From positions 1 through 64,000 of the forward strand of contig NZ_NKXR01000012.1 of assembly GCF_002232035.1 (NCBI RefSeq): a stretch of 64,000 nt of DNA, written 5' to 3'. How positions within the stretch are numbered: position 1 is the first letter of the stretch; the number at the start of each line of letters is the position of its first letter. This document shows positions 1-64,000 of this stretch, piece by piece. The notes under the pieces are model-generated. The model did no database searches, was not told the origin of the DNA, and saw only the letters and a program-made list of their open reading frames with translations. Origin of the DNA: Collinsella sp. TF06-26. GTDB taxonomy: Bacteria > Actinomycetota > Coriobacteriia > Coriobacteriales > Coriobacteriaceae. The position numbers were made by a program, and so were the translations under genes.

Positions 1-247
1 CGGCTGATCCGGTCCGACCGGGCCGCGCGGCAAGGAGATATATTGCCAGACCGCGAAGCCCTGTGGGTCGTCAATTCCACTCTTCACAAGTCCTACACAA
101 CATATCGCTTTCTATAGCTAATAGAAAGACTGGTGCGGATCTTCCGCACGTATCAGATGATGACCCTTTGGTTTAGAAATATATAGAGATCGGTCACCTG
201 TAAGTGTCTATCTACCCGCGCTTTTAGCAATGTAAACCGCGCTTCAG
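1..247. other. Left-edge intergenic DNA with two adjacent hairpins
   Basis: No convincing gene is visible. Two reading frames on the plus strand are open from the window edge (to about 117 and 173), but neither gives a recognisable protein. Two perfect inverted repeats sit side by side. CTTTCTAT/ATAGAAAG lies at 108-128 with a 5-nt loop, and GTGCGGA/TCCGCAC lies at 133-149 with a 3-nt loop. They could be an operator pair, or the end of a transcription unit to the left of the window. Their role is unknown. Confidence 0.4.
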
Positions 248-287
248 ATAAAAAGAGGGAGCGCCGCGCACAACGCGACACTCCCCT
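248..287 (-). terminator. Rho-independent terminator of the infC-rpmI-rplT operon
   Basis: Read on the minus strand, GGGAGTGTCGCG pairs with CGCGGCGCTCCC across a 5-nt loop, with two internal mismatches, and is followed by a T-rich tract. It starts about 20 nt after the rplT stop codon, as expected for the end of this ribosomal operon. Confidence 0.8.
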
Positions 288-306
288 AGCGATTCAAGAG
301 AATCTA

Positions 307-666
307 TTAGGCCTCGAGAGCCTTCTTGGCAATGGCAGCCAGCTCGTTGAAGGACTCGATGTCCTCGTAAGCCATCTGAGCCAGGACCTTGCGGTCGAGC
401 TCGATGCCGGCAACCTTCAGGCCGTGCATGAACTGAGAGTAAGAGATGTCGTTCAGGCGAGCAGCAGCGTTGATACGGGTGATCCAGAGAGAACGGATCT
501 CGCGCTTCTTGTTGCGGCGATCACGATACTGATACTGCAGGGAGTGCTGGACCTGCTCTTTAGCATGCTTGTAAGTACGCGAAGCGGCACCGTAGTAACC
601 CTTCGCACGGTGCATAACGGTACGGCGCTTCTTCTTGGCGGCAACAGCGCGCTTAATACGTGCCAT
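307..666 (-). CDS. rplT: 50S ribosomal protein L20
   Basis: This 119-residue protein matches L20 over its whole length: a very basic N-terminal extension (MARIKRAVAAKKKRR, then HRAKGYYGAASRTYKHAKEQV) and the globular RNA-binding C-terminus (WITRINAAARLNDISYSQF). L20 binds 23S rRNA domain II early in 50S assembly, and in other bacteria represses its own operon. The start follows AGGAG by about 10 nt. It is the last gene of infC-rpmI-rplT, 46 nt downstream of rpmI, and is followed by a terminator. The identification is secure. Confidence 0.98.
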   Translation of the reverse strand: MARIKRAVAAKKKRRTVMHRAKGYYGAASRTYKHAKEQVQHSLQYQYRDRRNKKREIRSLWITRINAAARLNDISYSQFMHGLKVAGIELDRKVLAQMAYEDIESFNELAAIAKKALEA

Positions 667-712
667 GTTCTATCAACTCCTAGACGGTAAAACGAAAAAC
701 GGGAACGCGAAC

Positions 713-904
713 TTAGGCGAGACGCGACTTGATGACCTTGCGGTCGGCAGCGGCGATCTCGGTCTCCTGACGGAAGCCACGCTTACGCTTGGTGGACTTC
801 TTGCTCAGGATGTGGCTCTTGAAAGCCTTGGCGCGCATAAGCTTGCCGGTACCAGTCTTGCGGAAACGCTTCTTGGTGCCGCTGTGGGACTTCATCTTAG
901 GCAT
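713..904 (-). CDS. rpmI: 50S ribosomal protein L35
   Basis: This 63-residue, highly basic protein has the L35 hallmarks: the start [21 protein letters not shown] followed by a KAFKSHIL block. L35 is a small component of the large subunit. AAGGAG lies 6 nt before the ATG. It sits between infC (32 nt upstream) and rplT in the classical order and on the same strand, so the three are almost certainly co-transcribed. Length and composition are normal for the family. Confidence 0.97.
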
Positions 905-936
905 GAAATACTCCTTAATCGGTTACAGAACACTAG

Positions 937-1491
937 TTACTTGCTATCGCTTGCCGCTTTATCCTCATCGAAGGCGCCCTTAATCGGGGCGAGCAGCATA
1001 AGCATGTTACGGCCTTCCATCTTAGGCTTGGACTCGACCGTAGCGTAAGGCTTGAGATCCTCGGCGAGACGCTCGAGAACGTTAAGGCCCTGCTCCGGGT
1101 GAGCCATCTCACGGCCGCGGAACATGATGGTGATCTTAACGCGTGCGCCCTTCTTGAGGAAACGCAGAACGTGGCCCTTCTTGGTCTCGTAGTCGCCAAC
1201 GTCGATCTTGGGTCGGAACTTCATTTCCTTGACCTCGACCTTGGACTGGTTCTTACGAGCAGCCTTGGCCTTCATGGCCTGCTGGTACTTGAACTTACCG
1301 TAGTCCATGACCTTGCAGACCGGCGGCTCCGCGTTGGGAGCGATCTCGACCAGGTCGAGACCCTGATCGTCGGCGACGCGCTGGGCATCGCGGATGGCGA
1401 ACAGGCCGAGCTGAGAGCCATCGACGCCAATCAAACGACACGAAGATGCAGTGATCTCGTCGTTGATGCGGGTGTCATCAGACTTAGCTAT
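937..1491 (-). CDS. infC: Translation initiation factor IF-3, probable AUA start
   Basis: IF-3 binds the 30S subunit, prevents premature 50S joining and proofreads the start codon and initiator tRNA. The N-domain (TRINDEI...GSQLG) and C-domain (KEMKFRPKIDVGDYETK, IMFRGREMAHPEQG) are both complete. The frame stays open to an ATG at 1506, but that ATG has only a T-run upstream. The strong GGAGG lies inside the frame after that ATG, 8 nt before an ATA codon at 1489-1491, so translation probably starts there (184 residues, MAKSDDTRIN...). Rare start codons (AUU, AUC) are a known device for IF-3 autoregulation. The identity is certain; the start is an inference. Confidence 0.9.
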   Translation of the reverse strand: MAKSDDTRINDEITASSCRLIGVDGSQLGLFAIRDAQRVADDQGLDLVEIAPNAEPPVCKVMDYGKFKYQQAMKAKAARKNQSKVEVKEMKFRPKIDVGDYETKKGHVLRFLKKGARVKITIMFRGREMAHPEQGLNVLERLAEDLKPYATVESKPKMEGRNMLMLLAPIKGAFDEDKAASDSK

Positions 1492-1510
1492 TTTCCCTAC
1501 CTCCATTCAT

Positions 1511-1575
1511 AAAAAAATAACCCGGCGCTTCTCAGCAACCAGGTCGTACACATAGACTTCCTCGATTTGAGGAAG
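1511..1575 (-). promoter_or_regulatory. infC leader with two hairpins and a T-run (attenuator candidate)
   Basis: On the minus strand the leader first shows CTTCCTC/GAGGAAG, a perfect 7-bp stem with a 5-nt loop (1557-1575). A second hairpin pairs ACCTGGT with GCCGGGT (1520-1544). It is followed at once by a run of seven T (1511-1517) just before the infC coding region. A terminator-like structure directly upstream of infC suggests attenuation of the operon, as known for L20/IF-3 leaders in other bacteria. No L20-binding consensus was verified. Confidence 0.55.
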
Positions 1576-1708
1576 GGAATCTAAGTTGTATGACCAGTCA
1601 GCTGCTCATTGGCGCCAAAAGGTGGGAACCCTCAGGTTCCTCTTTAGGGCATTGCGGGAACAACGCCTTGCGAATAATAACACGTACAGCGCGTTATCAC
1701 ATTACGTA

Positions 1709-1776
1709 CACGAAAAAGGGACCTTGACCCCCTTGAACGCTCGCTTGCATGTATGGTGCTCGAGGCGAGACTCGAA
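1709..1776. repeat. Direct repeat containing a copy of the tRNA-Leu 3' end and terminator
   Basis: This stretch matches 1892-1960 closely (about 68 nt, a few substitutions and one indel). Its right-hand 23 nt copy the last bases of the tRNA-Leu gene including CCA, with one C-to-T change. Its left part copies the poly-A/C-rich block that forms the tRNA terminator on the minus strand. It looks like an att-type duplication or a collapsed tandem tRNA copy. Confidence 0.75.
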
Positions 1777-1784
1777 GGGCCTTC

Positions 1785-1860
1785 GCTTCGCGAAGCCCCG
1801 GGCTTCGGGCGCGTGGCGCCCTCGCCACGCTCCGCTACAAACAGGCCACAGGCCTGTTTG
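1785..1860. repeat. Cluster of four palindromes downstream of tRNA-Leu
   Basis: Four inverted repeats follow one another. They are GCTTCGCGAAGC (1785-1796), CGAAGCCC/GGGCTTCG with a 1-nt loop (1791-1807), GCGTGGCG/CGCCACGC (1811-1830), and CAAACAGGCC/GGCCTGTTTG with a 3-nt loop (1838-1860). The first two overlap, so alternative folds are possible. The density resembles REP/BIME-type extragenic elements. No gene is present. Confidence 0.75.
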
Positions 1861-1891
1861 CTTAACGCTTCGCGCGCTCACGCGAGTTCGG

Positions 1892-1960
1892 CACGAAAAA
1901 GGGGGCCGCAACCCCCTTGAACGCTCACTTGCATGTATGGTGCCCGAGGCGAGACTCGAA
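1892..1960. repeat. Second copy of the tRNA-tail direct repeat
   Basis: This is the partner of 1709-1776. It contains the genuine 3' end of tRNA-Leu (1938-1960). It also holds a strong minus-strand terminator in which GGGGG and CCCCC form a stem, with the T-run at 1896-1900. Confidence 0.75.
1896..1918 (-). terminator. Terminator of tRNA-Leu
   Basis: Read on the minus strand, GGGGG, the loop TTGCGG and CCCCC are followed by TTTTT, about 20 nt after the tRNA 3' end. Confidence 0.75.
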
Positions 1961-2024
1961 CTCGCACGTTGTTGCCAACGGTGGATTTTGAGTCCACTGC
2001 GTCTGCCAATTCCGCCACTCGGGC
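1938..2024 (-). tRNA. tRNA-Leu (anticodon CAA)
   Basis: The minus strand folds as a class II tRNA. The acceptor stem is GCCCGAG/CTCGGGC, the D-arm has GGCAGAC, and the anticodon stem GTGGA/TCCAC encloses the loop CTCAAAA with anticodon CAA, reading UUG. A long variable arm and the T-arm GCGAGTTCGAGTCTCGC follow. The 3' CCA is encoded (plus-strand TGG at 1938-1940). The gene is 87 nt long. Leucine identity follows from the anticodon and the long variable arm. Confidence 0.96.
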
Positions 2025-2063
2025 ACGCAATGCGTGAGTTAGTTTATCACAGCTTTCTACCGA

Positions 2064-3497
2064 TTAGTCCGAAAATGGAACTTCGAGCATTTCGATGAGT
2101 TCGACCGTGCGGAGCATCTCGCGCCGACGGCATCCGCGACCGTCGACCGAAGCCTCACCCATCTGGTTATCGTAAGGGTCCTCGCGCATGCCGTCGAAAG
2201 AGGGCTCAAACTCTGCCTGGAATCGATTGTTGGCCACCATACGCCACGGGTCGAGATTGCCAAAGTAGTGACGGCGGCGCCACTCCTCCCCCATCCTGCG
2301 AGCAGAAGATCCAAATGACACGTCGGCGTTGAGCCATCCGGTCTGCGGCGTATAGAACTCTGCCCAGTCGTGCGACCCCACCGAATCGGGCGCAACATAC
2401 AGGCCGCTCTGCCAACGGGCAGGCACGCCCGCGATACGGCACATGGTGATAAACGTGAGCGCCATAACGCCGCAATCGCCGCGGAGCGAATGCGCGCAGT
2501 CATCGGCAATAGATCCCAAAAGCAAGTACGGCGGCTGATAGCGATAGTCGATGTACTGCGTCAGGTAATCATAGATAGCACGGGCGCGATCGAGCGGATC
2601 CTCGAGCCCGTCAATGACACGGGCTGTCAGCTGCTGTAGATACGGCGTGAATGCAATGTGCGGACGGTCCTCGGAGGTGTCCACGGGCAGTGGCGTGTCC
2701 ATGCAAGGATGCACCGGAAGCGCACCCCCATAGACATCACGATAAGCGGCATCAATTTGATAGCGATAGGTCACCGAGAATGAGCGCTCACTCGAAGAAG
2801 ACCACGAGGCGGTACGCGCCGAAGCATTCGCGGGGGCAACAGCACCCTCCGGCGTCATATCGAGAACCTCGATATGAGACTGTTGACGACAGGCGGCGGC
2901 AACGGGTAGCCACGCGCGAACGGTCTCCCCTTCCAGAGCGCCGGGGACAGACACGGACGCTTTAAGCGTAATGACGCGAGCCAATCCGTTTTGTGACTCC
3001 ATCTCCTTGAGCATCTCGTTGCGCAGTGCTATTCCGTCCGTAGAATCGGGCCGCATGCCGGGAACCTCTTTGGGATATACGCGAAGCGAATCGAGGAAGT
3101 TGTCGAGAACGAACAGTTCGCCATCGATAAAGCGCCAGTCAATACGCTTACGATTAATCAGGTCATCAAACTGCTCTTCGGTAAACTCTGGCCACTCCTC
3201 GCGAATCATCGCAATAGCCTGGTCGCGCGACACCGAAAAATGAAGCGGCGTCTCGAGCATGCGATACCGCTCGGCACGAACACAAGCAGCCAGCGAAGGC
3301 TCGGAGTTCTGCTCCAAAAGGCGATCGCAGGCAGCAACAGCCTGCGTCAAATACCCGGCATCCATAAGACGAAGAATCTCGGGCGGCAGTCCAACATCGA
3401 GATGACGAAAGTCATCACAGCAAACATCAGCAGAGCAACCAACTGGACCCTCGTCAATAACCTTCCCATCCGAAGGCAGCACATTAATAACAGCCAT
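2064..3497 (-). CDS. Transglutaminase-like (papain-fold) domain protein
   Basis: This 477-residue protein has a C-terminal transglutaminase-like core. The catalytic triad is readable as Cys342 in LRGDCGVM, His376 in GSHDWAEF and Asp392 in NADVSFG. Such domains act as peptidases or peptide-crosslinking enzymes; the substrate cannot be told. No signal peptide or membrane segment is evident, so it is probably cytoplasmic. The N-terminal 250 residues are not recognised. The ATG at 3497 is preferred because GGAG lies 7 nt upstream; an in-frame GTG at 3515 lacks one. The gene is monocistronic, with tRNA-Leu downstream on the same strand. Confidence 0.85.
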   Translation of the reverse strand: MAVINVLPSDGKVIDEGPVGCSADVCCDDFRHLDVGLPPEILRLMDAGYLTQAVAACDRLLEQNSEPSLAACVRAERYRMLETPLHFSVSRDQAIAMIREEWPEFTEEQFDDLINRKRIDWRFIDGELFVLDNFLDSLRVYPKEVPGMRPDSTDGIALRNEMLKEMESQNGLARVITLKASVSVPGALEGETVRAWLPVAAACRQQSHIEVLDMTPEGAVAPANASARTASWSSSSERSFSVTYRYQIDAAYRDVYGGALPVHPCMDTPLPVDTSEDRPHIAFTPYLQQLTARVIDGLEDPLDRARAIYDYLTQYIDYRYQPPYLLLGSIADDCAHSLRGDCGVMALTFITMCRIAGVPARWQSGLYVAPDSVGSHDWAEFYTPQTGWLNADVSFGSSARRMGEEWRRRHYFGNLDPWRMVANNRFQAEFEPSFDGMREDPYDNQMGEASVDGRGCRRREMLRTVELIEMLEVPFSD

Positions 3498-3614
3498 ACC
3501 AAAACTCCAAGTCACTAGAACGCTTGAAGCCCATTGTAGCGAGATAAAAAGAAAGCCCCAACAAGGGAGCCATCAACACCGCTGAACGGTAACCATATAA
3601 CTAAAATCAGACCA

Positions 3615-3789
3615 GTAACCCTGTAGCAAGTTAACAAAGGAGGCCCCGTTTCCCCGGAGCTGATTCCGTCGCGCGACTTCTGGCAAAGCCAGTAGCCATC
3701 TTAATTCAGACTCGTAACCCTGCGGCGTTAAACGAAGGAAGCCCCGTCCCCCGGAGCTGTTTTCTTGGCGCGACTTCTGGCAAAGCCAG
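3615..3789. repeat. Two imperfect direct repeats of about 77 bp
   Basis: Copies at 3615-3692 and 3714-3789 share the order GTAACCCTG, GGCCCCGT or AGCCCCGT, CCCCGGAGCTG, GCGCGACTTCTGGCAAAGCCAG. Each carries an internal CTGGC/GCCAG hairpin with loop AAA. The gene-free gap 3498-3848 consists mostly of these copies plus the large hairpin described separately. Confidence 0.75.
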
Positions 3790-3828
3790 GTGAGCGCAAA
3801 GGAAACAGTGTAGGGGGACGGGGCTTCC
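3737..3828. repeat. Nested long inverted repeat after fba
   Basis: A perfect 16-bp outer arm, GGAAGCCCCGTCCCCC (3737-3752), pairs with 3813-3828. Inside are CTGTTT/AAACAG, GCGC/GCGC and CTGGC/GCCAG (3777-3789), so the 92-nt unit can fold as one long nested hairpin. It begins 20 nt past the fba stop and could end or stabilise fba mRNA. A proper T-run is lacking, and its right half overlaps the second direct repeat. Confidence 0.75.
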
Positions 3829-3848
3829 GGCGGGAAGTTTAGCGACGC

Positions 3849-4715
3849 TTACGCCTTGTTGACGGAGCCAAACTCCTCCATGAGCTCCTTGGTGCGGGCA
3901 ACGATGTTGTCGCGACCAGGCTTGAGGAGCTTGCGGGGGTCAAAGCCCTTGCCCTGCTGATCCTTGCCAGCCTCGATGTACTCGCGGACGCCCTTGGCGA
4001 AGACGAGCTGCAGGTCGGTGTTGACGTTGATCTTGGAGATGCCCAGGGAGATGGCCTTCTTGATCTGATCCTCGGGGATGCCGGTGCCACCGTGCAGAAC
4101 GAGGGGCAGGTCACCGGTCTGGGCCTTAATCTCGCCCAGACGCTCGAAGGAAAGACCAGCCCAGTCGGCGGGGTACACGCCGTGGATGTTGCCGATGCCG
4201 CAGGCGAGGAAGTCGACACCCAGGTCAGCGATCTGCTTGCACTCAGCAGGATCAGCGAGCTCGCCGCTGGAGGTCACGCCGTCCTCGGTGCCGCCGATGC
4301 CGCCGACCTCGGCCTCGATGGACATGCCCTTGGAGTGAGCAAGCTCAACGAGCTCCTTGGTGCGGTCGAGGTTAAGCTGGAAGGTCTCCTCGTGAGAGCC
4401 GTCATACATGATGGACGTGAAGCCGGCCTCGATGCACTTGAAGCAGTCCTCGTAAGAACCGTGATCGAGGTGAAGGGCGACGGGAACGGTAACGCCCGTG
4501 GCCTCGACGGCAGCCTTGACCATGTCGGCGCAGACCTTGAAACCGCCCATCCACTTAGCGGCACCAGCGGTGCACTGAAGGATCAGCGGAGACTTGGCCT
4601 CCTCGGCGGCCTGGAGAATAGCCAGGGTCCACTCGAGGTTGTTGGTGTTGAAGGCACCAAGACCGTACTTGCCGGCCTCGGCCTTCTTGAGCATGTCTGC
4701 TGCGTTGACGAGCAT
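3849..4715 (-). CDS. fba: Class II fructose-1,6-bisphosphate aldolase
   Basis: This Zn-dependent enzyme interconverts fructose-1,6-bisphosphate with dihydroxyacetone phosphate and glyceraldehyde-3-phosphate in glycolysis and gluconeogenesis. In 288 residues it shows the class II signatures HLDHGS (metal His near 82-85), EAEVGGIGGTEDG, the glycine loop LVLHGGTGIP, and SKINVNTDLQ. The start is the ATG at 4715, because AGGAGG lies 9 nt upstream; the frame continues upstream without a better site. Class I and tagatose-bisphosphate aldolases are close alternatives, but the motifs and length fit Fba. The gene is monocistronic. Confidence 0.93.
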   Translation of the reverse strand: MLVNAADMLKKAEAGKYGLGAFNTNNLEWTLAILQAAEEAKSPLILQCTAGAAKWMGGFKVCADMVKAAVEATGVTVPVALHLDHGSYEDCFKCIEAGFTSIMYDGSHEETFQLNLDRTKELVELAHSKGMSIEAEVGGIGGTEDGVTSSGELADPAECKQIADLGVDFLACGIGNIHGVYPADWAGLSFERLGEIKAQTGDLPLVLHGGTGIPEDQIKKAISLGISKINVNTDLQLVFAKGVREYIEAGKDQQGKGFDPRKLLKPGRDNIVARTKELMEEFGSVNKA

Positions 4716-4909
4716 AAAAGAAACCTCCTGTAAGGTTGCTCCGATAACGCCTGAGATTTTACCACGGCGCACCCGAGCATAAACGTTCGTTTGTTCACGA
4801 ATATCGTCCAAACAGACTTTTTTGACCGTTTGCCCTACGAAATCGACCCGTTGGGGAAAAATAGCTTGACGTTTGGACGCTTCTCGTGCTTCAAAAGCCG
4901 ACTATTAAG

Positions 4910-5593
4910 CTAAATCTGCATGAAAGGGTTCTGCATGAGCTCGCGTGCCATGGTGGTCGAATCGCCATGACCGGTTAGGCAAACGGTATCGGGCGGGAGA
5001 AGCCGGGCGAGCTTGGAGAGCGAGCGCAGAATCGCCGCCTCGTCTCCTCCAGAAAGATCGGTGCGGCCGTGCCCACCCGGAAACAGGGTGTCGCCCACAA
5101 AGGCAATGTTCCCCTGCTCGGTGGCAGCAAACAAGACGATCCCGCCCGGCGTATGCCCTGGCGTCTCGATCACCTGCAGGTAGATATCGCCCACCTTGAT
5201 AGCATCTCCCTCGGCGAGCAGGTGCGTCGGCTCCCCGGGGTCAGGCGTCTCAATGCCCCACATAGCTCGCTGTTCCTCGATGTTCGCATGCGGCACCGCC
5301 ACATCCTTAGCACACAGCTCATACTGGCAGCCCTCGCCAACGGTGGTTCGCACGCCTGCAACACCACCAACATGATCGGCATGGCCATGAGTGCATACGG
5401 CGCCAAACACGCGTACGCCGGGATGCTCGGCTCGAATATGCTCCACCAGGCGTTCGCCTTCCCATGCGGGATCGATAATCACGCACTCATTGTCCGAAAT
5501 AACAGCATAGCTATTGGTCTGAATGGGACCGTTTACGAGCGTCTCGATCTCGACCGATCCCTTGGGAGTTAAATCCAAGGACACAGCACTCAT
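4910..5593 (-). CDS. MBL-fold metallo-hydrolase (glyoxalase II-like)
   Basis: This 227-residue protein has the metallo-beta-lactamase-fold motif THGHADH (His69, His71, Asp73, His74), then TPGHTPGG, GDTLFPGGHGRTD and a C-terminal LTGHGDSTT. These are the metal ligands of the hydroxyacylglutathione hydrolase (GloB) branch. Members hydrolyse thioesters such as S-lactoylglutathione, but many have unknown substrates, and Coriobacteria lack an obvious glutathione system. The start follows GAGGAGAGGG. It lies downstream of rel, separated by a hairpin at 5614-5641. Confidence 0.85.
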   Translation of the reverse strand: MSAVSLDLTPKGSVEIETLVNGPIQTNSYAVISDNECVIIDPAWEGERLVEHIRAEHPGVRVFGAVCTHGHADHVGGVAGVRTTVGEGCQYELCAKDVAVPHANIEEQRAMWGIETPDPGEPTHLLAEGDAIKVGDIYLQVIETPGHTPGGIVLFAATEQGNIAFVGDTLFPGGHGRTDLSGGDEAAILRSLSKLARLLPPDTVCLTGHGDSTTMARELMQNPFMQI

Positions 5594-5613
5594 GTCCCTC
5601 TCCTCTCTATAGA

Positions 5614-5641
5614 ACTCGAGGCATCAAACGATGCCTCGAGT
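5614..5641. terminator. Perfect 12-bp hairpin between rel and the MBL gene
   Basis: ACTCGAGGCATC pairs perfectly with GATGCCTCGAGT across an AAAC loop. It lies between the rel stop and the start of the MBL gene on the same strand. There is no clear T-run on the minus side, so it is either a weak terminator or an mRNA-processing hairpin. Confidence 0.55.
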
Positions 5642-5677
5642 GTAGCGAATATCGATAATGTGACACGTTCGTCGCGA

Positions 5678-8038
5678 CTAAACGCGGCGCTTAAGCTGGG
5701 CTCCACCCTCACCGGGCATCAGGCGGCGCGCGTCGTAGACCGAGTCAACGCTGCTGATGGAGGCCAGCAGCGGATCCAGACCACTCGCGTCCGAGATCTC
5801 GACCATAAAGCGCAGGGTTGCAATACCCTCGCGGTTGGTCGACGTGGCGGCAGAAAGGATATTGCCGCCCGCATCGCCAATGGCAATGGTGACATCCTTG
5901 AGCAGGCCCATGCGGTCCAGGCACTCGACCACGATCTCGACCTGGAAGAGGGTGTCGGCAGCGCCGTCCCACTCCACTTCGATCATGCGCTCGGGATGCT
6001 CCATAAGACCCTTGACGTTGGGACAGTTGGCGCGATGCACCGAAACGCCACGACCGCGCGTGATGAAGCCGACGATGTCGTCGCCCGTCACGGGGTTGCA
6101 GCAATGAGCCAGACGGACCAGTAGGCCGCTGTTGCTCTCGCCCTTGACGATAATGCCGTTACTGGCGCTCTTGCCGCGCTTTTGCGGCTTGCGGTTGGAG
6201 CCGCGAGCAGGCTGCTTCACGACCTCGGCGATAGCCTCGGCCTTGGTGAGCTGTTCCTCGGGCTTGGGGTCCAAGATTTGCTCGACCTTATTGCCCACAG
6301 CGCGCGGGGCAACCTTGCCGGCGCCGACGGCGGCAAACAGGTCCTCGAGCTGCTTGAAGTTAAACTGCTCCGCCACGGCGTTGAGCGCACGCGTCGAACG
6401 CGGCGTAGAAATGCCATAGCCACGCTTACGCAGGTCCTTAGCCAGCATATCGCGACCAGCAGCAGCGTCGTCGTCCTTGGTCGCAGCGGCAAAATAGCGG
6501 CGGATCTTTGACTTGGCGGAAGGTGTCTTAACGATCTTGAGCCAATCACGCGACGGCTTGGAACTCTTGTTAGTCAGAATCTCGACACGGTCACCCGTCT
6601 TAATCTCGTGCGTGAGCGGAGCCACCGCACCGTTGATTTTGGCGCCGACGCAATGGTTTCCCACCTCGGTGTGAACGGCGTAGGCAAAGTCGAGCGGCGT
6701 GGAGCCGGCACGAAGCGCCATGACCTCGCCCTTGGGCGTAAAGACAAAGATCTCCTGATCGAAGAGGTCGACCTTCAGCGAATGCAGGTATTCCTTGGCA
6801 TCGGTGATCTCGTCGGAAGCCGCCCAATCGAGCGAATGCTTGAGCCAGTTGATCTGGTCGTCCAAACGTTGAGCGTCATTGGTCTTGGAAGCAGACGATC
6901 CGCCCGACTTCTTATATAGCCAGTGGGCGGCAATGCCGTACTCGGCCTGCTCATGCATCTCATAGGTTCGAATCTGAATCTCGAGCGGGCGAGCCGTGGG
7001 GCCGATGACCGTCGTGTGGAGCGACTGGTAGTTATTGACCTTGGGCATGGCGATATAGTCTTTAAAGCGGCCGGGCATGGGGTGCCACAGCGTGTGCACC
7101 GCGCCGAGCGTGGAGTAGCAATCGCGCACCGAATGCGTGATGACGCGCAGTGCCACCAGGTCGTAGATCTCGGAGAATTCCTTGCCCTTGCGCTTCATCT
7201 TTTGGTAGATGGACCAATAGTGCTTGGAACGGCCGTTGATCTGGAAGTCTTCCAGGCCAATGCGGTTGAGCTCGTCGGTGAGCGTCTTGATGGTCTCGGC
7301 CAGATAGCGCTCACGGACCTCGCGCGACTCCGCCACCATGCGTGCGATGCGCTGGTAGGCATCGGGCTCCAGGTAGAAGAAGGACAGGTCCTCGAGCTCC
7401 CATTTAATGGAGCTCATGCCCAGACGGTCGGCCAGGGGCGCATACACGTCCATGGTCTCGCGAGCCTTAAACAGGCGACGGTCCTCACGCAGGGCTGCAA
7501 GGGTGCGCATGTTGTGCAGACGGTCGGCAAGCTTAACGATGATGACGCGGATGTCCTTGGACATGGCGAGGAACATCTTTCGCAGCGTGAGCGCCTGTTT
7601 CTCGTCCATACTGTCGACTTCGATGTTGGTGAGCTTGGTCACGCCATCGACGAGCTCGGCCACCGTATCGCCAAACAGGCCGGAAACATCGGCAAGCGAG
7701 GTCTCGGTATCCTCGACGGTATCGTGCAGCAGCGCGGCGCACACTACATCGCAGTCCATCTTGAGATCGGCCAAAATGATGGCCACCTCGACGGGATGGT
7801 TGATGTACATCTCACCCGAGCGGCGCTTTTGGTTGCAGTGCTTCTCGGCAGCAAAGCAATAGGCCTGCTCCACCTTAGAAAAGTCGTCCTCATTCATATA
7901 TTTGAGGCACAGGCGCTCCAGTTTGTCGTAGCTGTCCGCCATAATCTCGGGCGGCAGCTCATCGGCATGCTTATAGTGCTCCATCTCCGAGAACGGCTGG
8001 AGGGTGGAATCATGGGCGGTACGGGCTGCGGCATCCAT
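5678..8038 (-). CDS. rel: Bifunctional (p)ppGpp synthetase/hydrolase
   Basis: Rel makes and degrades the alarmone (p)ppGpp in the stringent response. The 786 residues show the full long-RSH layout. The N-terminal HD hydrolase has RRSGEMYINHP and LLHDTVEDTE (His105-Asp106). The synthetase domain has EIYDLVALRVI, GRFKDYIAMPK and NNYQSLHTTV. The TGS domain has IFVFTPKG and STPLDFAYAVHT. A C-terminal ACT domain begins near residue 710. The intact HD motif argues for an active hydrolase, hence a bifunctional Rel rather than a RelA-type enzyme. It sits 13 nt past the recJ-fusion stop and may be co-transcribed with it. Confidence 0.96.
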   Translation of the reverse strand: MDAAARTAHDSTLQPFSEMEHYKHADELPPEIMADSYDKLERLCLKYMNEDDFSKVEQAYCFAAEKHCNQKRRSGEMYINHPVEVAIILADLKMDCDVVCAALLHDTVEDTETSLADVSGLFGDTVAELVDGVTKLTNIEVDSMDEKQALTLRKMFLAMSKDIRVIIVKLADRLHNMRTLAALREDRRLFKARETMDVYAPLADRLGMSSIKWELEDLSFFYLEPDAYQRIARMVAESREVRERYLAETIKTLTDELNRIGLEDFQINGRSKHYWSIYQKMKRKGKEFSEIYDLVALRVITHSVRDCYSTLGAVHTLWHPMPGRFKDYIAMPKVNNYQSLHTTVIGPTARPLEIQIRTYEMHEQAEYGIAAHWLYKKSGGSSASKTNDAQRLDDQINWLKHSLDWAASDEITDAKEYLHSLKVDLFDQEIFVFTPKGEVMALRAGSTPLDFAYAVHTEVGNHCVGAKINGAVAPLTHEIKTGDRVEILTNKSSKPSRDWLKIVKTPSAKSKIRRYFAAATKDDDAAAGRDMLAKDLRKRGYGISTPRSTRALNAVAEQFNFKQLEDLFAAVGAGKVAPRAVGNKVEQILDPKPEEQLTKAEAIAEVVKQPARGSNRKPQKRGKSASNGIIVKGESNSGLLVRLAHCCNPVTGDDIVGFITRGRGVSVHRANCPNVKGLMEHPERMIEVEWDGAADTLFQVEIVVECLDRMGLLKDVTIAIGDAGGNILSAATSTNREGIATLRFMVEISDASGLDPLLASISSVDSVYDARRLMPGEGGAQLKRRV

Positions 8039-8053
8039 CGAGGTCCCCTTCCC

Positions 8054-11000
8054 CTAGGCCCGCGGTACGATCGGGCGGTTAACTTTGGCTAGCATATCAG
8101 AAGCGCACGAATCGAGCGCCCAACTCCGGAAAGCCGAGAACTCCATGCGCGAGCGCAAGCCCTCCAAATAGCGAATTGACCTGCTCAATTGCACACGGCC
8201 GGGGTTTTCGGCCATCGCGATGCGACGGGTGTCGTCAAACCCCGAAATGCGACAGAAACCAAGCTCTTCGAAGATTCCCAGGCCACTTTCCACCGAGCGC
8301 TCGTCGACCGGCGTGCGAGCATCGATGGCAAGGCACATCTGCGCGATGTCGATATCGCTTGCGCAGAATGAATCATCCCCGGTCTTACCGCGGTTGGAGC
8401 GCCACATGGTCTGCAACGCACGATAGAGTGTGACGAGTTCGTCGCGCTCGGGTGCGTAGCAGTCGAGCAGGCGCTCGTTGATGCGGGCGTCGCGCGACGA
8501 ATAGAGCAGGTGGATCACGGCGGGCTGTCCGTCACGACCGGCACGCCCGCTCATCTGGTTGAACTCAATGGCGCCAAACGGCATGTGGTACAGCACGACA
8601 TGGCGGATATCGGGCAGATTGACACCCTCGCCAAAGGCAGAGGTCGAGACGATGCAGCTGAGGCTTCCGTCTCGGAATGCTTCCTCCACGCGGCGGCGAT
8701 CGGAGCGCGCAAGCCCCGCGTTATAGAACGCGATATGGGTTGCGCAATCGGGCACACGCTTGCGCAACGTCTTGGCGAGCGCCACGGACTGGTCGCGCGA
8801 ATTGACGTAAATGACGGTCTTCTCCCCCGTCGCCACGATCGACACCAAACGGTTCTCGCGGCTCGCAAGGTCGCGGTCGTCCTCGAGCTGCAGGTTCTCG
8901 CGCACCGTCTCGTCGACCACCGTGCGAGTAATCGGCAGCATGCGGGCAAGCTCGGCCACGACCGGAGCCGTCGCGGTGGCCGTCGCAGCCATAACAACCG
9001 GGTCGCCCAGGGCTTTGAGGATATCGGGCATGTCGAGATAGGCGCTGCGGTCGCCGCCCTTGGCAAGGCCGGCGTGGTGCGCCTCATCGATAACGACAAA
9101 GCCGATGCGGCCCGAACGCGCGAAGCGGTCACGGTGGATAGATAGGAACTCGGGCGTCGTGAGCACGATACCGGTGCGGCCCGAAGCTAGGCCGGCGAAC
9201 ACATCATCGCGTGCGGCCTCCACGGTCTCGCCGGTCAGCACGCCAACGCCAATGCCAAGCGCTGCCATCGTCGACGAGAGGTGATAGGCCTGGTCGGCAA
9301 CAAGCGCGCGCAGCGGATAGACAAAGATGCTCGCACGTCCGCGAAGGACAGCCTCGCGCGCAGCATGTACATGGAAGATGAGAGACTTGCCGCGGCCCGT
9401 TCCCATAACGGCCAAGACGCTCTGGTGGTCGGCCAAGGCATCGAGCGCCTCAACCTGCGCGCGGTGCGGCTGGTTCGATCCGATAAAGCTATGGATAAGC
9501 GAGCGCGTGAGCTCGGTATAGGAAAGCTGGGCGAGCGTCTCGCGCTTACGCGACTCCAGGCGCAGGCCGGAATCCGCCGGCTGCACGCCACGACGAAGCT
9601 CGCATGCCGGATCATCGACGCTGGGCAGCGTGGTATCGCGAACCAGAACATCCTTGATCATGAGCTTGGGCTTCACACGCCCCTGCCAATGCTCGGCAAC
9701 GGCCTCGAACACCAAGTCGACAGCGCTATCGCAGTTGATGAGCTTATCGATTTGCGGCACGCGGAACATAATGGCCGGCACACTCGCGGCGCCATCGGTC
9801 GCCACAAAGCGCATGTGCTCGCCGGTTTTGCCCACCACGGCGCGGTCGCACATCGTCACGCCCTCGGCAGCCAGCAGCGGCACCTTGTTGCCCTGGCCAA
9901 ACGGCTCAAGACGGGAGATCTGCTCGATGGTCTCGATATTCAGCTCGGAAAGGTCGACGGTGGCGGCGACCTCGTCGGTGTCTTCAAAGTCCTCGGCGGA
10001 AAGCTCCGATAGCACGGCGGAAAGGCGGCGGCGGAACTCATCGAGCTTGGATGCCTCGATGGTCACACCCACCGCACCGGCATGTCCGCCGCGACGAATC
10101 AGCAGGTCGGAACAACGCTCGACGGCGTCAAACAGGTTAACTTTGCCCACCGAGCGACCAGAGCCGCGCGCGATACCGTCCTCGATCGAGAACAGCAGCG
10201 CCGGCACGTGATAGCGATTGGTCAAGCGGCTCGCCACGATGCCTTTGACGCCCTCGTGCCAGCCCTCGCCGCCCACGACGATTGCGCGCCCGCCGTCATA
10301 AGTCTCCTCGACCTTCGCCATGGCATCGCGCGTGAGCTCCGCCTCGATCTCACGGCGTTGGCGATTGATTTCCTCGAGCTCGGCTGCCAGTGCACTTGCT
10401 TCGATAGGATCACGGGCAAGCAGCAGGTCGAGCGCCAGCTTGGGATCAGCCATGCGGCCGGCAGCATTCAGACGAGGGATGAGCGAAAACGACAGGCCGT
10501 CGGCCGTAATGGTAGAAAGGTCGGCCTTGGCAAGTGCGGCAAGCGCGATATAGCCGGGACGGGCCGTCACGCGCATCTGCTGGATGCCCTCGGCGACCAG
10601 TGCGCGATTCTCGGGCGTGAGCGGCATCATGTCGGACACGGTGCCCAGCGCCGCGACCTCGATCAGCGAACGCCAATACGACGGCTTGCCCAAACGCTCG
10701 CCCAGGACCTGCACCAGCTTGAGTGCCACGCCGGCACCGGCAAGCTCGCGCGAGGGGCCCTCGTCCTCGAGCTTGGGGTCGGTCAGGGGCACGCCCTGCG
10801 GCACCTGGTCGGAGGGCTCGTGATGGTCCGTGACCACCAAATCAATCCCCAGGCTCTCCAGATAGGAGACTTCTTCCTTGGCGGCAATACCGTTATCGAC
10901 GGTCACGATCAGCTGAGGGCGAGCGAGCTCGTTAACGCGGTCGAGCGCCGCGCGCGAAAGACCGTAGCCCTCGTCAAAGCGATGCGGAATAAACGGCGTG

Positions 11001-11341
11001 ACATCGGCGCCAAACGTGCGCAGTGCCTCGGTCAACAGGCAGGTCGACGTAATACCGTCAACGTCAAAATCGCCAAAGACCGCAATGTGCTCGTGGTTGC
11101 AAATAGCACGCTCGACGCGGTCGGCAACGACCGACATGCCCGGGATAATGAGTGGGTCGGCCCAGTCGCGATCGAGCGAAGGCGTCAAAAACAGCTGACC
11201 TTCTTCGATGGATGTAATGCCGTGCGCGACCATAATACGCGCCACCAGCCCGGGAATGCCCAGGCCAGCCGAAAGCTCCTTTTCGAGCTCGGGGTTTTGC
11301 TGAGCGACCGCCCAGCGATGCGTCGTCTTAAGCGATGACAT
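8054..11341 (-). CDS. recJ: RecJ-type ssDNA exonuclease fused to a RecQ-like DEAH helicase
   Basis: The N-terminal ~600 of 1095 residues are RecJ: GDFDVDGITST (DHH motif I, residues 90-100), VTDHHEP, and the DHHA1 region with GGHAGAVG. Then comes a superfamily II helicase: MGTGRGKSLIFH (Walker A, about 650), VVIDEAHH (about 750), MAATATAT, and the motif VI segment QMSGRAGRDGQ. The C-terminus resembles RecJ C-terminal extensions (FEELGFCRI). RecJ degrades ssDNA 5'-3' in recombination and repair, and the helicase could feed it unwound ends, as separate RecQ and RecJ do in other bacteria. The ATG at 11341 is chosen for the nearby GGGGGTGGG; a GTG at 11386 is possible. Confidence 0.92.
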   Translation of the reverse strand: MSSLKTTHRWAVAQQNPELEKELSAGLGIPGLVARIMVAHGITSIEEGQLFLTPSLDRDWADPLIIPGMSVVADRVERAICNHEHIAVFGDFDVDGITSTCLLTEALRTFGADVTPFIPHRFDEGYGLSRAALDRVNELARPQLIVTVDNGIAAKEEVSYLESLGIDLVVTDHHEPSDQVPQGVPLTDPKLEDEGPSRELAGAGVALKLVQVLGERLGKPSYWRSLIEVAALGTVSDMMPLTPENRALVAEGIQQMRVTARPGYIALAALAKADLSTITADGLSFSLIPRLNAAGRMADPKLALDLLLARDPIEASALAAELEEINRQRREIEAELTRDAMAKVEETYDGGRAIVVGGEGWHEGVKGIVASRLTNRYHVPALLFSIEDGIARGSGRSVGKVNLFDAVERCSDLLIRRGGHAGAVGVTIEASKLDEFRRRLSAVLSELSAEDFEDTDEVAATVDLSELNIETIEQISRLEPFGQGNKVPLLAAEGVTMCDRAVVGKTGEHMRFVATDGAASVPAIMFRVPQIDKLINCDSAVDLVFEAVAEHWQGRVKPKLMIKDVLVRDTTLPSVDDPACELRRGVQPADSGLRLESRKRETLAQLSYTELTRSLIHSFIGSNQPHRAQVEALDALADHQSVLAVMGTGRGKSLIFHVHAAREAVLRGRASIFVYPLRALVADQAYHLSSTMAALGIGVGVLTGETVEAARDDVFAGLASGRTGIVLTTPEFLSIHRDRFARSGRIGFVVIDEAHHAGLAKGGDRSAYLDMPDILKALGDPVVMAATATATAPVVAELARMLPITRTVVDETVRENLQLEDDRDLASRENRLVSIVATGEKTVIYVNSRDQSVALAKTLRKRVPDCATHIAFYNAGLARSDRRRVEEAFRDGSLSCIVSTSAFGEGVNLPDIRHVVLYHMPFGAIEFNQMSGRAGRDGQPAVIHLLYSSRDARINERLLDCYAPERDELVTLYRALQTMWRSNRGKTGDDSFCASDIDIAQMCLAIDARTPVDERSVESGLGIFEELGFCRISGFDDTRRIAMAENPGRVQLSRSIRYLEGLRSRMEFSAFRSWALDSCASDMLAKVNRPIVPRA

Positions 11342-11449
11342 AGGCGCCCACCCCCGATAGGGGCAGGTCGCCGCGATACCTCTCACGGTTCATAGCGATG
11401 AGTCCTCTGTGTATGCCCGCTTCGGCAGGCAGATCTGTTGAACGGATTT

Positions 11450-11455
11450 ATTATA
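11450..11455 (-). promoter_or_regulatory. Probable -10 box upstream of the recJ fusion
   Basis: TATAAT on the minus strand lies about 110 nt before the recJ-helicase start. No good -35 is seen at 16-18 bp, so this is tentative. Confidence 0.35.
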
Positions 11456-11617
11456 CCGTGCAGAGCAGACGCAAATCGCCGCAGCACGCCGCGGTTTCGG
11501 TAAACGATGCCGGTAATAGCCTCGAAATATTCGAGCGTTTCTGACGCACGGACGCATGCGAGCGTCTAGCATATCCATTCAAAACGGGTTCACGGGCAAA
11601 GGGAGTCACAAGCGCAT

Positions 11618-12616
11618 ATGAAGCAATGGGTTGGACTGGGCAAGTTTCTCGCGGGGCACATGCAGGTCATCGTTCCGATTTGCGTGGCACTCGGCGTGCT
11701 CTTTCCCCAACAGATTGGCGTACTCAAGCCCATCGTTCCCACCTTGTTTGCCTTTATGACGTTTCAGGGTGCGCTCAGCAACACCTTTCACCAGGTAACC
11801 GAGGTGTTCCGCCGTCCGTTGCACCTAGTCTTGGCGCTGCTCGTCTCGGCGGTGCTTATTCCCATCGCGGCGTATGCCATGGGGTCACTCTTCTTTGGCT
11901 CCAACCCCAACCTTGTCTGCGGCATTGTGCTCGAATACAGCGTGCCCGTGGCCGTCACCGCTTTTATGTGGATCAGCATGTTCGGCGGCAACGGCCCGCT
12001 CGCGCTCACCATCATCCTGACGTCCTCGGTCATCTCACCTGTGACGATTCCGCTTACGCTCAAGCTCCTGCTGGGCGCCACCGTCTCGATCGACGTGCCG
12101 AGCATGATGCAGAACATGGCCTTTATGATCGCCATCCCCGCTGTGCTCGGTATTGCCATCAATGAACTCACGCGCGGCTGGGGCCACGAGAAACTCTCTC
12201 CCGTGCTCTCGCCCGCCTGCAAGTTCATGATGATGGGCGTCATCGCGTCCAACTCCACCGCTATGAGCGAGTACGTGCTGCACATAAACGCGGTGCGCCT
12301 GGAAGTCGCCCTCTTTATTTTGGTCTTCGCCATCAGCGGCTTTGTCGTCGGTTTTCTGGTCGCACGTGCGCTGCATCTGCCATATAGCGAGACGACTACC
12401 ATGTGCTTTACCTGCGGCATGCGCAACATCTCTTCGGGTGCCGTCATCGCCACGCAGTACTTTCCGGGCGAGGTCGTGTTCCCCGTCATGTGCGGCACGC
12501 TGTTTCAGCAGGTGCTGGCCTCGATTATCGGGCATCTCTTTGAGTGCCTAACCTGCGAGGAGCGCACCAAACAGCGCAAGCGGGTCGAAGCCGGCCGCGA
12601 CGCCATGGCGCGCTAG
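11618..12616 (+). CDS. Bile acid:sodium symporter (BASS/SBF) family transporter
   Basis: The 332-residue protein has 8-10 predicted membrane segments and the BASS-family layout: a hydrophobic N-terminal repeat with FMTFQGALSN, a second repeat with SNSTAMSEYVL, and CGMRNISSGAVIATQYFP near the end, resembling the conserved helix-break region. BASS proteins import bile acids, pantoate, other organic anions or sulfonated compounds with sodium; the substrate here is unknown. A gut habitat makes bile-acid-related transport plausible but not shown. The start follows GGGAG by 12 nt. It stands alone on the plus strand between minus-strand neighbours. Confidence 0.8.
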   Translation: MKQWVGLGKFLAGHMQVIVPICVALGVLFPQQIGVLKPIVPTLFAFMTFQGALSNTFHQVTEVFRRPLHLVLALLVSAVLIPIAAYAMGSLFFGSNPNLVCGIVLEYSVPVAVTAFMWISMFGGNGPLALTIILTSSVISPVTIPLTLKLLLGATVSIDVPSMMQNMAFMIAIPAVLGIAINELTRGWGHEKLSPVLSPACKFMMMGVIASNSTAMSEYVLHINAVRLEVALFILVFAISGFVVGFLVARALHLPYSETTTMCFTCGMRNISSGAVIATQYFPGEVVFPVMCGTLFQQVLASIIGHLFECLTCEERTKQRKRVEAGRDAMAR

Positions 12617-12646
12617 GCTGTCCGCATTACGCGGGTGTTAGTCTTG

Positions 12647-13444
12647 CTATACGAGCGTTTCCAGATGCGCACGCAGACGCTCAGCATCGATATCGAGCGT
12701 CGTCTCGGCATTGACTTGGGCCAAACGATAGCCGACAAAGTAGGGCGAAACCACCCAACGCGGCAGCGCCTTGGCAATGGTCCGACCGCCCAGGTGATAG
12801 AAGAACAAGTTGTACGACTCTGCGCGACCACCGTGGTGCTCGTTTAGGATATAGCGCAGAGCTACCTGGATCGCATCGGCAAAGAGATCCGCCTCGGCTT
12901 GGTCTCGTGCGTCATCGCTGGCGGCGATTCCCTGCGGGGCTGAAACGTTGATCTCAAAGAACCCCATGATCGGTTCGGTTGAGATATTGACCGAGATTCT
13001 CCCCTGTTGCCAGACATTGATGCCTTCGAAATTGGCGGAAGTCAGCGAAGTGTAGCCGTCTTCCTGCTCCAAACCCACAATCTGCATGTGCGGATGAACG
13101 AGACTACCGCCCGAGAGCGGACCCTTGTTCTTGTACATGAGAACGCTGCGATACTGCTGTGAATCGATCATCTGCTGCCAGCAACCCAGGGCAAACCGCA
13201 TCACATGGTGGAGTTCATCCGGCTCATAGATCACCAGGTCGGCATCGTGATCGGCCGACTCGATCAGCACGGTTTGACGGGTGGCGCGCAGGGTCTTGAA
13301 CTTATTCTCGAGCCAGATGCAGTCACCATCGCGCCGGATGATATCGGCAAGTTCCTCGGTATCGCAAAAGGGACACGCGGTGCCAGGGCGCCGGTTGTCG
13401 TCGGGCTTACCGTTCGCCTGCTGAACGTCAAATACCAGCGCCAC
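12647..13444 (-). CDS. DUF4931 protein of the GalT/HIT superfamily
   Basis: This 265-residue protein has an N-terminal zinc-type CPFC motif (about residue 25) and the nucleotidyltransferase-like signature GGSLVHPHMQIVG, with the HPH that carries the nucleophile in galactose-1-phosphate uridylyltransferases. It fits DUF4931, whose function is unknown; phosphate or nucleotidyl transfer is the likely chemistry. Translation begins at a GTG with GGAGG 8 nt upstream. The site overlaps the end of cutC, whose stop is 3 nt before the GTG, so the two genes are translationally coupled. A canonical GalT role is unlikely because the protein is short. Confidence 0.8.
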   Translation of the reverse strand: MALVFDVQQANGKPDDNRRPGTACPFCDTEELADIIRRDGDCIWLENKFKTLRATRQTVLIESADHDADLVIYEPDELHHVMRFALGCWQQMIDSQQYRSVLMYKNKGPLSGGSLVHPHMQIVGLEQEDGYTSLTSANFEGINVWQQGRISVNISTEPIMGFFEINVSAPQGIAASDDARDQAEADLFADAIQVALRYILNEHHGGRAESYNLFFYHLGGRTIAKALPRWVVSPYFVGYRLAQVNAETTLDIDAERLRAHLETLV

Positions 13445-13447
13445 GGG

Positions 13448-14125
13448 TTACGCCTCCAGCGGCACGATCTTGGTGCCATGGAGCTCGGAGACGCTCAATG
13501 CCGCCGCCACGGTATCGCGGTTGGCCGTAGAAATGCCGCCGCCGGGAAGGATGGTCAGGCGGTCGCCCGCATACTCGACAAGACGCGACAGGTGCTCCAG
13601 GTTGTCCTCGATCGGCGTTCCGGCAGCACCACCATGCGTCAGGATGCGCGTGATGCCGCAGTCGGCGAGTGTGTCAATGGCGTCCAGCTGAGCCTCGGGC
13701 GAGAGCTGGTCAAAGGCCATGTGGAAGGTGATATCGATGGCCCCGCGCTTGCACTCCTCGGTCGCGCAGCCCGTAGCCATCACGAGGGCGCCGAGGGTGA
13801 GCTCGTCGAGCGCCCAGCCGCCGGCACAGGGCTTGCAGCAGCCAAAGACCAGGCCGTCAACGCCGGCGCTCACGGCAAGACCCAAGTCCATCTCCATCAT
13901 GCGCAGCTCGTCCTGGTTGTAGTGAAAGTCACCGCCACGCGGGCGAATCATGCACATCACTCGCGCGTCATGCTCGTGAGCATAGCTGACCGTAGTGCTG
14001 ATAACGCCGGCCGAGGGCGTGGTACCACCGACGGCAAGGTTGTCGCACAACTCGATGCGCTTAGCACCGGCATCGATAGCCGCCGGCACACGCTCAAAGT
14101 TCTCGGCACAAAACTCGTACAGCAT
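13448..14125 (-). CDS. cutC: CutC family protein
   Basis: This 225-residue TIM-barrel protein matches CutC throughout: LYEFCAENFE at the start, GAKRIELCDNLAVGGTTPS, VMCMIRPRGGDFHYN, GLVFGCC, FHMAFDQ and ILTHGGAAGTPIEDN. CutC was named for copper homeostasis in E. coli, but its biochemical role is disputed. The ATG at 14125 follows a GGGGG run and is preferred over an upstream ATG at 14164. It is the first gene of a two-gene operon with the DUF4931 protein. Confidence 0.9.
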   Translation of the reverse strand: MLYEFCAENFERVPAAIDAGAKRIELCDNLAVGGTTPSAGVISTTVSYAHEHDARVMCMIRPRGGDFHYNQDELRMMEMDLGLAVSAGVDGLVFGCCKPCAGGWALDELTLGALVMATGCATEECKRGAIDITFHMAFDQLSPEAQLDAIDTLADCGITRILTHGGAAGTPIEDNLEHLSRLVEYAGDRLTILPGGGISTANRDTVAAALSVSELHGTKIVPLEA

Positions 14126-14269
14126 AGATAGCCCCCAGGAGACATTTCGATTTCCACACAGCATTGTCGCACGTTAAATAGCAACCCGCACGATGGAACA
14201 AAACCTTGACAAGGAGTGTCCCAAAGTGCCGGCACATAAGGAACGTCCCCAGGTGCCACCTTGAGCGAT

Positions 14270-14304
14270 GGGTACTCATTTAAGTACGTCCCCAATGAGT
14301 ACCC
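14270..14304. repeat. Perfect 11-bp inverted repeat
   Basis: GGGTACTCATT (14270-14280) and AATGAGTACCC (14294-14304) flank a 13-nt loop. The 50 nt to the left contain GGAGTGTCCCAAAGTGCC and GGAACGTCCCCAGGTGCC, two versions of a short GGGAC-type motif. The block resembles debris of a palindromic repeat element and lies just before the PadR promoter. Confidence 0.6.
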
Positions 14305-14343
14305 GCAGGGGACAGACAGACCGGACTCCCTATACGACAACTG

Positions 14344-14372
14344 TTGACATCATATACTATGTGTCATATAGT
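14344..14372 (+). promoter_or_regulatory. Sigma-A type promoter of the PadR operon
   Basis: TTGACA (14344-14349), a 17-bp spacer and TATAGT (14367-14372) form a near-consensus promoter. The spacer and -10 carry TACTAT/ATAGTA, and GTGTTACAC follows at once. PadR proteins commonly bind such AT-rich dyads over their own promoter, so autorepression is likely. Confidence 0.75.
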
Positions 14373-14409
14373 AGGTGTTACACAGTATACTACGAAAGGA
14401 GGTGTGCGG

Positions 14410-14730
14410 ATGGAGGCACAGATGAAGCGCGGCTTCCTCGAGGCCTGCGTGCTCGCGGCCGTCTCGGGCGAGGAATCCTACGGCTATCAGATCGTGAAGG
14501 ACGTGCCCGCGAGTATGGGGCTCACGGAATCCACGCTCTATCCGTTGCTCAAGCGCCTGGAGAAGGCGGGCTGCATCACCGCGCGCTCCGCCGAGCACAA
14601 CGGGCGGCTGCGGAGGTACTACCGCATCACGGACGCCGGGCGCGAGCGTATCGCCGAGTTCCTCGCCGAATGGCCATCCGTGCAGGAGATCTACCGTTAC
14701 GTGGAGGGGGCGCACCATGACGCGCGATGA
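14410..14730 (+). CDS. PadR family transcriptional regulator
   Basis: This 106-residue winged-helix protein carries the PadR signature: RGFLEACVLAAVSGEESYGYQI, then STLYPLLKRLEKAGCI and RRYYRITDAGRERI. PadR proteins usually repress adjacent membrane-protein operons in response to envelope stress or small molecules. The start is set by AGGAGG 7 nt before the ATG at 14410. It overlaps the next gene by 14 nt and is preceded by a strong promoter with dyads. PadR-HAAS(DUF1700)-DUF4097 is a recurrent gene order, and the first two members are intact here. Confidence 0.93.
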   Translation: MEAQMKRGFLEACVLAAVSGEESYGYQIVKDVPASMGLTESTLYPLLKRLEKAGCITARSAEHNGRLRRYYRITDAGRERIAEFLAEWPSVQEIYRYVEGAHHDAR

Positions 14731-15349
14731 GTTCTTGAACCGGCTGGGCGAGCTTCTGGCCTGCCTGCCGGCAGATCAGGTAAAGGAAACGCAGGAGTTC
14801 TACGCGGAGGCCATCGCCGACCGTATGGAGGACGGCATGACGGAGGCCGAGGCTGTGGCCGCCATGGGCACGCCCGGTGAGGTCGCCGAGGCAACGCTCG
14901 ACGAACTGCCCGCCGTGCCGCGCGCGATCGCGAGGACCAAGCGCAAGAGCACGGCACTTCTATGGGCGCTCGCCATCGTGGGCTCTCCGGTATGGATTCC
15001 GCTGCTGCTCGCGTTCGTCGCCGTTGCCGCTGCAGTCTACATCTGTATTTGGGTTCTTGCGCTCTGCGTGTGGATCGTGGCCGCGGCATTCGGGGGCACG
15101 GGCCTGGTAGGGCTCCTGTTCGCCGTGGACGGCATCATTATCGGGCATGTTCCGTACGTTTTGGCCTCGATGGGAATGGGATTCGCTTCCATCGGTGTGG
15201 CGCTCCTCACGGGAGCCGGCGCCTGGACGGCGTCCAAGCAGATCGCGCGCCTCTCTGCCCTTTGGGCGAAGAAAGCCGTTTCGCCCTTCTGGAAAGATCG
15301 AGGCAATAAGAGCCGCATGGGCGCCGAAGCGGCGCCGCTCACGGCATAG
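14717..15349 (+). CDS. HAAS/DUF1700 domain membrane protein
   Basis: The 210-residue protein begins with the HAAS (DUF1700) helical domain: FLNRLGELLACLPADQVKETQEFYAEAIADRMEDGMTEAEAVAAMGTP. Hydrophobic segments from about residue 75 to 175 give three to four membrane helices. HAAS proteins are thought to act as membrane signal modules with PadR regulators and DUF4097 partners; the molecular role is not established. It overlaps padR by 14 nt, so translation is coupled. Confidence 0.88.
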   Translation: MTRDEFLNRLGELLACLPADQVKETQEFYAEAIADRMEDGMTEAEAVAAMGTPGEVAEATLDELPAVPRAIARTKRKSTALLWALAIVGSPVWIPLLLAFVAVAAAVYICIWVLALCVWIVAAAFGGTGLVGLLFAVDGIIIGHVPYVLASMGMGFASIGVALLTGAGAWTASKQIARLSALWAKKAVSPFWKDRGNKSRMGAEAAPLTA

Positions 15350-15363
15350 GAAGGAGTGCAAAC

Positions 15364-15627
15364 ATGTCCAGCGTAAAAAGGATTTACCTTGCCGTAGCGG
15401 GTGGGCTTGTTGCCACGGGGCTCGTCCTGGCTGCTATCGGATTTGTGGCCTCCGGCTTTAACCTCGCTGTGCTCAACACGCAGATCGACCTGCGCGATGA
15501 CACCATCATTCTGGGTGGTGTTGAAATAGACGACCCGACAGGGCTTCCACTCATCGAGCAGCTTGCCGAGGTCGGCGAGATCCATATTGGATCTGCAACG
15601 ACTGGTTCGTCTTCTCCTCGCAAATGA
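15364..15627 (+). pseudogene. Truncated DUF4097-type membrane protein (N-terminus only)
   Basis: The 87-residue frame starts with an N-terminal membrane anchor (IYLAVAGGLVATGLVLAAIGFVASGF) and a short start of a beta-rich region (LNTQIDLRDD), typical of the DUF4097 gene that normally follows padR and HAAS. Full-length relatives are around 250-300 residues. The match ends near residue 78, and the sequence passes into ParB-like and IS110-like remnants. RBS-like AGGAG precedes the ATG. I infer truncation by an insertion that later decayed; a short functional peptide is not excluded. Confidence 0.65.
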
Positions 15628-15635
15628 TCGAGCTC

Positions 15636-15830
15636 GTAGCAGCCGTCCCCCCCCTTCGGGCGCACCACGACGGGCATGAGCACGCCGCGCTCGGAGCCTT
15701 TTTGCGAGACCTTCCGTCACGCTCTTCCTGCGTGGTGAACCGGTCATCGACCGACGAGAGGCTGATGGGAATCTCTCGACTTCGGGCCAATCCCGCTCAC
15801 CGATCTGGTCTTCCTTCGTGATGCGCACAT
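15636..15830 (-). pseudogene. Decayed ParB-like nuclease-domain remnant
   Basis: Read on the minus strand in two frames, the fragments REIPISLSSVDDRF and GVLMPVVVRPKGGDGCYEL line up with the N-terminal ParB/Spo0J-type domain (IPI...GVLxPVxVRPK...YEL). The frame breaks occur near a run of eight C/G (15647-15654) and near 15730. There is no start, stop or C-terminal half. Plasmid- or ICE-borne ParB proteins carry this motif, so it is probably residual mobile DNA. Confidence 0.5.
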
Positions 15831-15955
15831 AAGCGAGCAGACACCGCGCAGTGCTTCAGCGCGGCCGCACTTCCACGTCTATGACGGAGGTGCCCGGCGG
15901 CGTCTTGGCAATCCCCTTGTTTGCAGGCGTTAGCGCGTGGGGATCGCCCACTCGG

Positions 15956-16090
15956 GGGTCGAGGCCGCCGAGGACGGCGGCGAACCTCGCGGTGTCATTC
16001 GACATCGCGAGGTTCCCGGACCATGACCACCTGGCCTCGTACCGCGGCATAGCCCCAAGGGTGAGGAGCTTCGGCACGTCGATCAGGGCG
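15956..16090 (+). pseudogene. IS110-family transposase fragment
   Basis: On the plus strand RTAANLAVSFDIARFPDHDHLASYRGIAPRVRSFGTSI matches the C-terminal Transposase_20 block of IS110/IS116-family enzymes (TAA...F...LASYxGLAPR...SGTSI). Only about 45 residues are recognisable, without the N-terminal RuvC-like DEDD part, so it is a dead remnant. The surrounding 15628-16138 has no intact gene. Confidence 0.65.
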
Positions 16091-16110
16091 CCCGCGCAGC
16101 GTCGGCCGGT

Positions 16111-16131
16111 CCGCCGTTCGGCAGAACGGCG
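16111..16131 (-). terminator. Hairpin after livF
   Basis: CCGCCGTTC pairs with GAACGGCGG across a short loop immediately downstream of the livF stop on the minus strand. There is no T-run, so it may act as an mRNA 3' stabiliser rather than a strict terminator. Confidence 0.45.
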
Positions 16132-16138
16132 GAAGTCC

Positions 16139-16852
16139 CTAGCCGCCCAGGTAAGCCTTGCGCACGTTGTCGTCGTGCAGGAGCTCTTGGCCGGTGCCGG
16201 TCATGGTGATCTTGCCGGTCTCGAGCACGTAGCCGCGCGTGGCGATTGAAAGCGCCATCTGGGCGTTCTGCTCGACCAGAAGCACCGTGGTGCCGGCCTT
16301 GTGCAGGTCCTCGACAATCTGGAAGATCTGCTCAATCAGAATCGGCGCCAGACCCATGGAAGGCTCATCGAGCATGAGCAGCTTGGGGTTGCTCATAAGG
16401 GCGCGCCCCATAACGAGCATCTGCTGCTCGCCGCCCGAAAGGGTGCCGGCAACCTGGCGACGGCGCTCCTTAAGGCGCGGGAACTGCTCGTAGACGCGCT
16501 CAAGGCCCGGAGCCACCGTGGACTTGGGCTGCGTGTAGGCGCCCATCTCCAGGTTCTCCTCGACCGTCATCTGCAAAAAGGCGCGACGGCCCTCGGGAAC
16601 CTGAGCCAGGCCCTTGCCCACCAGCTTGTCGGCAGGCGTATGGGTAATGTCCTCGCCCATAAACTTGATGGAGCCGGTCTTGGAGCGCAGCAGGCCCGAG
16701 ACGGTCTTAAGCGTCGTGGACTTGCCGGCGCCGTTCGCGCCGATCAGGGCCACGATCTCGCCCTCGTTGACGTTAAAGGAGATGTCCTTGATGGCGTGGA
16801 TGGCGCCGTACCAGACGTTAATGTTGTAGACGGAAAGCATCGGCTCTGCCAT
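16139..16852 (-). CDS. livF: Branched-chain amino acid ABC transporter, ATP-binding protein LivF
   Basis: This 237-residue ABC ATPase has Walker A GANGAGKST (residues 38-46), signature LSGGEQQML, Walker B LLMLDEPSMGLAP and the H-loop LLVEQN, with the LivF-specific ending (RGYVLETGKI...LLHDDNVRKAYLGG). With LivG it powers high-affinity import of leucine, isoleucine, valine or related amino acids. The start follows GGGGGAG; the gene abuts livG. It is the last gene of livK-H-M-G-F. Confidence 0.94.
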   Translation of the reverse strand: MAEPMLSVYNINVWYGAIHAIKDISFNVNEGEIVALIGANGAGKSTTLKTVSGLLRSKTGSIKFMGEDITHTPADKLVGKGLAQVPEGRRAFLQMTVEENLEMGAYTQPKSTVAPGLERVYEQFPRLKERRRQVAGTLSGGEQQMLVMGRALMSNPKLLMLDEPSMGLAPILIEQIFQIVEDLHKAGTTVLLVEQNAQMALSIATRGYVLETGKITMTGTGQELLHDDNVRKAYLGG

Positions 16853-17713
16853 TTAGTTCTCCCCCTTATCCTGCTTGCCCAGATACGCCTCGATAACGGC
16901 ATCGTTATTCTGGATCTCCTCTGCCGTGCCCTTGGCGATGACCTTACCAAAGTTGAGCACGCAGATACCCTCGCAGATGTTCATGACGAGCGACATGTCG
17001 TGCTCGATAAGCATGATGGCGATGCCAAAGGTGTCGCGGATCTTGACGATGTTCTCCATGAGCTCCGCGGTCTCGGACGGGTTCATGCCGGCAGCAGGCT
17101 CGTCGAGCAGCAGCAGCTTGGGGTTGGTGGCAAGCGCGCGGACGATCTCCAGACGACGCTGGGCGCCGTAAGGCAGCGAGCCGGCCTGCTCGTTTGCCAG
17201 GTGCTCCATATCAAAGATGGACAGCAGCTCCATGGCGCGCTCGTGGGCGGCCTTCTCGTGCTTCCAGTACGTCGGCAGACGCAGCACGCCCTCAAAACCA
17301 GAGTAGCGCTCCTGGTTGTGCAGGCCGACCTTAACGTTGTCCTCCACCGTCATGGTGTTGAACAGGCGAATGTTCTGGAACGTACGGGCGATACCCATAC
17401 GGTTGACCTGGTAGACGGACTTGCCCGAGGTGTCCTCGCCGTCGAGCAGGATAGTACCGTGCGTGGGCTGGTACACCTTGGTGAGCAGGTTGAAGACCGT
17501 GGTCTTACCGGCACCGTTGGGACCGATCAGACCGGCGATCTCGGTCTTACCGATGGTCAGGCTAAAGTCGTCGACTGCCTTAAGGCCGCCAAATTCAATG
17601 CCCAAGTGGATGCACTCGAGCGCCGGGCGCTGGCCCAGGTCGCGGTCGGGAACGATGGCGCCAGAAGGATACGGGACCATCTTGCCCTTGTTGAACTCAA
17701 ACTTACTGGGCAT
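16853..17713 (-). CDS. livG: Branched-chain amino acid ABC transporter, ATP-binding protein LivG
   Basis: The 286-residue ATPase carries GPNGAGKTTVFNLLTKVY (Walker A), the LivG-typical NRMGIARTFQNIRLF block, a divergent signature LPYGAQRRLEIVRAL, Walker B LLLLDEPAAGMN and the switch IEHDMSLVM. LivG pairs with LivF under the LivH/LivM permeases. An extra ~30-residue N-terminus precedes the ABC fold. AAGGAGG lies upstream of the ATG. It overlaps livM by 11 nt, indicating coupled translation. Confidence 0.94.
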   Translation of the reverse strand: MPSKFEFNKGKMVPYPSGAIVPDRDLGQRPALECIHLGIEFGGLKAVDDFSLTIGKTEIAGLIGPNGAGKTTVFNLLTKVYQPTHGTILLDGEDTSGKSVYQVNRMGIARTFQNIRLFNTMTVEDNVKVGLHNQERYSGFEGVLRLPTYWKHEKAAHERAMELLSIFDMEHLANEQAGSLPYGAQRRLEIVRALATNPKLLLLDEPAAGMNPSETAELMENIVKIRDTFGIAIMLIEHDMSLVMNICEGICVLNFGKVIAKGTAEEIQNNDAVIEAYLGKQDKGEN

Positions 17714-18782
17714 CGGCTGCTACCTCCTTCTTGGAAGCAAAGCGGTCCTTAATGCGTGCGAAGAACGCCTTGAGCTGCGGGTTGTTGGTAAAGATCATGA
17801 CCAGGATCAGCACGATGGCGTAGATGAGCATGCGGTAGTCCGAGAACTGACGGAGCAGCTCGGGAAGCACCGTGAGCAACGCCGCCGCGATGACGGAGCC
17901 GCGCATATTGCCCAGACCGCCCAGGACCACGAATACCAGGATGAGGATGGACGTGTTGAAGTCGAACTTGGTGGCGGAAAGCTGCGAGAAGTTACCGCCG
18001 AAGAGGGCTCCGGCAGCGCCGGCGAGAGCGGCGGAAACCACGAAGGCGATCATGCGGTACTCGGTGACGGAGATGCCCACGGACTCGGCAGCGATCTTGT
18101 TGTCGCGCACGGCCATAATGGCACGGCCGGTACGGCTGCGAACCAGGTTGAGCACGATCACGAGTGCGACCATGACCAGGACGGCACCGGCGAGGAAGGT
18201 CGAGTACGTCGACACGCCCGATGCGCCCTGGGCGCCCTTGATGATGGCGGTGCCGTCCTCGAGCAGGTGCAGGTCGTCGATCGTGGAGTTACCTGTAATG
18301 TTAAAGATCACATGCAGGCCGCGGGAGTCGACGCCCACGATAAGGCAGGTGACGATCTCTTTGATGATCTCGCCAAAGGCCAGCGTCACGATAGCCAGGT
18401 AATCGCCGCTCAGGCGAAGGACCGGGATGCCGATCAAGAAGCCCAGGATGGCGGCAGCGATGGCGCCGACCACGATGCTGATGATAAGGCGCACCGGATC
18501 GGAGGGAACGGCGCTCTCCAGCGCGACGGCGGTGACGATTCCCGTATAGGCACCGACACTCATAAAGCCCGCGTGGCCCAGCGACAAGTCGCCCGCGATG
18601 CCGACGACGAGGTTAAGGGAGATGGCCATGACGATATAGGCCGTAATGGGAACCAGCTGACCGGCGATCATGCGCGGAATCATGTGGTTGGACTGCATAA
18701 AGAACACGATGGCGAACGCCACAAGGCACATGGCGTACGTAACAAAGTCGTGACGCGTCTGCTTGTCTTTAAGAAACTTCAT
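17703..18782 (-). CDS. livM: Branched-chain amino acid ABC transporter permease LivM
   Basis: This membrane protein of about 359 residues has 8-10 helices and LivM motifs: ISLNLVVGIAGDLSLGHAGFMSVGAYTG, the EAA-like loop GDYLAIVTLAFGEIIKE and LGGLGNMRGSV. It forms the channel with LivH. The start is ambiguous: ATG at 18782 follows AGGTGAG, while GTG at 18791 directly follows the livH stop. I use the ATG. It sits within the liv operon on the minus strand. Confidence 0.92.
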   Translation of the reverse strand: MKFLKDKQTRHDFVTYAMCLVAFAIVFFMQSNHMIPRMIAGQLVPITAYIVMAISLNLVVGIAGDLSLGHAGFMSVGAYTGIVTAVALESAVPSDPVRLIISIVVGAIAAAILGFLIGIPVLRLSGDYLAIVTLAFGEIIKEIVTCLIVGVDSRGLHVIFNITGNSTIDDLHLLEDGTAIIKGAQGASGVSTYSTFLAGAVLVMVALVIVLNLVRSRTGRAIMAVRDNKIAAESVGISVTEYRMIAFVVSAALAGAAGALFGGNFSQLSATKFDFNTSILILVFVVLGGLGNMRGSVIAAALLTVLPELLRQFSDYRMLIYAIVLILVMIFTNNPQLKAFFARIKDRFASKKEVAADAQ

Positions 18783-18791
18783 AACGCTCAC

Positions 18792-19673
18792 CTACACCTT
18801 CTCGGGGACGTACTTGCCCAAGAGGCCGGCAGGCTTGACGAGCAGGACGATGATCAGAACACCAAAGACGATGGAGTTGGCAAGGCTCGTGGAAATGTAG
18901 GCCTGCGCCATCGCCTCGATGATGCCGATGAGAATGCCACCGACAAAGGCGCCGGGGATGGAGCCGATACCGCCAAAGACGGCGGCGTCGAAGGCCTTGA
19001 TGCCAGGCATGGCACCCGTCGTGGGCTGCAGCACCGGCGAGTAGGAGCACAGGAGCACGCCGGCGATGGCGGCAAGGGCAGAGCCGATGGCAAACGTCAT
19101 CGAGATGGTGCGGTTGACGTTGATGCCCATGAGCTGAGCGGCGGCCTTGTCCTCGGACACGGCGCGCATGGCTTTGCCCATCTTGGTCTTACCTGTAAAG
19201 AACATCAGGCCGGCCATGATAACCAGGCAGGCGACGATGGTGACGAGCGACACGGCGCTCACGTTGAACTTGGCCAAGAACTCCGGCACCGGGAAGGTGA
19301 CGAGCGAAGTGAAGTTCTTGGGCGTGGCGCCCCACAGAAGCTGCGCGGCATTCTGCAGGAAGTAGGACACGCCGATGGCCGTGATCAAAACGGCCAGCGG
19401 GCCTGCTTGGCGCAGCGGCTTATAGGCCAGACCCTCAATGAGAACACCGAGAACCGTGCAGACCACGCAAGAGAGAATTACAGATGCCCAGCCCGGGAGG
19501 CCGAGATACGACGTGGCGCAGAACGAGACATAGGCACCGACCATGATGACGTCGCCGTGAGCGAAGTTCAGCATCTTGGCGATACCGTAGACCATGGTGT
19601 AGCCCAACGCGATGATGGCGTAGACGCTGCCCATGGACAGGCCGTTGACCAGGTATTGGATAAAGACCGTCAT
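18792..19673 (-). CDS. livH: Branched-chain amino acid ABC transporter permease LivH
   Basis: This 293-residue permease shows YLVNGLSMGSVYAIIALGYTMVYGIAKMLNFAHGDVIMVGAYV, the LivH N-terminal signature, and the cytoplasmic coupling loop RAVSEDKAAAQLMGINVN, then FGGIGSIPGAFVGG. The start at 19673 is chosen because GGGGG lies 10 nt upstream; the frame extends further to 19766 without a ribosome site. The gap to livK contains three hairpins. Confidence 0.93.
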   Translation of the reverse strand: MTVFIQYLVNGLSMGSVYAIIALGYTMVYGIAKMLNFAHGDVIMVGAYVSFCATSYLGLPGWASVILSCVVCTVLGVLIEGLAYKPLRQAGPLAVLITAIGVSYFLQNAAQLLWGATPKNFTSLVTFPVPEFLAKFNVSAVSLVTIVACLVIMAGLMFFTGKTKMGKAMRAVSEDKAAAQLMGINVNRTISMTFAIGSALAAIAGVLLCSYSPVLQPTTGAMPGIKAFDAAVFGGIGSIPGAFVGGILIGIIEAMAQAYISTSLANSIVFGVLIIVLLVKPAGLLGKYVPEKV

Positions 19674-19719
19674 GTTCCACATCCCCCTTTCGAATAGGTT
19701 TCCAGTTGATGTATGAAAC

Positions 19720-19809
19720 AGGGACGTTACACTGTCCCTAGATACCAAGCAAGCAGGGAAGGCCAAAACCTCCCCTGCTTGGGATCAAAACCGCTCTATG
19801 TAAGGCGGT
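19720..19809 (-). promoter_or_regulatory. Three-hairpin spacer between livK and livH
   Basis: In transcript order after livK come ACCGC/GCGGT followed by TTTT (19786-19809), then a long stem CAAGCAGGG.../...CCCTGCTTG (19750-19781), then AGGGAC/GTCCCT (19720-19739). The first resembles a weak terminator; the second would protect a 3' end. Together they could leave more binding-protein mRNA than permease mRNA. Confidence 0.55.
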
Positions 19810-19812
19810 CTA

Positions 19813-21000
19813 TTAGGCCTGTACGTACTTGCCATCGGTGATAACGTACGCCGTGGGGTCCTTCTGGACCTGACCCTTATCGTTCCAGGTGAGCTTGCCG
19901 GTCAGACCGTCAACGGTAATCTTGAGCATAGCCTTGGGCAGCTTCTCGGCGACCTCGGTCGGATCGGCGTCGACACCAAGACCGGCCTCCTTGAGGGCCT
20001 CAGCCACCGCGTGCACGCCATCGTAGGCGTCGGCGGCAAACTGGTCGGGGGTATCGCCGTACTTATCCTTGTAAGCGTTGACGAAGTCGGCATTCTTCTC
20101 GTCGTCGGCGGAGAACGGGGTCATAAGCAGCAGGCCCTCGGCAAGAGAAGTGTCGAAGCCCTCAACGCCCAGGATGCCGTCCATGCCGTCGCAGCCCATC
20201 ATCTTGACGTCGTAGCCCATGTCCTTGGCGTTCTTGAGCAGGACGGACGCCGGCGTGTAGTAGATCGGCGCGAAGATCATGGTGGCGCCGGCCTGCTTGG
20301 CCTTGGTCAGCTGGTTGGTAAAGCTCGTGGCAGAGTCGTCCTTAAAGGTCTCCTCGTCAACAATCTCGAGCTTAGACTCAGCGACCTGGGCCTTAAAGGA
20401 ATCTGCGATACCCGAAGAATAGGCGTCGCCGGAGTTATAGAACAGTACGAACTTCTCGTCCGCATACTTCTGCGCCAGGAACTTGGCAGCGTTGACGCCC
20501 TGGTTGGGGTCGGTAAAGCAAACCTGGAAGACGCAATCCTTGCCGTCGGTGACGTCCTCGGAGGACGCGGACGGGGTGATCATGAACGTCTTGGGGTCGT
20601 TACCGCACTCTGCGGCAACGGCAACCGACGCACCCGTGGTGGTCGGGCCGACAAGGGCCTGCATGCCCCAGTCGAGCAGGGTATTAAAGGCGTTGACGGC
20701 CTTCTCGCCGTCGGCCTGGTCGTCCTCGGCCTTGCTGGCAAGCGGCAGCTCCTTGGTGGAGAAGTCCTTGCAGCCAAGCTCGACGCCCTGGGTAACGGAC
20801 TTGCCGTAGGACGCGGCGGCACCGGTCAGCGGGCCGATGGTGCCGATCTTAAACGAAGCGTCGCCCGAAGCGGAACCGCTGTCGCCGCCGTTGGAGGAGC
20901 AGCCAGCTAGAATGGACATCGCCCCCAGACCTGCTGCGCTCGCGATAACGCTCCTGCGATTCATAACAGGGTTCAATGACTTACCGGTGAGGCTCGACAT
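19813..21000 (-). CDS. livK: Branched-chain amino acid ABC transporter substrate-binding lipoprotein (copy 1)
   Basis: This 395-residue periplasmic-binding-fold lipoprotein (PBP type I, Leu/Ile/Val family) has a twin-arginine NRRSVIAS (Arg15-16) and lipobox SILAGC with Cys34. It is therefore probably exported folded by Tat and lipid-anchored. Family motifs include IGTIGPLTGAAASYG, VGPTTTGASVAVA, MITPSASSEDVT and FSADDEKNADFVNAYK. It captures branched-chain or related amino acids for LivHMGF. The start follows GAGGAGAG. It closely resembles the protein at 21272-22438. Confidence 0.93.
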   Translation of the reverse strand: MSSLTGKSLNPVMNRRSVIASAAGLGAMSILAGCSSNGGDSGSASGDASFKIGTIGPLTGAAASYGKSVTQGVELGCKDFSTKELPLASKAEDDQADGEKAVNAFNTLLDWGMQALVGPTTTGASVAVAAECGNDPKTFMITPSASSEDVTDGKDCVFQVCFTDPNQGVNAAKFLAQKYADEKFVLFYNSGDAYSSGIADSFKAQVAESKLEIVDEETFKDDSATSFTNQLTKAKQAGATMIFAPIYYTPASVLLKNAKDMGYDVKMMGCDGMDGILGVEGFDTSLAEGLLLMTPFSADDEKNADFVNAYKDKYGDTPDQFAADAYDGVHAVAEALKEAGLGVDADPTEVAEKLPKAMLKITVDGLTGKLTWNDKGQVQKDPTAYVITDGKYVQA

Positions 21001-21271
21001 GCGGCTCTCCTCTCAAATCTCGTCGGGTTTCGGTTACCCAACAGGCCATCCTTCGCCGTGTTCGGCGTTCGCAAAATAGTAGACGCTTTAGTTGAGAAAA
21101 GTGGCGATTATTTCAACTATTCTTTTGTTTTGTCCGTTTATCCATAATTATGCGTATTTCTATTGGTTTATGCAGTTTAGCCACTTTATTGTGTGAAAGT
21201 AATGTTTCCATTCTGTTACAAGCTTCCCTGTCCTGATTAAAACGGCCTCACCGGTAGCGCTTTATACGCAC
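21001..21271. other. AT-rich spacer between the two binding-protein genes
   Basis: The 271-nt gap is much more AT-rich than its surroundings (for example TTTATCCATAATTATGC) and must hold the promoter of the livK-H-M-G-F operon. I see several -10-like AT blocks but no convincing -35/-10 pair. No small gene is visible. Confidence 0.4.
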
Positions 21272-22438
21272 TTAGGCGGCGATGTACTTGCCGTCCTGGA
21301 TCACATAGGCTGTAGCGGGCTTCTCGACTTGGCCCTCGTCGTTCCACGTGAGCTCGCCCGTCAGGCCCTCGATCTTGATCTTGCGCATGGCCTTGGCAAG
21401 ATCGCCGGCAATGTCGGCGCCGTCGGCCGTAATATCGATGTCTGCCTTATCGATAGCCTCGACAATCGCATGGACGCAGTCATAGGCATCGGCGGCAAAC
21501 TGGTTGGGCGTCTCGTCGTAGGCGTCCTTATATGCCTTGACAAAGTCGGCGTTCTTCTCATCGTCGGCAGAGAACGGGGTCATGAGCAGCACGCCCTCGG
21601 CAAGGGAGGTGTCGAAGCCCTCAACGGAGAGCAGGCCGTCCATGCCGTCGGTACCCATGAGGGTCATGTCGTATCCCATGTCCTTGGCGTTCTTGAGCAA
21701 AACGGACGCCGGCGTGTAGTAGATCGGCGCAAAGATGAGCGTGGCGCCGGCCTCCTTGGCCTTGGTGAGCTGGTTGGTAAAGCTCGTGGAGGAGTCGTCC
21801 TTAAAGGTCTCGGTATCGACGATATCAAGTTTGGACTCCTTGGCCTGCTCGGCAAAGGCATCGGCAACACCCGAGCTGTACGTATCGCCGGAGTTGTAGA
21901 ACAGGGCGATCTTGGCGTCTGCATACTTCTCGGCCAAAAACTTGGCAGCACTCGCGCCCATGGTGGGGTCGGTAAAGCAAACCTGGAAAACCGTGGTCTT
22001 GTCCTTGGTGACGTCGAGGGACGAAGCAGAGGGCGTGACCATGAGCATATCGTCGGCGATCTCGCCCGAGACAGCGACGGCGGCACCAGTCGTGACGGGG
22101 CCGACGAGCGCCTGCATGCCCCAGTCGCACAGGGTATTGAAAGCGTTGATAGCCTTCTCGCCGTCGGCGACGTCATCCTCGGACTTAAGCGAGAGTTTGA
22201 GGTCCTTGGTCGAGAAATCCTTGGCGGCAAGCTTGGCACCCTTCTCGGCCGAAACGCCATAGGTTGCCGCGGCGCCGGTCAGAGGGCCGATGACACCGAT
22301 CTTGAAGGTCTTGCCGTCATCGGCGGTGCCGCCGTCCGAGCCACCCGACGAGCAACCAGCGAGTGCGGCGGTGCTGCCGAGCGCCGCAGCGCCGGCGAGA
22401 AAGTTCCTACGGCTGAGCGTGCTGTTGATGTTGAACAT
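21272..22438 (-). CDS. Branched-chain amino acid-type substrate-binding lipoprotein (copy 2)
   Basis: This 388-residue paralogue of the livK product has Tat motif SRRNFLAG (Arg10-11), lipobox AALAGC with Cys29, and nearly the same body: KIGVIGPLTGAAATYG, VGPVTTGAAVAV, MVTPSASSLDVT, GTDGMDGLLSVEGFDTSLAEG. Changes cluster in the N-terminal lobe and at the C-terminus. It probably delivers a different but related ligand to the same LivHMGF permease. AGGGGG precedes the ATG. It stands upstream of livK with its own spacer, divergent from hom. Confidence 0.9.
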   Translation of the reverse strand: MFNINSTLSRRNFLAGAAALGSTAALAGCSSGGSDGGTADDGKTFKIGVIGPLTGAAATYGVSAEKGAKLAAKDFSTKDLKLSLKSEDDVADGEKAINAFNTLCDWGMQALVGPVTTGAAVAVSGEIADDMLMVTPSASSLDVTKDKTTVFQVCFTDPTMGASAAKFLAEKYADAKIALFYNSGDTYSSGVADAFAEQAKESKLDIVDTETFKDDSSTSFTNQLTKAKEAGATLIFAPIYYTPASVLLKNAKDMGYDMTLMGTDGMDGLLSVEGFDTSLAEGVLLMTPFSADDEKNADFVKAYKDAYDETPNQFAADAYDCVHAIVEAIDKADIDITADGADIAGDLAKAMRKIKIEGLTGELTWNDEGQVEKPATAYVIQDGKYIAA

Positions 22439-22689
22439 GGTGTCCCCCTTTTTCGCTGGCCGCGGTGCGGCCGTCTTGCGGTACAGGGCAAACCTTATGG
22501 CGCAAACGTTGACAGTTTGTTACAGAAGTCCGTTTGTAGCGAGCGTGTTTCCAATGTTTCCGCAGCGTTTCGGGGGTGCCGTTTTGTGCGGCTCCTGTTG
22601 CCTGGCGAGCACGCGCCCCCGGTTCACGCTAGAATGCACTCAACCTTTAAGCGGTTAATCCATCCATAAGATGCACGAAGGAGCTATCT

Positions 22690-24033
22690 ATGAGCGAATC
22701 CCTGCGCACCGTGAACGTCGGTCTGATCGGTCTGGGAACCGTCGGCGGCGGCGTGGCCCGTCTGATCAAGAGCCACCACGATGAGTACCTGGCAGCCTAC
22801 GGCATCGACCTTAAGCTGACCCGCGCCTGCGCGCTTGCCTGGGAGCAGGCCGAGGCAGCCGGTATTGAGCGCGAGGCCTTTACGAGTGACTGGCATGACG
22901 TCGTCACCGACCCAGCCGTCGATATCGTCGTCGAACTCATCGGCGGCGAGCACCCCGCGACCGAGATCTTCACCACCGCCTTTGAGCACGGCAAGCACGT
23001 CGTCTCTGCCAACAAGGCCCTGCTGGGCCGTCACGTCGAGACGCTTGCCGAGAAGGCGCGTGCGTGCGGCGTGCAGATTAAGTGCGAGGCCAGCTGCGGT
23101 GGCGGCATCCCCATTGTCAGCACACTCGAGCACGACCTGGTGGGTAACAAGATCCTGACCATCGCCGGCATCCTCAACGGCACCACCAACTACATCCTGT
23201 CGCGCATGGACGCCGAGGGCGCCGATTACGCTGACGTGCTCGCCGACGCACAGGCTAAGGGCTATGCCGAGGCCGACCCGTCCGCCGACGTCGACGGCTT
23301 CGATGCCGCCAGCAAGACGGCCATCCTCGCCTCCATCGGCTTTGGCACCCGCGTTACCACCGATGATGTGTACCAGCAGGGTATCCGCACCATCGGCGCC
23401 GAGGACATCGCCCAGGCCCGCGAGCTCGGCTACACCATCAAACTGCTCGGCATCGCCCGCAACACCGACGCTGGCGTCGACGTTCGCGTGCATCCCACGC
23501 TGATCCCCGCAGACCATATGCTCGCCAAGGTCAACGGCGCCATGAACGCCGTCTACGTGGTAGGCGACGCCGTGGGCGAGACCATGTTCTACGGCGCGGG
23601 CGCAGGCTCCTTCCCCACCGCGAGCGCCGTCGTGGGCGATATCCTGTCGCTCTCCGAGCAGATCAGCCGCGGCGTGGCTCCGCTGCCCGAGATTGAGCCC
23701 TATGGCCACAACCTCGCCTTTAAGCCCATGGACGAGCTCCAGACCAAGTACTATGTGCGCCTGAAGGTCGCCGACCGCGTGGGCGCCCTGTCCGAGACGG
23801 TCGACATCTTTGCCAAGCATAACATCTCGATCTCGCTCATCAACCAGGTCGAGGACGGCAAGTCGGGCGTCAGCGATGCCTGCTCGGTCATCTTCCTGAC
23901 GCACCGCGCGCTCGAGAAGGACGTCCAGGCTGCCGCCGCCGAGCTTGCCAGCGTCGGCTGCGTGGCCGAGGTCGCCAACGTCCTGCGCATCGAGGACGTT
24001 GAGGCTTGGACCGAAGGCGTCATGGCGAACTAG
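22690..24033 (+). CDS. hom: Homoserine dehydrogenase
   Basis: Hom reduces aspartate-4-semialdehyde to homoserine with NAD(P)H on the route to threonine and methionine. The 447 residues show the Rossmann start VGLIGLGTVGGGV, VSANKALL, ECEASCGGGIPI-type segment KCEASCGGGIP, GILNGTTNYIL, GYAEADPSADVDGFDAASK, and a C-terminal ACT domain (YYVRLKVADRVGAL) for threonine feedback. The start follows AAGGAG. A strong terminator follows. It is divergent from the second binding-protein gene. Confidence 0.96.
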   Translation: MSESLRTVNVGLIGLGTVGGGVARLIKSHHDEYLAAYGIDLKLTRACALAWEQAEAAGIEREAFTSDWHDVVTDPAVDIVVELIGGEHPATEIFTTAFEHGKHVVSANKALLGRHVETLAEKARACGVQIKCEASCGGGIPIVSTLEHDLVGNKILTIAGILNGTTNYILSRMDAEGADYADVLADAQAKGYAEADPSADVDGFDAASKTAILASIGFGTRVTTDDVYQQGIRTIGAEDIAQARELGYTIKLLGIARNTDAGVDVRVHPTLIPADHMLAKVNGAMNAVYVVGDAVGETMFYGAGAGSFPTASAVVGDILSLSEQISRGVAPLPEIEPYGHNLAFKPMDELQTKYYVRLKVADRVGALSETVDIFAKHNISISLINQVEDGKSGVSDACSVIFLTHRALEKDVQAAAAELASVGCVAEVANVLRIEDVEAWTEGVMAN

Positions 24034-24064
24034 CCCAACGCTCGCCTAGCAATACGCGCCTTGA

Positions 24065-24098
24065 GGGCTCCCGTCCGATGTGGGACGGGAGCCCTTTT
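24065..24098 (+). terminator. Terminator of hom
   Basis: GGGCTCCCGTCC pairs with GGACGGGAGCCC across a short loop, followed by TTTT. It lies about 30 nt after the hom stop codon. Confidence 0.9.
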
Positions 24099-24247
24099 GT
24101 CACCTGCCCTAAGCACAACGGCAAAGCACATTTGCGCGAGCCGCTCATCGGTAACGCGGGCTACCGTTCACCGATATGCAAACGCGGCCGATTCCGACTA
24201 CCGCTACGCTGTGCTGCGAATGTCCGCCCGCGATGAGAGGAAGCACC

Positions 24248-24997
24248 ATGTTGCTCGAGGGCAAGAAAGCAATCATCACCGGAGGCACACGCGGTATCGG
24301 CTATGCCATCGCCTGCCGTTTTATCGAGGAAGGCGCTGCCGTCACCGTCTTTGGCTCGCGCCAGGAGACTGCCGACACGGCCGTTGAGAAGCTGACAGCC
24401 GCCTATCCCGACGCCAAGGTCTGGGGTCGCTCCTGCGATCTCACCTCGCTCGAAGCCGTGACCGAGGCCTTTACCCAGGCTGCCGCTGACATGGGCGGCT
24501 TGGACACGGTCGTCAACAATGCCGGCATCTCCCAGCGCTCGCCGCTCCTTAACTATACGGCCGAGGAGTTCGCAAAGGTCATGGACCTTAACGTCGTCGC
24601 CGTCTTTAATGGCCACCAGGCTGCCGCCAAGATCATGACCGAGGCCGGCCACGGCGGCACCATCACTACCACAAGCTCGATGGTCGCCAAGTACGGCCAG
24701 CCCTCCGGCGTCGGTTACCCCACGTCCAAGTTTGCCGTCAACGGTATGGTCCAGTCGCTCTCGCGCGAGCTCGCTCCCATGGGCATCCGCGTCAACGCCG
24801 TCGCCCCCGGCGTGACTAAGACCGACATGGTCGCCAACCTGCCCGAAGAGGTCATCAAGCCCATCATCGCCACCATTCCGCTGGGTCGCATGGGCGAGCC
24901 CGAGGATGTCGCCAACGCCTTTGTTTTCCTGGCGAGCGACATGTCCTCCTATGTCACGGGCGCCGTGCTCCCCGTCGACGGAGCCGCCCGCTCCTAA
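24248..24997 (+). CDS. SDR-family oxidoreductase (FabG-like)
   Basis: This 249-residue short-chain dehydrogenase has the cofactor motif TGGTRGIG (residues 11-18), NNAG, catalytic Ser in TTTSSMV, and YPTSK as the YxxxK pair, then APGVTKTDM and a C-terminal VTGAVLPVDGAA. It resembles 3-oxoacyl-ACP reductase FabG or a sugar/hydroxysteroid dehydrogenase. The lack of fab neighbours means the substrate is unknown, and gut Collinsella are known for hydroxysteroid SDRs. GAGAGGAAG precedes the ATG at 24248. A bidirectional terminator follows. Confidence 0.88.
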   Translation: MLLEGKKAIITGGTRGIGYAIACRFIEEGAAVTVFGSRQETADTAVEKLTAAYPDAKVWGRSCDLTSLEAVTEAFTQAAADMGGLDTVVNNAGISQRSPLLNYTAEEFAKVMDLNVVAVFNGHQAAAKIMTEAGHGGTITTTSSMVAKYGQPSGVGYPTSKFAVNGMVQSLSRELAPMGIRVNAVAPGVTKTDMVANLPEEVIKPIIATIPLGRMGEPEDVANAFVFLASDMSSYVTGAVLPVDGAARS

Positions 24998-25041
24998 GGA
25001 GCCACAAGCTTTGGCTTCAAGTTTCAACATAGCTCAACCAA

Positions 25042-25083
25042 AAAGGCGCGCCGTCTGAATCAACTACAGACAGCGCGCCTTCT
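25042..25083. terminator. Bidirectional terminator between the SDR and antiporter genes
   Basis: AAGGCGCGC-CGTCTG pairs with CAGAC-A-GCGCGCCTT with A- and T-rich flanks on both sides, between converging genes. Confidence 0.8.
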
Positions 25084-25124
25084 CCTGTTATGAAAGGGAA
25101 ACTATGTCCCAGTATTTCGGATCA

Positions 25125-25176
25125 GAACGGGGCACGGTTTCCCCCAGGACCTCCTTGCGGAAACCACATCCCGTTC
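25125..25176. repeat. Nested inverted repeat in a convergent gap
   Basis: GAACGGG (25125-25131) pairs with CCCGTTC (25170-25176), and inside it GGTTTCC (25136-25142) pairs with GGAAACC (25159-25165). Its nested design and GAACGGGGCA / GTTTCCCC words recall the element after fba, though the sequences differ. Confidence 0.65.
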
Positions 25177-25219
25177 CGAGCCTTCAAAGCGGGACGCGGC
25201 TTCCCCGAGAAAGTATCGA

Positions 25220-26782
25220 CTACTTGCCGTCGTCGTCTTCGGCTTCTTCGCGCGCATAGAGCTCCAGCATGCGGCGGCGGTATTCGCGCACAGCGAGCTT
25301 GGCGCGCTCCAGGCGGCGGCGCTCACGCGGAGTCAGCTCGGACGGGTCGACCTCGTCTCCATAGGTCTTATCGGCAAGCAGGTGCGCCGCGTCCACGATG
25401 CGGGCATCGATGTGGCCGCTCGCTGCCTCGGCGGAAAGACGCTCGGCAATCGTATCGAGCGTAGGCAGGCCCTCGAATACGCGACCATGGCCATGCGAGG
25501 TCAGCAGCTCGTGCTCGCGCGCGAGCAAGCTCGCTAGGTCGTGGTGGGCGCGCAAGATGTCGAGCGCATCGGATGGATGCTCGGCAACCTCTGCCACGGC
25601 GGCGACCGGTGCGGCATCCACCACGCGGTAGAAGAGCTGCGCGAGCAATGGCATCAAGAACACCGTGATGGCACCGGCGGCAACCATGACCGACGCAATA
25701 TCTTGCGACAGCGCGCCCGCGTTGACGGCAACGCTCGTAACGGCAACGATGATCGGCAGCGCCGTGGTGCAGTACAGGGCCACGGTAATGCGACCATACG
25801 CCGACACATCGCGCGTCGCAGGACAAATGCTCATGGAAATAAGAATAGGCACGGCACGAATAATCAACAACGCCACGATAAAGCCCACGAGCAGACCCGG
25901 GCGCGACGCCACGGCCGTCAGATCGATCTTTGCGCCCGATACGGTAAAGAACACCGGAATCAAAAAACCGTAGGCCAGACCGTCGAGCTTGGTCTCGAGC
26001 GTATGGTTGCCCTCGGGGATGATATAGCGCAGGACAAAGCCGGCGGCAAAAGAACCCAACACGATGTCGAGATCAAAGACGGCCGAGAACGCCACGAGCG
26101 TGACCAGGATGAGCACCGTCAGGCGCACGAAGGTCTGCGACGTGGTATCGGCGCGCTCCTCGACAAACGCAAAGAAGCGGCTGCCGACGCGCTTGGAGCG
26201 GCTTGGGACCACGGCCAGCAACACGCAAACCACCGCAAACAAGCCAAGGATTACGAGCGTTTGGATGCCAGTGCGGGCAGACAGCAGCACCGACATGGCG
26301 AGCACGGGACCGAGCTCGCCCCAAGTGCCATACGCGAGAATCGAGTCGCCCACGCGCGTGCCGGTGAGCGAGCGCTCGCGCATGATGGGCACAAGCGTAC
26401 CGAGCGCCGTCGAAGTGAGGGCAAGCGTCACGGCGATACCGTCGAAATGACTGACTGAGAACCACGGGGTAAAGCGCACGGCAAGCCAGGCGATACCAAA
26501 CGTGACGACCCACGTCGCCAAGCCGTAGCGCCCCTCGACGCCCGTGATGCTCTTGGGGTCGATCTCAAAGCCGGCAAGCAGGAACAAAAAGGCCAGGCCC
26601 AGCTCGGACACGAGCGAGACCTCAGCATCTACATGGATGACGCCGAGCATATGGGGTCCCAGTACCGCGCCGAGCACGAGCAAAAAGACCGTCTCGGGAA
26701 CGGGTTTTCCGGGAATCGCCGAGGCGATAAAAGGACTCGCAAAGGCCACGAGTGCGATGATGGCGAGCGAAACGAATGCCAT
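25220..26782 (-). CDS. Kef-type cation:proton antiporter (CPA2 family)
   Basis: This 520-residue protein has about 12-13 membrane helices in the first 400 residues, with CPA2 features: PETVFLLVLGAVLGPHMLG, FLFLLAGFEIDP (the ligand-binding helix segment) and LTSTALGTLVPIMRE. A soluble C-terminal region of about 130 residues is helical and charged, without a visible RCK/TrkA-N nucleotide motif. It probably exchanges Na+ or K+ for H+. The start follows GAAAGG. It converges with the SDR and diverges from purL. Confidence 0.88.
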   Translation of the reverse strand: MAFVSLAIIALVAFASPFIASAIPGKPVPETVFLLVLGAVLGPHMLGVIHVDAEVSLVSELGLAFLFLLAGFEIDPKSITGVEGRYGLATWVVTFGIAWLAVRFTPWFSVSHFDGIAVTLALTSTALGTLVPIMRERSLTGTRVGDSILAYGTWGELGPVLAMSVLLSARTGIQTLVILGLFAVVCVLLAVVPSRSKRVGSRFFAFVEERADTTSQTFVRLTVLILVTLVAFSAVFDLDIVLGSFAAGFVLRYIIPEGNHTLETKLDGLAYGFLIPVFFTVSGAKIDLTAVASRPGLLVGFIVALLIIRAVPILISMSICPATRDVSAYGRITVALYCTTALPIIVAVTSVAVNAGALSQDIASVMVAAGAITVFLMPLLAQLFYRVVDAAPVAAVAEVAEHPSDALDILRAHHDLASLLAREHELLTSHGHGRVFEGLPTLDTIAERLSAEAASGHIDARIVDAAHLLADKTYGDEVDPSELTPRERRRLERAKLAVREYRRRMLELYAREEAEDDDGK

Positions 26783-26966
26783 GTGATGCCTTTCTCTTGT
26801 TTGCGCTTCACTGTAGCGCCCTCGCCGTCCTCAACGCGCCGCGAGCTGTCGTATCATAGTGAGGTTTACAAACATGTGGCTCAAGGCGACCGCAGGGCAG
26901 ACCCCGCAAACCGACCGCTGCCGCATACCGTACCGTACGCCCAACCGATCAGGAAGGCAGGAACCA

Positions 26967-29900
26967 ATGGTCTCTCGTATCTACGTGGAGAAGAAACCCG
27001 GGTTCGACGTCGAGGCCCAGCAGCTCAAGGGCGAGCTGACCGAGATTCTCGGCATCAAGGGCATCGAGGCCCTGAGGATCATCAACCGCTACGACGTCGA
27101 GGGCATCGACGAGGAGCTTTTCCGCTCCTGCGTGCCGACCGTCTTTAGCGAGCCCCAGGTCGATGTGACCTACGACGAGCTCCCCGCAAGCGACGGCGCC
27201 GTCTTTGCCGTCGAATTCCTGCCTGGCCAGTTTGACCAGCGCGCCGACTCCGCCAGCGAGTGCGTGCAGCTCATCAGCCAGGGCGAGCGCCCCGCCGTGC
27301 GCTCCGCCAAGGTCTATATGATCTCGGGCGCTCTGGACGAAGCCGCCGTCGAGGCCATCAAGCACTACGTGGTGAACCCCGTCGAGGCGCGCATCGCCTC
27401 GCTCGACCTGCCCAAGACACTGTACATGGAGACCCCCGAGCCTGCGCCCGTCGAGGTGCTCGACGGCTTCCGCGAGCTCGACGAGGCCGGCCTTGCCGCC
27501 TTTATCTCCGAGCGCGGTCTTGCCATGGACGAGGCGGACATCGCCTTCTGCCAGCAGTACTTCCGCGATGAGGATCGCGACCCCACCATCACCGAGATCC
27601 GCGTGATCGACACCTACTGGTCCGATCACTGCCGCCACACCACCTTCGGCACCGTCCTGGACGACGTGACGATCGACGACGCCGTGGTGCAGCAGGCCTT
27701 CGACCGCTACATGGAAATGCGCCACGAGCTCGGTCGCGACGCCAAGCCCGTCTGCCTCATGGACATGGGCACCATCGGCGCCAAGTACCTTAAGAAGACC
27801 GGCGTCATGACCGATGTCGACGAGTCCGAGGAGATCAACGCCTGCACCGTCAAGGTGAAGGTCGATGTCGATGGCGAGGACCAGGACTGGCTGTTCCTCT
27901 TTAAGAACGAGACCCACAACCACCCGACCGAGATCGAGCCCTTCGGCGGTGCCGCCACCTGCGTGGGCGGCGCCATCCGCGACCCGCTCTCGGGCCGCAG
28001 CTACGTGTACCAGGCCATGCGTGTCACCGGCGCCGGCGACCCCACCGTCCCCGTGTCCGAGACGCTCGAGGGCAAGCTGCCGCAGCGCAAGCTCGTAACC
28101 ACCGCTGCCGCCGGCTACTCCAGCTACGGCAACCAGATCGGCCTTGCCACCGGCCAGGTCAACGAGCTCTATCACCCCGGCTACGTGGCCAAGCGCATGG
28201 AGGTCGGTGCCGTCGTGGGCGCTACCCCGGCAAACCACGTACGCCGCGAGTGCCCCGCCCCCACCGACAAGATCATCCTTTTGGGTGGCCGCACCGGCCG
28301 TGACGGCATCGGCGGTGCCACCGGCTCATCCAAAACCCAGAACACCGAGTCCATCGAGACCTCGGGCGCCGAGGTCCAGAAGGGCAACGCCCCGGTCGAG
28401 CGCAAGCTGCAGCGTCTGTTCCGCCGCGGCGACGCCTGCCGCCTGATCAAGCGCTGCAACGACTTTGGCGCCGGCGGCGTCTCGGTCGCCGTGGGTGAGC
28501 TTGCCGACGGCCTGTATGTCGACCTGGACACCGTGACCAAGAAGTACGACGGCCTGGACGGCACCGAGCTCGCTATCTCCGAGTCCCAGGAGCGCATGGC
28601 CTGCGCCGTCGCCGACGGTGACGTCGAGGAGTTCATGGGCTACGCCGCCGAGGAGAACCTCGAGGCGACCGTTATCGCCGAGGTCACCGCCGAGCCGCGC
28701 ATGCGCATGGCCTGGAACGGCGTCGCCATCGTCGACCTGTCCCGCGAGTTCCTCAACTCCAACGGCGCGCCCAAGCACCAGGTCGCCCACGTGTGCGCCC
28801 GTAGCGTGTGGCAGCCCAGCTGGGCCGGCACCACGCTCGCCGAGCGCATGACCTCGCTCGTCACCGATCTTAACGTCGCCTCTAACAAGGGCCTTTCCGA
28901 GCGCTTCGACTCCACCATCGGTGCCGCAACCGTGCTCATGCCCTTTGGCGGCAAGACGCAGCTCACCCCGAGCTCGGCCATGGTCGCCAAGTTCCCCGTG
29001 GACGGCGAGACCACCACGGCAAGCGCCATGGCATGGGGCTTCAACCCCTGCTTGATGGAAGCCGACCAGTTTGCCGGCGCCTACCTGTCCGTGGTCGAGT
29101 CCATCGCCAAGCTCGTTGCCGCCGGCTTTGAGCACAAGCGCGCCTACCTCTCCTTCCAGGAGTACTTCGAGCGTCTGCGCACCGAGGCCGAGCGCTGGGG
29201 CAAGCCCACGGCAGCCGTCCTGGGCGCCCTCATGGCTCAGGTCGACCTGGGTGCCGGCGCCATCGGCGGCAAGGACTCCATGAGTGGTTCGTTTGAGGAC
29301 GAGGCCGGTGAGCTCAACGTTCCGCCGACCCTGATCAGCTTCGCTGTTGCCGTTGGTAAGGCCGCCCGTGCCGTCTCGCCCGAGTTCAAGGGTCTGACGC
29401 ATCGCGTCGTGCGCATCGCCCCCGCCACCTATGGTGAGGACTACCGCCCCGACGCTCAGCAGCTGCTCTCCGCGTTTGACGCCGTCGAGGCGCTCACCGC
29501 CAACGGCAACGCTCTGGCCGTCTCCACGCCCGGCTACGGCTGTGGCGCCGAGAGCCTCTTTAAGATGTGCGTCGGCAACCAGATCGGCATCGAGCTAGCC
29601 GAGGACGTGGACGTGGAGAGCCTCTTCACCCCGCTCTACGGCAGCTTTATCGTCGAGCTCGCCGATGACGCCGAGCTGCCCGAGGTCGCCGACGGCGTTG
29701 TCGTCGAGCCCCTGGGTACCACCGTCGAGGGCTATGTCATCGACACCGGCTCCGAGGTCATCGAGCTCGCCGAGCTCCAGGAGGCCTGGGAGAGCGGCAT
29801 CGAGGGCGTCTTCGCCTACCGCAGCGCCGGCGAGACCCCCGAGGTCGAGACCATCGACTTCCGCGCCAAGGACATCCACGTGTACGGCGGCGCCAAGATC

Positions 29901-30713
29901 GCCCGCCCGCGCGTGATCATCCCCGTGTTCCCCGGCAACAACTGCGAGTACGACAGCGCCCGCGCCTTCCGTGCCGCCGGTGCCGAAGCCGACACCTTCG
30001 TGATCAACAACCTCACGCCCGAGGCCGTCGCCGAGAGCACCCACGAGCTTGCCCGTCGCATCCGTGCAAGCCAGATTGTCATGATCCCCGGCGGCTTCTC
30101 GGGCGGCGACGAGCCCGACGGCTCCGCCAAGTTCATCACGGCGTTCTTCCGCGCTCCCGAGGTCACCGAAGCGGTCCGCGACCTGCTCAAGGCCCGCGAC
30201 GGCCTGATGCTGGGCATCTGCAACGGCTTCCAGGCCCTGATCAAGCTCGGCCTGGTGCCCTACGGCGACATCGTCGACGCCACGCCCGATGCGCCCACGC
30301 TGACGTTCAACACCATCGGTCGCCATCAGAGCCGCCTGGTGCGCACCCGCATCTCGTCCAACCTGTCCCCGTGGCTGTCGCAGTGCAGCCTGGACGACCC
30401 CTACACCGTCGCCATCAGTCACGGCGAGGGCCGCTTTGTCGCCAATGACGAAGTGCTCGCCCAGCTGATCGCCAACGGCCAGGTCGCCACGCAGTACGTG
30501 GGCGAGGACGGCAAGCCCAGCATGGATCTTTCCGTCAACCCCAACGGCTCTGCACTCGCCATCGAGGGCATCACGAGCCCCGACGGCCGCGTCCTAGGCA
30601 AGATGGGCCACGCCGAGCGTCGCGGCGACAACCTGTACCGCAACGTGCCCGAGCATGTCCCCGGCGATAAGTTCATGCCGATCTTTGAAAGCGGCGTGGC
30701 CTACTTCGCTTAA
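26967..30713 (+). CDS. purL: Phosphoribosylformylglycinamidine synthase, single-chain type
   Basis: PurL converts FGAR, glutamine and ATP to FGAM in purine synthesis. At 1248 residues it is the fused form: an N-terminal PurS-like part, two AIRS-type ATP domains (TYWSDHCRHTTF, NETHNHPTEIEPFGGAATCVGGAIRD, GGKDSMSGS), and a C-terminal glutamine amidotransferase (IPVFPGNNCEYDSARAF, GGFSGGDE, nucleophile in GICNGFQAL, HGEGRF). The start is set by AGGAAGGCAGG before the ATG at 26967; the frame extends upstream without support. A strong terminator follows. It needs no separate PurS or PurQ. Confidence 0.96.
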   Translation: MVSRIYVEKKPGFDVEAQQLKGELTEILGIKGIEALRIINRYDVEGIDEELFRSCVPTVFSEPQVDVTYDELPASDGAVFAVEFLPGQFDQRADSASECVQLISQGERPAVRSAKVYMISGALDEAAVEAIKHYVVNPVEARIASLDLPKTLYMETPEPAPVEVLDGFRELDEAGLAAFISERGLAMDEADIAFCQQYFRDEDRDPTITEIRVIDTYWSDHCRHTTFGTVLDDVTIDDAVVQQAFDRYMEMRHELGRDAKPVCLMDMGTIGAKYLKKTGVMTDVDESEEINACTVKVKVDVDGEDQDWLFLFKNETHNHPTEIEPFGGAATCVGGAIRDPLSGRSYVYQAMRVTGAGDPTVPVSETLEGKLPQRKLVTTAAAGYSSYGNQIGLATGQVNELYHPGYVAKRMEVGAVVGATPANHVRRECPAPTDKIILLGGRTGRDGIGGATGSSKTQNTESIETSGAEVQKGNAPVERKLQRLFRRGDACRLIKRCNDFGAGGVSVAVGELADGLYVDLDTVTKKYDGLDGTELAISESQERMACAVADGDVEEFMGYAAEENLEATVIAEVTAEPRMRMAWNGVAIVDLSREFLNSNGAPKHQVAHVCARSVWQPSWAGTTLAERMTSLVTDLNVASNKGLSERFDSTIGAATVLMPFGGKTQLTPSSAMVAKFPVDGETTTASAMAWGFNPCLMEADQFAGAYLSVVESIAKLVAAGFEHKRAYLSFQEYFERLRTEAERWGKPTAAVLGALMAQVDLGAGAIGGKDSMSGSFEDEAGELNVPPTLISFAVAVGKAARAVSPEFKGLTHRVVRIAPATYGEDYRPDAQQLLSAFDAVEALTANGNALAVSTPGYGCGAESLFKMCVGNQIGIELAEDVDVESLFTPLYGSFIVELADDAELPEVADGVVVEPLGTTVEGYVIDTGSEVIELAELQEAWESGIEGVFAYRSAGETPEVETIDFRAKDIHVYGGAKIARPRVIIPVFPGNNCEYDSARAFRAAGAEADTFVINNLTPEAVAESTHELARRIRASQIVMIPGGFSGGDEPDGSAKFITAFFRAPEVTEAVRDLLKARDGLMLGICNGFQALIKLGLVPYGDIVDATPDAPTLTFNTIGRHQSRLVRTRISSNLSPWLSQCSLDDPYTVAISHGEGRFVANDEVLAQLIANGQVATQYVGEDGKPSMDLSVNPNGSALAIEGITSPDGRVLGKMGHAERRGDNLYRNVPEHVPGDKFMPIFESGVAYFA

Positions 30714-30751
30714 AGCTATCCCATCGGGTACAATCCCCTCGGGTAACATCA

Positions 30752-30787
30752 CCCGCCACCGGCACTCCCGGTGGCGGGTTCTTTTTT
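30752..30787 (+). terminator. Terminator of purL
   Basis: CCCGCCACCGG pairs with CCGGTGGCGGG, followed by TTCTTTTTT. It lies about 40 nt after the purL stop and before the next gene's ribosome site. Confidence 0.92.
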
Positions 30788-30812
30788 GCTTCGCGCACAT
30801 AGGAAGGACATC

Positions 30813-31748
30813 ATGGAAAGCCGCAAGCCGTATCTCGCCACCCTGCCCGGACTCATCCTGGGCTGCCTCGTTTGCTGCGCGCTCTGGGGATCGGCCTTTC
30901 CCTGCATCAAGATCGGCTACGGCCTCTTCGGCATCCCCGCGCACGATAGCGCCTCGCAGCTGCTCTTCGCGGGTCTACGCTTCACCCTTGCCGGCATGCT
31001 GGTCATTGTTGGCATGAGCGTGGCCCAGCGTCGTCCGCTCGTTCCGCAAGCGCGCGACATCAAGCCCATCCTCACGTTGTCGCTCTTCCAGACTATCGGC
31101 CAGTACTTCTTTTTCTACCTGGGACTCTCGCGCGCCAGCGCCATGTCGAGCTCCATCATCGAGGCCAGCGCCAACTTCCTCGCAATCCTCTTTGCCGCCC
31201 TGGCGTTTCGCACCGAAAAGCTCGATACGGCCAAGGTGCTCGGCTGCGTGCTGGGGTTTGCCGGCGTCGCACTCGTCAACCTTTCGGGCGCGGATGGCAC
31301 CTTTGGCTTTACGCTCGACGGCGAGGGCTTTATCTTGGCTTCCACCGTCGCAGGCGCCCTTTCGACCTGCCTGATCGGCATCTTCTCGCGCGAGCACAAC
31401 GGCGTTTTGCTTGCCGGGTGGCAGTTCTTGGTCGGCGGCCTGGTCCTCACCGTCATCGGCTTTTTGATGGGTGGCGTGCTCTCCCCCACGGCGATTACCC
31501 CCGCTATCGCGCTCATTATCTATATGGCACTCATCTCCGCGGTCGCCTACTCGCTGTGGTCGCGTCTGCTTGCCGTCAACCCCGTCAGCCGCGTGTCGGT
31601 CTTTGGCTTTATGAATCCCGTCTTTGGCGTGCTGCTGAGCGCGCTGCTGCTCGGCGAGGGCGCCGGCACGAGCCCCGTTACCGTCATCGTTGCCCTGCTG
31701 TTGGTCTGCGGCGGCATCATCATCGTCAACAAACCCAAAAAGGCCTAG
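30813..31748 (+). CDS. DMT-superfamily (EamA) transporter
   Basis: The 311-residue protein has ten predicted membrane helices in two EamA repeats (CALWGSAFPCIKIGYG in the first; AYSLWSRLLAVNPVSRVSVFGFMNPVFGVLLSALLLGE in the second). This is typical of drug/metabolite exporters such as RhaT/YdcZ-like efflux proteins. The substrate is unknown. AGGAAGG precedes the ATG at 30813. It follows the purL terminator, so it is likely transcribed separately or by read-through. Confidence 0.88.
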   Translation: MESRKPYLATLPGLILGCLVCCALWGSAFPCIKIGYGLFGIPAHDSASQLLFAGLRFTLAGMLVIVGMSVAQRRPLVPQARDIKPILTLSLFQTIGQYFFFYLGLSRASAMSSSIIEASANFLAILFAALAFRTEKLDTAKVLGCVLGFAGVALVNLSGADGTFGFTLDGEGFILASTVAGALSTCLIGIFSREHNGVLLAGWQFLVGGLVLTVIGFLMGGVLSPTAITPAIALIIYMALISAVAYSLWSRLLAVNPVSRVSVFGFMNPVFGVLLSALLLGEGAGTSPVTVIVALLLVCGGIIIVNKPKKA

Positions 31749-31848
31749 CGAACTGCCCTGATTTAGCAGAGGGGATTCACATACTTTAATTTATGGAGTA
31801 CATCGGTGAGTTGAGGGGCGCCACGAACCCCAGCGTTCGCCCCTATTT

Positions 31849-32991
31849 CTAGCGTATCTGGACGCCGGATTTCTTTTTCTCGGCCTTGACGCGGTATAGC
31901 TCCGCATCGGCGGCGCGAAGCAAGTCTTGCCAGGTATCGACGCCATCACCGACCCGTGCGTAGCCGATGGACATCTGCAACAGATACGGCACCTCGGCAC
32001 GCGCGAGCTCGTCGTTGATTGCCGCGCACAGATCTATGATTTCCTGCTCCTCTGTCGCCTTTTGGAGCACTACGAACTCATCGCCGCCATAACGTGCGAT
32101 AAAGCCACCAGACGCCGAGCAGACATCTTTGAGCACCGTGGAGATGACCTGAAGAGCATGATCGCCCTCAACATGTCCATGGCGATCGTTAATCTGCTTA
32201 AAGCCATCGGCGTCCATCATAAGCAGATACACATCTTTGGCCTGATCCATATTCGAGAAGAGCGACAGCATATAGGTCTCAAAGCGGTTGCGATTGTTGA
32301 GACCGGTCAACGGGTCGGTCGAGATCATCTGCTCCTGGCAAACAATGTAGAGCTGCAACATACTTAACATGATGCCGACACTAAGGCAAGGACCCGAATA
32401 AAAGACCTGAAAGACACCAGCTACCAGGGCCGGAATGGCGAAAAATGCCAAGGTTTGATAGATGGCCTTCTTTTGTAGGCTCTCGACCTTGCAAGATTGT
32501 ATAAACGCATGCAGGGACGTATATATAACGTAGCAGTAGCTGACGATGGGCTGGATCATATAGACAAAACCACGACGATACGCGCCCTGCGCATCGATAT
32601 AGAACAGAGCATGCGTCCAGTAGCTCGAAAACGCCAGTACGACTACCAGCGCCGCAGGCAGCGTTACAAGCGCCACTCTAGAGCGCGCGGTCAAAAGGCG
32701 AGAACCCTGCACCGTCTCGGAATAGATAAACCAAATAAGGCACGCGGCGGCAAAGAGCGAAAACGAAACCGCGTTGGAAATCCAGTTGGCAGCAATGCCC
32801 AGCGTGCCGCCCACACCGTCCGAAAGCGTCCAGATTATATCGAATAACATGTACGCGGCAGAGGTGTAGCCGAGCGTACTAAACAATAACTGCTGGGTAC
32901 TCGAGAACAAGGAGTGGCGACTTCGCGCGGCAAGCCCGATAAGAACAATCATGCATAGCAGGAATATCTCGATCTTGAGTGCCTTAACCAC
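31849..32991 (-). CDS. Membrane-anchored diguanylate cyclase (GGDEF domain)
   Basis: About 380 residues: six to seven N-terminal membrane helices (to about residue 200) and a C-terminal GGDEF domain with DPLTGLNNRNRFE, MMDADGFKQINDRHGHVEGD and an intact active-site RYGGDEF (about 302-306). It should make cyclic di-GMP from two GTP in response to a signal sensed by the membrane part. A GTG at 32991 with AAGGGA upstream is preferred over a TTG at 33009. It is the only c-di-GMP enzyme in the window; no EAL or PilZ gene is adjacent. Confidence 0.88.
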   Translation of the reverse strand: MVKALKIEIFLLCMIVLIGLAARSRHSLFSSTQQLLFSTLGYTSAAYMLFDIIWTLSDGVGGTLGIAANWISNAVSFSLFAAACLIWFIYSETVQGSRLLTARSRVALVTLPAALVVVLAFSSYWTHALFYIDAQGAYRRGFVYMIQPIVSYCYVIYTSLHAFIQSCKVESLQKKAIYQTLAFFAIPALVAGVFQVFYSGPCLSVGIMLSMLQLYIVCQEQMISTDPLTGLNNRNRFETYMLSLFSNMDQAKDVYLLMMDADGFKQINDRHGHVEGDHALQVISTVLKDVCSASGGFIARYGGDEFVVLQKATEEQEIIDLCAAINDELARAEVPYLLQMSIGYARVGDGVDTWQDLLRAADAELYRVKAEKKKSGVQIR

Positions 32992-33091
32992 TAGACGCCA
33001 TCCCTTCAATATGCAAGTGGTCAGAATCGCCCGATTCGTGCCTGGGCAATAAACACCCCTACTCCGCAGGGGTATAGGGAATAATAGCAGA

Positions 33092-33132
33092 GCGCCCGAA
33101 CGTCACTGCAAGACAGCTCTCGTTCGGGCGCC
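33092..33132 (-). terminator. Hairpin after kdgT
   Basis: GCGCCCGAACG pairs perfectly with CGTTCGGGCGC (11 bp) downstream of kdgT on the minus strand, followed by a weakly T-rich stretch. A second small stem CCCCT/AGGGG with T-rich flank lies at about 33053-33070. Confidence 0.6.
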
Positions 33133-33180
33133 CATACGGCGCGAATTGCACACGCCGGCTTGATTGACTCGCGTCGACGA

Positions 33181-34203
33181 TTACTCGCCGTCGATGTCGG
33201 TCGCGACGGCCTCCTCAATAGCCTCGACGCCTTCGACCGACAGATCCTCTTCGCCGTGGCAGAACTTCTTATCGACCCAGCCGGTCAGAATCGGGGCCAT
33301 GATGGCCGTGATGATGACGGCGGTGGCGATCTGCGCATACGCGGTGGGCGCAAGCTCGGCATAGCGCGGCGCGACCTCAGCAAGAGCAACCGGCGTGGTC
33401 ATAGCCGTGCCGGCGATGGTGGAGCAAGCAACGGCGGCCTTGCCGTTGCCGCCGCACAAGCGCTCGAAGGCAAAGGTGATGGGGCCAACGATAAAGAGGG
33501 TGATGAGGCCCAACAGAATGCCGGAAATACCGCCGGTGATAAAGCTCGACAGGCTCATGGACGCACCGAGCTGAAATCCGATGACGGCAATCGCGGGATT
33601 GGCACCGGGAACCAGCAGGTTCTTGATAAACGGGAACAGGTTGCCCAGAACCATGCCAATAACGAGTGGCAAGATGGAGCCGATAATGGTGCCAATTGGA
33701 ATGTTGGCGAGGCCGGAAACACCGAGGATGATCATCGTGACGGCGGGGCCAGCCGTAAAGAACAGGATACCGACGGCGCCCTGCTCGGACTCATCGCCGA
33801 ACTCGCCCATGATGCCCGTATAGAGCGCCATGTTGCAAAACGTGATGCCGCCGATGATAGACACGGAGCTCAGACCCAGGAAGTTGTCGTTAAAGAAATA
33901 TGCCACGCCCAGGCCGAGAGCCGCTGCGACGACCAGCTTGGGGATCAGCACGACGATACCGGTCTTGATGGCACCCGGCGTGGACTTAAAGCTGATGCCG
34001 GCGCCCACAAACAGCAGGATCGCGGCGACGATGGTATTGGAGCCACCGCGGCAGGCAGCCGTAAAGAAGCCGCCGATCTCAAAAACCTGCGGGCAGAAGG
34101 TGTTGAGCAAAAGACCGACGATCATCGGATAGATCATGATGTCGCCCGGGATGCGCGGGACCTTGAATTTCTTTTGCTCGTTGGCGGTTGCTTCCTGTGC
34201 CAT
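33181..34203 (-). CDS. kdgT: 2-keto-3-deoxygluconate permease
   Basis: This 340-residue carrier has about 10 membrane helices and matches KdgT: KVPGGIMIYPMI-like KVPRIPGDIMIYPMIVGLLLNTFCP, FVGAGISFKSTPGAIKTG, ITFCNMALYTGIMGEFGDESEQGA, PGANPAIAVIGFQLGA. KdgT imports 2-keto-3-deoxygluconate from pectin or glycosaminoglycan breakdown with protons. GGGGG precedes the ATG at 34203. No KDG kinase or aldolase is adjacent, so the carrier may serve a pathway elsewhere. Confidence 0.9.
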   Translation of the reverse strand: MAQEATANEQKKFKVPRIPGDIMIYPMIVGLLLNTFCPQVFEIGGFFTAACRGGSNTIVAAILLFVGAGISFKSTPGAIKTGIVVLIPKLVVAAALGLGVAYFFNDNFLGLSSVSIIGGITFCNMALYTGIMGEFGDESEQGAVGILFFTAGPAVTMIILGVSGLANIPIGTIIGSILPLVIGMVLGNLFPFIKNLLVPGANPAIAVIGFQLGASMSLSSFITGGISGILLGLITLFIVGPITFAFERLCGGNGKAAVACSTIAGTAMTTPVALAEVAPRYAELAPTAYAQIATAVIITAIMAPILTGWVDKKFCHGEEDLSVEGVEAIEEAVATDIDGE

Positions 34204-34353
34204 GAAACCCCCATTTCCGCTGACGGGGTACAAAAGCCCACGTCACGCTTTGCTACAGTAAAGTTTGACCATGGTACCAGAAGAAATAGACCAGCTCGGT
34301 GAAAAATCCGACGAGTTGGGATGGAACGAGATTCGGCGCCCGCGACGCCACCC

Positions 34354-34677
34354 CTATATAAGGCTCAAGACAATATAGAGTACGATGCCCGAGACGCAGC
34401 ACCACAGCATCGATTTTGTCTTGACCGCCACGACCACGACGCCGGCGGCCGCAATCCAGGGAACCAAGGCAGGCCAGAGTCCCGCGTCGAACGCGCCGGG
34501 GCTCACCAAGTCGTTGGCGACCAGCGCGGCAAAGGCGGCGGGCGGGATATAGCCCAGGGCCTCGGTAATGCGGGGCGACAGGGTCCGCCCGCGCAAGGCG
34601 AACGCCGGCGCGATGCGAAAGAACGCGATAGCAGCCCACGACGACAGCCACAGAACCAAGAACTCGTTAACGGGCAT
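34354..34677 (-). CDS. azlD: AzlD family branched-chain amino acid export subunit
   Basis: This 107-residue protein with four membrane segments matches AzlD: LWLSSWAAIAFFRIAPAFALRGRTLSPRITEALGYIPPAAFAALVAND. AzlC and AzlD together export branched-chain amino acids. The true start is the ATG at 34677 (MPVNEF), inside the end of azlC with an 11-nt overlap, so the two are translationally coupled. The longer open frame upstream is azlC read in another frame. The length is normal for AzlD. Confidence 0.9.
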   Translation of the reverse strand: MPVNEFLVLWLSSWAAIAFFRIAPAFALRGRTLSPRITEALGYIPPAAFAALVANDLVSPGAFDAGLWPALVPWIAAAGVVVVAVKTKSMLWCCVSGIVLYIVLSLI

Positions 34678-35359
34678 CGCGGGCACCTCTTCCGTCAAAT
34701 ACAGCATCGCACGCCAACGCAATGGCCATGCCGGCCACGACGCTTGCCGGCACGGCAATATTCGTGAGGCCCAAGAACTTGCATACGGCGACGGACACCG
34801 CGCCCGAAACCGCCGCGACAACGTTGCCGCGCGACAGCCGCTGCGAAAAGAGCAGGCAGATAAAGAGCGAGGTGCAGACAAAGGCTGCAATGGCGGTGGG
34901 AACATCGACAACGGCGCCGACGATGGCGCCCATCGTACACGAAACGCCCCATGTTGCGATGAGAATCACGTTGAGCACAAAGGACTCGCGCGGGCCCCAA
35001 TCCTCCCCTTCAACCAACTTGGCAAGCGAGATGCCATATGCCTCCTCGGTAAGTGTCGCGGCAACAGCCAGCGTCTGACGCTTCGAGGCACCCGTCAGAT
35101 GCGGCGCGATCGATGCCGAGTAAAGCGCAAAGCGCGAGGAGATGGCAGCAACGCTCGCGACGATCGATGCTGCAGGCACGCCCGCCAGCCACAGGTTGCA
35201 GATCATAAACTGGCCGCTGCCCGTCACAAACGTGCTGCTCAGGGCAAAGACCATCCAGGGTTCCATTCCCGTCTGCCCCATGATCATTCCGCACGGCGCG
35301 CCTATTGCAACATAGGTAAGCATCACCGGCCAGACGGTTTTAAAGATCCTAAGGACCAT
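34667..35359 (-). CDS. azlC: AzlC family branched-chain amino acid exporter
   Basis: The 230-residue membrane protein matches AzlC: VWPVMLTYVAIGAPCGMIM, FALSSTFVTGSGQFMICNLWLAG, SRFALYSASIAPHL and LTEEAYGISL. It forms the large subunit of the AzlCD exporter (as in Bacillus and BrnFE relatives) and removes excess leucine, isoleucine or valine. The ATG at 35359 follows GGGAG. Presence of both a liv importer and an azl exporter in one window is notable, though they are 15 kb apart. Confidence 0.9.
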   Translation of the reverse strand: MVLRIFKTVWPVMLTYVAIGAPCGMIMGQTGMEPWMVFALSSTFVTGSGQFMICNLWLAGVPAASIVASVAAISSRFALYSASIAPHLTGASKRQTLAVAATLTEEAYGISLAKLVEGEDWGPRESFVLNVILIATWGVSCTMGAIVGAVVDVPTAIAAFVCTSLFICLLFSQRLSRGNVVAAVSGAVSVAVCKFLGLTNIAVPASVVAGMAIALACDAVFDGRGARDAR

Positions 35360-35485
35360 GCCACTCCCATTCTGGTAAGTCGTCTGCAGCGCACCTCGCA
35401 ACGCAGCAGAAATATCAACCGGTGGCAATAAAGTTCGCCTACAATTGCCACCGGATCGAAAGACACAACTTTTTAGGAAGTCATT

Positions 35486-36298
35486 ATGACAGCTATCGAT
35501 CGAGACCGGGCGCGCGCAGCCTTCAAAAGCTACACCGATGCCTACGACGCCACCAACCCACGCATCGCGCTCAAAATCGAGCATACGTACCACGTGGCCG
35601 AGGCATGCGATGCCGTAGCGCGCGAGCAGGGCTGGTCGTCAGATGATATTGACTTGGCATGGCTTTGCGGCCTGCTGCACGATATAGGCCGCTTTGAGCA
35701 GCTGCGACGCTGGGACACCTTTAAGGACGCCGAGAGCATGGGCCATGCAGCGCTGGGCATCGAGGTCCTCTTTGGCGAGAATCCCGCCGATGCACCCGCC
35801 GTGACGAGCGTCCGCGACTTTATCGATGACCCGGCAGAAGATGAGCTCATCCGAGCGAGCATTGCCTATCACAGCGATTTCCGTCTACCCGCGCAGCTCG
35901 ACGAGCGCACGCGGCGCTTCTGCGATATCGTGCGCGATGGCGACAAGATCGACATTATGCGCACCATCGCCGACAGCACCGTCGACACCATCCTCAAGGT
36001 GGATGAGGACACGTTTCTCGCCAGCCACTTCTCGACACCGGCGCTTACCGCCTTTGACGAGCATCGCTGCGTCGCGCGTGACGAGCGCAACGAGCCGGCG
36101 GACTACCTGGTGGGGCTCATCTGCTTTATGTTTGAGCTCGTCCATCCGGCAAGCCGTGCACTGGCGCGCGAGCAAGGCGATATCTATCGCCTGCTCGACG
36201 CGCCCTTTGGCATTACGCGACCCTTTACCGACCCCGCCGCGCAGGCAACCTGGAGCCGCCTTAAGGACGAGCTGCGCCGCTGGCTGGCAAGCGCTTAG
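35486..36298 (+). CDS. HD-domain phosphohydrolase
   Basis: The 270-residue protein has an N-terminal HD domain: metal ligands His36 (IEHTYHVAEA) and the LLHDIGRFEQ doublet at 65-66, then IAYHSDFRLP and IVRDGDKIDIMRT with conserved Asp. HD proteins hydrolyse phosphoesters of nucleotides or signalling molecules; the substrate is unknown. AGGAAG precedes the ATG. It converges with the etfA end, the two genes overlapping by 4 nt at their stops (36295-36298). Confidence 0.85.
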   Translation: MTAIDRDRARAAFKSYTDAYDATNPRIALKIEHTYHVAEACDAVAREQGWSSDDIDLAWLCGLLHDIGRFEQLRRWDTFKDAESMGHAALGIEVLFGENPADAPAVTSVRDFIDDPAEDELIRASIAYHSDFRLPAQLDERTRRFCDIVRDGDKIDIMRTIADSTVDTILKVDEDTFLASHFSTPALTAFDEHRCVARDERNEPADYLVGLICFMFELVHPASRALAREQGDIYRLLDAPFGITRPFTDPAAQATWSRLKDELRRWLASA

Positions 36299-37500
36299 CA
36301 CTCGAGCTGAGCCAGCAGTTCCTCAACGATCTCAACGGCATCGCCGACGACCTTGTACTGGGCGGCACCGAAGATGGGGGCATCCGGGTCCTCATTGATG
36401 GCGACAATGCACTCCGCCCCACCGATGCCGGCGAGATGCTGGATAGCGCCCGAGACACCGATGCTCACGAGGAGCTTGGGCGAGACCGATACACCCGTCT
36501 GGCCAATTTGGTGGCGATACTCCAGCCAGCCGGTCTCCACCACGGGGCGCGTGCAGCCAAGCTCGGCACCCAGAGCCTCGGCAAGCTTTCGCATCAGCGG
36601 TAGGTTTTTCTTGGAGCCGATGCCGCGGCCCACCACGACTAGACGCTCGGCATCGGCAATTGAGGCCTGCTGTCCCCACTCCTCGGCGGGAATCGAGATC
36701 TCGACACGGGCCTTAACGTCATCCGCTAGCACTACCTGGGCAATCGTGCCGGAGCGGCTATAGTCAAACTCGGGCGCCTTAAAGATGCCGGGGCGCACCG
36801 TTGCCATCTGAGGACGGTGGTTGGGGCAGATAATGGTGGCCATCAGGTTGCCGCCAAACGCCGGGCGCGTCTGCTGCAGCAGACCCGTCTCCGTATCCAT
36901 CGAAAGCACCGTGCAATCGGCCGTAAGGCCCGTCTGCAAGCGCACGGCCACACTGGGCGCCAGCTCGCGACCAAAGGCGGTCGCGCCGTACAGAATGGCC
37001 TCGGGCTTGCGCTCGGCTACCAAATCGCAGATCAAGCGGGCGTAGACCTCCGCGTCGTTCTGACGCAGGCGCTCGTCACGACAGACCAGAACTTCGTCCG
37101 CACCGGCGCAAATCAGATGCTCCAGGTCCCCGAGTGAGCCCTCGGGGCTCATGCCGACCAGTGCCACCAGACGGCAGCCGCGGGCATCGGCAAGCTCGCG
37201 CCCCTTGCCCATGAGCTCGAAGGCCACGGATGCAACGGCATCGTGCTCGTCAGTCTGCACGAAGATCCAGATGTCTCGATATGCGTCAAGGTCTGCCGCG
37301 CCGGCGGCCTCGTCGCGCTCAATCGAGATGGCGTTGACGGGGCAGGCGTCGACGCACCCACCGCACAGGATACAGCCGTCGGTTACGCGGGCACAGCGAT
37401 TGGGGCGCTCACCCTCCACCACAATGCCGCCCGAGGCGCAGGCGCGAACGCAGCGACCGCAGCCGATACAGGCTTCGCTATCGATAATCAGCCCGCTCAT
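36295..37500 (-). CDS. etfA: Electron transfer flavoprotein alpha subunit with N-terminal 2[4Fe-4S] ferredoxin domain
   Basis: The 401 residues begin with two CxxCxxCxxxC motifs (Cys11-14-17-21 and Cys43-46-49-53), a ferredoxin domain absent from ordinary EtfA. The EtfA body follows: VALVGMSPEGSLGDLEHL, TAFGRELAPSVAVRL, GLTADCTVLSMD, RLVVVGRGIGSKKN and SIGVSGAIQHLAGI (FAD site). With EtfB and the adjacent dehydrogenase this matches LctC-type subunits of lactate dehydrogenase complexes that use NAD+ and ferredoxin. It abuts the etfB stop codon. Confidence 0.94.
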   Translation of the reverse strand: MSGLIIDSEACIGCGRCVRACASGGIVVEGERPNRCARVTDGCILCGGCVDACPVNAISIERDEAAGAADLDAYRDIWIFVQTDEHDAVASVAFELMGKGRELADARGCRLVALVGMSPEGSLGDLEHLICAGADEVLVCRDERLRQNDAEVYARLICDLVAERKPEAILYGATAFGRELAPSVAVRLQTGLTADCTVLSMDTETGLLQQTRPAFGGNLMATIICPNHRPQMATVRPGIFKAPEFDYSRSGTIAQVVLADDVKARVEISIPAEEWGQQASIADAERLVVVGRGIGSKKNLPLMRKLAEALGAELGCTRPVVETGWLEYRHQIGQTGVSVSPKLLVSIGVSGAIQHLAGIGGAECIVAINEDPDAPIFGAAQYKVVGDAVEIVEELLAQLEC

Positions 37501-38316
37501 CTATGCCATCCCCTCGATAATCTTGGCAAGTTTTACCGCCTGCTCGGACGCCGTTCCCTCGACGGCCTCGCACGTTTGGTCACGGTCGGGCACAAACGAG
37601 CGCACGACCTGCGTCGGTGATCCGGCAAGGCCGCAACGCGAGGGGTCGGCGTTTACGTCGGCAGCGCTGGCCACGCGCACGTCTGCATCCTCGGCCGCGC
37701 GAATACCGGCAATACTCGGCATGCGCAGCTGGCCAATCTCCTTGGCAGTCGTCATCGCACACGGCATCTCCAGGTACACCGTCTCCTCGCCGGCATCGCA
37801 GCCGTGAACGAGCGCCAGCGAGCCACACGTCGTAAATCCCGCGCTCTGCACACAGCTCACGTCGGTCACGCAGGGGACCCCAAAGGCGCCGGCCAGCTCG
37901 GGGCCGATCTGGGCCGTATCGCCGTCCACCGCCATCTTGCCGCAGATGAGCAGGTCAAAGTCCTCATCGAGTGCCTCGATGCCGCATTTGAGGGCATAGG
38001 TGGTGGCTAGGGTATCGGCGCCCGCAAAGGCGCGATCGGTCAGCAGCAGCGCGTCGTCGGCACCGCGGGCGATGCAGTCGCGCAGCAGCGATTCGGTCGC
38101 GGGGATGCCCATCGACACCACCGTCACACGCACGTCCATGCCAAAGCCGATAAAGTCGTCCTTCAGCGCTAGCGCACATTCGAGGGCACTTGCATCGAAG
38201 GGATTAATGACCGCCTGCTTGCCATCACGCACGATAGTATTGGTCTTGGGGTCCATCTTGACCTCGGTGCTTCCGGGCACCGCCTTGACGCACACCACCA
38301 TATGGAAATCACTCAT
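37501..38316 (-). CDS. etfB: Electron transfer flavoprotein beta subunit
   Basis: This 271-residue EtfB has MVVCVKAVPGSTEVKMDPKTNTIVRDG, NPFDASALECALALKD, VTVVSMG, RGADDALLLTDRAFAGADTLATTYAL and CGKMAVDGDTAQIGPELA. The DGDTAQIGP segment is the EtfB site that binds the bifurcating FAD or AMP. The ATG at 38316 is preferred, being 9 nt from GGGGG; a GTG six bases earlier is too close. Its start overlaps the stop of the dehydrogenase gene. It is the middle gene of ldh-etfB-etfA. Confidence 0.94.
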   Translation of the reverse strand: MSDFHMVVCVKAVPGSTEVKMDPKTNTIVRDGKQAVINPFDASALECALALKDDFIGFGMDVRVTVVSMGIPATESLLRDCIARGADDALLLTDRAFAGADTLATTYALKCGIEALDEDFDLLICGKMAVDGDTAQIGPELAGAFGVPCVTDVSCVQSAGFTTCGSLALVHGCDAGEETVYLEMPCAMTTAKEIGQLRMPSIAGIRAAEDADVRVASAADVNADPSRCGLAGSPTQVVRSFVPDRDQTCEAVEGTASEQAVKLAKIIEGMA

Positions 38317-38318
38317 CT

Positions 38319-39920
38319 TCACGCGCCCCCTTTCTGGACGAGTTCATCCAAGAGCTTCTCCGTAAACAGGTTGCCGCGACCCAACTGGCCGGCAGGATCG
38401 AGCTGGAGTTTGAGGCGCGCCGACTCGACCATGGCCTCGTGGCCGTACATCGTCTCCAAGAAGCCCGCCTTGATCTTGCCGACGCCGTGTTCGGCAGAAA
38501 CGGCACCGCCCATGGCCGTGACCTCGGAAGCCCACTGGGCAAAGAGCTCTCCACCACGACGGTAGTCTTGCGCATCGCGCGGCAGGATGTTCACATGCAG
38601 ATGGTTGTTCCCGATGTGTCCCCAGGCAGCAGACTCAAGCCCGCTTTCGGCCAGCGTGCGGCGATAGAGGGCCATGACATCGGCAAGGCGTGCATTGGGC
38701 ACCGACATATCCGATCCCAGCTTGGTAATGGTGGGGTCGGTGCGGCGACGCTCGTCAATGAGCATGTTGACGCTCTCGGGCACCGCGTGGCGGAAGAACC
38801 GCTGGCACTCGCGATCGACTTCGGTGCGGGCGACCCATGTCGCATCGTCGCGGCCGCCCGCAAACTCCAGCACCCATCCAAGGTGGTACAGCTCCTCGGT
38901 CGCCTGCGCCTCGTCATCGCAGTCGAGCTCCACGTAGACACAGACCTTTGCCTCGTCGTCGAGCGCCGGCAGCGAGGCAAACGCTGTCGACTGCTCGCGC
39001 TGGCGACGCAGGATATCCAGGGCGCCAGCATCGAAATACTCAATAGCGGCGGCATGGGACAGCACGGGACGCACGGAATCGGTAAAGGACACGGCCTTGT
39101 CTTCGCTATCGAAAAAGCAACTCACACCCCATACGACCGAAGGTGCCGCCTGCAGGGCGATCTCGAGCTCGGTGATAACGCCGAGCGTGCCGCACGCACC
39201 GATAAAAAGATCGATGGCGTCCATATCGTCCGCAACGAAATAGCCTGAGGCATTTTTTGTCTCGGGCATGGTATAGCTGGGAAGATCGAGCTCGAGCGTA
39301 CGGCCCTCTGCCGTCACGAGCGACAGGTGGCGGCCCTGGGCAAAAGCCTCGCCGCGCTGAAGCTCAAGCAAATCGCCATCAGCCAGCGCGACGTGGAGTC
39401 CCGTGATATGCGGGCGCATGGGGCCGTAAGCGTAGCTGCGGGCGCCGGAGGCGTTGCATGCCGCCATGCCGCCCAGACAGGCAGATGCCTCGGTGGGATC
39501 GGTGGGAAAGAACTGCTCGGGAGCCTCTTGGAACTCCTCGTAGGCCTCAAGCGATGCCTGGTCCCAACCAGCGGTCGGCAGTACCTTCTTGCTCAGCTGC
39601 TTACGCAGCTCCGAGAGCACAACGCCCGGCTCCACGCGCAGCAGAAATTGGCTTTGTTCATCGCGGCGAAGGCCCAAGTAGCGATTCATACGGGAAGTAT
39701 TGAGGATATGCCCGCCGTGGGGCACGGCACCGGCGGCAAGGCCGGTTCGGGCGCCCTGAACCGTTACCGGGACACGCTCGGCATGGAGCGTTTCCAAAAT
39801 GGCACGGACCTCGTCTTCCGTTGTCGGAAACGAGATGCTCGATGCTTCGCCCGATGCGCGAGATTCATCGCGGCCATACTCTTCGAACTCGTCGGTGAAG
39901 GGTTTGATGGTTGCAGACAC
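38319..39920 (-). CDS. FAD-binding lactate/glycolate-type dehydrogenase (LctD-like)
   Basis: The 533-residue GlcD-family flavoprotein has a VAO-type FAD domain (FPTTEDEVRAIL, VTVQGARTGLAAGAVPHGG, GGMAACNASGARSYAYGPMR) and a C-terminal FAD-oxidase domain ending AWGHIGNNHLHVNI and AEHGVGKIKAGFLE. With EtfB and a ferredoxin-bearing EtfA directly downstream, it fits the electron-confurcating lactate dehydrogenase LctBCD known from Acetobacterium, here in the order D-B-C. It starts at GTG with GGGGGAG 5 nt upstream. Other 2-hydroxy acids are possible substrates. Confidence 0.9.
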   Translation of the reverse strand: MSATIKPFTDEFEEYGRDESRASGEASSISFPTTEDEVRAILETLHAERVPVTVQGARTGLAAGAVPHGGHILNTSRMNRYLGLRRDEQSQFLLRVEPGVVLSELRKQLSKKVLPTAGWDQASLEAYEEFQEAPEQFFPTDPTEASACLGGMAACNASGARSYAYGPMRPHITGLHVALADGDLLELQRGEAFAQGRHLSLVTAEGRTLELDLPSYTMPETKNASGYFVADDMDAIDLFIGACGTLGVITELEIALQAAPSVVWGVSCFFDSEDKAVSFTDSVRPVLSHAAAIEYFDAGALDILRRQREQSTAFASLPALDDEAKVCVYVELDCDDEAQATEELYHLGWVLEFAGGRDDATWVARTEVDRECQRFFRHAVPESVNMLIDERRRTDPTITKLGSDMSVPNARLADVMALYRRTLAESGLESAAWGHIGNNHLHVNILPRDAQDYRRGGELFAQWASEVTAMGGAVSAEHGVGKIKAGFLETMYGHEAMVESARLKLQLDPAGQLGRGNLFTEKLLDELVQKGGA

Positions 39921-40266
39921 GCGAACTCCCCCTTTAGCTAACTACAGTGTTTGCAGGGAGATGTTACCGCATCGTTTCGTCGACGTGTTCGAGACCGTCT
40001 CCATAATTGGCGATTTTTACGTTCGTGCAATTCGGCGAGCGGCAAGGCTTCCTCGGCAGACGATGCTTTTGACACATATCGCCCCGCCGTCGCCGGCCGC
40101 TCGATTGTCGCTCGAAAAAAGTTGAAGTAATTTTTTTCACCTTTTACCTGCGGAGATGTCAATCCGTCAAGCATTTGGTCAGAAATTGGTCAAGTAGCGG
40201 CTGATACGGTCGGCGTCGACAGCCAAAACCGATAGAAGTTTTGGCCCCAGAAGCAGGGAGGTTCCC
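39921..40266. promoter_or_regulatory. Divergent intergenic region with a TTGGTCA direct repeat
   Basis: This 346-nt gap separates the divergent ldh operon and the 40267 cluster. It contains no gene. TTGGTCA occurs twice, 11 nt apart start to start (about 40176-40193), upstream of the 40267 gene; this could be an operator. A T-rich block and AAAAAAGTTGAAG lie near 40115-40140. Promoters for both sides must be here, but I cannot assign them. Confidence 0.4.
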
Positions 40267-40563
40267 ATGGCATATTACTGGCCCCAGTACGGCGTCGCCA
40301 TCGAGGTCGACGACGATCCCTATCTCCTGCCTTTCGACGAAGAGGCGTTCCCCGATACGGCGGTCTACCACGTCACCACCGATGTTATCTGCGACCCCGA
40401 GTCGTTCTCGGCGCTCGCCCACCACATCGCGCGTATCCACGACATCGAGCTCCCTCACGACTTTGACGAGCTCATCTACTCGCGCCGCCTGATGCTTCAC
40501 ATGCTCTTTGGAGCGGACCCGTCCACGTTCGCACGTGTCTACACCACCAAGGACGCCGCATGA
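40267..40563 (+). CDS. Small hypothetical protein, first gene of the secreted-protein cluster
   Basis: This 98-residue acidic protein (MAYYWPQYGVAIEVDDDPYL...) has no signal peptide or membrane segment and resembles no family I can name. GGGAGG lies 5 nt before the ATG, and the next gene overlaps by 4 nt (ATGA), so it is real and co-translated. It may be a cytoplasmic partner or chaperone for the exported proteins encoded downstream; this is only inferred from position. Confidence 0.75.
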   Translation: MAYYWPQYGVAIEVDDDPYLLPFDEEAFPDTAVYHVTTDVICDPESFSALAHHIARIHDIELPHDFDELIYSRRLMLHMLFGADPSTFARVYTTKDAA

Positions 40564-41069
40564 GTGCAAAGAAGCCGCCCCGCCTCGCAGGACTGGGGCA
40601 TCGCAAGAAACTCGTCGTTGTCTGTCTGGCTATCGTCTGCGCCCTCATCGCCGTAGGGCTATACGCCTGGCAGTCGCAGCCCGTGCCCGAAGCGGGCGCC
40701 TCAGTCACGACGGCAGAGGGTAAATCGCGACAAGAAATCCAAGATGAGCTCGATGCCATCGTCCGCGACAACATGATGACGATTTCGGTCGCGCCGGTCG
40801 CTCAGCTACAGGAGGACGGCAAGCTGCGCGTCAACGTGCAAAACGTCCAAGACAATAAATTTCCCCAGCGATTCCGCGTCATCCAAAACGACGAGACCAT
40901 GTACGAATCCGGTGTGGTCGAGACCGGCAAGACAATCGAGACGTGCCCCGCCGGCGACATCAAAGAAGGCGAGGCATACATCGAGATCCAGGCACTCGAT
41001 GCCAAGACCCTCGACAGCCACGGCAATCCGACACGTGTCAAGGTACGGGTTGAGCAAGCCGAGAACTAG
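40560..41069 (+). CDS. Single-pass membrane protein with an extracytoplasmic beta-rich domain (unknown function)
   Basis: The 169 residues comprise a basic start, one membrane anchor (VVVCLAIVCALIAVGLYAW, about 20-38), then an external domain (SVAPVAQLQEDGKLRVNVQNVQDN...TMYESGVVETGKTIETCPAGDIKEGEAYIEIQ). That region reads like a short immunoglobulin-like sandwich found in bacterial surface or assembly proteins. It has a single Cys. It starts in the ATGA overlap with the upstream gene. No family is recognised. Confidence 0.75.
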   Translation: MSAKKPPRLAGLGHRKKLVVVCLAIVCALIAVGLYAWQSQPVPEAGASVTTAEGKSRQEIQDELDAIVRDNMMTISVAPVAQLQEDGKLRVNVQNVQDNKFPQRFRVIQNDETMYESGVVETGKTIETCPAGDIKEGEAYIEIQALDAKTLDSHGNPTRVKVRVEQAEN

Positions 41070-41159
41070 CTTTTTCGGCCGACGCGGCACCGCACGCAAT
41101 TCACCAGCATTCGTCCAATCATCGCGGGGACGGCCCGCGGCGAATAGAAAGGAACGACC

Positions 41160-41759
41160 ATGGACATCACCAGGAACATGAACGGAGCCAGAGCGCTCGT
41201 CGTGGGCGCAGGGCTCGCGCTCGCGCTCGCAATGGGCGCCGCCCCGACGCCAGCTCTGGCAGCCGGGCGCGTTGGAACCACGAAAGTAATGGTCAGGACC
41301 GAGATCGACAACGTAGAGTTCAAAGTTCCGACGGTTATTCCCTTCGTCGCCAAGGCCGACGGCACGCTTCAGGGCCCCTCAGAAGACGCGACCACCATCG
41401 ACAATCATTCGGCCTACGGCATCCATGTCACCAACATGAAGATCGACGCCATGAACACCTGGACCATTGCCGCCGACGCCAAGGCCGGAACCGCGCAGAA
41501 TTCCATCGACTTTAAGGTCGGCCCCGACGGCGCACTCCAGAACGCCAGCGCCGCAATGCAGGAGACGGGCCTCGATCTTTCCAAGAATGCAGCCTTCGAC
41601 ATGGGCTACCAGGGCATTGCCGGCGGCACGGACAAAATTAAGCTCAAGACAAGCGGAAACGTCGCCCGCGTCACGCGCGACATCTTCCGCGTAACCGGCG
41701 AAGGCGATCAGGTTGCAACGATCACCTGGACGGTCGAGCCCGGTGCGCACACGGCATAA
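41160..41759 (+). CDS. Secreted beta-rich protein of unknown function
   Basis: The 199-residue protein has a Sec signal peptide (ALVVGAGLALALAMGAAPTPALA, cleavage near 34) and a mature region with VPTVIPFVAKADGTLQGPS, DNHSAYGIHVTNMKID, NTWTIAAD and a C-terminal TITWTVEPG. This resembles beta-sandwich proteins that occur with LPXTG-type or WxL-like surface proteins; I cannot assign a family. It could be a subunit of a surface fibre or a ligand-binding protein. GAAAGGAACG precedes the ATG. It overlaps the following gene by 17 nt. Confidence 0.78.
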   Translation: MDITRNMNGARALVVGAGLALALAMGAAPTPALAAGRVGTTKVMVRTEIDNVEFKVPTVIPFVAKADGTLQGPSEDATTIDNHSAYGIHVTNMKIDAMNTWTIAADAKAGTAQNSIDFKVGPDGALQNASAAMQETGLDLSKNAAFDMGYQGIAGGTDKIKLKTSGNVARVTRDIFRVTGEGDQVATITWTVEPGAHTA

Positions 41760-42024
41760 GGCTATCGCCCTGGCCGCCACCGTCAGCATCCTAGCGTTTG
41801 GGCCAGCCATGGCCTTTGCCCAGCAAGAACAGGCACAGGCCGCCACGCAAGTGACGGTCGATCTCTCGGAACTCGACCGCGGCGACCGCGAGGAACCGTT
41901 GGCGCAGACAGGCGACAGACGATGGCTCTTGGCAGTAGGTGCCACAGCAGCAGGCGCGGGGACCGCCGGCCTCGGTCTGCACATCAAACACAGCCAGAAA
42001 CAAAACACGGATAGGCCGCACTAA
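41743..42024 (+). CDS. Small LAQTG-sorted cell-wall protein
   Basis: This 93-residue protein starts at a GTG inside the end of the upstream gene (MRTRHKAIALAATVSILAFGPAMAFA signal peptide), has a short acidic mature segment, and ends with EEPLAQTGD (LAQTG at 53-57), a hydrophobic segment (about 61-79) and a basic tail (HIKHSQKQ). That is a complete sortase sorting signal of the LAXTG type. The mature part is only about 25 residues, so the protein may be an anchor or a pilus-base peptide. A sortase is not encoded in the window. Confidence 0.72.
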   Translation: MRTRHKAIALAATVSILAFGPAMAFAQQEQAQAATQVTVDLSELDRGDREEPLAQTGDRRWLLAVGATAAGAGTAGLGLHIKHSQKQNTDRPH

Positions 42025-42042
42025 ATTAGCTAAGGAGACCCC

Positions 42043-43473
42043 ATGGCATCGAAGAACCTTTTGCCCGTCGTCGCACTCTGCGGCGCGCTCGCAACCGGAA
42101 CGCCTGTCGCCGCTTGGGCGACTCCCGTCATGGCAGACTCCTTACCAGCAGCCCTAAGCTCCGCACCAAATCCGTCGAGCGCCATTGCGTGTAAGCGTTT
42201 TTCGATTGCACAGGCCGCAATCTCAACCTCGGGATGCCTTCGTCGTAATACGGACGGCTCGATAGTCGTGGATATCAATCGTTCGAACAAGGTAAACGGC
42301 TCCCAGGCGGGGTGCGCCGTCTGCACGTGGCGCTCGGTTGTGCTCGATGCAGATGGCGATCCATGCAATTTAGAGCTGCGCATCGACATCGCTTCGGTCG
42401 ATGACTCGGCGAACGGAGCGAAGGTCGCCTTTGACGGTGCGTTTTTCGAGAAAGGAGGCGGTATATGTCTGGGCTGCGCCGCCGCGAATGCAGACGACAC
42501 GCAGCCCACCCTCTCATTCACGGCATCGTTGCGGCTGGCCAAAGCCGGCACCGATGCCATCGCGGCGGGAGAAACGTCCCTGCTGCTCTACGCCGCCAGC
42601 ACCAAAGATACAGACGCTCATTTCGAGAAGCCAGCCGGATCACTCAGCCTTACACGAGGGATAGAGGCAGGCCCTATTGAAATCGATGCCCACGCGCAAA
42701 GCAGGCAACGCATTCTTGCCGACCCGGCGCTTCTCGAAATGGAGTGGAACGGATCCGGAGCCATCGGAATTCTCCCCTCCGCGCTTGACGCCAAGACGCT
42801 CCCCTCAAACGACGAACCCATCAACGCAACCATACAAGAAGAGAGCGCGGACAAGGAAGCGGGTGCGGGCGACACGTCATCGCCGACAAACAGCGTCCCA
42901 GCTTCTTTCGAAGCACCGAATGAGCCCGCTACCGATCAAAACGATCCCGAGCTCGCGGACAGTCTGGGGCTTGCTGATCCTCAAGAAATCGATGAAGGTA
43001 ACTGCTGCGTGTTTGCCGCGCTCGACCACACGGAGGTCATCGACGCTGCAAGCATCGAAGTTGCCGCCGCCAATCAGCCCGTCCGCAAGTCGGCCATCAT
43101 CGCATTTCCTGAATCCATCGAAGTCGTCTTTTTGCCATCGGGCGAGGTCGTGGCCCCAACACTGCTCACCTTGTTGGGCGCCAAGAATACTCGAAACGAA
43201 ATAAAAAAGGTCACGGTTGTCGACCCTGCAACCACCGCTAAATTGCGCCTATACGCCGTTGCCCCAGACGGAGGCAAGACCTTGGAATTCGATGGCGACA
43301 CACTCCTAGCCTGGCGACGTCTGGACATTATGCAAGACGTCTCGTATCAGATCGAACTCGAAGGGTTTGATCGTACCCGCGATGCCAATATCATCGCCGC
43401 GGCTATTGAATCCCCACAGCGGCTTATGACACTGCGCTTTGACTACTATCCCTATGTCCCGACAACCACCTGA
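42043..43473 (+). CDS. Large secreted protein with a Cys-rich N-terminal domain (unknown function)
   Basis: The 476-residue protein has a signal peptide (LLPVVALCGALATGTPVAAWA), an N-terminal domain with several cysteines (SIAQAAISTSGC, GCAVCTWRSV, ICLGCAAA), an acidic Ser/Thr/Pro-rich linker (about 255-310), and a C-terminal beta-rich domain ending RLMTLRFDYYPYVP. No sorting motif or membrane anchor is visible, so it is released or held by a partner. It starts 18 nt after the LAQTG gene and completes the cluster. Function is unknown. Confidence 0.78.
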   Translation: MASKNLLPVVALCGALATGTPVAAWATPVMADSLPAALSSAPNPSSAIACKRFSIAQAAISTSGCLRRNTDGSIVVDINRSNKVNGSQAGCAVCTWRSVVLDADGDPCNLELRIDIASVDDSANGAKVAFDGAFFEKGGGICLGCAAANADDTQPTLSFTASLRLAKAGTDAIAAGETSLLLYAASTKDTDAHFEKPAGSLSLTRGIEAGPIEIDAHAQSRQRILADPALLEMEWNGSGAIGILPSALDAKTLPSNDEPINATIQEESADKEAGAGDTSSPTNSVPASFEAPNEPATDQNDPELADSLGLADPQEIDEGNCCVFAALDHTEVIDAASIEVAAANQPVRKSAIIAFPESIEVVFLPSGEVVAPTLLTLLGAKNTRNEIKKVTVVDPATTAKLRLYAVAPDGGKTLEFDGDTLLAWRRLDIMQDVSYQIELEGFDRTRDANIIAAAIESPQRLMTLRFDYYPYVPTTT

Positions 43474-43591
43474 GGCTTAAATACTGCGCGTCGTTGCTAA
43501 TACCACTTATATAACGTATTAGATGAGTCGCGATGTGTCTCGCATTCCATTCTGCTACGATTGCCACGTTGGCATCAATACAGGAGGGCTC

Positions 43592-44308
43592 ATGCCGGGC
43601 TTGGGAACAATCATCAACGTTGTCCTTTTAGTTGCGGGCGGTCTTTTGGGATTAGCGGGCGGTCGCTTTATCACACCGCGTATCCAAGACACGCTCATGA
43701 AAGCGTCGGGGCTGTGCGTCCTGTTTATCGGCCTTGGCGGCACCATGCAAAAGATGCTCCTTATCGATGGAAAGGCGCTGTCGACCACCGGTACCACCAT
43801 GCTCATCGTCTCATTTGCGCTCGGTTCGCTCATCGGCGAGGCCGTCGACTTGGAAGCCGCCATTGAGAACCTTGGCGAATGGCTCAAGCGCAAAACCGGC
43901 AGCGAGGGCGATAACGAGTTCACCAACGCTTTTGTCTCGACTTCGCTCACCGTGTGTATCGGCGCCATGGCCATTGTGGGATCGATTCAGGACGGCCTGC
44001 TCGGCGACCGGTCAACGCTTGCCCTCAAGGGCGCACTGGACTGCATCATCGTCTGCACCATGACGGCCTCACTTGGCCGCGGCTGCATCTTTTCCGCCCT
44101 GCCCGTCGCCGTGTTCCAGGGGACGATCACGCTGTTTGCCGGTGCACTCTCCCCCATCATGACCACGGCAGCCCTCGACAGCCTTTCGCTCGTAGGCTCC
44201 ATGCTCATCTTCTGCGTCGGCGTCAACCTTATCCGTCCTCAGACCTTCCGCACTGCCAATATGCTTCCCTCCGTCATCATCGCCGTCATCTACGCCCTCC
44301 TGTTCTAA
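43592..44308 (+). CDS. DUF554 family membrane protein
   Basis: The 238-residue protein has about seven membrane helices with the DUF554 features: GTIINVVLLVAGGLLGLAGGR, LFIGLGGTMQKML, SLIGEAVDLEAAIENLGEWLK, and FVSTSLTVCIGAMAIVGSIQDGL. DUF554 proteins are of unknown function, possibly transporters. The ATG at 43592 is selected by CAGGAGGG upstream; the frame starts earlier at 43523 without a ribosome site. It is not obviously part of the secreted cluster. Confidence 0.88.
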   Translation: MPGLGTIINVVLLVAGGLLGLAGGRFITPRIQDTLMKASGLCVLFIGLGGTMQKMLLIDGKALSTTGTTMLIVSFALGSLIGEAVDLEAAIENLGEWLKRKTGSEGDNEFTNAFVSTSLTVCIGAMAIVGSIQDGLLGDRSTLALKGALDCIIVCTMTASLGRGCIFSALPVAVFQGTITLFAGALSPIMTTAALDSLSLVGSMLIFCVGVNLIRPQTFRTANMLPSVIIAVIYALLF

Positions 44309-44353
44309 ATCTATCTACGTAGCGGTATCTCGAACATCTGTTTGATGCTGTGC

Positions 44354-44359
44354 TATGAT
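44354..44359 (+). promoter_or_regulatory. Probable -10 box of the Shango-like operon
   Basis: TATGAT, preceded by TGTGC, lies 37 nt before the GTG of the TerB-N gene; a convincing -35 is not seen. Confidence 0.35.
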
Positions 44360-44395
44360 ATGAGGTCACCGTAGCTGCGTTCGAGAGGAGGAGCG

Positions 44396-46156
44396 GTGGC
44401 CGACCAGGACATCAAGATGCTCATCGAGCGCATTATGGCCGAGGCTCGGACCCATCAGTCCGCCCGCTTCTCAAACGAAATCTACGCAGACGAGCCGATT
44501 CTCAAGACCGGCCGACAGATGCAGAACTTCCTCCCCGACCAATACCGCAAGATGCGTGAGATATCGCGTTGGCAAGAAGACCCAAAGGGCGGCGCGGGCC
44601 GTTGGCTTTCGGAAGCCGAACTTTTCTACCGCCAAGGCCTGCTGATGGCTGACTTTGAGGACGACTGTCCCTACAACGGCACCTTTAAGTCGTACTTTCC
44701 CACCTACAACGCCATGAGCGACCGGCAGTTGCGCGGCTACTTTACCTGGCGTGCCCAAGTGCGCCGCGGAACCGTCGAGGAAACGTCTACGTCCTTTGCC
44801 TTTCTGTATCTCTATGAGCTGATCTGCGGCATTGGCGTAGATAATCCACTCGATGGTTTTAACAAGATCAAGGCTTTTTGGGATGTCTATCGCGCCTTCG
44901 AGCCCGGCATCGACCGGTTTGCGCGCGTGTGGCTGCAAGATTACGCCGTGTTCCACGGGCTCGACCCCAAGCTGCTTCGCGACTCTAAAACCGTCATGTT
45001 CGATAACGCCCTTATCGAACTGCGGCGCGCGGCACGAGACCTTGTACCGGCACCGGCACCGTCCGGCCAGACCCCTAAGCGTCGCAAAACCTCCGAGCCC
45101 ACGCTCCCCCTTCCGCCCGATGAGGTGCGCGAGGAGCGACTCATGGCCGCCATCAACGCCCTCTCCACGTACAACCTAAGTAGCTCGCGGCTCGACCGCA
45201 GCCACCACCGCGATCTGCGCCACGTGGCGTGCGCCGTGTATGTCCGCATGACGCGCTACTATGACACGCACCGAAAGACCGGCATCGTGGCAAGTTTATT
45301 TGGGGAGGAGACGGCAATGCCCTACACCATGTTTGCCTCGGCCGTATTCTTTGCGCCCGAGCGCCACGAGGACTGCGAATACCGTCTGGACCCCATCCAT
45401 ATCTACCGTTGCCAAAACGGTTTTTGGGAATGCATGCGGATTCACGGCAGCAGACAAAAGAGCAGCAAACTTGGCGAGATGATGCGCGCCTGCGACCAAC
45501 GCCTGCGCCTGGCCCTGGACCCTGCCCATCCCCTGAAGGAAGAAAAGGTCCCCAAATATCTGGCCAAGATTATCGATGACGAGATTGTGGCATGGCTTTC
45601 GTGGGACGCCGCACACCAGCCCGTCAAGATCGATATCGATTTGAGCCAGCTGGGGCACATTCGGAGCGCTGCCGCACAAACGCGCGAAGCGCTTTTGATC
45701 GACGAGGAACGCGAGGACGGCGCGTCCGCAGAAGCCGAGGCAGCGGACTCAGGGCAACCGGAAGCCGAGCCCGTAGCCGACGCGATGGTCGAGGCGGTCG
45801 CGGCGGCTGCAGGGCGGGACGAGTCCGACGGGCCGACCATATCCACCGAACAGTTTGGTGTCGTGGCACCGCTTCTCGCGCCGACGCCCGCGTTCGCAGC
45901 TGCTACGCCCGCTGACGCCACAAACGAACTCGCGCCCGCCGCAGACGCCTATCTCCGCGCTCTGCTCGAGCACAACACAGTACAGGCGGAATCGGCGGTA
46001 GTGCAATCGGAGCAGAGCGAGGACATGCTCGTCGATACCATCAACGAGGCGCTCTTTGACCTGGTGGGCGACACCGTAATTGAATTTAGCGCGGCAGGGC
46101 CGCAGATTATCGAGGACTATGAAGCAGACGTGAGAGGATACCTAGACCATGAGTGA
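44396..46156 (+). CDS. sngA: TerB-N/TerB-C domain protein, SngA-like (Shango system)
   Basis: The 586 residues show the TerB-N domain (ISRWQEDPKGGAGRWLSEAELFYRQGLLMADF, YFTWRAQVRRG, TSFAFLYLYELICGIG, residues ~60-200) and at the C-terminus a TerB-C-like end (INEALFDLVGDTVIEF...IIEDYEADV). An Ala/Glu-rich linker separates them. No membrane segment is seen. It starts at a GTG after GAGGAGGAG and overlaps the ATPase gene by 8 nt. TerB-type proteins pair with an ATPase and helicase in the anti-phage system Shango, where this would be SngA. The symbol is by architecture, not by a search. Confidence 0.82.
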   Translation: MADQDIKMLIERIMAEARTHQSARFSNEIYADEPILKTGRQMQNFLPDQYRKMREISRWQEDPKGGAGRWLSEAELFYRQGLLMADFEDDCPYNGTFKSYFPTYNAMSDRQLRGYFTWRAQVRRGTVEETSTSFAFLYLYELICGIGVDNPLDGFNKIKAFWDVYRAFEPGIDRFARVWLQDYAVFHGLDPKLLRDSKTVMFDNALIELRRAARDLVPAPAPSGQTPKRRKTSEPTLPLPPDEVREERLMAAINALSTYNLSSSRLDRSHHRDLRHVACAVYVRMTRYYDTHRKTGIVASLFGEETAMPYTMFASAVFFAPERHEDCEYRLDPIHIYRCQNGFWECMRIHGSRQKSSKLGEMMRACDQRLRLALDPAHPLKEEKVPKYLAKIIDDEIVAWLSWDAAHQPVKIDIDLSQLGHIRSAAAQTREALLIDEEREDGASAEAEAADSGQPEAEPVADAMVEAVAAAAGRDESDGPTISTEQFGVVAPLLAPTPAFAAATPADATNELAPAADAYLRALLEHNTVQAESAVVQSEQSEDMLVDTINEALFDLVGDTVIEFSAAGPQIIEDYEADVRGYLDHE

Positions 46157-47453
46157 TACCGCATCCGCAGCACCTCGCGTGCCCAAGCGCGTCGCTGCCG
46201 TCATTCTCAACTCGCTCAAGGGCGGCGTGGTCCCGCGCATCGGCCTTCCTTACATCACCGTAGGGCGCGAGGTCGAGATCCGCGCCCTGCTCACCGATCT
46301 GAGTCTCATCGCCGACGGTGGCGCGAGCTTCCGCTTTCTGGTCGGTCGTTACGGCGCCGGCAAGAGCTTTTTGCTCCAGACTGTCCGCACGCACGCCATG
46401 GGCGAGGGGTTCGTCGTCGCTGATGCCGACCTGTCGCCCGAGCGCCGCCTGCAGGGCGGTCAGGGACAGGGCCTTGCCACCTACCGCGAGCTCATCCGCA
46501 ATATATCGACCAAGACGCGCCCCGAGGGCGGTGCGCTCAACCTTATTCTGGATCGCTGGGTCGCCTCGTGTGCCGACGTCGACGAGTCGGTCGTCAATGC
46601 CCAACTGGCCCCGCTCGAGGAGATGGTCCACGGCTTCGACTTCACCCGCATGCTCCGCCGCTATCGCATGGCCGCATCCGGGGGCGACGAAGAGACCATG
46701 AGCCGCGTGACCAAATGGATTCGCGGCGAATACCGCACCAAGAGCGAGGCACGCGCCGAGCTGGGCTCCTCGACCATCATCAGCGATGACGACTGGTACG
46801 ACTACGTTAAGCTCATTGCGCGCTTTTTGGTTTGCAGTGGCTACAAGGGCATGCTGGTGCTCATCGACGAGCTCGTGAATCTGTATAAGATTCCCAACGC
46901 CATCACGCGCCAATACAACTACGAGAAGATCCTGACTATGTACAACGACACGCTCCAGGGCAAGGCGCAGTACCTGGGCATGATCATGGGCGGCACGCCA
47001 ACCTCCATCGAAGACCGCCGCCGCGGCGTGTTCTCCTACGAGGCCCTGCGCAGCCGACTCGCTCAGGGCCGCTTTGCGCGCGAAGACCTTAAGGACATGC
47101 TCGCGCCCATCATCCGCCTGCAGCCACTCACCTACGAGGAGCTACTGGTGCTCATCGAAAAACTCATGCAGATCCATGCCGGCTACTTTGGCTGGACGCC
47201 CACGCTTGCCGAAAACGACTTGGTGGACTTCCTCAAGATCGAGTTCGGTCGCGTGGGAGCCGACACGCATCTGACGCCGCGTGAAGTCATTCGTGACTTT
47301 ATCGAGCTGCTCGATATCCTGTGTCAGAACCCCGATGCAAATGTGGCCGAGCTGCTGCAAAGCGTCGGCGGCGACGCGCTGGCGCCGGCAGCCGCAACAG
47401 GCGACACCGGCACCGCAGGCGGCGACCGCAACTTCGCCGAGTTCACCATCTAA
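46149..47453 (+). CDS. sngB: DUF2791 P-loop ATPase, SngB-like
   Basis: The 434-residue AAA-type ATPase belongs to DUF2791 (BrxC/BrxD-like). It has Walker A GRYGAGKS (66-73), Walker B MLVLIDELVNL, GGTPTSIEDRRRGVFSYEALRSRL (sensor region) and a helical C-terminus (TPREVIRDFIELLDILCQ). Such ATPases occur in BREX and Shango defence loci. It overlaps sngA by 8 nt. No pglZ, methylase or brxA-like gene is nearby, so BREX is unlikely. The protein ends in a Gly/Ala-rich tail. Confidence 0.85.
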   Translation: MSDTASAAPRVPKRVAAVILNSLKGGVVPRIGLPYITVGREVEIRALLTDLSLIADGGASFRFLVGRYGAGKSFLLQTVRTHAMGEGFVVADADLSPERRLQGGQGQGLATYRELIRNISTKTRPEGGALNLILDRWVASCADVDESVVNAQLAPLEEMVHGFDFTRMLRRYRMAASGGDEETMSRVTKWIRGEYRTKSEARAELGSSTIISDDDWYDYVKLIARFLVCSGYKGMLVLIDELVNLYKIPNAITRQYNYEKILTMYNDTLQGKAQYLGMIMGGTPTSIEDRRRGVFSYEALRSRLAQGRFAREDLKDMLAPIIRLQPLTYEELLVLIEKLMQIHAGYFGWTPTLAENDLVDFLKIEFGRVGADTHLTPREVIRDFIELLDILCQNPDANVAELLQSVGGDALAPAAATGDTGTAGGDRNFAEFTI

Positions 47454-47569
47454 CCTACCAAAAAGGGACAGGTTTATTTTGGCAGGTTTTATCTGGGCAA
47501 ACGTTGAAGCAGTAATGCAGCAAGCCGTTGCCAGCCGCGTTGAGAGATTCGTTGTTGAAAGGAGGCCCC

Positions 47570-50011
47570 GTGAACGCCTTTGACCGCTACGCCCCGTTTA
47601 TCCAAGACTTCATCTACTCCCACGATTGGGAGAGTCTGCGCTCCATTCAGGTTGCGGCGGCAGATGCCATCTTTAGCACACAAGACAATGTGCTCCTAAC
47701 GGCATCCACGGCATCCGGCAAAACCGAGGCAGCCTTCTTTCCCATCCTGACCGAGTTTTGGGAGAACCCGCCCGCGAGCGTGGGCGCCCTCTACATTGGC
47801 CCCCTCAAAGCGCTCATCAATGATCAGTTCGTCCGCCTCAACGACCTCTGCGAAGAGGCCGACATCCCTGTCTGGCACTGGCATGGCGACGTTTCGCAGT
47901 CGCACAAGGCAAAGCTCATCAAAAAGCCGAGCGGCATTTTGCAGATTACACCCGAGTCGCTCGAGGCGCTCCTGATCCATAAGCACATGGCGATCCCGCG
48001 CATGTTTTGCGACCTGCGCTACGTCGTCATCGACGAGGTCCACTCGCTCATGCGCGGCGATCGAGGCGGGCAGACGCTCTGCCTTATCGAGCGACTCTCG
48101 CACATGGCCGGCGTGCAGCCTCGCCGCATTGGCCTTTCGGCTACCATCGGCGACCCCGAGCGCACGGGTGCTTTTCTCTCACAGGGAACGGGACGCGACT
48201 GCGTTATCCCCCGCTTTGAAGAACCGCGCCGCGTGTGGCGCATCTCCATGGAGCACTTCTACAACTCGGGTCCCCAGGCGCAGCAGCGAGGATTTGAGAG
48301 TACAGGTCCTCAAGAGGCCGAAGTGCTTGCGTGCGAGCGCATTGAGGCGGCACCCGCGGCACTGCCCGCCGGCGCCCAAGACATGCGTCACAGCGGACAG
48401 CCCACACAAGAGGAGTACCGCCAACGTCGTGAGCGGGCACGGGACAAGGCTACCTCCAGGGATCACCGCACTTCGTCGGCCCCCGAGGGCGAAGTCGACA
48501 TCCCACAGGCACCCGAACAGGCATTACTCAACCCCACCGACACAGCGCCAGACAACGCCGACCCCGGCATGGGCTATATCTTTGAGCACACGCGCGGCCG
48601 CAAATGCCTGGTCTTTGCCAACTCGCGCGAGGAGGCAGAGGCCGTATGCTCCATGCTGCGCAGCTACTGCGAGAGCCGGCACGAGCCCGACCGCTTTCTC
48701 ATCCACCACGGCAACCTTTCGGCATCGTTACGCGAGACCGCCGAGGAGCTCATGCGCGACGAGGAACAGGCACAGACGACCGTCACCACCTCTACGCTGG
48801 AACTCGGTATTGATATCGGCCGTCTGGAGCGTGCCTTCCAGATCGACGCACCATTTACCGTCAGCTCCTTTTTGCAGCGAATGGGCCGCACGGGACGCCG
48901 CGATCTTCCGCCCGAGATGTGGTTCGTTATGCGCGAGGAAGAGCCCGAGCCGCGCACGATGATGCCCGAGACCATTCCCTGGAAGCTCCTCCAGGGCATC
49001 GCGCTCGTACAACTCTATCGCGAGGAAAAGTGGGTCGAGCCGCCCGAGCTCGATCGACTCCCCTACAGTCTGCTCTATCACCAGACCATGTCGACCCTCG
49101 CCAGCACCGGAGAGCTCACGCCGGCCGAACTTGCCCAGCGCGTGCTCACGCTCAGCTATTTCCATCGCATCTCGGCCGATGACTATCGCGTGCTGCTGCG
49201 TCACCTCATTACAATCGACCATATCCAGGTCACCGAGGGCGGCGGGCTCATCGTGGGTCTCGCGGGCGAGCGTATCATTAACAACTTTAAGTTTTACGCC
49301 GTGTTCCAGGAAAACGAGGAGTTCACCGTTCGCAGCGAGTCGGCCGAGTTGGGCACGATTGTCAATCCGCCACCGCCCGGTGAGCGCATCGCCATCGCCG
49401 GACACTGCTGGATTGTCGAGGAAGTGGACTGGAAGCGTCATACCGTCTTTGCCACGCAGGTCAAGGGCCGGGTGCCGGCCTACTTTGGCGACTGCCCCGG
49501 TGACATCAACACACATGTACTCGAGCGTATGCGCAAGGCGCTTAACGAGCACGCGTCGTATCCGTACCTCATGGGTAATGCACGGGCCCGTCTGGCGCAG
49601 GCTCGCCATACGGCCGAGATTTCGGGCGCGGGGACCAAGCCGCTCATTAACCTGGGCGGCGACACCTGGGTGCTCTTCCCCTGGCTGGGAAGCTACGCCT
49701 TTTTGGCGCTCGAACGTATGCTCAAGATTAAATGCGCCGCGGAGCTGGGCCTTCGCGGACTCGACCCGTCACGCCCGTACTTTATGCAGTTTAAGATGAA
49801 GGCCGACGAGGAGACGTTCTTTGAGGTGCTCGCCGCCGAGGCCGAAAAGGACTTCGACCCCATCGAGCTCGTCTATCCCGGCGAGGTGCCTTACTTTGAT
49901 CGCTACGACGAGTACGTTCCCGAGGAGCTCGTGCGCAAGGGCTTTGCCGAAGGCGTGCTCGACATAGAGGGCATGAAGCAGCGCGTTCACGGCTGGCGCG
50001 ACCACGCCTAA
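47570..50011 (+). CDS. sngC: DEVH-box superfamily II helicase, SngC-like
   Basis: This 813-residue helicase has Walker A TASTASGKTEA (Lys51), LYIGPLKALINDQ, VVIDEVHSLMRGDRGGQ, LSATIGDPE, STLELGIDIG and QRMGRTGRRD. A divergent, charged insertion of ~70 residues (HSGQPTQEEYRQRRERARDKA...) follows motif III. The C-terminal half is Lhr-like. GTG at 47570 has AAAGGAGG 4 nt upstream. It follows sngB on the same strand after a 116-nt gap. With the TerB protein and ATPase it completes a Shango-type trio. Confidence 0.87.
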   Translation: MNAFDRYAPFIQDFIYSHDWESLRSIQVAAADAIFSTQDNVLLTASTASGKTEAAFFPILTEFWENPPASVGALYIGPLKALINDQFVRLNDLCEEADIPVWHWHGDVSQSHKAKLIKKPSGILQITPESLEALLIHKHMAIPRMFCDLRYVVIDEVHSLMRGDRGGQTLCLIERLSHMAGVQPRRIGLSATIGDPERTGAFLSQGTGRDCVIPRFEEPRRVWRISMEHFYNSGPQAQQRGFESTGPQEAEVLACERIEAAPAALPAGAQDMRHSGQPTQEEYRQRRERARDKATSRDHRTSSAPEGEVDIPQAPEQALLNPTDTAPDNADPGMGYIFEHTRGRKCLVFANSREEAEAVCSMLRSYCESRHEPDRFLIHHGNLSASLRETAEELMRDEEQAQTTVTTSTLELGIDIGRLERAFQIDAPFTVSSFLQRMGRTGRRDLPPEMWFVMREEEPEPRTMMPETIPWKLLQGIALVQLYREEKWVEPPELDRLPYSLLYHQTMSTLASTGELTPAELAQRVLTLSYFHRISADDYRVLLRHLITIDHIQVTEGGGLIVGLAGERIINNFKFYAVFQENEEFTVRSESAELGTIVNPPPPGERIAIAGHCWIVEEVDWKRHTVFATQVKGRVPAYFGDCPGDINTHVLERMRKALNEHASYPYLMGNARARLAQARHTAEISGAGTKPLINLGGDTWVLFPWLGSYAFLALERMLKIKCAAELGLRGLDPSRPYFMQFKMKADEETFFEVLAAEAEKDFDPIELVYPGEVPYFDRYDEYVPEELVRKGFAEGVLDIEGMKQRVHGWRDHA

Positions 50012-50038
50012 GACCAGTCTTTTTTGGGACGGGGAGAC

Positions 50039-50917
50039 TTACTTGTCGTGAAGGACGGTGCCGAGGAAGTCGGTGTCGAAGGGCACGGCTTCGGCAAAGG
50101 CGTAGTCGCCGTCGCTGGCGATGAGCAGGTAGTTTTCCTCGCCGCTGAACTTCGCATCGCCACATGGGACCACCCAGGCGTGGACGAATACCTCGAGCGC
50201 CGTGGCAGCGCAGTCGCGAAGGAACGTCACATCGCTCCCCTCGTTTGCGCTCACGATATTGGCCACGTAGATACCCCCGGGGTTCAGGCTGCCCCGCACC
50301 AGGCGCAGCGCCTCAACGGTCGCCAGCTCGCGCACGGGCTCGGCACCGCCAAAGCAATCGCTCACGACCACGTCGTAGCGACGATGGCCCACGCTCGTCA
50401 CACCCAGATACGAGCGAGCCTCAGCGGTAATCACCCGCAGGCGATCGCCCACCGCGTGCTCCAGTTCATCCAGATAGAACCAACGGCGCGCCAAGCGCGT
50501 TATCTCTCCGTCATACTCGATGACGTCCATGCGCAGGACCTTGTGCGACATCAGCGCAAACTTGGGATAGGCAAACCCGCCGCCACCTAGCATAAGCATA
50601 CGGTTGATACCGTGACCATAAGCGTCGCGCATCACATCCTCGGCCTCAAACACGTCGTCAAACGCGCGATAGTACGCAAAGACGGGCTCCGCCCAGCGCT
50701 CGCCAACGTAACTCGCGCTTTGGTAGACGCCGCCTTGCACCAATACGCGAACTTCGTCGCCGCCCTCATCGTGCACGCGCTTCACACGTGCCAGCCCATT
50801 GCGGGTCCTCGCGACCTGCAGACAGGCAGCACGAACAGCGACAGCGGCCGCACCAAGCGCCGCGGCTCCCAGAGCAACGCCGGCAACGACGCCGGCAGAA
50901 ACACTCGGCTTGTTCAT
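50039..50917 (-). CDS. Spermidine-synthase-like methyltransferase-fold protein
   Basis: The 292-residue protein has an N-terminal hydrophobic segment (VVAGVALGAAALGAAAVAVRAA) and a spermidine-synthase-type Rossmann domain (MLMLGGGGFAYPKFAL, MDVIEYDGEITRLARRWF, YDVVVSDCFGG). The aminopropyl-transferase Asp in YDGE is followed by DVVVSDCF, so real polyamine synthase activity is uncertain. It is encoded immediately after elp3 (stop at 50918) with AAAGGAGC before the ATG, so the two are one operon. A membrane-anchored methyltransferase-like role is equally possible. Confidence 0.75.
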   Translation of the reverse strand: MNKPSVSAGVVAGVALGAAALGAAAVAVRAACLQVARTRNGLARVKRVHDEGGDEVRVLVQGGVYQSASYVGERWAEPVFAYYRAFDDVFEAEDVMRDAYGHGINRMLMLGGGGFAYPKFALMSHKVLRMDVIEYDGEITRLARRWFYLDELEHAVGDRLRVITAEARSYLGVTSVGHRRYDVVVSDCFGGAEPVRELATVEALRLVRGSLNPGGIYVANIVSANEGSDVTFLRDCAATALEVFVHAWVVPCGDAKFSGEENYLLIASDGDYAFAEAVPFDTDFLGTVLHDK

Positions 50918-52825
50918 CTAGAGCTCCTTTTGCAGATAAAGGCCATGGTCATAAAATCCAAGATGGCGATAGTACTCGCGCGTACCGATCGCGCTGATCA
51001 CGTTGATGTACGTATAGCCAGCGTCCCGAGCTATCTGGCACGCACGCTCCACGAGCAAACGTCCCAATCCATGGTGCTGCGCTGCCTGGCCCTGATCGCC
51101 CACGCGCGCCGCCATGCCATACACGTGCACCTCACGAATCATCGCCTCGTCCGGCATCGTCGGCAGCTCGTCCGCATGTGCGGCAACAAAAGCGCGATCG
51201 GGCAGCGACAGCCGCAAAAAGCCGGCGATCTTGCCTTCGGGCGTCACCCACTGCAAAAAGCGTTCACGCGTCACCGGCGTCTCGTACGTCACTTCTTCGT
51301 CAAGGGTCAACTCGCCCAGGTCGGCACCCGCCGTGCTGATCTCGCGATAGCGAATCTCACGCACCGTCGCACCGTCACCCCGAGCAGCCAGGCGGTTCTC
51401 GACGAGCTGACGCAGGTTGGGCTTCTTGTTGCCCACCATGATGTCATCGGAACTAAAGTCGCGAATCATGCGGCTGATGCGGCAGAATGCCGGCGTCACC
51501 ACGATGTCATCGGCCAGTACGTCGAGCAGCTCTTCCTCGGTATAGGGGCGCCACTCGCCACGCTCGTAACAGCCCACCAGGCGCGAACCCTCGATGAGCG
51601 CACACGGGTAGACCTTGACCTCGTCGGGCATAAAGGCCCCCTCGGTCATAAAGCGCTCGTAGTCGCGCTTGTCCCCCTCGGGTGTGGCGCCCAGCAAGTT
51701 GAGCATAAAATGCGCATGGATCTTAAAGCCAAACAGGCGCGCAAGCGAAAACGCCCGCTCGATCTGCGCCACCGAAATGCGACGCTCGTTGATATCGAGT
51801 AGATGCTGGTCAAGGCTTTGGATGCCCATCTGTATCTTGGTGCAGCCCAGGCGGCGGATGAGCGTAAGCGCCTGCGGCGTTACGGTATCGGGGCGCGTCT
51901 CGATAACGAGTCCCACCACGCGATGCTTCGCCGTCTCGTTGATGCGCTGCTGACGCTCGAGCTCCTCCATCGTTGCCGTCTGCCACTCGGTGACCTCGCC
52001 CCACGGCGTACCGGGGCCGTACAGACGACGCACCGCGCGGTTATAGCCGCCCACGGCAGCATCCACACGCTCCTGCTCGTCGGCAACGCCGGCAGCGAGC
52101 TTGGCCTCGTCTGTCGCAATGCCGGCAGCCCGATAGCGCTCGCGGCGCTCTGTTACCACCGGCGGCAGGGCATCGGCGGGAGCGTCATCGAGCAGGCGCC
52201 CCGCCTCGGCACGGCTGATGCCCGGACGCGCCAACATGGGGTTTGCCGCCACGCCGGCGACGGCATCGTCATTGAGCGCACGGAAAAGCTCGGACATAAA
52301 CCACGTCTGATACCCTTGCGGATAGTCGCTCCAGGTCCCACCGAGCACGATGAGCTCTATCTTGTCGGTCGCATGCCCCATCTGCGAAAGCGCGGTCAGA
52401 CGAGCGCTCACCTGCAGATACGGATCGAAGCAGTTTTGCTCCGCACGGGCACACGCCGGCTCAGCGTGCAGATAGCTCTTGGGCATGCGCAGATCGTTGG
52501 GACAAAATAGGCAATCGCCCGAGCATGGCCAGGGCTTGGTGATAACGGTAATGGTCGCCACGCCCGAAGCCGTGCGGCGCGGCTTCATGCGCAGCACCTG
52601 CAGCAGTTGGCGTTCCAGATCGGAATCGACATTCCACGCAGCCCACCGAGCCGGCTCCTCGCGCTTCACCCGCTGATAGAACGGCAGCAGACGGCGCTTG
52701 GCCAAATCGCGTTTGTCGGCACCCTCACGGCGCGCCTCGGCATGTATCAGTTTGACGAGCGCCTTGTCGTCCACGGTCTCGCCGCGACGCAGGGCCTCAA
52801 GTATGTTCAAGATAATCTGTTCCAT
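50918..52825 (-). CDS. elp3: Elp3-family radical SAM/GNAT tRNA wobble-uridine modification enzyme
   Basis: The 635 residues show an Elp3 architecture. The radical SAM cluster is Cys101, 105, 108 in PWPCSGDCLFCP, followed by RMPKSY, the FDPY.Q block and MGIQSLDQHLLDINERR. A GNAT domain occupies the C-terminus (VYGMAARVGDQGQAAQHHGLGRLL). Elp3 places carboxymethyl-type groups at C5 of U34 in tRNA. Many bacteria lack it. The ATG follows GGGGAC. It is upstream of the spermidine-synthase-like gene, near trmB and a Trm9-like methyltransferase. Confidence 0.93.
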   Translation of the reverse strand: MEQIILNILEALRRGETVDDKALVKLIHAEARREGADKRDLAKRRLLPFYQRVKREEPARWAAWNVDSDLERQLLQVLRMKPRRTASGVATITVITKPWPCSGDCLFCPNDLRMPKSYLHAEPACARAEQNCFDPYLQVSARLTALSQMGHATDKIELIVLGGTWSDYPQGYQTWFMSELFRALNDDAVAGVAANPMLARPGISRAEAGRLLDDAPADALPPVVTERRERYRAAGIATDEAKLAAGVADEQERVDAAVGGYNRAVRRLYGPGTPWGEVTEWQTATMEELERQQRINETAKHRVVGLVIETRPDTVTPQALTLIRRLGCTKIQMGIQSLDQHLLDINERRISVAQIERAFSLARLFGFKIHAHFMLNLLGATPEGDKRDYERFMTEGAFMPDEVKVYPCALIEGSRLVGCYERGEWRPYTEEELLDVLADDIVVTPAFCRISRMIRDFSSDDIMVGNKKPNLRQLVENRLAARGDGATVREIRYREISTAGADLGELTLDEEVTYETPVTRERFLQWVTPEGKIAGFLRLSLPDRAFVAAHADELPTMPDEAMIREVHVYGMAARVGDQGQAAQHHGLGRLLVERACQIARDAGYTYINVISAIGTREYYRHLGFYDHGLYLQKEL

Positions 52826-52848
52826 GTCCCCATTGTAAAGGCAAAGGT

Positions 52849-52872
52849 GCCGAAGCCAATCTCGGCTTCGGC
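52849..52872 (-). terminator. Hairpin between DUF4097 and elp3
   Basis: GCCGAAGCC pairs with GGCTTCGGC across a 6-nt loop, and ACCTTTGCCTTT follows on the minus strand. It separates the XRE-DUF4097 transcript from elp3. Confidence 0.7.
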
Positions 52873-52922
52873 GCCTTCATCAAACAGCGCGGCTACGTTT
52901 GCGGGTCTCCGAAAACCGCATG

Positions 52923-53822
52923 TCACTCCGAATCAAACGACATGTCGCCCGAACCGACCTTAAAACGATACGTGGCAGATTTATCACCGTTGTCGAATTC
53001 AAGATTCAAAATGGTCTCGCCGTCGTAGCCAAGCGGAAGGAAATCGCTCTCGAAGTCGCCGCTGCCCACGGTGAGGCTCGCCTTAAAGCCCGTAGAGTTC
53101 GGAACCGATATCTCCACATCGCCCGAGTCCACGCTTACGTCCATCGACTTCGCGGGGGCCTGGTAGAGCTCGAACGTCACATCGCCCGAACCGACCTCAG
53201 CACTGAGCGCATCAGTCACGCTGCCCGTAAACTCTACATCTCCCGCACCCAGGAAAAGGTCAAAACCATCACAGATGACACCGGCAATCTGCAGATCACC
53301 CGAGCCCACGTGCGCGTTGATCCCCTTCAGATGTTCGGCAACACGGCGCGGCAGCTCGACCGTAACTGAGCGATCGATTGCCTTACCGTCATCACTTCCA
53401 AACTGGGAAACCTTGAGCGTCGAGTCCTCGACGGATGCGATGTTTTGCGTCGCGGCCTTGGAGGCATCCATACCCTTGGCAACGCGTCCCCGCTCGATAA
53501 CGCGAGCCTTGTTGCCATCAACAACCTTGACGTCCACCGAAGCCGCATTGATATCGAAATCGAGGTAGCGGAACTCATCGGCATCAAAAGTCGTGCTCGA
53601 AAGCTGCTGAGGCCGAGCGGAATAGTTACCGCTATTCAAGGAATCGTCCTCGTCAAACATATCGTCAAAATCAGACAAATGGCCAGATAGAATACCGGTC
53701 GTACGCACAATATCGGAATGAGCCAATAGCCGCGAAGTGCCAAAGATAAGCCCGATGATGAGCACGAACGCTCCGATACCAACACCCAGGCGCACCTTCG
53801 ATTCATGCGAGAGCTTCATCAT
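52923..53822 (-). CDS. DUF4097 membrane-anchored beta-helix protein
   Basis: The 299-residue protein has one N-terminal membrane helix (GVGIGAFVLIIGLIFGTSRLL) and repeated units with VGSGD, GAGD, VGSGD, VDSGD, VGSGD cores (NAHVGSGDLQI, FLGAGDVEF, EVGSGDVTF, VDSGDVEI, VGSGDFES). This is the right-handed beta-helix of DUF4097/DUF4098 adhesin-like proteins. Partner regulators of this family respond to envelope stress. It overlaps the regulator gene by 4 nt (ATGA), so translation is coupled. Confidence 0.85.
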   Translation of the reverse strand: MMKLSHESKVRLGVGIGAFVLIIGLIFGTSRLLAHSDIVRTTGILSGHLSDFDDMFDEDDSLNSGNYSARPQQLSSTTFDADEFRYLDFDINAASVDVKVVDGNKARVIERGRVAKGMDASKAATQNIASVEDSTLKVSQFGSDDGKAIDRSVTVELPRRVAEHLKGINAHVGSGDLQIAGVICDGFDLFLGAGDVEFTGSVTDALSAEVGSGDVTFELYQAPAKSMDVSVDSGDVEISVPNSTGFKASLTVGSGDFESDFLPLGYDGETILNLEFDNGDKSATYRFKVGSGDMSFDSE

Positions 53823-54535
53823 TCATCACCTTCTTTGGCACTCGGCTCAGCGGCGGTCGTAGCGGCCGCATCAGTATCATCCGCAGCGGAAGCATCCTGA
53901 GCCCTGGCTGCCACCGGCGCCGGACCAACCTGAATATCCCCGCGTGCCCAGTCGCCATCGAGCGCACGCGCCACCCAGTGATAGATGGGGATCGTAAAGA
54001 AAATCAGTGCAGCAAAGGGGCCGCCACCAAACAGGAACATCAGCAAAAAGAACAACAGCCAGCACACGGCCCAATACGGAAACGACTGGAACGGACCTTT
54101 CACCGGAGTCGGATTGACCGCACCGGTGCCCGTCACCTGCGCCGTCGCGGCGTTAGCCGCCTGCGCGCTCCAGCTTGCAGCTTGCGCCGCCTTGGCAGCC
54201 GCATCACTTGCCTGCGTTGCCGCCTCGGTTGCGCGTGCCGCCGCCTCGTGGGTACGGGCGCGTTCCGCCGCCTCGGCCTCGCGCTGGCGGGCGCGGTCCT
54301 CGTTCTCAAATTCGATATCGTCCTCGATCTCGTCGCTCGGATTGAGCAGCTCGTCCAGACTCACGCCATAGAGCTTGGCAAGCGAGATCAGGTTCTCGGT
54401 ATCGGGCGAGCTCTCCGCGCGCTCCCATTTACTGACCGCCTGGCGCGACAGCCCCAGCTTTCGCGCCAACCCTTCTTGGCTAAAGCCCTTGCTGCGGCGA
54501 AGGTCGGCGAGCCGCTGCGCAGTTTCTACATTCAT
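53819..54535 (-). CDS. XRE-family regulator with membrane segments
   Basis: The 238 residues comprise an XRE helix-turn-helix (LADLRRSKGFSQEGLARKLGLSRQAVSKWERAESSPDTENLISLAKLYGVSLDEL), an Ala/Glu-rich helical linker (about 75-140), and two membrane helices (YWAVCWLLFFLLMFLFGG, FAALIFFTIPIYHWVA). Membrane-bound XRE factors control envelope genes. It is the first gene of a two-gene operon with the DUF4097 protein, a likely regulator/effector pair. It diverges from the Trm9-like gene. Confidence 0.88.
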   Translation of the reverse strand: MNVETAQRLADLRRSKGFSQEGLARKLGLSRQAVSKWERAESSPDTENLISLAKLYGVSLDELLNPSDEIEDDIEFENEDRARQREAEAAERARTHEAAARATEAATQASDAAAKAAQAASWSAQAANAATAQVTGTGAVNPTPVKGPFQSFPYWAVCWLLFFLLMFLFGGGPFAALIFFTIPIYHWVARALDGDWARGDIQVGPAPVAARAQDASAADDTDAAATTAAEPSAKEGDE

Positions 54536-54803
54536 GGTTCCTCCTATGCTTTTGCCAGCCGTGCCGCCGGACCGTTGCTGTTCTTAAGGCGCCTTGCACA
54601 GTTAAAAATCTATCCGCCACCGCCAAAATCATGCCACCTATTCTAGTGAGATTTTTGACAACCAGCGGTTGCGGGCACATATGAGCTGCGGAAATGTGTC
54701 CAAACAAAGCAATGACCCACAGCTCGGTTGTCCCCGTTGCGGCGTTAACGGTAGTATGGTCGTACTGTTTATTCCGCACCGCCATCGGAGGGAGTTCCGC
54801 GCC

Positions 54804-55676
54804 GTGAACCGCGATTTCGCATCATCGCTCATCCAGCTCAACAATACGTTCTATCGCGAGCACTCCGCTTCCTTTTCCGATACGCGCCAAGCCCCGTGGC
54901 CCGGCTGGGTGCGCACCATGGACATCGCGCTTGAGCAGCTCGATGTGGCCACGATCGAGCATCCCGTCCGCGTCTTCGACCTTGCCTGCGGCAATATGCG
55001 ATTCGAGAACTTTGCCGCCGGCGGGGCACTTGCCGCCAAGGGCGTCGACGGCGCAAACCCCTCGGCAGATGCCAGCTGCCCCTTCGAGTTCTATGGCGTC
55101 GACTCGTGCCAAGACCTGGCCATCGATGCACATGGCCACGCCCTGCGCATTCCCAACCTGCACTTCCAGGAACTCGACGTGCTCGACGCCCTCATGAAGC
55201 TCAATCCCGCCGAGACGCCCGACGTGCTTTTCGACGCCCCGCTCGCCGATATCTCGGTCTGCTTTGGCTTTATGCACCACGTGCCGTCGTGCGAGTACCG
55301 CGTACGCGTGCTCGACGCCCTGGTGCGCCAGACGCGCCCGGGCGGCATCATCGCCATCAGCTTTTGGGAGTTTATGAACGACGAGCGTATGGCGCGCAAG
55401 GCCGTTCGCGCCGAGGCCCGCGCCGAGCTCGCCCCGCCGTTTGAGGGTTACGATTCTGCACAGTTCGAAGCCGGCGACCATCTTATTGGCTGGCAAAACG
55501 ACCGCCACGCCTACCGCTATTGCCATCACTTTGACGATCAGCAGATCACCGACCTGGTGCGCGGCGTCCGTACGTTCTACAAGAGCGGCGAGGTTCCCGT
55601 ACGCGAGCTCGAACGTTTCCATGCCGACGGTCGCAGCGGCGAGCTCAACCGCTATGTGATCCTCAAGCGCCTGTAG
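54804..55676 (+). CDS. Class I SAM-dependent methyltransferase, Trm9-like
   Basis: This 290-residue methyltransferase has FYREHSASFSDTRQAPWPGW (residues 17-35), close to the N-terminal signature of eukaryotic Trm9/ALKBH8 (FSxTRxxPWP), then SAM motif I VFDLACGN (57-64), FQELDVLD and motif IV ADISVCFGFMHHVPS. Trm9 methylates the Elp3-derived carboxymethyl group at wobble uridine. The start is a GTG at 54804 after GGAGGGAG. It lies between elp3 and trmB. Generic small-molecule methylation remains possible, since FSDTR words occur elsewhere. Confidence 0.75.
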   Translation: MNRDFASSLIQLNNTFYREHSASFSDTRQAPWPGWVRTMDIALEQLDVATIEHPVRVFDLACGNMRFENFAAGGALAAKGVDGANPSADASCPFEFYGVDSCQDLAIDAHGHALRIPNLHFQELDVLDALMKLNPAETPDVLFDAPLADISVCFGFMHHVPSCEYRVRVLDALVRQTRPGGIIAISFWEFMNDERMARKAVRAEARAELAPPFEGYDSAQFEAGDHLIGWQNDRHAYRYCHHFDDQQITDLVRGVRTFYKSGEVPVRELERFHADGRSGELNRYVILKRL

Positions 55677-55794
55677 GCATTGGCAACTCGCCGCCGAGCC
55701 GCACCGCAGCGTCTGGGCAGACTATGCCCACCCTTTTCCAACCCATTGATGGAACGCGCGGCCATGCGTTCCATACGTATGACCAAGGAGCCTC

Positions 55795-56634
55795 ATGGGA
55801 GCCGTCCACGTTCGCACCCCTAAGAACTTTGTGCTCGAGGAGCGCCTGGAGCGCTATGCCGATGCGATTGAGACGAACCCCGAGGCCTATGCCGGAGATT
55901 GGCGCGAGGCCTGTGCGCCCGCAGGCAGCAAGCCTTTCGAACACCTTCATCTGGATCTTGGTTGTGGCAAGGGAACGTACCTTGTAGAGCGCGCGGCCCG
56001 CGAGCCAAACACGTTCTTTATCGGCATGGACCAGGAGCCCATCTGCATCGCCTATGCCGCACAGAAAATCTGCGAGCAGGAGCTGTCCAACGCACTTGTC
56101 CTGCCCCGAGGCGCCGCATCGCTGCCGCAGCTATTTGCCGCAGGCGAGCTCGACGCCATCACCATCAACTTTCCCACGCCGCAGCCCAAGGCCAAGTACG
56201 CCAAAAAAAGACTCGTCCATGTCGACCATCTGATGCTCTACCGCCCGCTCTTTGCAGCCGGTGCTACCGTCACGCTGCGCACCGACAGCAAGCCATTGCG
56301 CGACTACGCCCTGGGGCAGTTTGCCGCGGCCGGCTACGACACACTTTGGGTAAGTGACGACGTCCGCCGCGACCATCCCGAGCATCCCGAGACCGAATAC
56401 GAATGCCGCACGCGCGAGATGGGTGCCGTCGTCTATGGCATTTGCGCCACGCCCGGTGCGCAGCCCAGCGACGAACAGCTCGCGGCGGGCCGCGTGCAGG
56501 AACAAAGTCTTGCCTGCTACCTACCCAATAACCTCGATGAGCTCACCTATGTACCTCTGGGCATGGAAGAAGCCGTCGAGAACTTTAGAAACCGCGCCCG
56601 TAAAGGCAAGAAGCGCCTGCCGCAAGAGTCCTAG
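55795..56634 (+). CDS. trmB: tRNA (guanine-N7-)-methyltransferase
   Basis: TrmB makes m7G at position 46 of tRNA. The 279 residues have the SAM pocket HLDLGCGKGTYLVERA, FIGMDQEPICIAYA and the family block TINFPTPQPKAKYAKKRLVHVDHL (canonical NFPDPWPK...KRRL). AAGGAG lies 4 nt before the ATG. It follows the Trm9-like gene, so two tRNA-type methyltransferases are neighbours. The C-terminal ~75 residues extend beyond many TrmB proteins. Confidence 0.9.
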   Translation: MGAVHVRTPKNFVLEERLERYADAIETNPEAYAGDWREACAPAGSKPFEHLHLDLGCGKGTYLVERAAREPNTFFIGMDQEPICIAYAAQKICEQELSNALVLPRGAASLPQLFAAGELDAITINFPTPQPKAKYAKKRLVHVDHLMLYRPLFAAGATVTLRTDSKPLRDYALGQFAAAGYDTLWVSDDVRRDHPEHPETEYECRTREMGAVVYGICATPGAQPSDEQLAAGRVQEQSLACYLPNNLDELTYVPLGMEEAVENFRNRARKGKKRLPQES

Positions 56635-56704
56635 GGGCTTCTGATGGTCGCGGCGTCGGCAAACAAGCGCAAATTGGCGCCAGCGAACGGCCCTCAAACC
56701 TAAA

Positions 56705-56817
56705 TGAGTAGACTTTTTTGCAATAGCCAGGCACAGCCCGCATAGCGAAACATAAAACCGCAGGTAGAACCCTTGCGCAAAAGCCATGTGCTGGCGAAAT
56801 CGCAAAAAGTCTACTCA
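56705..56817. mobile_element. 113-bp MITE-like element with 31-nt terminal inverted repeats
   Basis: The left end 56705-56735 begins TGAGTAGACTTTTTTGC and the right end 56787-56817 is its imperfect reverse complement (GCAAAAAGTCTACTCA). The outermost 14 bp match perfectly and GCCAG/CTGGC recurs inside. It encodes nothing and occupies most of the gap 56635-56943 between trmB and the helicase. A target-site duplication is not clear, so a large regulatory hairpin is an alternative. Confidence 0.6.
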
Positions 56818-56943
56818 CTTAGCTCGCGGCCGCACCAAACGGCTGAGCAGAACGCCCATTTCCTGCATTTTCTTTCGCGCTGGCACCCCGCGCCGCCGCT
56901 ACGCCATAATAGTTGGCGGACAATCGCGAGAGAAAGCAAACAC

Positions 56944-59625
56944 ATGGCACAGACCACGACAGATATCGCCGCCAGCACCGTCTCCGGCGCCGGAGCCGCC
57001 AGCTCATTCTCGGGCGGCACGGGAACCGAAGCCGAATTCGGCTCACTCGGTGCGCTCTCCCCCACCTGGTGGGAGCCCGAGGACGGCAGCGAGCCCGAAC
57101 CATGGCTCACGCCTGATCAGGCCTTCGAACGCTTCTTTGAATGGACGAGCGATCGCGGCATTGAGCTGTGGGACCACCAAGAAGAGGCCCTCATGGACCT
57201 GGCTGCCGGCGATCACGTCATTTTGGGCACACCGACCGGATCAGGTAAATCGCTCGTCGCGCTGGGCATGCTCTTTATGGGCATGGCACAGGGCAAACGT
57301 TGCTATTACACAGCCCCTATCAAAGCCTTGGTCAGCGAAAAGTTCTTCGATCTGGTACAGGTGCTCGGCCGCGATAACGTAGGTATGATCACCGGCGACA
57401 CGCATATCAACACCAAGGCGCCCGTCATCTGCTGCACGGCAGAGATCCTTGCCAACGACGCGCTGCGCGAGGGCGAAGATGCCGATGTTGGCTGCGTCGC
57501 CATGGACGAGTTCCACTACTTTGCCGACCCCGATCGCGGCTGGGCCTGGCAGGTACCGCTGCTCACCCTGCCTCACACGCAATTCATGCTCATGAGCGCC
57601 ACGCTCGGCGATGTCACTGCCATCGCCGCCTCACTCGAGGAACACACCGGCGCTACCTGCGACTTGGTCGTCGATGCCCCGCGCCCCGTGCCGCTGAGCT
57701 ACGACTATGTGACGACCTCCCTCGAGGGCACCGTCGAGCTCGCCATGCGCCGTGGCGAGGCCCCGCTCTACATCGTGCACTTTAGCCAGGATGCCGCACT
57801 TGCGACGGCGCAATCCCTCGCCAACTTTGGCATTGCCAGCAAGGAGCAGCGCGAGGCCATCAAGGAGGCGGCCAAGGGCACGAGCTTCTCGACGGCCTTC
57901 GGCAAGATTCTCAAACGCCTTCTTGGATGCGGCGTCGGCGTGCACCATGCTGGCATGTTGCCGCGCTATCGCCTGCTGGTCGAGCGCTTGGCGCAGCAGG
58001 GCCTGCTGCCCGTCATCTGCGGCACCGATACGCTCGGCGTCGGCATCAACGTACCCATCCATACCGTGGTGCTCACCGCGCTCACCAAGTTCGACGGCTA
58101 CAAGATGCGTCGCCTGCGCGCACGCGAGTTCCATCAGATTGCCGGTCGCGCCGGCCGTTCGGGCTTCGATACCGAGGGCATGGTCATCGCCGAGGCCCCG
58201 GAGCACGAGATCGAGAACGCCAAACTCATGGCCAAGGCGGGCGACGACCCCAAGAAGCTCCGCAAGATTAAAAAGAAGAAGGCCCCCGAGGGCTTTGTCA
58301 CCTGGAACAAGCAGACCTTTGAGCGCCTGATCGAGACGCAGCCCGAAACGCTCAAGCCGCGCCTTCGCATCACACACTCCATGGTGATTAGCGTGGTCGA
58401 GCAGGGCGGCGATGCCCGAGCCCGCGTACACGACCTCATCGAGACGAGCCTGCAGACTCCCGAGGAAAAGGCAAAGCTCGAGGTTCGTGCCGACGAGATC
58501 TTCGCCACGCTCATCGACTCCGGCGTCGTCGTGCGCACTGAGGTGCCGCCCGCACCCGACGCTCCGGCTGATGCCGCGCCGGACATCGACTACGCGCTGA
58601 CGGTCGACCTGCCCGAGGACTTTGCGCTCGACCAGCCGCTCTCGCCGTTTTTGCTTGCCGCGCTGGAGCTGCTCGACCCCGAGAGTGAGACCTATACCAT
58701 GGACCTCATCTCGATGGTCGAGGCTACGCTCGAGGACCCTAAGCAGGTATTGCGCGCACAGGAGCGCGCCGCGCGCGACCGCGCGATGGCCGAAATGAAG
58801 GCTGACGGCGTCGAATATGAGGAACGCCTGGAGCGCATCCAGGATGTCACCTACGAAAAACCGCTCGAGGACTTGCTCGATGCCGCCTTCGACAAGTACT
58901 GCCAGGAAGTGCCCTGGGCAAACGACTACCAGCTCTCTCCCAAAAGCGTCCTGCGCGATATGCTGGAAAGCGCGAGCGATTTTAAGGGTTACATTCAAAA
59001 GCTCGGCATCGCCCGCTCCGAGGGCATTTTGCTGCGTTACCTGGCAGAGGCCTACCGTTCGCTCGACCGCACCGTGCCCATCGAGAAGCGCGACGAGCGT
59101 CTGCGCGACATTATCTCGTGGCTCGGCTTTGTGGTGCGCTCGGTGGACTCGAGCCTGGTGGACGAGTGGGAGAACGCCGGCAACCCGGCAGCCCTCGATG
59201 CTGCGCCGCCGCAGGGCATCGACGAGGTCGTGGCGGACCGCCGCGGCTGCACGCTGTTGGTGCGCAACGCGCTCTTCCGCCGCGTGACCCTTGCCGCCCG
59301 CGAGCACGTTCGCGACCTGGGCGAGCTCGACGACGACTGGGGCATGAGCGAGATCCGCTGGCAAAAAGCACTCGACGCTTACCACGAGCAGCACGAGGAA
59401 ATCCTCACCGACGGAGATGCCCGCAGCGCCGCGATGTTCTCCATCGACGAGTCCGACGAGAAGACCGCGCACGTATGGCACGTGCACCAGATCTTTGCCG
59501 ACGAGGATGGCGACCACGATTTTGGCATCATGGGCGATGTCGATCTGGACGCCACGCAAGACGGCGGCGAGGTAATCTTCAAGAACTACCGTGTCGGCTT
59601 TATCGAGGACCTGCTCGAGGACTAG
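56944..59625 (+). CDS. DEFH-box helicase with C-terminal DUF3516 (Ski2-like)
   Basis: This 893-residue helicase has LGTPTGSGKSLVA (Walker A ~95-103), YTAPIKALVSEKF, AMDEFHYFADPDRGWAWQVPLL (DEFH), LMSATLGD, GTDTLGVGINVP and QIAGRAGRSGFDTEG (motif VI). The large C-terminal part (from about 500) is DUF3516-like. Related actinobacterial helicases are RNA or DNA helicases of unproven role. An Ala/Ser-rich N-terminus precedes the core. GAGAAAG lies before the ATG at 56944. A strong terminator follows. Confidence 0.88.
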   Translation: MAQTTTDIAASTVSGAGAASSFSGGTGTEAEFGSLGALSPTWWEPEDGSEPEPWLTPDQAFERFFEWTSDRGIELWDHQEEALMDLAAGDHVILGTPTGSGKSLVALGMLFMGMAQGKRCYYTAPIKALVSEKFFDLVQVLGRDNVGMITGDTHINTKAPVICCTAEILANDALREGEDADVGCVAMDEFHYFADPDRGWAWQVPLLTLPHTQFMLMSATLGDVTAIAASLEEHTGATCDLVVDAPRPVPLSYDYVTTSLEGTVELAMRRGEAPLYIVHFSQDAALATAQSLANFGIASKEQREAIKEAAKGTSFSTAFGKILKRLLGCGVGVHHAGMLPRYRLLVERLAQQGLLPVICGTDTLGVGINVPIHTVVLTALTKFDGYKMRRLRAREFHQIAGRAGRSGFDTEGMVIAEAPEHEIENAKLMAKAGDDPKKLRKIKKKKAPEGFVTWNKQTFERLIETQPETLKPRLRITHSMVISVVEQGGDARARVHDLIETSLQTPEEKAKLEVRADEIFATLIDSGVVVRTEVPPAPDAPADAAPDIDYALTVDLPEDFALDQPLSPFLLAALELLDPESETYTMDLISMVEATLEDPKQVLRAQERAARDRAMAEMKADGVEYEERLERIQDVTYEKPLEDLLDAAFDKYCQEVPWANDYQLSPKSVLRDMLESASDFKGYIQKLGIARSEGILLRYLAEAYRSLDRTVPIEKRDERLRDIISWLGFVVRSVDSSLVDEWENAGNPAALDAAPPQGIDEVVADRRGCTLLVRNALFRRVTLAAREHVRDLGELDDDWGMSEIRWQKALDAYHEQHEEILTDGDARSAAMFSIDESDEKTAHVWHVHQIFADEDGDHDFGIMGDVDLDATQDGGEVIFKNYRVGFIEDLLED

Positions 59626-59646
59626 CCGGGCGCAATGGGACGAAAC

Positions 59647-59687
59647 AAAGCGGGGTCGCTGGCAACATCGCCAGCGGCCCCGCTTTT
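59647..59687. terminator. Terminator between convergent helicase and DUF2130 genes
   Basis: GCGGGGTCGCTGGC pairs with GCCAGCGGCCCCGC around AACATC, followed by TTTTT on the plus strand. Confidence 0.9.
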
Positions 59688-59705
59688 TGCGCGATACGCT
59701 ATCCC

Positions 59706-61463
59706 CTACTCGGCATCCTCGACCTCATACGAATCCGCCTCGGCTGGCTCATCGTTCGTCTCTGTCGCGGCCCCGCGCGCCTCGTCAAACGCTGCTTTCA
59801 TGGTCTTGTTGCCCCACGTGAGCTTGCGAATGGTAAGATCGTCGGCTTTCTTGTTGGCAAGGCGCAGATTGTTCTCGGAGGACAGCAACGCCTCCTTGGT
59901 TTTCTGCAGATGGCTAATCGTCTTGTCGATCTCATCGATTGCCGTTTGAAACTTGCGGCTCGCGATCTCGTAGTTGCGGCCGAAATCGTTCTTGAACTTC
60001 TCCATCTTGGCTTCGAAGTTCGTGACATCGATATTCTGCTGCTTGTACTCCGCCAGCTCCTGCTTATAGCGAAGCGAACCCATGGCGGCATTGCGCAGCA
60101 GCGTAATGATGGGAATGAAGAACTGCGGGCGGATCACATACATCTTCTCGTAGCGATAGCTCACGTCCACGATTCCCGCGTTGTAAAGCTCGCTCTCGGG
60201 CTCGAGCAGCGTGCAGAGCACCGCGTACTCACAGCCTTTCTGGCGACGATCGTGATCGAGTTTCTTAAAGAAGTCCTCGTTTTTATGCTTGGTCGCGGTC
60301 TCGTCGTTCTCGTTTTTCATCTCGAACATAATCGAAATGACCTCGTTGCCGCTCGCGTCGCACTCACGGAAAATGAAGTCTCCCTTGGTGCCCTCGGATG
60401 CATCGTTATCTTTCTCGAAGTACGCATTGGGAAACGCCGTCATGCGCAGACGGTTAAACTCGGTCTCGCAGTGCTGCTCGAGCGACTCGCCCACCATCTT
60501 GGTGGACAGGCGAACCTTCATGTCCTTAAGGCGCTCAATCTCTTCATCCTTGTAGCGGATCAACTCGTCGCTCACGCGCTTGGCCTGCGCAAGCTCAAGC
60601 TCGTGGGCTGCCTTGGCCTGTTCCTCGCGAGAATCGCGCACCGCCAGCTCGCTCGTCAGTTTGGCACGTGCCTCATCGCGCTCTCGCTCCGCCGCGGCGA
60701 CCGCCTCTGACAGGTTCATTTTTGCCATCAGTTCCTGCTCGCGCAGCTGGGCACGCAGGCCCTCGGCCTCTTGCTCGGACTGAGCCTTTGCGGCGGAAAA
60801 CTTCTCTTGCACCTTCGCGCGATAGTCAGTAAGCGCGCGCTCGGCCTCGCTGCGAGCGGCATCGAGCTCACGCTGCGACTCTGCCGCGGCGGCGGCAAGC
60901 GCCATCTCCTGGGCCTTGTCCGCCGCGGCGATCCTGGCCTGCAGCTCGGCAATCTGAGCGTCGCGCGCGGACAGGTCGTTTTGAGCAGCATTGCGTGCCG
61001 CCGCTTCGGCAAGCCTGGCTTCATCATCTTTGCGCTCCAACTGCGCACGTAAATTGTCGATCTCGCGCTGAAGCTCGGCATTCTCCTTTTGAGCATCGGA
61101 ACGGGCCTCAACCGCCGCGCGCTGACTTGCACTCTCGCGCTCTGCGGCAGCGCTTTCGAGCTTGGCGCGCAGCTCGGCAAGCTCAGCGTCGCGCTTGGCA
61201 ACCTCTTGTGCCAGCTGCTGAGCTGCAGCGTTCTTCTGCTCGACAAGCTGAGCGTCGCGCTGAGACTCTGCCTTTTGCAAAGCAGCCGTCGAGCGCGAGC
61301 GCTCAAGCTCCAGTGCCTGCTCGCCCTCGCGCTGGACCGCCTTCACGCGCTCATCCAGGTCGCGCGAAAACTCGGCATTGCGCACCTGCTTGACGATATC
61401 CGCATAACCGGACGCATCGACCTTAAAAACTTCGCCGCAATGCGGGCACTTGATCTCGTTCAT
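59706..61463 (-). CDS. DUF2130 coiled-coil protein with zinc ribbon
   Basis: The 585 residues start with a zinc-ribbon half (CPHCGEVF, residues 5-12), continue as a long coiled coil of Ala/Glu/Arg heptads (about 40-320), and end in DUF2130 ([76 protein letters not shown]). The D...E-K pattern (FxExKxE) suggests a PD-(D/E)XK-like nuclease fold, which is an inference. It may process DNA or RNA. GAGGAGC precedes the ATG. It has its own transcript. Confidence 0.85.
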
Positions 61464-61521
61464 GGCAGCTCCTCGATGGACGCAAATTTCAACCGCCTAC
61501 ACTCTACCGCGCCGCACGGAC

Positions 61522-61556
61522 AAAAAAGGCGCCGCTGCCATAATGGCAACGGCGCC
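61522..61556 (-). terminator. Terminator of the ChbG-like gene
   Basis: Read on the minus strand, GGCGCCGTTGCCAT pairs with ATGGCAGCGGCGCC, followed by six T. It lies about 47 nt downstream of the ChbG-like stop. Confidence 0.88.
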
Positions 61557-61602
61557 AGAACCACCACGAAGGTGGCTGCCCCCTTTGCGGTAGCTTGGAT
61601 CC

Positions 61603-62367
61603 TTACAGGTCGCGGTAGTCGATCAGGCGAAGATTGGGTTGAGACTCAAGCCAAGCGCAAAGCTCGGGGTCGATGAGTGCATCAACTTCCTTGGCACGAT
61701 CGGTCGTAAGCGAGCTGCTCTCGAGGATAAAACGATCGAGATAGCCCGGATGGCACACAAAGACGACCGTCTCGCCGTCCTCCATCTCTCGAACCGCCTG
61801 CATAATCGAGTCCTTGGGTTCGTAGCCCGGCTCCATCGAGTGCATCACCATCCGCAGGTCGGTATCTCCGCAATGCACCACCGCCGTGGGGTCGAAGCTC
61901 GCCTTTTGCTCCTTAAGGCCCAGCTCTTGGGCAACCGTCGAGATCGCGCGGTTAAGGTTTTTGCTCATGACGGCATGGGCCTCAAAATAATCGGGTTCGC
62001 GGCCCACGATCTCGACAAAGCGGTCATGCTGCGCGCGAATCTCGATGCAGGCCTCGTCGAAGTCTATCAACTCCTCGCCGCGCTTAAAGTGCTCGCGGAA
62101 GGTACGGCTGCTATGGAACTCACCGTTCTCGTTGAGCATGCTCGGAATGAGCGCCGGGTCGGCACACGGCTTGCCCAGGCATACGTTGGTATGCTGGCCC
62201 ACCGCAATGCCGGCATCCGCCACGAGCGACCAGCCGCGCTCAGCTTCGGGCATATTGGGCATCAGGCCCGCCGAGCGCACCAGGCCCTCATTGATACTGC
62301 GGGCAATCCCCAAGTCAACGGCATACGAATAACCAATATCATCGGCACGAATGAGCAATTGCTTCAT
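61603..62367 (-). CDS. chbG: ChbG/HpnK (YdjC) family carbohydrate deacetylase
   Basis: The 254-residue protein matches the YdjC family: LLIRADDIGYSYAVDLGI (metal Asp pair at 9-10), GQHTNVCLGKPCADPALIPSML, and GETVVFVCHPGYLDR. ChbG removes one acetyl from chitobiose-type sugars so that they induce or enter catabolism. ATG at 62367 follows GGGGG; an upstream ATG is less likely. It directly follows the PTS gene, hinting at an acetylated disaccharide imported by that system. Confidence 0.87.
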   Translation of the reverse strand: MKQLLIRADDIGYSYAVDLGIARSINEGLVRSAGLMPNMPEAERGWSLVADAGIAVGQHTNVCLGKPCADPALIPSMLNENGEFHSSRTFREHFKRGEELIDFDEACIEIRAQHDRFVEIVGREPDYFEAHAVMSKNLNRAISTVAQELGLKEQKASFDPTAVVHCGDTDLRMVMHSMEPGYEPKDSIMQAVREMEDGETVVFVCHPGYLDRFILESSSLTTDRAKEVDALIDPELCAWLESQPNLRLIDYRDL

Positions 62368-62388
62368 ATTGACCCCCATCTATGGAAA

Positions 62389-62417
62389 GGGGCACTTGAA
62401 GTGCAACCAAGTGCCCC
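62389..62417 (-). terminator. Hairpin between PTS gene and chbG
   Basis: GGGGCACTTG pairs with CAAGTGCCCC (10 bp, 9-nt loop), followed on the minus strand by TTTCC. It may be a weak terminator controlling how much chbG is expressed after the PTS gene. Confidence 0.6.
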
Positions 62418-62444
62418 AGGCAATTATCTTACCGAACAGACGCT

Positions 62445-63893
62445 TTAGGCCTTGGCGGCGGCAGCGTCCTCATCGAGCTGCTCTTTGGTGAAACCAAAGA
62501 GATAAGCGATGGCGGCGGCGGAAACAAACGCGGCACCCGATGCAATGCACCCCCATACGAGATTGGCAGTTCCGCCGGCAACATATCCGGTGATACCCAG
62601 AATATTCGTCGCGCCCAAAACATACGTCGTCACATTGGTAAGAGCCGCGATCAGGCCGCCGATAGCGCCGCCGGCAACCATGGCACCCAAGCAGCGGGTG
62701 TACTTAAAGCCGCAGCCATACAGCGCGGGCTCCGTCACGCCGCCGACAATGCCGGAGAGCGAGAAACCAAGCATGGCACCCTTTTCGTCAGTCTCCTTAA
62801 GGCGCAGGAAGGCGCCGAAGGCCATGCCCCACGTAGCGAACTGAGCGATAGCGCCCGCGACCATGACGCAGGAGTCAGAGCCCATGGTGAGCAGCTGCAC
62901 AATGCCAAGGGTAAGCAGGACCTGGTGCATACCGGTCATAACCAGGAACTCCCAAAGCGCGGCAATGGCAACGAGGGAGATGACCGTGACGATACCGCCG
63001 GTGTTGCCGAGGCCGAACATAAAGTTACCAACCGCGTTGCCCAAGATAGAGCCAATCGGAGCCAGCGCGCACAGCGAAACGGGAATCATGACGGCCAGAG
63101 TACACACGGGCACAAACACCGTAGAGAGCATGTCGGGAATGATCTTCTTCATGAACTTCTCAACGACCATGAGTACCGGCATGGACAGAACCATGGGGAG
63201 AACGGTGCAGGAATAGTTGTTCAGCTGAGCCGGGAGCACGCCGTAAACCATCGTGGTCGTAGCACCAGAATCCGCAGCGGCGTTGACCAACGTCATGAAC
63301 TCGGGGGCAATGAGCACGCCGCCGAGCATCATGCCGAGCGGCTGGCTGCAGCCGAGCTGCTTTGCGGCAGCCCAACCCAGATAGACAGGGAGGAAATAAT
63401 AGCCGGCGTTGTAAATCCAGTTGTAGAAGAAGTTGTAGATGTCAGAATCTGCAGACCAGATACCGAGCATGCCGTCGCCGCAAAGTACGGCAAGTGTGCG
63501 GAACATGGCGGCGCCCATGATAATGGGGATCGTCATGCACATTGTCTTGGACAGGTAGTTAAGGGCCTTCTTGCCCGCAGTCTTGACCGTCAGTGGCTCC
63601 TTGGTGCCGTCATCGAGGTTCTCGTCAATGGAGCCTTCGCCCTTGACGCCCAGCGCAATGGCGGCGTCATAGACCTTCGGCACGTTCTGGCCAATGATGA
63701 CCTGATACTGGCCGCCAGACCACTGTGCGCCCAACACACCCTTGATCTTCTTAACTTCATTATCATTGGGAATGGACTGATCTTTGAGGTTCAGACGCAA
63801 GCGGGTCATGCAGTGCGTCGCGTTCGTCACATTGGAGGCGCCGCCGACGGCAGCGAGCACGTCCTCGGCAATCTTCTTGTTATCGACAGTCAT
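62445..63893 (-). CDS. PTS sugar transporter EIIBC (beta-glucoside/sucrose-type)
   Basis: The 482-residue PTS permease has an N-terminal EIIB domain with phosphorylatable Cys28 in THCMTRLRL, followed by an EIIC of about 10 membrane helices with GVTEPALYGCGFKYTRCLGAM (the substrate-proximal GITEPAIYG-like motif). It lacks a C-terminal EIIA domain, so EIIA must come from elsewhere. The class is glucose/beta-glucoside; the sugar is unknown, perhaps an N-acetylated disaccharide given chbG. AGAAGGGA precedes the ATG at 63893. Confidence 0.9.
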   Translation of the reverse strand: MTVDNKKIAEDVLAAVGGASNVTNATHCMTRLRLNLKDQSIPNDNEVKKIKGVLGAQWSGGQYQVIIGQNVPKVYDAAIALGVKGEGSIDENLDDGTKEPLTVKTAGKKALNYLSKTMCMTIPIIMGAAMFRTLAVLCGDGMLGIWSADSDIYNFFYNWIYNAGYYFLPVYLGWAAAKQLGCSQPLGMMLGGVLIAPEFMTLVNAAADSGATTTMVYGVLPAQLNNYSCTVLPMVLSMPVLMVVEKFMKKIIPDMLSTVFVPVCTLAVMIPVSLCALAPIGSILGNAVGNFMFGLGNTGGIVTVISLVAIAALWEFLVMTGMHQVLLTLGIVQLLTMGSDSCVMVAGAIAQFATWGMAFGAFLRLKETDEKGAMLGFSLSGIVGGVTEPALYGCGFKYTRCLGAMVAGGAIGGLIAALTNVTTYVLGATNILGITGYVAGGTANLVWGCIASGAAFVSAAAIAYLFGFTKEQLDEDAAAAKA

Positions 63894-64000
63894 GTCGAAT
63901 CCCTTCTCTTCCAACTAAAGGCCGTGGGACTTCACGGCACCAAGACGCACGATTCCGCTCGCGCCTGCGCAGCGCGCGATACCAGTTGGCAAGAGATTGA
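63894..64000. other. Right-edge sequence upstream of the PTS gene
   Basis: The last 107 nt contain the ribosome site of the PTS gene and no recognisable gene; its promoter may be here or beyond the window. Confidence 0.4.

Follow-up and report, generated by a model that had tools for sequence, protein, structure and literature searches.

Several lines of evidence suggest that four adjacent genes of Collinsella, here called B, C, D and E, specify a surface fibre that is fixed to the cell wall and assembled by beta-strand donation, a reading that we hold with moderate confidence. We observed that the four genes are kept together in relatives, that C and D share a short strand, that C and E share a domain, and that the shared strand lies outside the predicted fold of C. 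The genes belong to a 64,000-nucleotide stretch of DNA (the window) from a genome of the C. aerofaciens group that comprises 2.26 Mb in 41 contigs (Table 1).

Table 1. Genes and proposed elements of the cluster in the window.
Feature	Position	Strand	Description
Gene A	40267-40563	+	98 aa; small acidic protein; judged to be outside the module
Gene B	40560-41069	+	169 aa; N-terminal membrane helix, with an Ig/FN3-like domain outside; putative chaperone or platform for assembly
Gene C	41160-41759	+	199 aa; begins with a signal peptide; beta-sandwich; putative fibre subunit that would both donate and accept
Proposed donor strand of C, GTTKVMVRT	41274-41300	+	Mature residues 4-12; outside the predicted fold; conserved, with alternating hydrophobic positions
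Gene D	41743-42024	+	93 aa; GTG start; LAQTG, hydrophobic stretch and basic residues; putative donor peptide on the wall, at the base of the fibre
Proposed donor strand of D, AATQVTVDL	41839-41865	+	Matches the C-strand matrix; 295/10,000 shuffles reach the score for the window D alone
Sorting motif LAQTG of D	41899-41913	+	Read from the sequence
Gene E	42043-43473	+	476 aa; signal peptide; Cys-containing; proposed tip
C-like domain of E	43078-43470	+	Residues 346-476 approximately; no donor strand; putative acceptor

Gene layout

An initial annotation had described five adjacent genes, A to E, and each of these reading frames is indeed found on the + strand. The overlaps that it gave (4 nt for A/B and 17 nt for C/D) and the 18-nt gap between D and E are exact; a 90-nt gap between B and C had been left out. 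It could name no family for any of the proteins, and indeed no Pfam or NCBIfam model matches A, B, C, D or E above cut-off. Simple promoter and terminator scans gave numbers close to chance. A sortase elsewhere in the genome had been raised as a point to check, and two sortase genes are present outside the cluster, one of class C, on a contig other than the cluster's, and one class B-like. Just downstream of the cluster, at 44396-50011, lie three genes that match PADLOC SngA, SngB and SngC (TerB-like, BrxC/D-type ATPase and helicase) and that, judged by these matches, make up a Shango-type anti-phage defence system.

Conservation of the module

By tblastn, the order A-B-C-D-E is unchanged in each of the 23 C. 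aerofaciens-group genomes with loci covering the block (L003-L025) and also in 19 named GTDB contigs (L033-L051), with E identity down to 56% across these block-bearing loci; in one further genome the cluster is split across contig ends (L026/L032). A five-gene order conserved in every covering locus indicates that the block is more than a chance arrangement. In distant Collinsella (L052-L055) the order is a SpaA/CnaB-rich adhesin, B-C-D-E and a class B-like sortase, without A, and a further locus (L056) holds only B, C and an LRR-type E. Relatives of A are found on other contigs of distant Collinsella genomes and in other Coriobacteriia. Because the clusters of distant Collinsella lack A and its relatives lie elsewhere, we exclude A from the module; as judged from gene order and homology, B, C, D and E form a real one. 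The five-gene cluster of the initial annotation, which was to be given up if its genes proved scattered in relatives, thus stands for B-C-D-E, which stay together, and falls for A.

A profile of C built from eight sequences has matches in 45 of 298 Coriobacteriia genomes, belonging to 13 of 125 genera. In the 18 distant loci outside the aerofaciens group (L052-L056 and L091-L103), B stands beside C without exception (E <=1.5e-30). No Pfam family was found across 23 members of either B or C. D was found in 11 of these 18 loci and not found in the other seven.

The loci vary in several further respects. In L102 (6580-9924) and L103 (2350-6636), D is fused in frame to the front of a large protein, which leaves the sorting signal and membrane stretch of the tiny LPxTG-type protein internal, and the L102 fusion has, by eye, an apparent subtilase-like stretch. 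The sorting motif of D reads LAQTD, LAQTS or LVQTS in several Collinsella species (L020, L021, L023-L025, L047 and L049-L051), and it is doubtful whether LAQTS and LAQTD, seen in some sister species, act as sorting signals. Gene B has an apparent frame change near residue 101 in L045 and L018 (G009), which appears to be a sequencing error or a broken gene. A single C in L100 is surrounded by two B proteins and two very large proteins, possibly a double set. The SpaA/CnaB-repeat adhesin upstream of B in L052-L055 is very large, is absent from the window and carries LDQTG-type signals in L053 and L055.

A strand common to C and D

We had not expected the C profile to match D, yet it did so across the signal peptide and the strand that follows. 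Because the signal peptide had to be excluded, we scanned D only between the signal peptide and the sorting motif, using a nine-column matrix of the C strand (GTTxVTVxx). Over the D proteins of ten divergent loci the scores sum to 133.5 bits, compared with a mean of 20.4, a standard deviation of 9.2 and a maximum of 57.8 bits for 10,000 shuffles of the same stretches, which somewhat overstate independence as the loci share descent. The best position always lies 3-15 residues into the mature protein. For single D proteins between 0 and 636 of 10,000 shuffles reach the observed score (295 for the window D), and for several of them, including that of the window, the match would be unremarkable by itself. 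A pairwise BLOSUM test of the C and D strands, weaker than the matrix test, gave 233 versus a maximum of 203 in 1,000 shuffles, and D strands fit their own C no better than foreign C (p=0.26). The remainder of mature D is unconserved, and the segment is kept across several Coriobacteriia families. By these comparisons the GTTxVTV segment of C, a short and beta-prone motif, appears to recur in D wherever D is found.

A strand offered to a neighbouring subunit is the reading of this sharing that we favour. It is improbable that the segment instead acts in secretion, processing or targeting as soon as the signal peptide has been removed, or serves B as a docking tag: its shortness, its place next to the signal peptide in C as in D and the constant pairing of B with C in the distant loci would suit such a role, but E is exported without a segment of this kind at that place, large WxL proteins (see below) also lack it, and its V-x-V pattern is that of a beta-strand. 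We give little credence to an ordinary adhesin cluster in which D arose from a copied C front end and merely decorates the wall or decays. The C/D overlap, the C-profile match to D across signal peptide and strand and the altered LAQTG of some species are what such a history would leave, yet the segment persists in D across families in which the rest of the mature protein is unconserved, and unrelated CscD proteins of Bacillota show the same strand sharing.

Predicted structures of C and B

AlphaFold2, given 23 sequences, predicts mature C as a confident beta sandwich (pLDDT 86.7, pTM 0.81) in which residues 1-13 are without secondary structure and residue 19 opens the first strand. The segment shared with D has a mean top-residue frequency of 0.57 versus 0.47 for the rest of C, and positions 8 and 10 are hydrophobic in all 23 sequences. 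A Foldseek search of the C model against the PDB gave no significant match (none <0.001; best E 0.019). The top rows, all non-significant, were the archaeal thread 7pnb, the TasA fibre 8aur and TLP-1b, together with the CFA/I tip adhesin, the Natrinema Tafi pilus and the CupB6 tip. TasA (PMC9674648) and archaeal bundling pili (PMC11952670) are donor-strand fibres, and the list for the predicted C model points weakly toward subunits of such fibres; because the TM-scores are about 0.3, we regard it as a pointer and no proof. A sequence search of the PDB with C and E profiles returned no match. The external part of B is predicted with modest confidence as an Ig/FN3-like sandwich (AF2 pLDDT 72.9). 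Its Foldseek matches are generic Ig/FN3 domains, pilus chaperones among them, so that structure alone does not back a chaperone role.

A C-like domain in E

The initial annotation called E a Cys-rich secreted protein; its signal peptide and cysteines are there, and what was missing from that description is a C-terminal domain that looks like a diverged copy of C. When the E domains of 13 non-aerofaciens proteins are aligned with the C family (124 columns; probability 97.9, E 6.6e-13), the match sets in past the donor segment. The window E, a diverged member, gives an HMM i-E of 1.4e-5 in a search of four proteins and, against the other E domains, an hhalign probability of 40.8 (E 2.8e-4); it has no significant direct match to C, and its link to the C-like domain is weak. 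In comparison with shuffles, neither the window E nor five other E proteins have a significant strand match. A similar internal strand is found in E of L093, L094 and L053 (2, 1 and 11 of 500 shuffles, respectively, reach its score), about 60-75 residues in, where it is probably part of a folded domain. E proteins of relatives contain InlB-B repeats or BspA-type LRR, which fits the expectation for binding tips.

Proposed fibre assembly

In the assembly that we propose, each C would be a beta sandwich with an open groove, into which the preceding C would place its free N-terminal strand (GTTxVTV). D would be a donor strand without a body, linked to peptidoglycan by a sortase, and its strand would fill the groove of the first C and so fix the fibre to the wall. 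E, having a C-type domain without a donor strand, could only accept and would therefore form the tip, with its other domains available for binding, and the membrane-bound Ig-like B would likely be a chaperone or platform. A donor-only D, a C that both donates and accepts and an acceptor-only E would correspond to the base, shaft and tip of a donor-strand fibre. The parts of this model that we infer are the insertion into a groove, the growth into a polymer and its polarity, what B and E do, and the choice of sortase. The tip protein of type 1 pili, FimH, accepts only. The idea of the initial annotation, a fibre or adhesion complex at the surface that includes a tiny peptide anchored in the wall, survives in outline, with gene A no part of it.

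Counted against the fibre are the similar strand held by some E proteins (L093 and L094, less so L053), the distant loci in which D was not found, the indifference of D to its own C, the LAQTS and LAQTD motifs and the weak link of the window E. A finite D-C-E chain would fit the sequences equally well as a polymer. Strand donation might give a short, fixed complex, with one copy each of D, C and E, that holds the large protein on the wall. The sequences are silent on the number of successive C subunits, and the Csc clusters of Bacillota were proposed to form a cell-surface complex with fibres unmentioned (PMC1534035). We nevertheless consider such a complex unlikely, as C has both donor and acceptor parts, which permits self-assembly, and as its nearest folds, weak as those matches are, are fibre subunits.

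Comparison with known surface systems

The proposed fibre resembles several known systems in its logic. Spa-type pili share LPxTG-type anchoring, and in relatives the cluster is flanked by a SpaA/CnaB-rich adhesin and a class B-like sortase; unlike their subunits, C and E have no sorting signal, and a sortase therefore cannot join the shaft covalently. We rejected a sortase-polymerised pilus on this ground, and also because the sortases found in the clusters of relatives are class B-like, the class C enzyme of this genome lying on another contig. Chaperone-usher pili (type 1, CFA/I, CupB) have, like the arrangement proposed here, an acceptor-only tip adhesin and a shaft that donates and accepts, whereas here there is no outer membrane or usher and no sequence similarity was found.

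The TasA/TapA system of Bacillus subtilis (camelysin) also has a proposed N-terminal donor strand on a beta sandwich and an accessory protein whose N-terminus resembles that strand, as reported for TapA (PMC9674648); TapA residues 44-57 alone support biofilm formation (PMC10151520). Unlike TapA, D is too short to hold a folded domain and has a sortase signal. PF12389 has no match in this genome, C compared with Coriobacteriia PF12389 proteins gave an hhalign probability of 0.3%, and no SipW-type signal peptidase is encoded by A-E or the next gene (DUF554). Membership in the camelysin family was rejected for want of PF12389 homology and an operon peptidase. TasA-type PF12389 matches occur in 66 of 149 Coriobacteriia genomes, mostly outside Collinsella's order, and are perhaps a second donor-strand system in the class.

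The closest parallel in organisation is with the Csc/WxL clusters of Bacillota, known from lactic acid bacteria and enterococci, which likewise encode, in one direction, a membrane-bound Ig-like protein, a small and a large secreted protein that share a domain, and a tiny LPxTG protein. The shared domain is found in C and E of non-aerofaciens relatives (the E 6.6e-13 match above) and is weak for the window E. D, at 93 aa with LAQTG, falls within the 90-140 residues of the tiny Csc protein; the mature part ahead of the motif comprises about 26 aa, fewer than the 40-60 aa given for Csc (PMC1534035). Unlike Csc/WxL, the genes are actinobacterial, no WxL, DUF916 or DUF3324 domain was detected, and B has a single external domain and an N-terminal membrane helix, that of CscA/WxLIP being C-terminal. 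The WxL domain PF13731 has no Pfam match in C, E or any C member and is absent from all Collinsella searched, C aligned to WxL with an hhalign probability of 5%, and none of 23 B members matches DUF916-DUF3324, the Pfam domain pair of WxLIP. Csc/WxL membership by sequence was rejected on the missing PF13731 and DUF916-DUF3324 and the N-terminal helix. For both Csc and TasA/TapA, the sequence comparisons support 'works like' better than 'member of'.

The parallel extends to the strand. In plasmid-borne Bacillota WxL clusters, which served as the comparison set, CscD has, as D does with C, the strand with which the mature small WxL protein begins (in Enterococcus raffinosus, YDSNGVTAF in CscD versus YDSNGVITF in WxL); we saw this sharing in L129, L132, L137 and L140-L142. 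With a matrix of fifteen WxL strands from which the WxL of the same locus was left out, six CscD proteins sum to 52.8 bits, compared with a mean of 17.1 and a maximum of 45.5 in 10,000 shuffles, a result to be read knowing that the matrix was built after the resemblance had been noticed and from few clusters. The best matrix position in the L140 CscD is other than expected, and seven large WxL proteins have no such strand. AlphaFold2 has been reported to insert a WxLIP strand into the WxL sandwich, completing it (PMC10599100), which fits an incomplete WxL fold. In the literature searched, a single paper contains both 'WxL' and 'donor strand', once each.

Implications

Tentatively, and leaning slightly against it ourselves, we raise the broader idea that donor-strand fibres with a sortase-anchored, bodiless donor peptide as base could be a general Gram-positive appendage, represented by the unnamed actinobacterial B/C family and by Csc/WxL of Bacillota through convergence or deep descent, with CscD as the wall-linked donor strands of WxL fibres. 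For the tiny LPxTG proteins in Csc clusters, Siezen et al. (PMC1534035) wrote of anchoring 'through as yet unknown interactions'. A literature search on Collinsella with pili and sortase gave nothing relevant by title or abstract. If the fibre reading is right, it would explain the role of these tiny proteins and would provide a testable structure for WxL systems, both in gut commensals and in enterococci. The fibre would be held together non-covalently yet anchored covalently in the wall, a pairing for which the literature searched gave no example, and would give Collinsella, a common human gut genus, a new surface appendage.

What the first reader, a model, noticed from the sequence alone, without database searches (positions are those of the whole stretch)
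44396..50011. Shango-like anti-phage system in a gut actinobacterium
Three consecutive plus-strand genes encode a TerB-N/TerB-C protein, a DUF2791 P-loop ATPase and a DEVH helicase, the first two overlapping by 8 nt. Shango, a known anti-phage system, is composed of a TerB-like SngA, an ATPase SngB and a helicase SngC; this locus has the same order and domains. Sequence evidence: Walker A in both ATPase proteins, DEVH and QRMGRTGRRD in the helicase. That this copy defends against phage is inference. TerB-based ATPase/helicase trios may also have non-defence roles.
Basis: partly seen in the sequence, partly recalled or inferred. Interest (0 to 1): 0.8.

Follow-up and report, generated by a model that had tools for sequence, protein, structure and literature searches.

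The report
Family-wide core Shango-type ATPase–helicase genes
The three genes are a real Shango system, a known anti-phage ATPase–helicase trio, but in the sampled relatives of this gut bacterium they are always found and behave like inherited core genes rather than a mobile defence, so what they do there is an open and testable question.

Summary
Three plus-strand genes match PADLOC's SngA, SngB and SngC (E 3e-75, 3e-168, 7e-276), in Shango order, with an 8-nt sngA/sngB overlap. The nearest named relatives are Collinsella aerofaciens.

SngC is in 43 of 43 genus genomes, SngB in 41 (both misses have sngA cut at a contig end), SngA in 65 of 65 family genomes. Cas1 (12), HSDR_N (18) and PglZ (13 of 43) are patchy. 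Position is largely conserved. Outside the aerofaciens clade, distances track Mfd's, and are smaller than Mfd's for SngB and SngC, larger for SngA. sngC lies apart from sngAB in 19 of 43 genomes.

Most likely this is an inherited, fixed Shango machine: an ORC/Cdc6-like ATPase serving a BrxHI-type helicase, directed by a TerB_N/TerB_C protein. Defence in Collinsella is inferred and untested; a genome-maintenance role is a serious rival.

The parts
44396..46156 (+). sngA: TerB_N + TerB_C protein, 586 aa, GTG start after a purine-rich Shine-Dalgarno (GAGAGGAGGAG) at about 44384-44393
   Evidence: PADLOC SngA E 3.3e-75; Pfam TerB_N 64-195 and TerB_C 407-580; start region; AlphaFold model pLDDT 84.3
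46149..47453 (+). sngB: ORC/Cdc6-like AAA+ ATPase of the BrxC/BrxD family, 434 aa; overlaps sngA by 8 nt
   Evidence: PADLOC SngB E 3.2e-168; Pfam BrxC_BrxD E 2e-148; overlap; best structural match in the second look Cdc6/Orc1 2qby_B, Z 15.3, rmsd 4.1, 254 aligned
47570..50011 (+). sngC: BrxHI-like SF2 helicase, 813 aa from the likely GTG start (ORF open from TTG 47528)
   Evidence: PADLOC SngC E 7.3e-276; Pfam DEAD + Helicase_C; AGGAGG CCCC GTG at 47560-47572
43523..44308 (+). conserved upstream neighbour (DUF554), not part of the system
   Evidence: Pfam; upstream of sngA in 19 of 20 fetched aerofaciens-clade loci (the other, L109, ends inside sngA) and in a few other family members
50039..50917 (-). 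conserved downstream neighbour, spermidine-synthase-like, not shown to be part of the system
   Evidence: NCBIfam MFS_SpdSyn; downstream of sngC, within 5 kb, in 38 of 42 genus genomes counting the window
50918..52825 (-). conserved downstream neighbour Elp3, core context
   Evidence: NCBIfam TIGR01211 400 bits over a cut-off of 350; found at 60% or more of its length in 33 of 42 genus genomes within the fetched stretch

Best explanation
The locus is a complete Shango system that has become part of the inherited core genome of Collinsella and its family. Shown here: family identity of all three proteins, intact motor motifs, presence in every adequately assembled genus genome, a largely conserved position, divergence that follows a core gene across the genus outside the aerofaciens clade, and strong purifying selection on the two motor proteins. 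Inferred mechanism: SngB, an ORC/Cdc6-like AAA+ ATPase, assembles on DNA and loads or activates SngC, a BrxHI-type SF2 helicase that translocates on and remodels that DNA. SngA, the fastest-changing part, with a C-terminal winged-helix-like domain, recognises or licenses the target and couples recognition to the motor. The most likely substrate is foreign or abnormally replicating DNA (phage or plasmid), so the locus would act as a constitutive innate barrier. Pfam shows no nuclease domain in any of the three, so the block is more likely displacement or stalling of the invader's replication, or recruitment of a host nuclease, than direct cutting by the trio.
For: PADLOC SngA/B/C. SngA 65 of 65 family genomes, SngB 41 of 43 and SngC 43 of 43 genus genomes, against Cas1 12, HSDR_N 18 and PglZ 13 of the same 43. 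Order sngC - spdS - elp3 across the genus where the stretch reaches, and in 4 of 5 loci examined from other genera of the family. Among the 20-21 non-aerofaciens genus members, distances follow Mfd (r 0.863-0.866, 0 of 999 permutations reach them); no starred tree conflict for SngB or SngC, one for SngA (24 taxa). dN/dS in the aerofaciens clade 0.043 (sngB), 0.046 (sngC), 0.128 (sngA), against 0.034 (mfd) and 0.062 (elp3). DEVH, SAT and the GKT of Walker A in 42 of 42 SngC, GAGKS in 41 of 41 SngB; extracted SngC frames at least 773 aa in 42 of 42, SngB at least 431 aa in 41 of 41. SngB model closest to Cdc6/Orc1, Z 15.3; by Foldseek E-value the first hit is RdrA of the RADAR defence system, E 3e-5. 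Precedent: the BrxD-BrxHI dyad of type-2 BREX is proposed to work by helicase loading (PMC12839542, passages). Shango lowers phage plating 10-100-fold in Pseudomonas aeruginosa (PMC10250203, passages).
Against: No phage or fitness data were found for any Collinsella Shango. Core status, a non-island neighbourhood and slow motor divergence fit a housekeeping role as well or better. The DNA-loading step and the role of SngA rest on homology and predicted monomers only; the winged-helix match is weak (Z 6.0). Within the aerofaciens clade gene distances do not follow Mfd (r -0.07, -0.11 and 0.15 for sngA, sngB and sngC), though spdS does not either (0.07), so recombination is the likely reason; and there SngB and SngC are slightly more divergent than Mfd (0.024 and 0.031 against 0.021). 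One genus of the family (g24; locus G164, the same contig as L199) lacks the conserved neighbours and its SngB branches outside the main family clade, so a separate acquisition there is possible, although one clade for the family is not rejected (p-AU 0.476, group named after seeing the tree). Separation of sngC from sngAB in 19 of 43 genomes argues against strictly coupled expression.
Confidence: 0.55

Rival explanations
1. A domesticated genome-maintenance machine: in this family the trio serves chromosome replication, fork restart or repair, and its relation to phage defence is ancestral or secondary.
For: SngA in 65 of 65 family genomes; across the genus SngB and SngC show 0.72-0.79 of Mfd's protein distance; core position; the trio is kept although sngC is separated from sngAB in 19 of 43 genomes; no relative found in phage records or, with two short patterns, in viral contigs.
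Against: Members of neighbouring families live without it: SngB is in 106 of 140 genomes and 19 of 35 genera of one family and 15 of 138 of another. SngA diverges 1.4-1.7 times as much as Mfd even in its ordered domains, unusual for a maintenance factor. A tested relative is anti-phage. Inside the aerofaciens clade the motors are not slower than Mfd.
Confidence: 0.33
2. An ordinary accessory defence system acquired recently on a mobile element.
For: Shango is found on plasmids: 691 plasmid records hold a SngB relative (some may be BrxD, three were checked and are Shango trios), and P. aeruginosa carries Shango in a defence hotspot (PMC10250203, passages).
Against: All plasmid relatives are under 60% identical. 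None in phage records, none found in viral contigs. Found throughout the family, mostly at one site. GC and GC3 are close to those of core neighbours.
Confidence: 0.03
3. A dispersed part of a type-2 BREX system, supplying its BrxD ATPase and BrxHI helicase.
For: SngB matches PADLOC BrxD (E 1.3e-38) and SngC matches BrxHI/BrxHII (E 4.2e-122).
Against: Scores for SngB and SngC are far higher. NCBIfam BREX_BrxD 131.5 bits against a cut-off of 350. PglZ has no match in the window's own genome and is in only 13 of 43 genus genomes, whereas SngC is in all 43.
Confidence: 0.02

Closest known systems
Shango (SngABC), anti-phage system of Escherichia coli and Pseudomonas aeruginosa
   Same: All three proteins and their order; PADLOC models match strongly; TerB-like protein, ATPase and helicase as described in PMC10250203 (passages).
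   Different: Found in all sampled family members, mostly at one site, instead of in a defence hotspot; sngC often apart from sngAB; the core TerB domain PF05099, found in a Klebsiella plasmid SngA, is not detected here, nor in the Paenibacillus and Aeromonas SngA examined. The E. coli and PA14 proteins themselves were not compared directly.
BrxD-BrxHI dyad of type-2 BREX (Pgl)
   Same: Homologous ORC/Cdc6-type ATPase plus SF2 helicase; PMC12839542 proposes helicase loading for the dyad (passages).
   Different: No PglZ in the window's genome; a TerB_N/TerB_C partner instead of PglW/PglX/PglZ/BrxC; BrxD score under the family cut-off.
Highly conserved anti-MGE defence systems (HCADS, PMC13064858)
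   Same: Concept of defence systems kept as core genes; that paper defines them at 90% or more of a species' genomes (passages).
   Different: Here the conservation spans 65 species genomes in 6 genera of a family. The paper's main text has no mention of Coriobacteri- or Collinsella, and reports conserved Shango as over-represented in prophages.

Membership tests
Shango | SngA: TerB-like protein | tested here: met
   PADLOC SngA E 3.3e-75, and 53 of 53 aligned SngA of related loci; Pfam TerB_N and TerB_C over cut-off
Shango | SngA carries the core TerB domain PF05099 (listed for Shango in PMC10952713, passage) | tested here: inconclusive
   Not detected at E up to 1 in this SngA, nor in two other Coriobacteriia SngA, nor in the Paenibacillus and Aeromonas SngA; detected in a Klebsiella SngA (518-624). 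Profile comparison aligned only the TerB_N region
Shango | SngB ATPase | tested here: met
   PADLOC SngB E 3.2e-168; Walker A and DE-containing Walker B in 41 of 41 genus sequences
Shango | SngC DEAD/DEAH helicase | tested here: met
   PADLOC SngC E 7.3e-276; DEVH and SAT in 42 of 42 genus sequences
Shango | Three-gene locus in the order A-B-C | tested here: met
   Met in the window. Across the genus sngB and sngC are adjacent in 23 of 43, 0.6-10 kb apart in 14, on separate contigs in 5, unresolved in 1
Shango | Anti-phage activity | not testable with these tools
   No phenotype data for this locus
Shango | Usual genomic behaviour of known Shango (accessory, in defence hotspots or mobile elements); not definitional | tested here: not met
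   65 of 65 family genomes, core neighbourhood, none found in viral contigs or phages
BREX type 2 | BrxD at family cut-off | tested here: not met
   131.5 bits against 350
BREX type 2 | PglZ present in the genome | tested here: not met
   No PF08665 match in G000; 13 of 43 genus genomes have one
Ligase-associated or Lhr-type housekeeping helicases | SngC at the NCBIfam cut-off of such a family | tested here: not met
   TIGR04121 193 bits against 850; PRK13767 165 against 849; PRK09751 85 against 1496

The most novel reading that the evidence does not exclude
In this family the Shango trio is a core genome-maintenance machine, an ORC/Cdc6-type loader plus helicase under a TerB_N/TerB_C adaptor, needed for normal chromosome metabolism; what is known elsewhere as a mobile anti-phage system would then be a specialised use of the same engine.
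Probability: 0.25. Interest if true: 0.75.

Novelty: new member of a known kind. Interest (0 to 1): 0.45.

Why it matters
In the papers seen here, Shango is described by its domains and its phage phenotype; no passage seen gives a mechanism. A bacterial family in which it is found in every sampled genome, mostly at one site, with a conserved motor and a faster-changing third protein, is a natural test of whether a 'defence system' can be a fixed immune organ or a housekeeping machine. It also warns against inferring a mobile defence from domain names alone. A neighbour-based caller would probably miss many Collinsella copies, because sngC lies apart from sngAB in 19 of 43 genomes (the consequence for callers is inference).

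Tried and rejected
Considered and rejected: BREX membership; recent mobile acquisition.

The idea that the sngB-sngC gap is a hotspot of extra defence genes was tested by calling genes in 16 gaps, 13 of them from the genus (the 0.6-kb gap of G024 was not examined), and running 10 of the called proteins, from four gaps, through PADLOC and Pfam. They are an iron-only hydrogenase-like protein, transporter parts, ZnuA, a glutamate-synthase-like protein, a PTS with its regulator and a glucosidase, and an M13 peptidase; PADLOC's hits are to the general ABC/AAA fold or weak. The hydrogenase-like protein recurs in 9 gaps. No gene was called in the G017 gap. The other called proteins were not searched.

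The lack of SngB in G026 and G032 is probably an assembly gap: in G026 the sngA match ends 9 bases from a contig end; in G032 (72% complete) it is cut 71 bases from a contig end. For the five genomes with sngC on another contig, broken assembly may play a part; in G015 and G016 the contigs are long (339 kb or more) and the genes lie far from the ends, so there the genes really are apart.

The match of SngB to a designed repeat protein (7rdr) has no stretch passing on its own and was set aside. No solved structure matches SngA by sequence. Foldseek found nothing for SngA at E <= 0.001; the second look covers mainly the C-terminal domain, so the other domains are barely tested. SngA was compared with three plasmid SngA by profile: only TerB_N aligned.

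The genus-wide Mantel correlations (r 0.96-0.98) are inflated by the split into two clusters; the figures quoted are the within-group ones.

In the SngB tree 10 of 33 rows titled Coriobacteriaceae lie outside the main branch. Three (L179, L180, L199) form a group of their own; L199 is by name length and contig length the contig of G164, which the genome collection puts in the window's family. Seven (L194, L196, L205, L209, L211, L215, L216) are MAG rows among rows titled Atopobiaceae and may be misnamed. One row titled Atopobiaceae (L174) lies inside. Holding the main branch together with L179, L180 and L199 costs 1.79 log-likelihood units, p-AU 0.476; the group was named after the tree was seen. 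Eight near-identical aerofaciens rows were dropped before that tree (76 of 84 rows used).

The genome collection holds one genome per species, so strain-level loss could not be tested. The viral-contig scan used only two short peptide patterns.

Literature searches: Shango + phage (42 papers, 40 listed); Collinsella + Shango (4 papers; titles on colorectal cancer and gut metabolites, where 'Shango' is probably part of another word); SngA/SngB/SngC (63 papers, 20 listed); Collinsella with defence-finding tools (66 papers with 4 of 5 terms, 20 listed, none of these with Collinsella). None of the listed titles is about Shango in Coriobacteriaceae. Passages of PMC13356809 and PMC10924106 that mention Shango were seen; neither paper's main text holds 'Coriobacteri'. 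Only open-licence papers are held; Millman et al. 2022, which described the E. coli system, was not seen (known through citations).
Full report
What is there. The window holds three consecutive plus-strand genes at 44396-46156, 46149-47453 and about 47570-50011. The 8-nt overlap of the first two is confirmed. The third gene is open from TTG 47528, but an AGGAGG four bases before GTG 47570 makes the latter the more likely start. PADLOC names the proteins SngA, SngB and SngC with E-values of 3.3e-75, 3.2e-168 and 7.3e-276. Pfam finds TerB_N and TerB_C in the first, BrxC_BrxD in the second and DEAD plus Helicase_C in the third. NCBIfam does not promote SngB to BREX BrxD (131.5 bits against a cut-off of 350) or SngC to any helicase equivalog.

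Whose genome. The genome collection's family code f1 is taken to be Coriobacteriaceae because its contigs coincide in length with named Collinsella and Enorma records.

How it is distributed. In the 43 genomes held for the genus (one per species), SngC is found in 43 and SngB in 41. The two SngB misses are probably assembly gaps, since sngA is cut at a contig end in both. SngA is found in 65 of 65 genomes of the family, 6 of 6 genera; several of these (G026, G031, G032, G035, G246) are partial matches at contig ends. As a yardstick, known defence markers in the same 43 genomes are patchy: Cas1 12, HSDR_N 18, PglZ 13. In a neighbouring family of the order SngB is in 106 of 140 genomes and 19 of 35 genera. 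Only 20 of the 34 misses there are listed; of these 20 only one (G405) is in a genus that also has hits, which hints at a genus-wide all-or-none pattern. In a third family it is rare, 15 of 138, two of those being weak matches. In a sample of the class it is 169 of 396, a few of them weak.

Where it lies. In the 20 other fetched members of the aerofaciens clade the order etf/fad - surface-protein genes - DUF554 - sngA - sngB - sngC - spermidine-synthase-like - elp3 - DUF4097/HTH - methyltransferase - trmB is the same as in the window, as far as the fetched stretches reach. In the genus as a whole the spermidine-synthase-like gene is downstream of sngC, within 5 kb, in 38 of 42 genomes, and elp3 follows in 33 of 42; several of the other stretches end first. 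The same order is seen in 4 of 5 loci from other genera of the family (G079, G105, G132, G206; not G164). Yet the trio is not always contiguous: sngB and sngC are adjacent in 23 of 43 genomes (the 21 of the aerofaciens clade, G013 and G037), 0.6-10 kb apart in 14, on separate contigs in 5 and unresolved in 1. The genes in between, where searched, are metabolic. A core context, with the operon broken up in many species but with no loss shown, is not what a mobile defence cassette looks like.

How it evolves. Among the 20-21 genus members outside the aerofaciens clade, pairwise distances of SngA, SngB and SngC follow those of Mfd, whose gene in the window lies about 33 kb from sngA (r 0.863, 0.866 and 0.866; none of 999 permutations reaches them); elp3 gives 0.789 (12 genomes) and spdS 0.716 (17). 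Well-supported branches of the Mfd tree are contradicted by none of SngB's or SngC's and by one of SngA's (24 taxa). Inside the aerofaciens clade (21 genomes) no such correlation exists for sngA (-0.07), sngB (-0.11), sngC (0.15) or spdS (0.07), and a weak one for elp3 (0.27), which is most simply recombination among close relatives. There dN/dS is 0.043 for sngB, 0.046 for sngC and 0.128 for sngA, against 0.034 for mfd and 0.062 for elp3, and SngB and SngC are slightly more divergent than Mfd (0.024 and 0.031 against 0.021). Outside that clade they are less divergent: 0.72-0.73 of Mfd's protein distance, whereas the ordered domains of SngA show 1.42-1.71 of it and its disordered linker 2.85. 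GC and third-position GC are close to those of core neighbours.

A SngB tree gathers 23 of 33 rows titled Coriobacteriaceae, the window and one row titled Atopobiaceae in one starred branch. Ten such rows lie outside: seven MAG rows among Atopobiaceae rows, perhaps misnamed, and three (L179, L180, L199) that form a group of their own; L199 corresponds to G164, a family member that also lacks the conserved neighbours. One clade for the family with these three is not rejected (p-AU 0.476). So descent with the species is well supported in the genus, likely in most of the family, and open for that one genus.

Mobile relatives. SngB relatives occur on 691 plasmid records, all under 60% identity, mainly Klebsiella and Salmonella; some may be BrxD. 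Three plasmid loci examined are complete Shango trios by annotation. None was found in 50,697 phage records. Of 43 candidate stretches in the viral contigs, found with two short patterns, none encoded a relative.

How it probably works. SngB keeps its P-loop and its DE-containing Walker B in 41 of 41 genus sequences; SngC keeps DEVH and SAT in 42 of 42. The SngB model (pLDDT 73.7) is most like archaeal Cdc6/Orc1 (2qby_B, Z 15.3, rmsd 4.1, 254 aligned), with TnsC also high (7mbw_D, Z 13.0). By Foldseek E-value the first hits are RdrA of the RADAR defence system (8hr8, E 3e-5) and ORC, with BrxC of BREX lower. A 2026 analysis of BREX classes the homologous BrxD as an ORC-Cdc6 AAA+ ATPase and suggests that it loads or activates the BrxHI helicase; its main text does not mention Shango or TerB (PMC12839542, passages). 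A helicase phylogeny puts SngC with BrxHI, DruE and DpdJ (PMC12278908, passage). The SngA model is confident (pLDDT 84.3). Its last 75-80 residues resemble winged-helix DNA-binding domains of LysR type, but weakly (Z 6.0, rmsd 3.2, 72 aligned); the rest is barely tested. The loader-helicase-adaptor model is therefore an inference from homology. That the substrate is foreign DNA is inferred from the tested Pseudomonas system, which lowered plating 10-100-fold for many but not all phages (PMC10250203, passages).

Defence or housekeeping. For defence: the tested homologues, and the faster-changing SngA beside a conserved motor. For housekeeping: presence throughout the family, core position, motor proteins less divergent than Mfd across the genus, retention despite operon break-up. 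Against housekeeping: members of neighbouring families live without it. That defence systems can be core within a species is already published (HCADS, PMC13064858, passages); its main text does not mention Coriobacteri- or Collinsella. The present case spans a family. I favour a fixed innate barrier at 0.55, with genome maintenance at 0.33.

Verdict. A true member of a known kind with unusual evolutionary behaviour. Its suggestion that this is a defence locus of the usual sort is weakened by its own stated test.

Noticed in passing
window 40560-43473: A run of secreted or anchored proteins; three of them (199, 103 and 476 aa) have no Pfam match, and the 103-aa one has an LAQTG motif before a hydrophobic tail (by eye). 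The 476-aa gene has a dN/dS of 0.289 in the aerofaciens clade, over four times that of elp3.
   Followed up: partly
window 52923-53822 (DUF4097): Identity of this protein to close relatives is bimodal, 70-73% or 86-96%, in genomes whose adjacent elp3 and HTH proteins are all 89% or more identical, as if two allele classes were exchanged by recombination.
   Followed up: no
window 50039-50917; L176-L178, L181, L182, L185-L190: The spermidine-synthase-like gene is near the trio in two families in different arrangements: downstream of sngC in Collinsella and relatives, upstream of sngA in Olsenella/Thermophilibacter loci.
   Followed up: partly
L181, L182, L188, between sngB and sngC: A pair of small minus-strand genes that looks like a PIN-domain toxin and an antitoxin (read by eye, no family search); one or the other member also in L176 and L177.
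   Followed up: no
L210, L213, L218, L219, L221-L223: Oscillospiraceae (Ruminococcus albus and relatives) encode SngB 63-66% identical to the window's, as close as some Atopobiaceae rows, which suggests gut or rumen cross-phylum transfer at some time.
   Followed up: no
L254 (Klebsiella plasmid CP110754.1): A plasmid Shango flanked by IS elements, with an AAA ATPase and UvrD-helicase gene pair upstream and a silver-resistance cluster downstream.
   Followed up: no
window 56773-59625: A DEAD helicase with DUF3516, also found downstream of trmB in other genus loci whose stretch reaches that far, such as L115, L117 and L130.
   Followed up: no
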